Virus record (IMG/VR): IMGVR_UViG_3300044846_001289
Coordinates: 1-25,527 of that record
Length of the DNA stretch: 25,527 bases
Origin: a virus
Direction: 5' to 3' (one strand)
Position numbers and translations under genes: made by a program. The notes beneath the pieces were generated by a model. That model did no database searches and was not told the origin of the DNA. It worked only from the letters and a program-made list of their open reading frames with translations. Below, piece after piece: positions 1 to 25,527 of this stretch; the stretch's first letter is position 1, and the number at the start of each line of letters is the position of its first letter.

Positions 1-63
1 GTTGAAGTGCCAAAAGTATCGACTAGCTACAATAAAGATTCGTTAAGCGTAAAATTCAAGTAA
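1..63 (+). CDS. C-terminal end of an unidentified gene (partial)
   Basis: Frame 1 is open from the left edge to a TAA at 61-63 and encodes the last 20 residues of a protein ending in SVKFK. It is followed by a clear intrinsic terminator, which supports it as the genuine last gene of a plus-strand transcript. The visible tail is hydrophilic and has no motif I recognise, so no function can be given. Confidence 0.55.
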   Translation, partial: VEVPKVSTSYNKDSLSVKFK

Positions 64-79
64 CAAAATTACCATTTTC

Positions 80-113
80 AAAAGCCTTGCATTAAGTTGT
101 AAGGCTTTTTTTG
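80..113 (+). terminator. Intrinsic terminator after the partial gene
   Basis: The stem AAAAGCCTT / AAGGCTTTT (arms about 80-88 and 101-109) encloses about 12 bases and ends in a T7 run. It begins 16 bases after the stop codon of the partial gene, so it probably ends that transcript before the origin-like region. Confidence 0.8.
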
Positions 114-116
114 TGT

Positions 117-441
117 TTTACCTTTGCATTTTAGTTTTACCATTGTAAAAAACTAACGTGTTTATTGACTTTGCAAGGGATGCAAGGGTAAAAAGGGGTA
201 AAATGTATAGAGGAGTTATAAATGAAAATTAATTTTTTATTTTGTAAATTAAATATTTATTGTTCTATTATATTATAAAAAAATCATTTTATCTATTTAT
301 CCCTTGCAAAGCCTTATTTTTATTGACTTTTTACCCTTGCGTTTACCCTTGCTATCTATTGCTATCCATTGCATTGTTATTTTAATAATTATTGTTATAT
401 TTGCAAAGTGCAGTTTTGATTTAGCGGTCAAATGCAAAGGG
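117..441. repeat. Iteron-like repeat region, candidate replication origin
   Basis: This gene-free stretch holds five exact copies of GCAAGGG: two direct (173-179, 182-188) and three inverted (301-307, 334-340, 346-352). Weaker relatives lie at 121-127, 403-408 and 434-440. The copies build two perfect inverted repeats: 13 bp (169-181 with 299-311) and 14 bp (182-195 with 327-340). A 12-bp direct repeat TTTATTGACTTT precedes each side (161-172, 319-330). The interior at about 205-298 is nearly all A/T, like an unwinding element. Iterons around an AT-rich core next to a primase-helicase gene fit a phage origin. That role is inferred from layout; binding sites for a repressor are an alternative. 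Confidence 0.6.
374..403 (+). promoter_or_regulatory. Bacteroidota-type promoter for the primase operon
   Basis: A TAnnTTTG box (TATATTTG, 396-403) lies 19 bases downstream of a TTG (374-376), matching the known Bacteroidota -33/-7 promoter pattern. Transcription would start near 408-411, giving a leader of about 90 bases that contains the interlocked inverted repeats before the primase-helicase start at 500. Confidence 0.55.
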
Positions 442-481
442 TTCACGTTCCCACTGCACTTACTTTTTTTTTTAACGTGAA
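406..481 (+). promoter_or_regulatory. Two interlocked inverted repeats in the primase leader
   Basis: Two perfect inverted repeats are interleaved: AAGTGCAGT (406-414) with ACTGCACTT (453-461), and TTCACGTT (442-449) with AACGTGAA (474-481). The order is A-B-A'-B', so the RNA could form either of two exclusive hairpins or an H-type pseudoknot. A T10 run sits at 464-473. The element ends 18 bases before the primase-helicase start, where it could control transcription or translation. The structure is seen; the role is inferred. Confidence 0.5.
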
Positions 482-499
482 TTAAAAACGTATCAAATT

Positions 500-2614
500 A
501 TGAATATTTCCTATTGGAGTGGAGTCAACCACGTAAAAAAAGACATTGAGAGAACAACTATTGATGAGTTCTTAGAACGCGTAAAAAATGGTTATTGGAA
601 AGACCAAATTTTATTGATTCGAAGCGAATCAGATGTTGATAGAAAAAAGTTACACAAAAAAACTTTGCCTGCTGTTACTATTGGAGGAACTTTTTACGAA
701 CGTTTAGAAAGTAAATTAGAAAAACACAGCGGTTTTATTTGTATTGACATTGATAATTATTCAGATAGAACAAGAATTGACCAAGATGAATATAGCTATG
801 CTTCTTTTATTTCAGTAGGAGGAAATGGATTTGCAGTAATTTGTAAATGTGACCCTTCAAAACATAAAGAATCTTATAATTTTTTAGCTGAATACTATTT
901 CACGAACTTTGGAATAACGGTTGACCCAGCACCAAAAAACGTAGCATCTTGCAGATTTGTTTCTTTTGATGAAAATTTATACATAAATCCAAAATCTAAG
1001 AAACTTAAAACAAAAGTTGAAAAGAAAAAATTAGCTCCTAATTTATCAATTTTAATTCCTAAAAATGATGTTGGGGAATTAGTTAACCAAGTTAGTATTT
1101 CAGTAGTTGAAGATTATTATGATTATTTAAATCTTTCGTTTGCTTTGGCTACTGGATTCAATGAAGAAGGACGCGCGTATTTTCACAAATTGTCTTCATT
1201 ATCTGAAAAGTATAATTTTGACCAAGCCGAAAAACAATACGACATTGCATTAAAGCGAAATAATTTTGGAATAACGGTTGGAACATTTTACTATTATCTT
1301 AAAAAAGCAGGAGTAGATTTAACGGTTTATAATTCAGATAAAGCAATTTCTAAAGTGAAATTGAATAAAAGAATGAATACACCAAAAATTGAAGCGGTAA
1401 AAGAACTTGCAAAGGAAAAAGGTATTGAGGAAAGTGAAGCGGAGGAAATTGTAAATGAAGTATATTCAAGAAACGATTTAGATATTAGACACGAATCGAG
1501 TGCGGAAAATATTATAATAAACGTTACTAACTATGTAATAAAAAAGTATAGTATCAAATACAATACAATAACAAGAAAGAATGAATTGAACGGTAAACCA
1601 ATGACTGATAAAGACTCAAACACTTTATTTTTAGATTGCAGAATGACTTTTGACGACACGGCGATAACTTTTGATTTGGTGAATCGTATTATTGAAAGTA
1701 AAGCGGTAACAGATTACAACCCTTTATTGAATTACATTGAAAACAATAAGAGTAATATTACTAACGGAAATATACAAATGATTTGCGACACAATAGAAAG
1801 CGACACGCATATTAAAAATAGATTTATTCGTAAATGGTTGATTGGTATTATTGCTTGCGTTTACGGTCATCCAGTTAGATATGTTTTAGCCTTAACTGGA
1901 GGTCAAAATACTGGAAAAACGGAATGGTTTAGAAGATTATTACCACCAAGTTTACAAATGTATTATGCTGAATCAAATTTAGACCGTGGCAAAGATGACG
2001 AATTATTAATGTGCGAAAAGCTAATTGTTGTTGATGATGAAATGGGAGGCAAATCCAAACAAGACGAAAAACGATTTAAAGAATTGACTTCAAAAAATTA
2101 CTTTTCTTTGCGTGCATCTTATGGAAGGCACAATCAAGATTATAAACGACTTGCAATTTTGGGGGGAACTTCAAACGACCACCAATTAATAAATGATAGC
2201 ACTGGTAACACAAGAATTTTACCTATTAATGTAAAGTCAATAAATCACGACCTTTATAATTCTATTGATAAAAATGAATTATTTATGGAGTTGGTTCGTG
2301 CTTATGCAAGTGGCGAATCATATCAATTAGAAGCTAATGAATTTGAAGTATTAAATGAAGTTTCAAGAAATTTTGAAAATATTGCATTTGAAAGAGAATT
2401 GATAAACAAGTTTTTTAAAACGGTAGTTGACCAAGGGGAATGGTTAACAGCAACCGAAATAAAAGACATTATTGAAATCAACACCAAACAGCGTATAATG
2501 TCAATGAAAAAATTAGGTAGTGAATTGCGTAATGCTTTTGGCGCACCGAAATTTAAAGATAGGGCAAATAAATATTTTGTACAGCGTAGAAATTTCAATC
2601 CCGAAATATTATGA
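500..2614 (+). CDS. Primase-helicase, VirE_N (BT4734-like) plus VirE ATPase
   Basis: This 704-residue protein probably primes and unwinds DNA for phage replication. Residues about 1-170 resemble the BT4734-like/VirE_N domain found in Bacteroidota primases. About 195-275 resembles a PriCT-type primase C-terminal domain. The rest is a VirE-family P-loop ATPase with Walker A GGQNTGKT at 467-474 and Walker B LIVVDDE at about 508-514, followed by the family pattern around SLRASYG and GGTSN. The length fits a full primase-helicase. It is the first gene after the origin-like region and overlaps the next helicase gene by 4 bases (ATGATT junction), so the two are probably co-translated. Confidence 0.88.
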   Translation: MNISYWSGVNHVKKDIERTTIDEFLERVKNGYWKDQILLIRSESDVDRKKLHKKTLPAVTIGGTFYERLESKLEKHSGFICIDIDNYSDRTRIDQDEYSYASFISVGGNGFAVICKCDPSKHKESYNFLAEYYFTNFGITVDPAPKNVASCRFVSFDENLYINPKSKKLKTKVEKKKLAPNLSILIPKNDVGELVNQVSISVVEDYYDYLNLSFALATGFNEEGRAYFHKLSSLSEKYNFDQAEKQYDIALKRNNFGITVGTFYYYLKKAGVDLTVYNSDKAISKVKLNKRMNTPKIEAVKELAKEKGIEESEAEEIVNEVYSRNDLDIRHESSAENIIINVTNYVIKKYSIKYNTITRKNELNGKPMTDKDSNTLFLDCRMTFDDTAITFDLVNRIIESKAVTDYNPLLNYIENNKSNITNGNIQMICDTIESDTHIKNRFIRKWLIGIIACVYGHPVRYVLALTGGQNTGKTEWFRRLLPPSLQMYYAESNLDRGKDDELLMCEKLIVVDDEMGGKSKQDEKRFKELTSKNYFSLRASYGRHNQDYKRLAILGGTSNDHQLINDSTGNTRILPINVKSINHDLYNSIDKNELFMELVRAYASGESYQLEANEFEVLNEVSRNFENIAFERELINKFFKTVVDQGEWLTATEIKDIIEINTKQRIMSMKKLGSELRNAFGAPKFKDRANKYFVQRRNFNPEIL

Positions 2615-4026
2615 TTAATTTATACGATTATCAAGAGCAGTATATTTCAGAAATAAAACGCTCGTTTAAAATTGGGAATAAAAAAGTTGTTTTGTGTTCA
2701 GCAACTGGAAGTGGTAAGACGGTTATGTTTTCTTTTATGACAAAAGAAGCATTTGCAAGGAATAAGAAAATCTTAATATTAACCGACAGAAAAGAATTGT
2801 TTTCGCAAAGTAGTGGGTCACTTGTTCGTATGGGTTTACACGCAACAGAAATAAAACCAAATTCAAAACATAAGTTGGAAGGTAATTTATTTGTAGCAAT
2901 GGCGCAAACAATCCAAAGACGTATTTCCAAACAAGAATATTTGGATTTGTTTTTAGGATTGGATTTGATAATAATTGATGAAGCGCATAAATCCGCTTTC
3001 GATTTTATTTTTAAATATATTTCAGAATGTACCTATGTAATTGGTGCAACGGCAACACCCCACCGCGAGGGAAAACAAGAATCACTTGAATTATTTTACG
3101 ATGATATTATTCAAGTGATTGACACACCTGATTTAATTGAAAAAGGTAAACTTTCTAATTGCAAAACGTATGGAGTAAAAGTTGATTTAAGCGGAGTAAA
3201 AACCAAAGGCGGAGATTACGATGAAAAAAGTATGGCAGATAAATTTTCTGAAATACAACTTTATCATGGAGTTCACGAAAATTATATGAGAATTTGCGAG
3301 AATAAAAAAGCTATAATTTTTGCGCCGAATATTACAAGTAGCATTGAATTAGTGAAAGATTGGAGTGCTAAAGGATTGGAAATAAAGCACGTTGATTGCT
3401 ATATGAATGACCGCGAAGAGGTTGTTGATTGGTTTAAAAAATCCAAAAACGGAATAATTTCAAACTATGGTATTTTAACCACTGGTTTTGACGTTCCAGA
3501 TATTGAAGTTGTTATTTTGTATCGTGCAACAAAGTCACTACCTTTATTCTTACAAATGGTTGGACGCGGTTCACGAATAATTGAAGGCAAAGATGGATTT
3601 ATTTTATTGGATTTTGGAAATAACGTTAAGCGTCACAACTATTGGGAATTTCCACGTCAATGGTCATTAAAGAAAAAAGAAAAAAAAGAAGGAGTTGCGC
3701 CAATTAAAGAATGTCCCGATTGTGCTTTTTTAATGCCAGCTCGAATAATGGAATGTCCTGAATGTGGTCACGAATTTGAGCCAAGCCAAAAAGAAAAGGA
3801 ACAAAAAGAAATTGCACAACTTGAATTAATGCCCGGTCCACAAATAATGCAAATAGCAAAAACTGCAAGTATTATTGATTTAATTAAAATTCAGAAGGCT
3901 AAAGGTTACGCAAAACAATGGATTTACCACTATTTGAAAACGGCAAATGATTTTAAAGAATATGGACGCTTAATGAAATACCACTATAAGTGGGCAGAAC
4001 GAATGATTAAAATGAAAAACTTATGA
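2611..4026 (+). CDS. DEAD/DEAH-box superfamily 2 helicase
   Basis: This 471-residue protein is a superfamily 2 helicase that would remodel DNA or RNA using ATP during replication or recombination. Motif I is SATGSGKT (30-37), motif II DEAH (123-126), motif III GATATP (145-150), and motif VI QMVGRGSR lies near residue 320. A zinc-ribbon follows at about 370-390, with paired CPDC and CPEC. The C-terminal 80 residues are basic and helical with no known domain. The overall layout matches the ComF/RecG-like DEAD helicases common in phage replication blocks. It overlaps both neighbours by 4 bases, which places it in one operon with the primase and the VRR-NUC nuclease. Confidence 0.88.
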   Translation: MINLYDYQEQYISEIKRSFKIGNKKVVLCSATGSGKTVMFSFMTKEAFARNKKILILTDRKELFSQSSGSLVRMGLHATEIKPNSKHKLEGNLFVAMAQTIQRRISKQEYLDLFLGLDLIIIDEAHKSAFDFIFKYISECTYVIGATATPHREGKQESLELFYDDIIQVIDTPDLIEKGKLSNCKTYGVKVDLSGVKTKGGDYDEKSMADKFSEIQLYHGVHENYMRICENKKAIIFAPNITSSIELVKDWSAKGLEIKHVDCYMNDREEVVDWFKKSKNGIISNYGILTTGFDVPDIEVVILYRATKSLPLFLQMVGRGSRIIEGKDGFILLDFGNNVKRHNYWEFPRQWSLKKKEKKEGVAPIKECPDCAFLMPARIMECPECGHEFEPSQKEKEQKEIAQLELMPGPQIMQIAKTASIIDLIKIQKAKGYAKQWIYHYLKTANDFKEYGRLMKYHYKWAERMIKMKNL

Positions 4027-4376
4027 CCCCTGAAGATGTAATCCAACAAAAATGTGTAATTTGGTTTAGAAACAATTACGGATTGAAAACGCACAATCCA
4101 CGATACATTTTGTTTTCAGTTCCAAATAGTGGAAAAGATGCAAAAGAACAATCGTACAAAAAAGCTACTGGAATGATGGCAGGAGTTTCAGATTTGATTT
4201 TGTTAATGCCAAATGGAAAAACTATCTTTGTAGAAATGAAAACCGAGAAAGGAATACAGTCACCAACGCAAAAGGAATTTGAAAGTGCTGTTATTAATTT
4301 AGGTTTTCAGTATATCGTTTGTCGTTCCTTCGAGCAGTTCCAAAGAGAAATACAGCAATTAATACCGATAGAATAA
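4023..4376 (+). CDS. VRR-NUC domain nuclease
   Basis: This 117-residue single-domain protein matches the virus-type replication-repair nuclease fold (VRR-NUC, PD-(D/E)XK superfamily). The signature is the segment G-V-S-D-L-I-L-L followed by a short turn and F-V-E-M-K, in which D (about 57) and ExK (about 71-73) are the catalytic residues, and then a Q-x-E-F helix. Such proteins are stand-alone in many phages and are thought to cut branched DNA made during replication. Its start overlaps the helicase stop (ATGA), which supports a shared replication role. Confidence 0.85.
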   Translation: MTPEDVIQQKCVIWFRNNYGLKTHNPRYILFSVPNSGKDAKEQSYKKATGMMAGVSDLILLMPNGKTIFVEMKTEKGIQSPTQKEFESAVINLGFQYIVCRSFEQFQREIQQLIPIE

Positions 4377-4396
4377 ATTTTACTAATTTTACAAAT

Positions 4397-4936
4397 ATGG
4401 AAATTCAAAAAGTTAAAATCCAAGAGGTTAAATTAAACCCGAACAACCCGAGGTTAATCAAAGACGATAAGTTTGCGAAGTTGGTTAAATCGATTCAGGA
4501 GTTACCACAAATGTTGGAAATACGACCAATAGTTGTAAACGCTGATATGGTTGTTCTCGGTGGCAATATGCGATTAAAAGCGTGTAAAGAAGCAGGACTT
4601 AAAGAAGTACCGATTATTATTGCTGATAACCTTAACGAAGAACAACAACGTGAATTTTTGATTAAAGATAACGTTTCAGGTGGCGAATGGGATTTTGAAA
4701 TGTTAGCGAATGAATGGGACGTTGAAAAGTTGGAGGATTGGGGATTGGATATACCAACGTTTATGGAAGAACCAAGTTATGAAGATTTAATAGGTGAAGA
4801 AAAAAATAAACCTGCTACAATGAAAATAACTTTTACAAGCCCAGAACAATTACAAAAAGCCGAAATAGAAATACAAGAACTTTTAGATAGGAATTATTCA
4901 GGTTCTTATTTTAGTGTTTCAGCAGGGGAAATATGA
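4397..4936 (+). CDS. ParB-like N-terminal domain protein
   Basis: A 179-residue protein starting at ATG 4397. An upstream TTG in the same frame (4319) would overlap the nuclease gene and adds residues unlike the family. Residues about 1-100 match the ParB/sulfiredoxin-type domain: a lead strand (VKLNPNNPR), then VVLGGNMRLKACKEAG, the equivalent of the ParB GGHRR box, then a helix with LIKDNVSGGEWD. The C-terminal 40 residues form a small alpha/beta unit seen in phage members. There is no methyltransferase domain, although some phage ParB-like proteins carry one. It overlaps the Mom-like gene by 4 bases, so the two are probably made together and may act together on DNA. ParB-like domains can bind or cut DNA or hydrolyse nucleotides; which applies here is unknown. 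Confidence 0.8.
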   Translation: MEIQKVKIQEVKLNPNNPRLIKDDKFAKLVKSIQELPQMLEIRPIVVNADMVVLGGNMRLKACKEAGLKEVPIIIADNLNEEQQREFLIKDNVSGGEWDFEMLANEWDVEKLEDWGLDIPTFMEEPSYEDLIGEEKNKPATMKITFTSPEQLQKAEIEIQELLDRNYSGSYFSVSAGEI

Positions 4937-5520
4937 GATTAGAAATTGCATCTTTTAAAGCGGTTAAATACGCTTGTTTAAATTTTCATTACGCAAAAGC
5001 AGTTCCTACTTATTCAATAGGTTATTCAGTATTTGAAAATAATATATGGTGTGGAGTTGTTTTATTTGGTGGTGGTGCTTCGGTAAATATGCCTGCGAAG
5101 TTTAATTTAAGAAATGGGCAATATTTAGAATTAAATAGAATGGCATTAAACGGTAAACAATCTTCAACAAGTAAAGTTTTATCAATAGCAATTAAACTAA
5201 TTAAAAAAGAATGTCCTACGGTTAGAATGTTATTTAGTTATGCTGATAAAGGACAAGAACATAAAGGAATAATTTATCAAGCTACAAATTGGAATTATAT
5301 TGAAAATATAGAAAGTAGCGGAACTGAATATTTATTAAACGGAATATGGAAACACGATAGGGGAAGATATAATTGGGGAGTTGACTTTAAGAAATTACCA
5401 AAAAGAAAGAAAGCAGGAAAACACAAATATATTTATCCATTAGATAAAACTTTAATACCTTTGTGTAAATCATTAAGTAAACCATACCCAAAAAAAGAAA
5501 TACAAGCGCAAGAAGTGTAA
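4933..5520 (+). CDS. Mom-like DNA modification protein (GNAT fold)
   Basis: This 195-residue protein resembles the phage Mu Mom family, GNAT-fold enzymes that convert adenine in phage DNA to an acetamido form and so block host restriction. Visible family features are FHYAKAVP (18-25, with the conserved His-Tyr pair), a central strand ending GVVLFG, LELNRM (65-70), FSYAD (101-105) and GIIYQATNW (112-120). The C-terminal tail is basic. Codon use is more A/T-rich than in its neighbours by eye, hinting at separate acquisition. It is coupled by ATGA to the ParB-like gene. Its last codons overlap a tRNA-like sequence. Family assignment is good; the exact modification is inferred. Confidence 0.8.
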   Translation: MRLEIASFKAVKYACLNFHYAKAVPTYSIGYSVFENNIWCGVVLFGGGASVNMPAKFNLRNGQYLELNRMALNGKQSSTSKVLSIAIKLIKKECPTVRMLFSYADKGQEHKGIIYQATNWNYIENIESSGTEYLLNGIWKHDRGRYNWGVDFKKLPKRKKAGKHKYIYPLDKTLIPLCKSLSKPYPKKEIQAQEV

Positions 5521-5576
5521 TGGTTGCACGTTGAATATTCCAATTTAAAAGAGGGGTTCGATTCCACCTTTGCGCT
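5506..5576 (+). tRNA. Degenerate tRNA-like sequence, identity unclear
   Basis: A cloverleaf can be drawn. The acceptor GCGCAAG (5506-5512) pairs with TTTGCGC (5569-5575), 7 of 7 with one G-T. The D arm is GTGT/GCAC around AATGGTT. The T loop is a canonical TTCGATT (5557-5563). The T stem (AGGGG/CCACC) has two mismatches. A standard 7-base anticodon loop gives a poor stem, whereas TTGAA/TTTAA pairs fully but leaves an 8-base loop, TATTCCAA. The anticodon is therefore ambiguous (TTC, TCC or CCA), and CCA is not encoded after the discriminator T. It starts inside the last codons of the Mom-like gene. It may be a decayed tRNA, a tRNA mimic or an old attachment site; a working tRNA is less likely. 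Confidence 0.45.
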
Positions 5577-5601
5577 CAAAATAAACAGCGATAAAACAGC
5601 G

Positions 5602-5919
5602 ATGCCAAAACCTGAAAATATAATAGACAAACAATTCCAAAAAGGACAAAGCGGAAATCCTAACGGAAGACCAAAAGGTAGTTTAAACCGTTCAACGATA
5701 GCGAAGTATTGGTTGGAGGTAAATCAAAATTTAAAAAACCCGTTAACTGGCGAAAACGAAACAATGTCGCAGGAAGATTTAATGACTTTGGCACTAATTA
5801 AGAAAGCAAGAGAGGGCGATGTAAACGCTTACAAAGCATTGATGGATTCAGGTTATGGAGCGCCAACGCAACAGATAACCCAAACGATTATCGAACAACC
5901 TTTATTTCCCGATGAATGA
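5602..5919 (+). CDS. DUF5681 domain protein, packaging-associated
   Basis: This 105-residue protein carries the DUF5681 signature near its start: FQKGQSGNPNGRPKG followed by a helical region with ALIKKAREGDVNAYKALMD and an ending GYG. DUF5681 proteins commonly lie just before terminase genes in phages and may act as a small terminase or DNA-binding packaging factor; this is inferred from context. I use ATG 5602 as the start. A TTG at 5524 in the same frame lies within the tRNA-like sequence and would add 26 residues that do not fit the family. The stop overlaps the sigma-like gene start (ATGAATGA). Confidence 0.78.
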   Translation: MPKPENIIDKQFQKGQSGNPNGRPKGSLNRSTIAKYWLEVNQNLKNPLTGENETMSQEDLMTLALIKKAREGDVNAYKALMDSGYGAPTQQITQTIIEQPLFPDE

Positions 5920-6440
5920 ATTGGTTGAGCGAAGTTGCAAAGAATCACAAGAATTATGTAAAAGTAATTAACAGCTTTGGAGAGTATTTTTACGCTGAAG
6001 ATTTGGTGCAAGAAATGTACTTGCGACTTGACCGCAACAAGCAACCCGACCAAATAATTGTAAACGGCAAAGTGAATGAATACTATATTTACTTAACTCT
6101 TAAATCGGTATTTCTAAACTTTGTAAAAGCTAAAAAGCAAATTATCAAAACAAATGATTTACCTTTGAATATTGAATCCGTTGATAATACCGAATACCAC
6201 GAAGCACAATTAAGGTTTAACATACGTATTGAAGCCGAAATAGACAAGTGGCACTGGTACGATGCGATGTTGTTTAGGTTGTATTTAGAAAGCGGTAAAT
6301 CGATGCGAGATATATCAGACGGAACAACGATTAGTTTGCGTTCAGTATTCGACACGATAACAGAATGTAAAAGGAAGCTGAAAGCGAATTGTAAAGAAGA
6401 TTACGAAGATTTAGTTAATAACGATTTAGAATTGATATAA
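5916..6440 (+). CDS. Sigma-70-like small regulator
   Basis: This 174-residue protein has the layout of a small sigma factor. AEDLVQEMYLRL (27-38) matches the core-binding region 2 helix of ECF-type sigma factors. The C-terminal part (about 105-160) forms a helix-turn-helix-like region 4 with LYLESGKSMRDIS and SLRSVFDTI. It could redirect host RNA polymerase to phage late promoters. A repeated two-part motif occurs before several structural gene clusters, which gives it candidate targets. It overlaps the genes on both sides, between DUF5681 and the terminase. A DNA-binding terminase small subunit is an alternative, since both need an HTH. Confidence 0.6.
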   Translation: MNWLSEVAKNHKNYVKVINSFGEYFYAEDLVQEMYLRLDRNKQPDQIIVNGKVNEYYIYLTLKSVFLNFVKAKKQIIKTNDLPLNIESVDNTEYHEAQLRFNIRIEAEIDKWHWYDAMLFRLYLESGKSMRDISDGTTISLRSVFDTITECKRKLKANCKEDYEDLVNNDLELI

Positions 6441-6844
6441 TGGCAAAAAGAAAAGCAAAAGGATTAGGAGATACAATCGACCAAATCACAACAGCAACGG
6501 GAATTAAAGCACTTGTTAAATTTGTAGCAGGAGAAGACTGCGGTTGCGACCAACGAAAGGAAGCACTTAACAAACTATTTCCTTACAATAAACCCAATTG
6601 TTTAACCGAACAAGATTACAACTTTCTAAAGGAATTTTTCGATGTTACACGAGGTGCAGTTGTTCCAACGGTTCAATACAGATTAAACCAAATTTACACG
6701 AACGTATTTAACAAGCCAGCTGAATTTACAAGTTGCGGAAGTTGCTTGTTAGACCGCATTAACGAATTAAAGAAAATATACGATTCTTATGTTCAAGAGA
6801 ACGACCGCCGTCAACAAGATACGGCAACTGAAGAAACGAATTAA
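6440..6844 (+). CDS. Cys-containing conserved phage protein, unknown function
   Basis: A 134-residue protein without a named domain. It has a basic N-terminus, then CGC (Cys34, Cys36), Cys54, a central helical segment with LTEQDYNFLKEFF, and CGSC (Cys99, Cys102). The paired cysteines could bind a metal ion. The C-terminus is helical and polar. It starts in a TAATG overlap with the sigma-like gene, and its 3' end overlaps the terminase start by 56 bases. Its place just before the large terminase suggests a packaging role, perhaps as small subunit, but nothing in the sequence proves it. Confidence 0.65.
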   Translation: MAKRKAKGLGDTIDQITTATGIKALVKFVAGEDCGCDQRKEALNKLFPYNKPNCLTEQDYNFLKEFFDVTRGAVVPTVQYRLNQIYTNVFNKPAEFTSCGSCLLDRINELKKIYDSYVQENDRRQQDTATEETN

Positions 6845-7943
6845 AATAATTCAAGGCGGAACTTCGGCATCCAAAACGTTTTCTATTTTAGCAGTTCTAA
6901 TTGACTATGCTGTTAAAAACCCAAATAGCGAGATAAGTATTATCGCTGAATCAATACCGCATTTAAGACGTGGAGCATTAAAGGATTTTATTAAAATTCT
7001 GAAATGGACGAACCGATATAACGATGAATGTTTAAACAAATCGCTATTAACGTACACAATGAAATGCGGTTCAGTTTTCGATTTCTTTTCGGCAGACGAT
7101 TCAAGTAAATTAAGAGGAGCAAGGCGTGACATTTTATATATGAATGAGTGTAATAATATGACTTTTGACGCTTACAATGAACTTTCAATTCGTACAAAGA
7201 AATACGTTTATTTAGACTTCAATCCCGTTAATGAATTTTGGGTTCACTCGGAATTAAAAGACGACCCGAATGCAGATTTTATTATCCTTACTTACTTAGA
7301 TAACGAAGCGTTGGACGATTCAATTATTCAACAAATCGAGAATAATAAAACCAAAGCGTTAACGTCTAATTATTGGAGTAATTGGTGGAAGGTTTACGGC
7401 GAAGGTCAAATAGGAATGTTAGAGGGGGTTGTATTTAGCAACTGGAAAACAATTGATTCAATACCAATTGACGCAAGGTTATTAGGTATTGGATTAGATT
7501 TCGGTTACACTAACGACCCAACTTCAGCGGTGGCGGTTTACAAGTGGAATGACAAAAGAATACTCAAAGAATTGTTTTACCAAACTGGAATGTTGAACGG
7601 CGATATAGCGAACGTTTTGCCAAAAGATACTTTGATTTATGCGGATTCAGCAGAACCGAAAAGTATTGAAGAAATACGACGTAGGGGTTTACAGATTTAT
7701 CCAGCAACAAAAGGCAAAGATTCGATAAATTACGGAATTGACTTGATGCAACAACAAGAATACTTAGTTACTTCGGATAGTGTAAATCTAATTAAAGAAC
7801 TTCGCGGTTATTGTTGGGATGTTGATAAGACTGGTAAACAGCTGAATAAACCCCAAGGAGGCAAAGACCACGCAATTGATGCAATCCGTTACCACGAAAT
7901 GGAATCCATAAGCACAAACAAAGGCGTGTATAACATTTATTAA
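6789..7943 (+). CDS. terL: Terminase large subunit (PBSX/Terminase_3-like)
   Basis: This 384-residue protein is the DNA-packaging motor ATPase and nuclease that fills the prohead through the portal. Walker A is the GGTSASKT variant (23-30), and Walker B DILYMNE lies at 114-120 with catalytic Glu120. The RNase H-like nuclease has acidic residues Asp237 (GLDFGYT), Asp286 (YADSAEP) and Asp364 (DHAIDAIRY). The protein is slightly short for a TerL, but all motifs are present. I keep the ATG at 6789, despite a 56-base overlap with the preceding gene, because it places the Walker A at the usual distance from the N-terminus. Confidence 0.93.
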   Translation: MFKRTTAVNKIRQLKKRIKIIQGGTSASKTFSILAVLIDYAVKNPNSEISIIAESIPHLRRGALKDFIKILKWTNRYNDECLNKSLLTYTMKCGSVFDFFSADDSSKLRGARRDILYMNECNNMTFDAYNELSIRTKKYVYLDFNPVNEFWVHSELKDDPNADFIILTYLDNEALDDSIIQQIENNKTKALTSNYWSNWWKVYGEGQIGMLEGVVFSNWKTIDSIPIDARLLGIGLDFGYTNDPTSAVAVYKWNDKRILKELFYQTGMLNGDIANVLPKDTLIYADSAEPKSIEEIRRRGLQIYPATKGKDSINYGIDLMQQQEYLVTSDSVNLIKELRGYCWDVDKTGKQLNKPQGGKDHAIDAIRYHEMESISTNKGVYNIY

Positions 7944-7965
7944 TATTTGTAGTTTATTAAGTATG
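7929..7965 (+). promoter_or_regulatory. Shared late-promoter-like motif, copy 1
   Basis: The 20 bases TTTGTAGTTTATTAAGTATG (7946-7965) are identical to copy 2 at 14841-14860 and end in the start codon of the tail chaperone gene. An AACA core (7932-7935) lies upstream at the same distance (14 bases start to start) as in copies 3 and 4, although the rest of the upstream box TGCAACA is weak here. Promoter function is inferred from repetition and position. Confidence 0.45.
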
Positions 7966-8727
7966 AAAGTTGAAATAACACTACCAACATCTATTGCTGA
8001 AATACCTTTGCAAGCGTATCAAAAATTCGTTAACGCTTCTCAAAATAGCGAAGATGAATTATTTTTAATGGAGCAAATGGTACAATCTTTTTGCGGTATT
8101 GAGTTAAGATCAATCGCTAAAATGAAAATGAACGACCTAACTGAAATTATTATTTCACTTACTGAAACATTAAAAAGCGAGGGTAAATTTCACGAACGAT
8201 TTAAGATTAAAGATTTGGAGTTTGGGTTTATTCCTAACTTAGAAGATATTAGTTTTGGTGAATACGTGGATTTGGAAAACTACTTACAAGACGTTTCTAA
8301 TTTTCACAAAGCAATGGCGGTAATGTACCGACCAATAAAAGAAACGAAAGGGGATAGGTATTCAATTCACGAGTACAAAGGTAGTGACGAATACAGCGAT
8401 TTAATGAAGTTTGCACCGTTGGAAATAGTAAAGGGAGCAAATGTTTTTTTTTGGAGTTTAGAAAAAGAATTATTGACGGCTACCCTCAAATTTTTGGAGA
8501 AGGAAATGACGGCGGAAATGAAAGCACACTTAGCGAAAGAGCTCAATTTGCAAAGCAGTGGGGGTGGTATGGAAGCTTATATGTACTCTCTGGAAACGAC
8601 ATTACAAAGTTTGATGCAGTCACAAAATTGGGACTTAGAAAGTGTCTTACTTTTCTCACGTTTACAAAACAAAGCGATGAAATTCAAAAGCGCGAATTTG
8701 ACCGAATTACAAAACGACCATGAGTAA
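7963..8727 (+). CDS. Tail assembly chaperone, zero-frame product
   Basis: This 254-residue protein fits the tail assembly chaperones (lambda gpG role) that coat the tape measure before tail tube polymerisation. It is helical and acidic, with no catalytic motif. It lies between the terminase and tail genes, and codons 161-163 include a nine-T run that allows a -1 shift into a second long open frame. In many phages the zero frame ends soon after the slip site; here it stays open for another 91 codons with plausible helices (LLTATLKFLEKE), so both frames may be used. The 3' end overlaps the next gene by 8 bases. Confidence 0.75.
   Translation: MKVEITLPTSIAEIPLQAYQKFVNASQNSEDELFLMEQMVQSFCGIELRSIAKMKMNDLTEIIISLTETLKSEGKFHERFKIKDLEFGFIPNLEDISFGEYVDLENYLQDVSNFHKAMAVMYRPIKETKGDRYSIHEYKGSDEYSDLMKFAPLEIVKGANVFFWSLEKELLTATLKFLEKEMTAEMKAHLAKELNLQSSGGGMEAYMYSLETTLQSLMQSQNWDLESVLLFSRLQNKAMKFKSANLTELQNDHE
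8444..8452 (+). other. Slippery T9 site for -1 ribosomal frameshift
   Basis: Nine T bases follow GCAAATG. In the zero frame they read GTT TTT TTT TGG, so the seven bases 8445-8451 fit the X XXY YYZ pattern as T TTT TTT. A -1 slip by two Phe tRNAs leads directly into the open frame beginning TTG GAG at 8451. No strong hairpin is obvious just downstream. Confidence 0.65.
8451..8723 (+). CDS. Tail assembly chaperone, -1 frame extension (gpT-like)
   Basis: This second frame is read after the -1 slip at 8444-8452, giving a fusion of about 163 zero-frame residues plus 90 residues. The segment FAKQWGWYGSLYVLSGNDI, followed by T-K-L-G-L and LTFLTF, is typical of the C-terminal part of flavophage tail chaperones. 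The frame has no plausible start codon of its own; only TTG occurs, inside the slip site. It ends in TGA that shares ATGA with the next gene (8720), as real genes do throughout this genome. The region is therefore probably coding in two frames for 273 bases. Confidence 0.7.
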   Translation: MEFRKRIIDGYPQIFGEGNDGGNESTLSERAQFAKQWGWYGSLYVLSGNDITKFDAVTKLGLRKCLTFLTFTKQSDEIQKREFDRITKRP

Positions 8728-9322
8728 AGACCCACGAGCCGAAGCATTACAAAAGTTCGTTGACGGAGTTGTAAAACAAGCGAGAACGAATTTAACGAAA
8801 CGTCAAAAGAACTCTTCTAAAAAACTTTATAATTCAATTAAAGGCGATAGTAAGGTTTACCCAAATTCTATCCGTATAGGTTTCGCGATGGAAGATTACG
8901 GATTTTTCCAAGACCAAGGGGTAAAAGGTGCAAACCCGAGTAAGGTATCAAAGAACGCAAAGATTAGAGGGCAACAAGCACCCAACAGCCGTTTTAAATT
9001 TGGGTCAGGAAATTACGCAGGAACGTGGCAAAGTTTCGTATCAAATATTGAAGTTTGGGCAAAGAGAAAAGGAATAAGACTTCGAGACGATCAAGGCAAA
9101 TATAAAAAAGGTAATTATCGAACAATAGCGCAAATAATATCAGGAAATATTTACAATCGTGGTATTAAACCAACGATGTTTTTTAGCGATGCTTTAGAAA
9201 CGAAATTAAAGAAGTTACCAACTGAATTAATAAACCCTTATGTATTAACCGTCAGTAATATTATTGACATAGCAATTAAAGAAAATGTACGCAAGAACGC
9301 CGTTTACAGTTCAAGTAAGTGA
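8720..9322 (+). CDS. Tail/neck protein, HK97 gp10-like candidate
   Basis: A 200-residue basic protein of a type seen in Bacteroidota phages next to tail chaperones. Residues about 58-100 contain the recognisable stretch YGFFQDQGVKG and a glycine-rich KFGSGNY loop; the C-terminal half is helical. The alternation and position suggest a tail-completion or minor tail protein of the HK97 gp10 type, which caps the tail and joins it to the head. No enzyme motif is seen. It is translationally coupled to the chaperone frame by ATGA. The family call is tentative; a phage structural role is likely from context. Confidence 0.6.
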   Translation: MSKDPRAEALQKFVDGVVKQARTNLTKRQKNSSKKLYNSIKGDSKVYPNSIRIGFAMEDYGFFQDQGVKGANPSKVSKNAKIRGQQAPNSRFKFGSGNYAGTWQSFVSNIEVWAKRKGIRLRDDQGKYKKGNYRTIAQIISGNIYNRGIKPTMFFSDALETKLKKLPTELINPYVLTVSNIIDIAIKENVRKNAVYSSSK

Positions 9323-10427
9323 AGCAGGTCAAACTGGTGGGAAATTAGAAGTTTTTATTAGTAATACTTCAACGTTTCCTGCAACAGCTACCTACGTACT
9401 TGAAAAGAACAACCCCAGCGCAACGAATAACGTTATTAGATTCAACGTCACGCCGTTTGTTCGTGAATTTATTAGTAACACTTATCAAGATATTAGAACG
9501 CTAACAAACCCACCAACAGCAACTCCAAATTTACATAGTGCATACGTTCGAATTAAGCGATATAAAAACGTTTCAGGAACTTACACTTTGTTGGATACAA
9601 GAACATATCGCTCGTTTGATGGTTACCGAAGTTTCACGGATTCAGGAACGTTGGGTTTTTTGCCGTGGAGCAATGAAACTTTGACTTTTAACGCCGCTTT
9701 CCCTTTATACAATTATCCAACGGGAATGGTTTTTTATTATTTAGGTTCAAGTTCGGCAAGTACTCCGAGCGGATTGCTTTCCCCAGGTTATATGACCGTT
9801 TATTTATCCCCTAATTGTTACGTTAAATATATTTCTTTAGCAAACCCTGCTAACACGGTAACGTCAACTTTAGATGCTGTAAATCAAAGATATGTTGATG
9901 TTCCTATTGTTTATCAAAGTCCGAGTTTTCCAAATACAAATTATTTCGCAGGCGGTAACACGTTGGAATTTTATAGCAGTTCAAATGTATTATTGCAGTC
10001 GTTTACTTTCAAGCCGTTAAGAGAATGCCGATTTACTGCTATTCCGATTGATTTTGTAAATAAATTAGGAGGTTGGCAACGTGTATTTTTCTTTAAAGCG
10101 TCGCAAGATAAATTGACTTTCTCAAGCGAAGATTATAATTTCCTTACAGCCGTTCCAACGGTAAATAATTGGACGATTACGGACGGGCAAACAAGGCAAA
10201 TGAACCGAAACGCACGTAGAAAAATAACCGTAAATTCAGGAAGCGTTGATGAAAACTTTAAGTTGATTTTGGAACAATTGTTATTATCGGAGCGAGTTAT
10301 GGTTAACGGATTACCTGCAAAGATTGTAACGAACGATGCGGAACTTTACAAAATAGTAAACAAGAAGGACTTGAACTATACACTTGAATTTGAATACGCT
10401 TATGACGAAGTTTCGACTATTTATTGA
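9285..10427 (+). CDS. Tail/baseplate structural protein, distal-tail candidate
   Basis: A 380-residue protein rich in Ser, Thr, Asn and aromatic residues with predicted beta strands, as expected for a virion structural protein. The last 70 residues (NARRKITVNSGSVDEN, LSERVMVNGLPAKI, LNYTLEFEYAYD) follow a pattern I know from flavophage tail proteins, in which a beta-rich module packs near the tail tip. It could be the distal-tail or a baseplate hub subunit. It overlaps the preceding gene by 38 bases and the next by 26 bases, so all three are read from one message. There are no cysteine clusters or enzymatic residues apart from a lone Cys in PLRECRF. Confidence 0.6.
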   Translation: MYARTPFTVQVSEAGQTGGKLEVFISNTSTFPATATYVLEKNNPSATNNVIRFNVTPFVREFISNTYQDIRTLTNPPTATPNLHSAYVRIKRYKNVSGTYTLLDTRTYRSFDGYRSFTDSGTLGFLPWSNETLTFNAAFPLYNYPTGMVFYYLGSSSASTPSGLLSPGYMTVYLSPNCYVKYISLANPANTVTSTLDAVNQRYVDVPIVYQSPSFPNTNYFAGGNTLEFYSSSNVLLQSFTFKPLRECRFTAIPIDFVNKLGGWQRVFFFKASQDKLTFSSEDYNFLTAVPTVNNWTITDGQTRQMNRNARRKITVNSGSVDENFKLILEQLLLSERVMVNGLPAKIVTNDAELYKIVNKKDLNYTLEFEYAYDEVSTIY

Positions 10428-12615
10428 GGGGGTTGAAGTTGACTTATTCAAAGATGAAATTGTAACGGTTAATTCGTCAGTTGCAAACGTTCAGGATATC
10501 AGTAAAGTGTTTAGCGATTTTTCACAATCGTTTTTAGTTCCTGCAACGCCAAGAAACAACCGTATTTTTCAGCATTGGTACGAAAGCGATGTAAACCCAA
10601 CGGTGGATCACAATTTAAGACGTGACGCTTTTATAGAAATTGAAATGCAACCGTTCAGAACTGGTAAAATTCAATTGAATGAAGCGGTAATTAAAGACGG
10701 TCAGGTTGTAAGTTATAGCGTAAATTTCTTTGGTGCGTTGGTTTCGCTTAAAGATAGATTTGGGGAATTGACGTTGGGAGATTTGGATTACTCAAGTGTT
10801 GGTTTCACTTATACAGGTCAAGCCGTTCAGGATAGACTTGAAGATGGAACAACAAGTTACAACGTTCGATTTCCATTGATTAGTCCCAAAAGATTTTGGA
10901 ATAACAGCGGAACAAATGACGATAACATATTCCAAGCTACAAAAGGAATAAGTTATTTAGAGTTATTTCCTGCGGTTCGTGTTTCTAAAATATTCGATAT
11001 TATCGAAACACAATTCGGAATTACTTTTAATAGTACATTTTTCAGTTTATCACGATGGACAGATTTATATTTTAGACATCAATTAGCAGAAAGTTTATTA
11101 ATATTTAGTCCTAAAACACAACTTAATTTTTTAAGCGTTTCGCCAAGCGTTAGTTACGTTGATTTGGCAAATAATTCATTAACACGACCGCCGTTTTTAG
11201 CGTCAACGGTTGAGGTATTTTTAACGGTAGAGTTATTTCCAAGTTCTGTAACGGCAAAACATTTTTGCGAAGTTCACGCAAACGGTGTTTTATTTTCAAC
11301 AACTGAATTTGCACCTGCGGAAACAAATAAAACGGTTGCTACTTTACCGTCAGATAATTCAGTTGTTTATACCGTGTTTCTTTATTCAGATGAAACAACA
11401 TCTTTTGATGCGAATGTAGAAATAGCACAAGCAGGAGGAGGAGGAGTTGTTACAATTACTGGAGATACAATAAACGCAGTGGTAAATATTTCAAGCGCAT
11501 TAAATAGCACGATGAAAATTTACGATTTCTTTTCAGCTGTTTTAAAAGCTTTCAATTTAGTTTGTGTTGGAGAAAATGAAACGACTTTTACGATTGAACC
11601 TTTGCAAGATTGGTACGAATTAGGAAGCGAAAAAGACTTAACGAAATACGTAATTAATTCAAATGGAATTAAAAGATTACCACTTTACAAACAGATAGCT
11701 TTTAAATACAAGCAAAGTAAATCGTTTGCAAATAAGAATTTTTTAAATTTATTTACTCGTGAATACGGAGATTTAGATTCAAGTTTTATTTACGATGGTT
11801 CTGAATTTAAAGTTGAGCTACCTTTTGAAAATAACCAATTTGTAGAAATAGATAATACAAATGTTTTTTGTGCTTATTGCATAGAACCATTTGCACCAAC
11901 AGATACGCAAACTAAACCGTATATTCCAGAACCTACATTACTATATTTAAACGGAGAAGAAACAGCAACAACGGCTTTTAAGTTAAAAAAAGAAAGTACC
12001 GAAGTAAACGTAACAGATTACGCAGTTTTCAATTCAGTTAATACAAGCGGTTTTTCACTTTGCTTTGGTAACGAATTTAACATCGTAACGCAAGAAACAG
12101 AACCTAACAGCCTTTACAATACTTACTACGCTAATCACTTAGGTAATTTATACGACCTACAACAACGTTTATTTTCTTTTACAGCTTATTTACCAACTGG
12201 AGTTTTAAGTGCGCTTAAATTGAACGATAAGATAATAATTAAAGATAAGCGATATTTGATAAACGATATTAGTAGCACGCTTAACAACGGCGAAGTGAAA
12301 ATGAATTTAATACTTGATTTGGTAACGATTCCAATGAGTTGCGATTGTATTCGTGTTACCTACACTTTAGTTGGTGGAGAGCCTATAACGGTGGAGGTTG
12401 CTGTATTTGGAGAAATATATGGAAAAAATTCTTATGAATTTATTATACAAGGAATAGACGTTTCTCTTTTTTGGAATGTAACAAATTGGATGTTTATCAA
12501 TGCTGATTCCGAAGAAACACAAGCCACCCTATCCGCAGACACTGATTGCCCTTTCGGAGTTTACACAATAGAAGAAGGTAGCATATTTTCAGCATTCAGC
12601 GTAACTAATTGTTAA
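10402..12615 (+). CDS. Large tail-tip/baseplate protein
   Basis: A 737-residue protein starting at ATG 10402; an in-frame TTG at 10384 would add only six residues inside the upstream gene. The N-terminus (KFRLFIEGVEVDLF, ISKVFSDFSQSF) matches a conserved flavophage tail family in which the first 150 residues form a tail-hub-like domain. The rest is beta-rich with an insertion at about 240-370 that looks like an adhesin-type beta sandwich. The C-terminal 90 residues have CDCIRVTYTLVGGEP and resemble a small Ig-like domain. It is probably part of the tail tip that contacts the host. Host-binding function is inferred. Confidence 0.65.
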   Translation: MTKFRLFIEGVEVDLFKDEIVTVNSSVANVQDISKVFSDFSQSFLVPATPRNNRIFQHWYESDVNPTVDHNLRRDAFIEIEMQPFRTGKIQLNEAVIKDGQVVSYSVNFFGALVSLKDRFGELTLGDLDYSSVGFTYTGQAVQDRLEDGTTSYNVRFPLISPKRFWNNSGTNDDNIFQATKGISYLELFPAVRVSKIFDIIETQFGITFNSTFFSLSRWTDLYFRHQLAESLLIFSPKTQLNFLSVSPSVSYVDLANNSLTRPPFLASTVEVFLTVELFPSSVTAKHFCEVHANGVLFSTTEFAPAETNKTVATLPSDNSVVYTVFLYSDETTSFDANVEIAQAGGGGVVTITGDTINAVVNISSALNSTMKIYDFFSAVLKAFNLVCVGENETTFTIEPLQDWYELGSEKDLTKYVINSNGIKRLPLYKQIAFKYKQSKSFANKNFLNLFTREYGDLDSSFIYDGSEFKVELPFENNQFVEIDNTNVFCAYCIEPFAPTDTQTKPYIPEPTLLYLNGEETATTAFKLKKESTEVNVTDYAVFNSVNTSGFSLCFGNEFNIVTQETEPNSLYNTYYANHLGNLYDLQQRLFSFTAYLPTGVLSALKLNDKIIIKDKRYLINDISSTLNNGEVKMNLILDLVTIPMSCDCIRVTYTLVGGEPITVEVAVFGEIYGKNSYEFIIQGIDVSLFWNVTNWMFINADSEETQATLSADTDCPFGVYTIEEGSIFSAFSVTNC

Positions 12616-12620
12616 AAAAA

Positions 12621-12782
12621 ATGAGAATACAAAATATTATAAACCTACTGAAAACACAAAAATTTTACGGTGTTTCTAAAGAAGTAGATATTGCAAAGGG
12701 TGTTAATGAAATTACGCCGAATATAAAACGAATTATAGACCAAGAAAATAGAAAGTATCATGGCAGAAAAAAAGGTTATTGA
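12621..12782 (+). CDS. Small protein of 53 residues, unknown
   Basis: A short open frame begins with ATG after an A-rich run (GTTAAAAAAAATG), 5 bases after the previous stop, and ends at TGA 12780-12782 inside the tape measure gene. The product is basic and helical (QNIINLLKTQKF, EITPNIKRIIDQEN). It fills what would otherwise be a 144-base gap between the tail-tip and tape measure genes, and the 23-base overlap matches the crowding elsewhere. No family is recognised. It may be a tail accessory factor. Confidence 0.6.
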   Translation: MRIQNIINLLKTQKFYGVSKEVDIAKGVNEITPNIKRIIDQENRKYHGRKKGY

Positions 12783-14847
12783 GATAGAAATTCAGGATAA
12801 TTCTAAAACGCTTAAACAACAATACAAAGAGGCGGTTTTAGAAGTTCAGAAACTTGCGGATGCTTTCGGTGCGACATCAATCGAAGTTCAAAATGCGTCA
12901 AAAAGAGCGGCTGAATTAAAAGACCAAATCGAAGATGTTAACGACGCTATCCAATCGCAAAAGGGAGAGGGTGCATTTATTGCTTTGGGTAAATCAGTTA
13001 GTGCTGTTGCAAATGGTTTTAGTGCCGTTCAGGGTGCAATGGGTTTAGTTGGTGTTGAAAGTGAAGAGGTGCAACAAGCGATGTTAAGAGTTCAAAGTGC
13101 AATGGCTTTGGCACAAGGATTGGAGGGTTTAGAAGATGCAGGAAGAGCGTTTAAGCAGTTGGGAGCGGTTGTTAAATCAACTACTATTTTTACGACTGCT
13201 TATAACTTTGTAATGGGAATTTCCAACAAAGAGACGGCAACAAATGTAGCAGTTACTGAAGCGGATTCAGTTGCAAAAGTAGGTTTAGGAGCAACAACGG
13301 TTGGTGTTACAACGGCAACAACTGGCGCAACAACAGCGATGAAGTTGTTTAGATTAGCTTTGATTGCAACTGGTATCGGTGCAATAATTGTTTTAATTGG
13401 TTTACTAATTGCAAACTTTGATAAGGTAACAAAAGTAGTTACTAAACTTTCAGGATATGTTGTAAAAGCTTATGACTATTTCGACCAATTAGGAACTGGA
13501 ATAAAAGTTTTAATAGGTATCTTTTTTCCTATGATTGGAATTATTTACGGAGCAATTAAAGCACTTGAATATTTTGATATTATCGACACGAAGAACGAGC
13601 GTAATATGTCAGCACGTCACGAAGCTAATATGCGTCGAGTTGATAAATCGTTAGCGAAAAGAGAAAAGGAACGTATCGCAAGAAAAAAAGCATACGACGA
13701 AGAAACTGGAAATATTGACCGACAAATTAAGTTATTAGAAGCGCAAGGAAAATCAACGGAAGCACTTGAAAAGTTACAGCTTAAAAGGTCGTTAACAAAT
13801 CAACGTGAACTGATTAAAGAAGCACGTTTGAACTTGCAAATTTTAAGAGCAACGAATATCGGTGGTGTCAACGATGAAATGATTGAGGAAACAAAAACCG
13901 CAATCGCTGAAATGAAACAAGCAATTTTAAATACTGAAACGGATATTAAAATAGCAAGGATTGAAGGTGCAAAAGAAACTAAGGATGCAACTAAAGATAG
14001 TGAAAAGGAAAAACAAGGGGTTATTATAGACACTTACGCATTACAGCAAAGTATTTTAGCTGATATGAATGCAAAGGAATTAAAAGCACTAGACGACATC
14101 GACAAAGCAAACGCAGAATCTAATAAGCTAAAAAAACAACAAGAAGTTGATTACCTTAATGAAATTGAAGCATTACAAGAACAAAATTTCCAATTTGGCT
14201 TAACAGAACAGCAAAGGGAAATACAATCTGTTAACGACAAGTATTTTACACTTGAAGAACTTGCAAAAGGTAACGCCGAAGAATTAGCAATTATTGAAAA
14301 AGCTAAAACAGATGAATTAAGTGTTATTAATGATAAATATACTAAAGAACAAATCGCAACGGCTCAAAGTGTTCAAAGGTCAAAATTACAAATGACAGCG
14401 GATGCGTTTGTTGCAATTGGTGGTTTAATAGAATCTTTCAACATTAAAGATGAGGCAAGAGCACGTAAACAATTTCAAATCGCAAAGGCGTTTAATTTAG
14501 CGGCTGCAATTACAAATACTTACTTAGGTATTACCGACGCTTTGGCAAAAGATGGAACTTTCCCAGGTTCTCGATTTATAGCGGCAGGAACGGTGGCAAC
14601 AACTGGTTTGGCAAGTATCGTAAAAATTGCAAGTACACAATTTGGAAGCGGTGGCGGTGGAGGAAGCAACCCAGTTCCGACTGGTGGCGGTGGTGTTATA
14701 GCACCTAATTTAAACGTCGTTGGAGACACTGGAATAAACCAACTTGCAACCTTACAACAGCAACCTGTTAAAGCGTATGTAGTAAGCAACGACATCACAA
14801 GCGCACAGCAGTTCGATTTGAAAGTGCAACAAACAGCGAGTTTGTAG
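12760..14847 (+). CDS. Tail tape measure protein
   Basis: This 695-residue protein sets tail length and probably helps DNA entry. The N-terminal 100 residues are helical, starting with a coiled coil (EAVLEVQKLADAFGATSIEV). Two hydrophobic segments follow (about 197-221 and 247-270), then a long charged coiled coil (about 285-530) rich in Lys, Glu and Ala. The C-terminus has a Gly-rich stretch (GSGGGGGSNPVPTGGGG). At about 0.15 nm per residue, a known rule for tape measures, the tail would be near 100 nm. It lies downstream of the tail chaperones but is separated from them by four tail genes, which differs from the usual chaperone-then-tape order. Confidence 0.85.
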   Translation: MAEKKVIEIEIQDNSKTLKQQYKEAVLEVQKLADAFGATSIEVQNASKRAAELKDQIEDVNDAIQSQKGEGAFIALGKSVSAVANGFSAVQGAMGLVGVESEEVQQAMLRVQSAMALAQGLEGLEDAGRAFKQLGAVVKSTTIFTTAYNFVMGISNKETATNVAVTEADSVAKVGLGATTVGVTTATTGATTAMKLFRLALIATGIGAIIVLIGLLIANFDKVTKVVTKLSGYVVKAYDYFDQLGTGIKVLIGIFFPMIGIIYGAIKALEYFDIIDTKNERNMSARHEANMRRVDKSLAKREKERIARKKAYDEETGNIDRQIKLLEAQGKSTEALEKLQLKRSLTNQRELIKEARLNLQILRATNIGGVNDEMIEETKTAIAEMKQAILNTETDIKIARIEGAKETKDATKDSEKEKQGVIIDTYALQQSILADMNAKELKALDDIDKANAESNKLKKQQEVDYLNEIEALQEQNFQFGLTEQQREIQSVNDKYFTLEELAKGNAEELAIIEKAKTDELSVINDKYTKEQIATAQSVQRSKLQMTADAFVAIGGLIESFNIKDEARARKQFQIAKAFNLAAAITNTYLGITDALAKDGTFPGSRFIAAGTVATTGLASIVKIASTQFGSGGGGGSNPVPTGGGGVIAPNLNVVGDTGINQLATLQQQPVKAYVVSNDITSAQQFDLKVQQTASL

Positions 14848-14860
14848 TTTATTAAGTATG
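14825..14860 (+). promoter_or_regulatory. Shared late-promoter-like motif, copy 2
   Basis: TGCAACAAA (14825-14833), 7 bases, then TTTGTAGTTTATTAAGTATG (14841-14860), the same 20 bases as copy 1. It overlaps the end of the tape measure gene, whose TAG stop lies inside it, and ends with the start codon of the XkdF-like gene. It would allow the head block to be transcribed separately from the tail block. Confidence 0.5.
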
Positions 14861-15715
14861 GAAGTTTACGAATTAGTAATTAAAGACGAAACTAAGGACG
14901 GCGTTTTCGCTGTTTCTTTGGTAGAAAAACCTGCTATTGAAGAAAACTTTATAGCACTTTCAGAACACGAAATCGAACTAAAAGCAATTGACGAAAAGAG
15001 AATTGTTTTAGGCGCGGCGTTAATTCCAAACAAGCGAATATTTAGAAAAGATAAGGACAAAGAGTTTGAAATATTCTTTTCTAAAGAAACGGTAAAGCGT
15101 GCAAGTGAGTTGGTATTTATGCGAGGTCAACATCAAAACACAACGGAAAACCACGCTGTTAAAGTTGACGGAATGACGATCGTGGAATCATGGATTATTG
15201 AGGATAGCAAAAAAGATAAAAGCGCATTTTACGAAATGAGTTTGCCAGTTGGTACGTGGATGATAGCGATGAAAGTTGACAACGATGAAACGTGGGAAAA
15301 GGTAAAGAAAGGCGAATTTAAAGGGTTTTCAATCGAGGGTTATTTTGCTGAACGTTACGAAATGACAGCACGTGAGAAAGTAGCTGAATTGTTACGTAAA
15401 GAATTTAATTTAGAAAGTTATACCGACTACCCAGAACAAGCAACTGAAAACGCAAAAATAGCTTTGCGATATGTTGAGGAAAACGGTTGGGGTTCGTGTG
15501 GCACTCCCGTTGGAAAAGTACGTGCAAATCAATTAGCGAATCGAGAACCAATTAGCGAAGATACAATTTCACGAATGGCAAGTTTTGAACGTCACCGAGA
15601 AAATTCACAAAAGGAATTAGGGGACGGATGCGGTCGTTTAATGTGGCTTTGTTGGGGTGGCGATGCAGGTATTGAATGGGCACAAAGAAAATTAGAACAA
15701 ATCAAAAATAAATAA
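14858..15715 (+). CDS. XkdF-like head protein with an extra C-terminal domain
   Basis: A 285-residue protein. Residues about 1-190 match the XkdF family (phage PBSX), typified by VEKPAIEENF, RGQHQNTTENHAV, WIIEDSKKDKS, PVGTWMIAMKV and KGFSIEGYF. These proteins sit in head gene clusters and are proposed to act in capsid maturation or as a prohead protease. Residues about 200-285 form a second module (DYPEQATENAKIALRYVEEN, CGTPVGKVRANQLANREPIS, GDGCGRLMWLCWGGDAGIEW) that also occurs in other phage head proteins. Conserved His, Cys and acidic residues lie there, but I cannot assign a catalytic set. It is followed by the AT-rich gene at 15718. Confidence 0.8.
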   Translation: MEVYELVIKDETKDGVFAVSLVEKPAIEENFIALSEHEIELKAIDEKRIVLGAALIPNKRIFRKDKDKEFEIFFSKETVKRASELVFMRGQHQNTTENHAVKVDGMTIVESWIIEDSKKDKSAFYEMSLPVGTWMIAMKVDNDETWEKVKKGEFKGFSIEGYFAERYEMTAREKVAELLRKEFNLESYTDYPEQATENAKIALRYVEENGWGSCGTPVGKVRANQLANREPISEDTISRMASFERHRENSQKELGDGCGRLMWLCWGGDAGIEWAQRKLEQIKNK

Positions 15716-15717
15716 AT

Positions 15718-16146
15718 ATGAAAAGTTTACAGATTATCAACAAAATTGAAAGTAAGAAAGTTGAGTTAGGAATGAATGTTGAGTTAGGAATGAATGTTGA
15801 GTTAAGCGCTTTAGATAATTTAGAAAAAAAATTTAAGGAGGTAAATAAAGAATTAAGTAATGAATTAAATAGTCAAATTAGTAAAATAAATTCAATATTA
15901 AGTGATAACAATAATATTACAACTATTATTAATAAATATCAACCTTTATTTGCAGAAGATGAAAAAATATCTAAAATGATTATGGATTTAGGTTTAGGAG
16001 ACAAAGTAGCTCATAATTTATTTGCTGTAGCAGGGAACGCATTAAGCAGGTCAAAAAATTATAAAAAATTTATAGACAGAGCAACCGAAAAATTAAAATC
16101 ATTAAATGGAGACTATAAAATGATAGGGCTACCTGACGCAATTTAA
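15718..16146 (+). CDS. AT-rich coiled-coil protein, possible inserted gene
   Basis: A 142-residue protein of unknown function between the XkdF-like gene and the small Cys protein. Its DNA is much more A/T-rich by eye than the flanking head genes, and it uses AAT/TTA/AAA codons heavily. The N-terminus has a tandem repeat (V-E-L-G-M-N twice) from an 18-bp DNA repeat. Residues about 30-70 look like a coiled coil (NLEKKFKEVNKELSNELN), and the C-terminal half is helical and basic. The base composition and position inside a structural block suggest an added accessory gene (moron), not a scaffold, but a scaffold role cannot be excluded. Confidence 0.6.
   Translation: MKSLQIINKIESKKVELGMNVELGMNVELSALDNLEKKFKEVNKELSNELNSQISKINSILSDNNNITTIINKYQPLFAEDEKISKMIMDLGLGDKVAHNLFAVAGNALSRSKNYKKFIDRATEKLKSLNGDYKMIGLPDAI
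15760..15804 (+). repeat. 18-bp tandem repeat, 2.5 copies
   Basis: GTTGAGTTAGGAATGAAT occurs twice head to tail (15760-15777, 15778-15795) and is followed by half a copy (15796-15804). It lies in frame near the start of the AT-rich gene. The copies are identical, so the repeat is probably recent and could vary in number between relatives. Confidence 0.9.
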
Positions 16147-16159
16147 AAACAAATAATAT

Positions 16160-16333
16160 ATGAAAACTACATCACCAAAAGGCGGTAAACGTGGTTGTTT
16201 ATGCAAAGATAACAAGTACCGAAAAGAATGTTGCGAGGGGGAACTTTCACAGCAAGGTATCGGATCAACTGTTAACGGTGGCTCACAAACAATTATACGA
16301 CCAGCGACAAATACATTAGTAATAATTCGCTAA
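16160..16333 (+). CDS. Small Cys-motif protein of 57 residues
   Basis: A short gene encodes MKTTSPKGGKRGCLCKDNKY, a CC pair after RKE, then QQGIGST and a beta-like C-terminus (SQTIIRPATNTLVIIR). The G-C-L-C-x(8)-C-C pattern is one I recognise in small proteins of flavobacterial phages and could hold a zinc ion. It fills the gap between the AT-rich gene and the scaffold candidate and stands in the head block. Function is unknown; it may be a capsid accessory. Confidence 0.65.
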   Translation: MKTTSPKGGKRGCLCKDNKYRKECCEGELSQQGIGSTVNGGSQTIIRPATNTLVIIR

Positions 16334-16335
16334 AG

Positions 16336-16369
16336 TGCAACAGATTAAAAACAATATAGTTTTATAAAA
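16336..16369 (+). promoter_or_regulatory. Shared late-promoter-like motif, copy 3 (diverged)
   Basis: TGCAACAGA (16336-16344) is followed, at the same spacing as copy 4, by AATATAGTTTTATAAA (16353-16368), which differs from copy 4 only before the TAG. It lies in the 47-base gap before the scaffold candidate at 16381, and an A10 run separates it from the start codon. Confidence 0.4.
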
Positions 16370-16380
16370 AAAAAACAATT

Positions 16381-16920
16381 ATGAATTATAAGGAAATAGT
16401 AAAGAAAATTTGTGTCGCTTTAAACATCGAAGTGAAATTAGAGCAAATGAAATTAAACGACGGTGTAACGGTAATCGAAGCGGATAGCTTTGAGCCAAAC
16501 AACGAAGTGTTTATAATTACCGAAGACGAGCAACGCATACCGATGCCAATTGGAGAATATGTAGTTGAAAACGGAATGCTTTTAATTATAACTCAAGAGG
16601 GTGTAATCGCTGAAATTAAAGAACAAGAAGCACCTGCAGAAGAGGAAGCACCCGAAGTCGAAGCACCTGAAGAGGAAATGAAAAAAGACGACAAAATGAT
16701 TGAAAAATCGCAAGTTAAAAAAACGGTTGAATCAATGGTTAAAGAAACGTTCTTTTCAGAAATGGAATCTTTGAAAGAGGAAAATGAAAGATTGAAAACG
16801 GAGTTGGCACAAATGCAAGAACCGAAGCCAATCGTTCACAACCCAGAATCAAAACAAATGGAGCAAGCAACAGCACCAAAATCAACAATGGATTTAGTAT
16901 TAAAATTTATAAACAAATAA
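16381..16920 (+). CDS. Putative capsid scaffold protein
   Basis: A 179-residue protein. The first 75 residues form a small beta-rich domain (EVFIITEDEQRIPMPIGEYV). A very acidic Glu/Pro/Ala linker follows (about 80-100), then a charged coiled coil (about 105-145, ESLKEENERLKTEL), and a C-terminal helix with FINK. Acidic and coiled-coil proteins just before the capsid gene usually scaffold the prohead, and the basic-helical end would bind coat protein. This rests on composition and position, not on a named domain. It is preceded by the diverged copy of the shared motif. Confidence 0.6.
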   Translation: MNYKEIVKKICVALNIEVKLEQMKLNDGVTVIEADSFEPNNEVFIITEDEQRIPMPIGEYVVENGMLLIITQEGVIAEIKEQEAPAEEEAPEVEAPEEEMKKDDKMIEKSQVKKTVESMVKETFFSEMESLKEENERLKTELAQMQEPKPIVHNPESKQMEQATAPKSTMDLVLKFINK

Positions 16921-16924
16921 CAAA

Positions 16925-17347
16925 ATGAGTACAACGTATTTAGCAGTAACCAACGATGTCGAGCGTCAGTTGGTACAAGTAGAAGCCGTAACAGGCGCAA
17001 CAACATTGACCGCAGAAGATAGTGGCAAAGTGTTTATTTTAAAAGCATCAGGAGGAGCGCAAATCACACTTCCAGCGGTGGCAACATCGGCAGGATTTAG
17101 ATTTAAATTCGTAGTTGGACAACTTTTCGCAACAACTAACTGGACGGTTTTAGCAGCATCAAATGTGATTGAAGGTTCGGTTTTAGTTGCAGGAGCGCAC
17201 GTTGCAGGAGTTAACGAAAATACAATTTCGTTCGTAGCTTCAGCAGAATCAGTTGGTGACTTTGCAGAATTAGTTTGTGACGGGACACACTGGTACGTTA
17301 ACGGTTCAGGTGTTACAGCAGGATCAATCACTTTAACAGCAGCATAA
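16925..17347 (+). CDS. Head decoration or head-fibre-like protein (candidate)
   Basis: A 140-residue protein made of repeated short beta strands rich in Ala, Val, Thr and Gly, with one Cys (Cys123). The segment DSGKVFILKASGGAQITLP is a pattern common in virion surface proteins with beta-sandwich or beta-helix folds. It begins 4 bases after the scaffold candidate and precedes the major capsid by 21 bases. Position and composition suggest it coats the capsid. No enzyme motif is present. A tail-fibre-like or cement protein is possible. Confidence 0.6.
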   Translation: MSTTYLAVTNDVERQLVQVEAVTGATTLTAEDSGKVFILKASGGAQITLPAVATSAGFRFKFVVGQLFATTNWTVLAASNVIEGSVLVAGAHVAGVNENTISFVASAESVGDFAELVCDGTHWYVNGSGVTAGSITLTAA

Positions 17348-17368
17348 TAATTAAAAAACTATAAAAAA

Positions 17369-18328
17369 ATGAGTACAAGTACATCAATAACAACTACTTA
17401 CGCAGGCGAGTTCGCAGGTAAGTATATCGCAGCGGCTTTGTTACCCGCACCAACTTTGGCTAATAACTTAATCACGATTATGCCGAATGTTAAGTTTAAA
17501 TCGGTTATGAAAAGACTTGCAACTGATAAGTTGTTAAGTAACGCATCTTGCGATTTCAATCCAACGGGGACGGTAACGTTAACGGAAAGAATTTTACAGC
17601 CGAAAGAACTACAATTAAATAGACAGCTTTGTCGTTCAACTTTCAGAAATGATTGGGACGCAATCGAGATGGGTTATTCAGCATTTGACGTAATGCCGAA
17701 ATCGTTTACTGATTTTCTTTTGGCACAATACGCTGAAAAAGTAGCTTCAGAAAACGAGGTTAACATCTGGAGAGGTGTTGCATCTAACAACGGAGAGTTT
17801 GACGGATTTACAACTTTGTTAGCTTTAGATGCGGCTTTACCAACAGCGCAAGAACTTGCTTTAGTAGGTGGCGGTTTGTTATCAACTAACGTAATTGCAG
17901 AAATTGGAAAAGTTTTGGACGCAACTCCTTTGGCAGTTTCAGCACGTGAAGATTTCCATATTTACGTTTCAACAAACGTATTCAGATTATACGTTCGTGC
18001 ATTGGGTGGTTTTGCAACTAACTTAGGAGCAAACGGTATCGACGGTAAGGGGTCAATGTGGTTTAATGGTGGAGCAATTTTACCTTTCGAAGGTGTTAAA
18101 TTAGCACACGCACCAGGTTTACCTGCTTCAACAATGATTGCAACGACTAAAGAAAATTTAGTTTTCGGAACTGGTTTATTAGCGGATTCCCAAGAAGTTA
18201 GAATTATTGACCAAGCGGAAATCGACGGTTCACAAAATGTACGTATCGTAATGCGATTAACTGCAGGTGTTCAATACGGAATCGTTGAGGATATCGTGAC
18301 TTACAATGTTACTAACTCAGCAAACTAA
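17369..18328 (+). CDS. Major capsid protein, HK97-fold candidate
   Basis: This 319-residue protein should form the icosahedral shell. The call rests on its position after scaffold and decoration candidates, the right length, and the composition: long mixed beta/helix with an N-terminal TSITTTYAGEFAGKYIAAAL, which in flavophage capsids forms the N-arm, a central loop with CRSTFRNDWDAIEMGYSAF, a long spine helix (SFTDFLLAQYAEKVASENEV) and a C-terminal beta-rich tail (IDGSQNVRIVMRLTAGVQYG). No cleavage site can be proved, and no stand-alone classical prohead protease is seen. Confidence 0.82.
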   Translation: MSTSTSITTTYAGEFAGKYIAAALLPAPTLANNLITIMPNVKFKSVMKRLATDKLLSNASCDFNPTGTVTLTERILQPKELQLNRQLCRSTFRNDWDAIEMGYSAFDVMPKSFTDFLLAQYAEKVASENEVNIWRGVASNNGEFDGFTTLLALDAALPTAQELALVGGGLLSTNVIAEIGKVLDATPLAVSAREDFHIYVSTNVFRLYVRALGGFATNLGANGIDGKGSMWFNGGAILPFEGVKLAHAPGLPASTMIATTKENLVFGTGLLADSQEVRIIDQAEIDGSQNVRIVMRLTAGVQYGIVEDIVTYNVTNSAN

Positions 18329-18334
18329 AAAACT

Positions 18335-18892
18335 ATGTGCGACTTAGGAAACGGCAGATTAGAAGTTTGTAAAGACTCAATCGGTGGATTAGACGCTGTA
18401 TATTTAATTAACTTCGGGGATTTCAACCCCGAGGTTGATGTAAGTTATTCAGTAACGGCAGGTGAGGAAGATATTATCACGGCTATTGCGAACGTAACAG
18501 CTTGTTACAAATTCACTTTAAAAGGAACTAATAGTTTTACAGAAACTATCACAACTGACAGAAACAACGGTACAACTTTCTTTTCACAAGAGTTAAGTAT
18601 TACTTTGAAAAAGCAGGATGCAAAAACTACGAAAATGGTTAAATTGCTTTCTTACGGAAGACCGCATATTATTGTAAGAGGTAGAGATAACCTTTACAGA
18701 ATTGCAGGTTTAAGACGTGGAATGGATTTAACAGCAGGAAGTATTGCAAGCGGTGCGGAAGCAGGAGATATGAACGGTTATACATTGACGTTTACAGGCA
18801 TCGAAAATTTGCCAGCAAACACAATCAATTGTTCTACTGAAGCAGGTTTATTATCTGATTTAACTTCTTTGGCTTCGTTCACAACTACATAA
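18335..18892 (+). CDS. Major tail tube protein
   Basis: A 185-residue beta-rich protein expected to polymerise into the tail tube. LITEFGD-like strands (YLINFGDFNPEVDVSYSV), a charged loop LKKQDAKTTKM and the C-terminal GAEAGDMNGYTLTFTGIENL are typical of tail tube subunits. It is unusual for the tube gene to follow the capsid and to lie about 10 kb from the chaperone gene. A strong terminator 22 bases after its stop codon closes this transcript, as expected for very abundant messages such as capsid and tube. Confidence 0.78.
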   Translation: MCDLGNGRLEVCKDSIGGLDAVYLINFGDFNPEVDVSYSVTAGEEDIITAIANVTACYKFTLKGTNSFTETITTDRNNGTTFFSQELSITLKKQDAKTTKMVKLLSYGRPHIIVRGRDNLYRIAGLRRGMDLTAGSIASGAEAGDMNGYTLTFTGIENLPANTINCSTEAGLLSDLTSLASFTTT

Positions 18893-18913
18893 TTTCGTTT
18901 ATTTTAATTGTTT

Positions 18914-18940
18914 AAAAGGGAGCTTCGGTTCCCTTTTTTT
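18914..18940 (+). terminator. Strong intrinsic terminator with UUCG loop
   Basis: The stem AAGGGAGC / GTTCCCTT (one G-T pair) closes on a C(UUCG)G tetraloop, one of the most stable loops, and is followed by a run of seven T. It lies 22 bases after the tail tube stop codon and ends the capsid and tube transcript. Confidence 0.93.
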
Positions 18941-18941
18941 A

Positions 18942-18978
18942 TGCAACAAAATTTAGCTTTTGTAGTTTTATAAATATG
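18942..18978 (+). promoter_or_regulatory. Shared late-promoter-like motif, copy 4
   Basis: TGCAACAAA (18942-18950), 8 bases, then TTTGTAGTTTTATAAATATG (18959-18978), 17 of 20 bases as in copies 1 and 2, ending in the start codon at 18976. It is the only sequence between the strong terminator and the next gene, so whatever restarts transcription must lie here. This gives the best positional support for a promoter role. Confidence 0.6.
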
Positions 18979-19281
18979 AATGTTTTACAAGTAAGTGCAA
19001 CAGCCCAACAATTGAAATGCGCACCACGTTCGTCAACGATTACGCATATTATTGTAATTGATGAAGAAGCAGGAACGAGCGCAACTATTAACGCACCAAC
19101 TATTAACGATTTTGGTTATTATGTAGGAATACAAGCCGTTTATTCTTTAAAGGCAGGTAGGTTTTATATTGTTCAATTATACAACCTAACAACTTTTTTA
19201 GGTAGTGAACGTGTATGGTGTTATAAGGCAGGGTTGCAAACAGATGAACACTCAAGTAATAATGATTTTGTAATGCTATGA
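18976..19281 (+). CDS. Small phage protein of 101 residues, unknown
   Basis: A 101-residue beta-rich protein: NVLQVSATAQQLKCAPRSST, then VIDEEAGTSATINAPTIN and a C-terminal part with VWCYKAGLQTDEHSSNN. Two cysteines are present. No named family is recognised. It is the first gene after the terminator, and its stop overlaps the portal start (ATGA), so it is probably the head of the portal operon and a virion accessory such as a small decoration or tail protein. The role is inferred from location. Confidence 0.6.
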   Translation: MNVLQVSATAQQLKCAPRSSTITHIIVIDEEAGTSATINAPTINDFGYYVGIQAVYSLKAGRFYIVQLYNLTTFLGSERVWCYKAGLQTDEHSSNNDFVML

Positions 19282-21071
19282 ATATAGACGTAATAAATTT
19301 GGCTCAATACGAAGCACCGCAAATCGTAGAATCGAAACAAAAAGAATGGGTAACCTTTGGCGATAACAATAGTTACTTTCAATTTTTGATAGACCGATAT
19401 AGAAAGTCAACAACGAATATGAGTATCATCAACAACGTGACAAGGTTAATGTATGGTAAAGGATTGGGGGTAATTGATGCAAGTCGTAAACCTAACGAAT
19501 ACGCTCAAGTCATGGCTATTTTCAATAAGAACTGTTTACGAAAATTATGCTTTGATTTAAAAACGTTAGGACAATGCGTTATTCAAGTACACTACAACGA
19601 CAAGCACGATAAAATACTAAAAGCGTTCCATATGGATATGAATTTAGTAGCAATGGAAAAATGCGATGAATACGGACAAATTAACGGTTATTATTATTCT
19701 GATAACTGGCAAGATACAAAAAAATTCCCTCCTAAAAGATTTTCAGCTTTTGGAAGTTCAAAGGATAAAATAGAAATACTTTGTGTTAAACCTTATGCCG
19801 TTGGAATGAAGTATTTTGCAACCCCTGACTATGTAGCAGGAACGGCTTATGCTTTACTTGAAGAGGAAGTAAGCGATTATTTAATTAACGAAGTACAGAA
19901 CAATTTTAGCGGAACGAAAGTTGTAAATTTCAACAACGGGCAACCCGACATTGAAACGCAAAATTTGTTACAATCGCAAATCAAAAACAAGTTGACTGGT
20001 TCTAAAGGTCAAAGGGTAATCGTTGGATTTAACAATAACAAAGATACAGCCACAACCGTTGAAGATATTCCTTTGAATGATGCACCCGACCACTATCAAT
20101 TTTTGGCAACGGAATGCGAAAAGAAAATTATGGTTTCGCACTCGATTACAAGTGGTTTGCTTTTGGGTTTAGGTTCAGCAAATGGTTTTGGAAGTAATGC
20201 AGATGAATTAAAGAATGCTTTTGTATTATTTGACAATATGGTTATTAGACCTTTACAGCAACTTTTATTAGACGGTTTAGAACAAATATTAAACTACAAC
20301 GGAAACAGCGCTAAATTGTTCTTTAGAACGTTACAACCTTTGGAGTTCACGGATTTAGAAAACGTTACTACAAGCGAAGAGAAACAAGAAGAAACAGGAA
20401 CGGAATTAAGCGAACAAGAAAGTGAAGACGATAAAATTGCACAAGCGTTAATTGACAAAGGCGAGGATATGCCGAGCAATTGGGTTTTGATTGATAGTTA
20501 CGAAGTTGATTACGAAAACGACGATTTAGAAGACGCCGAAATTGAAGCTTTGAATAATAAAAAACCGAGTTTATTAAGTCAAGTTTATAATTTCGTTTCA
20601 ACAGGAACTGCAAACCCACGAGCAAAAAGTGAACAAGATGCAAAAGTTGACGGTATTAAATTTATGGTTCGTTACACTTACGAAGGTGGATTGAGAGAAA
20701 ACTCAAGAAAATTTTGTCAAAAAATGGTAAAAGCGAATAAACTTTACCGTAAAGAAGATATTGTAACAATGGGTAGTTTAGTTGTAAACGAAACTAAAAA
20801 ACGTTCAGACGGAGTTGTAGCAGGTTTTGGCCCACGTGGAGCAACTACCTATTCGATTTGGTTGTATAAAGGCGGTGGAGCGTGCCACCATAAATGGATG
20901 CGAAAAACGTTTGTTGCTTTTGATGAAAAAACTGGTATCGACCCGTTAAGTCCAAAAGCACGTACAATTTCAACTGGCAAAGCAGAAAAAGCAGGTTACC
21001 GAGTTCGTAATCCGAATTTAGTAGCGGTGCGACCAATTGATATGCCGAACAAGGGATTTTTACCTAAATAA
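19278..21071 (+). CDS. Portal protein with a C-terminal head-morphogenesis-like domain
   Basis: A 597-residue protein. Residues about 1-360 have the layout of a PBSX/SPP1-like portal: an N-terminal region with QKEWVTFGDNNSYFQFLIDR, a central alpha/beta core and a helical stem with QLLLDGLEQILNYNG. An acidic linker (about 361-390, EEKQEETGTELSEQESE) joins a second domain (about 400-597) with SRKFCQKMVKANKLYRKEDI, FGPRGATTYSIWLYKGGG and a CHHKW motif (about 536-540) that could bind metal. The second domain resembles the C-terminal part of minor head proteins of the MuF kind, so portal and minor head functions may be fused. It would form the dodecameric DNA gate. Confidence 0.8.
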   Translation: MNIDVINLAQYEAPQIVESKQKEWVTFGDNNSYFQFLIDRYRKSTTNMSIINNVTRLMYGKGLGVIDASRKPNEYAQVMAIFNKNCLRKLCFDLKTLGQCVIQVHYNDKHDKILKAFHMDMNLVAMEKCDEYGQINGYYYSDNWQDTKKFPPKRFSAFGSSKDKIEILCVKPYAVGMKYFATPDYVAGTAYALLEEEVSDYLINEVQNNFSGTKVVNFNNGQPDIETQNLLQSQIKNKLTGSKGQRVIVGFNNNKDTATTVEDIPLNDAPDHYQFLATECEKKIMVSHSITSGLLLGLGSANGFGSNADELKNAFVLFDNMVIRPLQQLLLDGLEQILNYNGNSAKLFFRTLQPLEFTDLENVTTSEEKQEETGTELSEQESEDDKIAQALIDKGEDMPSNWVLIDSYEVDYENDDLEDAEIEALNNKKPSLLSQVYNFVSTGTANPRAKSEQDAKVDGIKFMVRYTYEGGLRENSRKFCQKMVKANKLYRKEDIVTMGSLVVNETKKRSDGVVAGFGPRGATTYSIWLYKGGGACHHKWMRKTFVAFDEKTGIDPLSPKARTISTGKAEKAGYRVRNPNLVAVRPIDMPNKGFLPK

Positions 21072-21078
21072 TTAAAAG

Positions 21079-21579
21079 ATGGCAGAAGCACTAATAATAA
21101 CAAGGGATGACGTGGTAAAATTCACTTCGTTAAACGGAAATGTTGACCCCGACAAATTTATTCAATATATTAAAATCGCTCAAGATATTCACGTTCAAAA
21201 GTATTTAGGAACGGATTTACTTGAAAAAATTAAAGCGGATATTATCGCAAATACTTTAGGCGGAAATTATTTGACTTTGGTTAATACATATATAAAACCG
21301 CTTCTTATTCACTGGGCGATGGTTGAATATTTACCCTATTCAGCATACACGATTGGAAACAAAGGTGTTTATAAACATAGCGCAGAACAAAGCGAAAACA
21401 TAGACCGTTTAGAACTTTCTTTATTGATTGATAAACAAACGCAAACGGCAAACCATTATAGTAATAGATTTGTAGATTATATGTGTTTCAATCAATCGTT
21501 ATTTCCTGAATACAATAGTAACAGCAACGGCGATATTTACCCGAGTTCAGATATTAACTTTACTAATTGGGTTTTATGA
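21079..21579 (+). CDS. Head-tail connector (DUF6712-like)
   Basis: A 166-residue helical protein directly after the portal gene. ITRDDVVKFTSLNGNVDPDK, IKIAQDIHVQKYLGTDLLEK and a long helical core with YLPYSAYTIGNKGVYKHSAE are typical of the gp6-type adaptor that binds under the portal and seals DNA. The family is common in Bacteroidota phages. Its stop is coupled to a 28-residue mini-gene by an ATGA overlap. Function is assigned by position and pattern; the fold looks right for an adaptor. Confidence 0.75.
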   Translation: MAEALIITRDDVVKFTSLNGNVDPDKFIQYIKIAQDIHVQKYLGTDLLEKIKADIIANTLGGNYLTLVNTYIKPLLIHWAMVEYLPYSAYTIGNKGVYKHSAEQSENIDRLELSLLIDKQTQTANHYSNRFVDYMCFNQSLFPEYNSNSNGDIYPSSDINFTNWVL

Positions 21580-21662
21580 AAAAGCGGTCAAAAAAGAATT
21601 GTGAAAAGTTATTAGTTTTCTTAGAAAAAATTAAGCAAGAAACTGAAAAGCCTAAAAAATGA
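21576..21662 (+). CDS. 28-residue mini-protein, unknown
   Basis: The mini-gene encodes MKKRSKKNCEKLLVF then a Lys/Glu-rich end. It is joined to both neighbours by ATGA overlaps (21576-21579 and 21659-21662), which fill an 80-base gap exactly. Such precise tiling suggests a real coding sequence, or an element that keeps ribosomes moving to the next gene. The product is very basic and has one Cys. No family is known. Confidence 0.5.
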   Translation: MKKRSKKNCEKLLVFLEKIKQETEKPKK

Positions 21663-22351
21663 GTTACTATAAATTACTAGATACTTTAAAGGCGCAGTTA
21701 AACGCAACGAACTTAATTAGCACCGTTACAGATGGGCAAATTTCGGACGTTGATTTGGCGAAACAAACGCTTTTCCCGTTGGCGCATATTATTATAAATT
21801 CAGCAACGATTGAAGGGAAGTTGCAAAGGTTCAACGTTACGATTTTAGCGATGGATATTTTAGACGGCAAAGAGAAATACGATGTTGAGCCGTCAATAAT
21901 GAATGCAATGTTGCAGGCTTTGAATCGTGTTTATGAAGTTATGACAAGAGGCGATTTAAACCCCGATTACATAATGATTGACGGAATGCCAAATTTAGAA
22001 CCGTTTACGGATAGATTTGAAAATAAGTTAGCAGGTTGGGCGATGACTTTCGATGTTATTATGATGTCAGAAATGACCGTTTGCGATACTGGATTTACAA
22101 GCGGTTGCCCGAATGTAACGGTAACAGATGGAGCGACTTCGGTTCAAGTTTTGGCAGGTGGGAATTACACTTGCGTTGGCGCACCTGCTTCGGTTATTGT
22201 AAGTAATTCAAACGATAGCTATTTAGTAACGACAAGCACGAATTTAGAGTTGCCAAATACAACGGTTAACATTTACGTAAATGGATCGCTTAATTCAACG
22301 GGAACAATTGTAACTTTAGACCCTAATCAAACAATAAATATAAGCGCATGA
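21659..22351 (+). CDS. Head-tail joining or tail-completion protein with Ig-like tail
   Basis: A 230-residue protein. Residues about 1-140 are an alpha/beta domain (LLDTLKAQLNATNLISTV, TLFPLAHIIINSATIEGK, FENKLAGWAMTFDVIMM) of the type found in tail-completion and tail-terminator proteins of the connector region. Residues about 145-230 form a separate beta-rich, Thr/Ser/Asn-rich domain (TVTDGATSVQVLAGGNYTCV) with three Cys in its first part. The second part may extend from the virion neck. The fibre gene follows with ATGA overlap. The fusion is unusual; function is inferred. Confidence 0.65.
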   Translation: MSYYKLLDTLKAQLNATNLISTVTDGQISDVDLAKQTLFPLAHIIINSATIEGKLQRFNVTILAMDILDGKEKYDVEPSIMNAMLQALNRVYEVMTRGDLNPDYIMIDGMPNLEPFTDRFENKLAGWAMTFDVIMMSEMTVCDTGFTSGCPNVTVTDGATSVQVLAGGNYTCVGAPASVIVSNSNDSYLVTTSTNLELPNTTVNIYVNGSLNSTGTIVTLDPNQTINISA

Positions 22352-23463
22352 GTTTAGACATAAATTTAACAGGAGTTGAAATAACCTCGAATAAGAAAAC
22401 AACTTTAACGGATAATTCCGACACTTTTTACCCTACTCAAAAAGCGGTTAAAACGGCGGTTGATTTAAAAGTTGATGCGGTTGCAGGAAAAGGTTTAAGC
22501 GCAAACGATTTTACAAACACGCTTAAAACTAAACTAGATGGAATTGAAGCAGGAGCAGAAGTCAATGTAAACGCAGATTGGAACGCTGTAAGTGGTGATG
22601 CACAAATATTAAACAAACCAACTATTCCAAGTATTGCAGGGTTAGCAACCGAAACATTTGTAACTAATATTACAGATAATAAAGTTGACAAAGTAACTGG
22701 AAGTCGTTTAATTACAAGCGCAGAAAGTACTGTTTTAGGAAATACAAGTGGTACAAATACGGGCGACCAAGACTTAACAAACTTAGTTGTAAAAAATTCA
22801 GCTATAACGGGCGCAACGAAAACCAAAATTACTTACGATTCTAAAGGACTTGTAACAAGTGGTGCAGATGCAACAACAGCAGACATTGCTGATTCAAGTA
22901 ATAAACGTTACGTTACCGATGCTAACTTAACCGTAATTGGAAACACAAGCGGAACAAATACGGGTGATGAAACACAAAGCAGTATTTTATCAAAATTAGG
23001 ATGGTTTAAAACAACTGTTACAACTAATTACGCTGTAACAGGGACAACGGGTGAAACTCTTATTACACCGTCAACTCAATTACCTACTTTGAGTAATGGC
23101 ACTATTTTTAAAATTAACGCTTTAAGAATTTCTAAAGGTGCTCTTTCAGGTACAACTATAAGAGCGTATCTAAGTCCTAACAGCAATAATCTAAGTGGAG
23201 CAGTTCAGATTCTATCAACTGGTTCTACTATTGTTTTAGGGACTAGATTAGCAACAATAAGTAGAGTATTTGAAATTGAAGGTGGTAACATTAAAGGATT
23301 GAATGCGACTACTGGAGTTTTGAATGACAATGGTACAAGTAGTACAGTTGTAGGATTAGACGCCGCACTTCCTGCAGGTACTTTATATCTAATTGTAACA
23401 GTTACAAACTCATTGACAACTGAAACAACAACACAAGAACTACTAGACATCTCTAATTTTTAA
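22348..23463 (+). CDS. Tail fibre protein
   Basis: A 371-residue fibre-like protein. It carries motifs typical of phage fibres: TQKAVKTAVDLKVD near residue 31, LDGIEAGAEVNVNADWNAVS near 67-86, and two copies of GNTSGTNTGD (about 131-140 and 197-206). The C-terminal 150 residues are a beta-rich head with ALRISKGALSG and AALPAGTLYLIVTVTN, which may be the receptor-binding tip. The head carries no enzymatic motif. It overlaps the connector gene and is followed by a 54-residue protein that could be a chaperone or cap. Confidence 0.78.
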   Translation: MSLDINLTGVEITSNKKTTLTDNSDTFYPTQKAVKTAVDLKVDAVAGKGLSANDFTNTLKTKLDGIEAGAEVNVNADWNAVSGDAQILNKPTIPSIAGLATETFVTNITDNKVDKVTGSRLITSAESTVLGNTSGTNTGDQDLTNLVVKNSAITGATKTKITYDSKGLVTSGADATTADIADSSNKRYVTDANLTVIGNTSGTNTGDETQSSILSKLGWFKTTVTTNYAVTGTTGETLITPSTQLPTLSNGTIFKINALRISKGALSGTTIRAYLSPNSNNLSGAVQILSTGSTIVLGTRLATISRVFEIEGGNIKGLNATTGVLNDNGTSSTVVGLDAALPAGTLYLIVTVTNSLTTETTTQELLDISNF

Positions 23464-23466
23464 GCT

Positions 23467-23631
23467 ATGTGGACAATTATAGATACTACAACAAACAGAT
23501 TGTTATTTGTGAAGTCAGATAATGAAGTATTAGAAGGTCAAGTCGCAATTACTGAAATGTGCACACTTGAAAACCCTGATAACTTAGATATTTATTATAA
23601 TTTTGAAACTCAAACTTTTTACTTAAAATGA
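23467..23631 (+). CDS. Small 54-residue protein after the tail fibre
   Basis: Short open frame starting 3 bases after the fibre stop and ending in ATGA with the next gene. The product (MWTIIDTTTNRLLFVKSDNE, then an acidic middle and NFETQTFYLK) is beta-like and acidic and resembles small proteins that follow phage fibres and may act as assembly chaperones or tip caps. The link is by position only. Confidence 0.6.
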   Translation: MWTIIDTTTNRLLFVKSDNEVLEGQVAITEMCTLENPDNLDIYYNFETQTFYLK

Positions 23632-23894
23632 TAAAACAAGGGCTTGAATTACTTAAAAAATACGGCGCAAAAGATTTCTTTTTTGTTGTTGCAATAGTGT
23701 TTCTTTACAATATGAATGCAAAGAACGAATTGAAAATTGAAAATATCGAAGCTAAATTATACGATTGTTTAGAAGATAAATCGCAAATTAATCGAAATGC
23801 AAAACAACCGATTGATAATAACTATCCACTAATCGCAATTTTACCAAATGAAAAAAGTTATATTAGACACGCTCGCTCCCAACGGAAAGTTTGA
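23628..23894 (+). CDS. Membrane protein, lysis candidate (i-spanin-like)
   Basis: An 88-residue protein with one hydrophobic segment near the N-terminus (about residues 15-29, KDFFFVVAIVFLYNM), preceded by a basic region, then a polar helical stretch of about 30 residues (NELKIENIEAKLYDCLED) and a basic end. This is the layout of an inner-membrane spanin or a small holin accessory. The next gene overlaps it by 47 bases in another frame, a common arrangement for spanin or holin pairs. No lysozyme is seen nearby, so a lysis role is a hypothesis. Confidence 0.55.
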   Translation: MIKQGLELLKKYGAKDFFFVVAIVFLYNMNAKNELKIENIEAKLYDCLEDKSQINRNAKQPIDNNYPLIAILPNEKSYIRHARSQRKV

Positions 23895-24042
23895 ATTAAA
23901 GCGCATAGCGTCGTTTACATCGTTCTGGGTTGCTGTTGGGTTTTCAGCTTACGGAATTTCTGTTGAAGTAATATTCGGGTTTTTAGGTTATTCGGCAACT
24001 TCGATCGGATTGAATGTTTGGAATAAAAAAATTGAAAAATAA
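23848..24042 (+). CDS. Small membrane protein, holin candidate
   Basis: A 64-residue protein with a basic N-terminus and two hydrophobic stretches (FTSFWVAVGFSAYG at about 23-36 and VIFGFLGYSATSIGLNV at about 41-57), then a charged end with KKIEK. The two-span, short, charged-tail form is that of class II holins, which open the inner membrane at lysis. It begins inside the preceding gene in another frame and is the last gene before the terminator at 24081. A non-lytic membrane role is possible. Confidence 0.55.
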   Translation: MKKVILDTLAPNGKFELKRIASFTSFWVAVGFSAYGISVEVIFGFLGYSATSIGLNVWNKKIEK

Positions 24043-24080
24043 ATAGTACATTTGCCTTTCCATATTGTGTTTTGTAAATT

Positions 24081-24104
24081 AGCCACCTAATCAGTGGCTT
24101 TTTT
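24081..24104 (+). terminator. Intrinsic terminator ending the late genes
   Basis: The stem AGCCAC / GTGGCT (24081-24086, 24094-24099) encloses seven bases and is followed by a T run. It lies 38 bases after the holin candidate and before the operator-like repeats, dividing late from early genes. Confidence 0.85.
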
Positions 24105-24106
24105 CA

Positions 24107-24138
24107 TTTACCGTTCATAAAGCTATTTTACCGTTCAT
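24107..24138 (+). repeat. Twin 12-bp operator-like direct repeat
   Basis: TTTACCGTTCAT occurs at 24107-24118 and again at 24127-24138, exactly 20 bases apart, about two DNA helix turns, so both copies face the same side. They end 5 bases upstream of the TTG box of the next promoter. This spacing is typical of operator or activator sites. The repressor is not seen in the window. Confidence 0.6.
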
Positions 24139-24143
24139 CACAA

Positions 24144-24171
24144 TTGCAGGAAATTACAATAAATAGTTTTG
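24144..24171 (+). promoter_or_regulatory. Bacteroidota-type promoter for the early small genes
   Basis: TTG at 24144-24146 and TAGTTTTG (TAnnTTTG) at 24164-24171 are 17 bases apart. Transcription would begin near 24177 and run into the gene at 24196. The twin repeat lies just upstream, so this promoter may be controlled. Confidence 0.65.
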
Positions 24172-24195
24172 TAGATTTGAGGAAAATTAAACGAT

Positions 24196-24549
24196 ATGGA
24201 AGCAAAAGATTTAAGAATTGGAAATTACATTGATTACGAAACCGAAAGGGAAATTGTAACAATGCAAACTACGTATGAATACATTAGACTTATTCACAAC
24301 GGAAATAAGAATTTTAAACCTATCCCACTAACTGAAGAGTGGCTTTTGAAATTTGGCTTTGAGGAGTACGAATTCGAGGATGAAGTTTTTGGATATGTTT
24401 TAAATGATTTTGGTTACATAAATGAATATCAATTTAGAATACGTATTTTCATTGACTTTGAAGGAATAATAATTCCAAAAGCCATTAAAACAGTTCACGA
24501 ATTACAAAATCTTTACTTCGCACTAACTAACGAGGAGTTGACGTTATGA
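24196..24549 (+). CDS. Conserved Bacteroidota phage protein, unknown
   Basis: A 117-residue acidic protein of a type common in Bacteroidota phages and mobile elements. It begins LRIGNYIDY, has FKPIPLTEEWLLKFGFEEYE in the middle and ends with VHELQNLYFALTNEEL, the family's hallmark. The start is the ATG closest to the promoter at 24144-24171, leaving a leader of about 20 bases. It heads the right-hand gene run, joined by ATGA to the next gene. Function is not known. Confidence 0.75.
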   Translation: MEAKDLRIGNYIDYETEREIVTMQTTYEYIRLIHNGNKNFKPIPLTEEWLLKFGFEEYEFEDEVFGYVLNDFGYINEYQFRIRIFIDFEGIIIPKAIKTVHELQNLYFALTNEELTL

Positions 24550-24776
24550 AACACGTAACAATCTCACTCACCTACGAAGAAGATAGGCTGCTTTATTCGG
24601 TTCTGGAACATCTTGTAAAAAAGATTAGGCAAGGGCGTGAAAAAGAAAACTACATTGAAAAAGGAATTGAGGTTGTGTTTCAGACTTTTGAAATCGACAC
24701 AGCGAAACCCGACCGAGAAACACGAAAAGAATTAATTAACGGAAAAATGCACATTATTGTAAAATCTAAAATATGA
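24546..24776 (+). CDS. Small acidic-basic protein of 76 residues, unknown
   Basis: A 76-residue helical protein: MKHVTISLTYEEDRLLYSVL, then a Lys/Arg/Glu-rich helix and a C-terminal KMHIIVKSKI strand. No motif is recognised. It is joined to both neighbours by 4-base overlaps, so it is likely co-translated from the early promoter. Position among small early genes suggests takeover or regulation, which is inference. Confidence 0.65.
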   Translation: MKHVTISLTYEEDRLLYSVLEHLVKKIRQGREKENYIEKGIEVVFQTFEIDTAKPDRETRKELINGKMHIIVKSKI

Positions 24777-25036
24777 AACGAACGATTTTAAAACTAAAAC
24801 ACGCTGAAAAACCCGATTTGTTTATCGTTGTAAATGGTGGCATAGCTGAAGCGTACGACGTGGCGCAAACTTTTAAGGTTAAAAAGTACGTAATGAAAGA
24901 GGCAATTCCTGCGAAAATTTGTATTTATAAGGATACGGAATGCGCAATTATTGAAAAGTCGCTAAACACCTTAGTAGTGTTATACGATGGCAAAGGAATT
25001 AGAACAAGTTACAGCTTAATAAAAGAAATTGAATAG
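24773..25036 (+). CDS. Small protein of 87 residues, unknown
   Basis: An 87-residue protein, MKRTILKLKHAEKPDLFIVV, alternating strands and helices with one pair of Cys (KICIYKDTECAI). No known domain. The stop TAG at 25034-25036 overlaps the first base pair of a structured untranslated segment. It is coupled by ATGA to the preceding gene. The small size and lack of relatives fit an early host-takeover protein, but this is unproved. Confidence 0.65.
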   Translation: MKRTILKLKHAEKPDLFIVVNGGIAEAYDVAQTFKVKKYVMKEAIPAKICIYKDTECAIIEKSLNTLVVLYDGKGIRTSYSLIKEIE

Positions 25037-25088
25037 GCTCTGGTAAGCCAACCCCTCCGAGTAGAATCGGCAACTATTCCAAGGGGTT
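25036..25088 (+). ncRNA. Structured untranslated segment with three helices
   Basis: Three perfect stems fit in 53 bases: GGCT/AGCC (25036-25039, 25046-25049), AACCCCT/AGGGGTT (25050-25056, 25082-25088) and an inner CCGA/TCGG (25057-25060, 25067-25070) stacked directly on the second. The inner stem leaves an 11-base side strand (25071-25081). A TTTATTT stretch follows. It could be a terminator-like attenuator, a leader element for the next gene or a small RNA. I do not recognise a known class. Confidence 0.45.
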
Positions 25089-25118
25089 TATTTAAGTAAC
25101 AATAAAACAAATAATACA

Positions 25119-25475
25119 ATGGAAAAAGGAAAAACAATTTTTGAGCAATTAGATGAAAAAAACATTTGTTATTCAGTGCTTGTAAGTTTAGTTAGTTCTA
25201 AATTAGTAAGTGTTGAAGGTGGCAAAAAAGAATATTCAATAATTATACACCGCAACGATTTAGATAAATTAAAGGGTTACGGATTTTATAACAGCGATGT
25301 TTATAAATACATAATTTACGAACGCGATTTATTAATTCACGAAGTTGCAAGGTTTAAAGAAACAATCGAAAACTTTGTAAAAGTGAAACACGACAAACAC
25401 GGGCGCGTTTATGAATTAAAAAACAATTCTTTTAAATCAATGTACGAATCTTTAAAACACAATAAATGGAACTAA
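25119..25475 (+). CDS. Protein of 118 residues, unknown
   Basis: A 118-residue basic protein with a helical start (GKTIFEQLDEKNICYSVLVS), a central HRNDLDKLKGYGFYNSDVYK and a charged C-terminal helix (LKNNSFKSMYESLKHN). Nothing is recognised by motif. Its leader carries the three-helix structure at 25036-25088, so its expression may be controlled separately from the genes before it. It overlaps the membrane protein gene at 25466 by 10 bases. Confidence 0.65.
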   Translation: MEKGKTIFEQLDEKNICYSVLVSLVSSKLVSVEGGKKEYSIIIHRNDLDKLKGYGFYNSDVYKYIIYERDLLIHEVARFKETIENFVKVKHDKHGRVYELKNNSFKSMYESLKHNKWN

Positions 25476-25527
25476 ACATCGCTTTTTTATTCGTTATCGC
25501 AGGATTAGCGTTAATGATAGGATTTAA
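25466..25527 (+). CDS. N-terminal part of a membrane protein (partial)
   Basis: ATG at 25466 begins a frame that runs off the window. The 20 visible residues, MELNIAFLFVIAGLALMIGF, form a single strongly hydrophobic segment, so the product is probably membrane-bound. The start overlaps the preceding gene by 10 bases, as is usual here. The rest of the protein is outside the window, so no function is given. Confidence 0.5.
   Translation, partial: MELNIAFLFVIAGLALMIGF

Follow-up and report, generated by a model that had tools for sequence, protein, structure and literature searches.

A two-box motif ahead of structural genes in a Bacteroidota phage group: predicted late promoters for a candidate phage-encoded ECF-like sigma factor

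Four copies of a two-box motif lie ahead of structural gene units in the window, which is the whole 25.5-kb stretch of DNA analysed here, an IMG/VR virus record. We consider it highly probable that these repeats are late promoters, used by host RNA polymerase carrying a phage sigma factor, with a predicted start on or immediately beside the A of the ATG start codon. We favour this reading because the boxes are kept while the spacer between them varies, because they precede the same late genes at fixed spacings, and because they are absent from eight phages that lack the sigma factor. Many IMG/VR contigs encode relatives of the structural proteins of the window; of the cultured phages, the Nonlabens phages P12024L and P12024S do so too (34% identity for the major capsid protein (MCP) and 34% for the portal protein). 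The placement of the promoter copies ahead of structural genes follows from gene annotation in both the window and P12024L, and their time of firing is a prediction. The features of the window are as follows.

5916-6440, + strand: candidate ECF-like sigma factor, 174 aa, with region 2 at about residues 11-78, a flexible linker at about 81-88 and region 4 at about 92-157; proposed reader of the promoters
7932-7962, + strand: promoter copy 1 (predicted late promoter); -35 box AACA at 7932-7935, N16, GTTT at 7952-7955, N7, then ATG at 7963 as the predicted start
7963-8727, + strand: first gene after copy 1, 254 aa, phrog_32199
14825-14857, + strand: promoter copy 2 (predicted); TGCAACA at 14825-14831, N15, GTTT at 14847-14850, N7, then ATG at 14858
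14858-15715, + strand: first gene after copy 2, XkdF-like prohead protease (PF14550)
16336-16380, + strand: promoter copy 3 (predicted); TGCAACA at 16336-16342, N16, GTTT at 16359-16362
16381-16920, + strand: first gene after copy 3, scaffold-like, matching the C-terminal part of phrog_24921
18914-18940, + strand: intrinsic terminator of the preceding unit, AAAAGGGAGC-UUCG-GUUCCCUUUU plus a T run, directly before copy 4
18942-18975, + strand: promoter copy 4 (predicted); TGCAACA at 18942-18948, N16, GTTT at 18965-18968, N7, then ATG at 18976
18976-19281, + strand: first gene after copy 4, 101 aa, followed directly by the portal gene

The repeat was recognized in an initial annotation of this DNA as a 20-mer, TTTGTAGTTTATTAAGTATG, which is indeed identical at 7946-7965 and 14841-14860 and matches in 17 of 20 bases at 18959-18978. 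Three matches to it occur in the window compared with 0.03 expected, a number that none of 100 shuffles reached. The upstream box was also placed correctly, with TGCAACA at 14825, 16336 and 18942 and AACA at 7932; the gap from TGCAACA to TTTG, given as 7-8 bases, measures 9-10 bases. Scanning the whole window for AACA-N15/17-GTTW-N7-ATG recovered copies 1, 2 and 4 only (3 vs 0.29 expected), and the weak relative that had been suggested ahead of the ParB-like gene (4383-4399) contains no AACA/GTTW pair at the right spacing. Copy 3 has the same boxes as the other copies, with its ATG 18 bases past GTTT. Copy 2 overlaps the end of a tape-measure-like ORF: the -35 box falls within its final codons, and its stop codon supplies the TAG of the -10 box. 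The DNA around copy 4 is non-coding, with a terminator on one side and the following gene on the other; this terminator, which had been called strong, holds up as a good intrinsic one (hairpin of -13.4 kcal/mol, z -3.5, with a T run next to it).

We compared the four sites with close-relative loci, defined as loci with an MCP near that of the window, and found the motif at the same four places wherever a locus extends that far. For copy 4, an alignment of 16 distinct sequences showed GCAACA and TAGTTT to be invariant, with little constraint on most of the spacer; GTTT and ATG were seven bases apart in 45 of 45 instances despite six different 7-mers. The same seven-base gap was present in all 10 instances of copy 1. 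Copy 2 has a single length across 16 distinct sequences, a constancy read from the alignment that implies a fixed GTTT-N7-ATG, and copy 3 retains its boxes in relatives, followed by 15-18 A-rich bases before ATG. AACA is invariant within the window clade. Because the -35 boxes of copies 1 and 2 overlap codons of the upstream gene, part of their conservation may have arisen at the protein level, and it carries less weight as evidence than the conservation seen at copies 3 and 4. The relatives redefine the consensus as (TGC)AACA, 15-16 bases, (TA)GTTT, exactly seven unconserved bases and ATG; the 20-mer does not survive as the conserved unit, since only the two boxes and the seven-base distance are kept while the seven bases themselves vary.

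Phages P12024L and P12024S (NC_018272 and NC_018271; Inhavirus) have a capsid and a portal related to those of the window, a homologous sigma factor (gp35) and a gene order that is permuted relative to it. In P12024L, the pattern AACA-N15/17-GTTW-N7-ATG matched seven times compared with 0.34 expected, always on the late-gene strand, and six of the seven matches lie exactly at annotated gene starts (179, 3031, 5412, 24771, 26011 and 27612). The seventh, at 23446 inside the terminase gene, is probably due to chance. Ahead of 22090, which is homologous to window ORF 6440, there is an eighth site whose spacing deviates slightly. In gene context, the site at 179 corresponds to copy 2 (xkdF homologue) and that at 3031 to copy 4 (gene before portal). 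P12024L thus has the promoter layout of the window at six annotated gene heads; its boxes differ, the -10 box being CGTTA instead of TAGTTT and the -35 box mostly AAAACAAA instead of TGCAACA.

More diverged contigs of the group were dereplicated to about 50, and L056 and L058, which belong to the window's own clade, were left out of the offset, grid and placement tests. We trained a weight matrix on the window together with P12024L, keeping the distance to ATG outside the matrix, and found an ATG opening an ORF of at least 60 aa at offset 7 in 30 cases, whereas the other offsets averaged 3.8. In total, matrix matches were no more numerous than in controls in a first pass that included L056 and L058; only their position relative to start codons was informative. 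In a two-spacing grid of the 50 diverged contigs with relaxed boxes ([A/T]ACA-GTT[A/T]-ATG), N16/N7 was the dominant cell with 26 matches, followed by nine each at N15/N7 and N16/N9 and at most five in every other cell; the nominal probabilities of such counts come out too small, because orthologous sites share ancestry. The reverse strand of the same contigs gave two matches overall and none at N15/N7, N16/N7 or N16/N9. Of the 35 sites with N15/16 and N7, 14 lie ahead of an orthologue of the gene at 7963, 11 ahead of an xkdF orthologue, 3 ahead of an orthologue of the gene at 18976, 1 ahead of a scaffold-gene orthologue and 6 ahead of other ORFs. Exact-pattern counts in the sigma-neighbour contigs alone gave a weak signal because the boxes drift; it became clear with the trained matrix and the two-spacing grid. 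The motif scan of relatives proposed with the initial annotation finds the motif ahead of the same late genes in diverged phages, and the comparative sequence evidence strongly supports both the predicted promoter nature of the repeats and their spacing.

The ORF at 5916-6440, which the initial annotation did not mention, lies in the replication-side gene cluster directly ahead of the terminase genes. Its product carries the ECF-sigma region 2 signature AEDLVQEMYLRL and a C-terminal helix-turn-helix, and consists of regions 2 and 4 plus a linker only, within the size of about 160-200 aa that characterizes ECF sigma factors. By itself the window protein stays below the Pfam cut-off (Sigma70_r2, 13.5 vs 24 bits); among the 51 members of its family, 32 match Sigma70_r2 and 8 match Sigma70_r4_2 at an E-value of 0.1. 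A profile of the family compared with the PDB had ECF sigma factors as its best matches (best E 0.0022). The predicted model (pLDDT 87) comprises helical domains at 11-78 and 92-167 and a low-confidence linker at 81-88. Foldseek placed ECF sigma factors at the top of its PDB matches with probability 1.00, at E-values of only about 1e-3 and with low whole-chain TM-scores, which in the model probably stem from the flexible joining of the two domains; region 4 of the protein fits region 4 of sigma-E on -35 DNA at an rmsd of 1.7 A. The top matches in BFVD were phage sigma factors, including that of GAP52, a phage of the 7-11 group. More than 570 viral relatives are present in IMG/VR, and where a locus spans sigma, ORF 6440 and terL, the genes stand in this order. 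The profile comparison and the structural model agree in identifying the protein as a candidate ECF-like sigma factor.

Its presence coincides with that of the motif. Because tblastn of the window sigma in cultured phages returned no match, the family profile was needed to find homologues there; it matched P12024L gp35 at 5e-11, a protein that exceeds the Pfam Sigma70_r2 cut-off and is encoded between VRR-NUC and terminase, the same neighbourhood as in the window. In a comparison of ten cultured Bacteroidota phages, the motif set (seven matches each) and the sigma homologue occurred together in P12024L and P12024S. The other eight (Fpv5, 11b, 6H, P12002L, P2559S, phi19:1, FCL-2 and BKO1-1) showed no sigma homologue and 0-1 motif matches, the level of the reversed-pattern control. 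Fpv5 is a fair control because its terminase is 50% identical to that of the window. The number of independent cases behind the co-occurrence is small, because P12024S is nearly the same phage as P12024L.

Instead of the phage sigma factor, an ECF sigma factor of the host might read the same promoters, or host polymerase might do so together with a phage activator. Flavobacterium psychrophilum possesses seven ECF sigma factors, and in one of its promoter classes the -10 box is CGT (PMC9723704), which resembles the CGTTA of P12024L. However, the phage encodes an ECF-like sigma factor itself, the motif set is present with this factor and missing where it is missing, and a search of a bacterial genome collection for the sigma family found no relative. 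We therefore regard a host reader as unlikely.

Ordinary host promoters, with the Bacteroidota primary sigma factor (-33 TTTG, -7 TAnnTTTG) reading TAGTTTTA as a weak -7 box, are a quite improbable explanation. TAGTTTTA has TA and TT in common with TAnnTTTG, the F. psychrophilum consensus (PMC9723704), and the -35 box is located near the -33 position of such a promoter. Yet the conserved positions are AACA and GTTW and not the host TTTG, and the CGTTA box of P12024L is incompatible with TAnnTTTG. Furthermore, the host pattern TTTG-N17/21-TAnnTTTG shows no enrichment: the window has one match, away from the motif sites, compared with 2.2 expected. The lack of the motif pattern in the eight other Bacteroidota phages also argues against reading by the host primary sigma factor. 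A scan of the window for sigma70-type -35/-10 pairs found fewer sites than in shuffles.

We also considered that the motif is a translation-start signal, that is, a Kozak-like A-rich context before ATG, and no promoter. In Bacteroidota, translation initiation works without Shine-Dalgarno sites and is modulated by the nucleotides around the start codon (PMC6847099), and the motif ends at ATG. Such a signal would not account for a box about 30 bases upstream, held at fixed spacing across a variable spacer, for the ATG of copy 3 lying 18 bases past GTTT, for the position of copy 4 directly behind a terminator, or for the variation of the last seven positions before ATG, which makes this explanation very improbable. 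A recently duplicated segment or a coding coincidence, as the exact 20-mer common to copies 1 and 2 might suggest, has next to no probability and is refuted by the spacing test in diverged phages: the copies are not identical beyond the motif, only the boxes are conserved in relatives, and distant phages have the same layout.

We propose the following working model for late promoters read by the phage sigma factor. The phage-made ECF-like sigma factor (5916-6440) would join host RNA polymerase and direct it to the (TGC)AACA and (TA)GTTT boxes, whose arrangement 15-16 bases apart is that of ECF sigma promoters, and the head and tail gene units would be switched on from these promoters. The motif with its spacing, placement and conservation, the sigma-like fold and the co-occurrence are seen in the sequences; we infer recognition of the boxes by this factor, the late timing, the exact start and leaderless translation. 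When the boxes are aligned with the known ECF and phage 7-11 promoters, transcription at copies 1, 2 and 4 would begin at or within 1-2 bases of the A of ATG and yield leaderless mRNAs, as expected from the constant seven-base gap between GTTT and ATG at these three copies. Any start downstream of this point would cost the message its AUG, so that seven bases are approximately the minimum; this constraint could account for the lack of shorter gaps. For the scaffold unit behind copy 3, the predicted start lies near 16370, followed by an A-rich leader of about 11 nt up to the ATG at 16381. The suggestion that the motif is a late promoter giving nearly leaderless messages gains support from the comparative evidence, except that copy 3 would have a leader.

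More speculatively, in a large and mostly uncultured group of Bacteroidota phages the leaderless late regulon of the ECF-like sigma factor might couple late transcription to translation without a 5' leader, a mode that flavobacteria use for only about 5% of their own mRNAs, and late phage mRNAs would then be distinguished from host mRNAs both at the promoter and at the ribosome; we hold this to be possible, though doubtful. The promoter is now defined, there is a candidate phage sigma factor, the start is predicted within 1-2 bases, and P12024L provides a cultured model, so that late-gene switching in these little-studied phages becomes directly testable. If true, the model would place a phage sigma regulon in a phylum whose promoters are unusual and which lacks Shine-Dalgarno sites, permit operon prediction for hundreds of uncultured phages, and link phage transcription to leaderless translation. 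In the open-access papers searched, we found no account of the motif or of a phage sigma regulon in this Bacteroidota phage group.

Phage sigma factors with late promoters, as in phiEco32 and 7-11, are a known kind of system. The closest functional parallel is the sigma factor gp47 of Salmonella phage 7-11, which has a region 4, works with the host core polymerase and uses late promoters GTAAtg-(16)-aCTA with starts 6-9 bp from the element (PMC8948821). Likewise, we find here a candidate phage sigma factor with region 4, bipartite predicted promoters at late gene heads and a 16-base spacing, with use of the host core polymerase inferred; the boxes are instead AACA and GTTW, the phages infect Bacteroidota, and the ATG stands at the predicted start site. 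As proposed here, a phage sigma factor, gp36, drives late genes in phiEco32 (middle/late promoters, described in PMC8948821), but through a single element, tAATGTAtA, and without homology to region 4, whereas the present system has two boxes and region 4. ECF sigma factors generally recognize AAC at -35 and CGT at -10 (PMC4153023), sigma-P promoters have AACA at -35 and TA (PMC8791391), and the CGT -10 box of the F. psychrophilum class SM6 is ascribed to ECF sigma factors (PMC9723704). Both the window clade and P12024L resemble these promoters in their AAC-containing -35 box (AACA) and in a -10 box about 16 bases downstream, TAGTTT in the former and CGTTA in the latter; they differ in being phage-borne, with no anti-sigma partner identified, and in their fixed seven-base distance to ATG. 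In leaderless bacterial genes, a TA-like signal lies roughly 12 bp upstream of the start codon (PMC3160421), and the -10 box TAGTTT conforms to TANNNT with its first T 13 bp before ATG, here within one phage regulon only and with a conserved -35 box. What is new is the phage group, the boxes and the fixed distance from promoter to ATG, which, as read from sequence, predicts a leaderless late regulon.

In the cultured Nonlabens phage P12024L, the small ORFs gp04, gp07 and gp44 lie on the minus strand (near 2980, 5365 and 25945) and begin immediately upstream of predicted late promoters. For gp04 and gp07, we found a host-type TATATTTG box on the opposite strand. This box either abuts the AACAAA -35 box or partly coincides with it, an arrangement that suggests opposed promoters, one for host sigma and one for phage sigma.

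Upstream of the orthologue of g7963, the first gene after copy 1 of the late promoter, GTTA-N9-ATG replaces the N7 arrangement in the relatives L155, L165, L169, L177, L181 and L187. Since N9 rather than N7 separates GTTA from ATG, a 2-nt leader is predicted for this subgroup, which would make it a natural comparison set for leaderless initiation.

Near the candidate sigma gene, the window contains:
4933-5520, gene for a Mom-like DNA modification protein (phrog_1384; match to PF25680 at E 4.7e-34), within the cluster preceding the sigma gene
6440-6844, downstream ORF (phrog_32048)

Gene-order comparison revealed that the placement of parB and mom relative to the sigma gene varies across relatives. 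The order sigma gene to ORF 6440-6844 is kept in nearly all relatives checked, and the orthologues of this ORF in P12024L, L158 and L166 each have their own late-promoter-like site.

Between xkdF and the scaffold gene, the window ORF 15718-16146 is without a late-promoter box and contains:
15755-15800, GTTGAGTTAGGAATGAAT, a short tandem repeat that keeps the reading frame

In three diverged phages, ORFs of 131-146 aa occupy the same interval (L060:8523, L062:2349 and L081:8971), each preceded by its own late promoter copy, an arrangement reminiscent of a moron gene under a dedicated late promoter.
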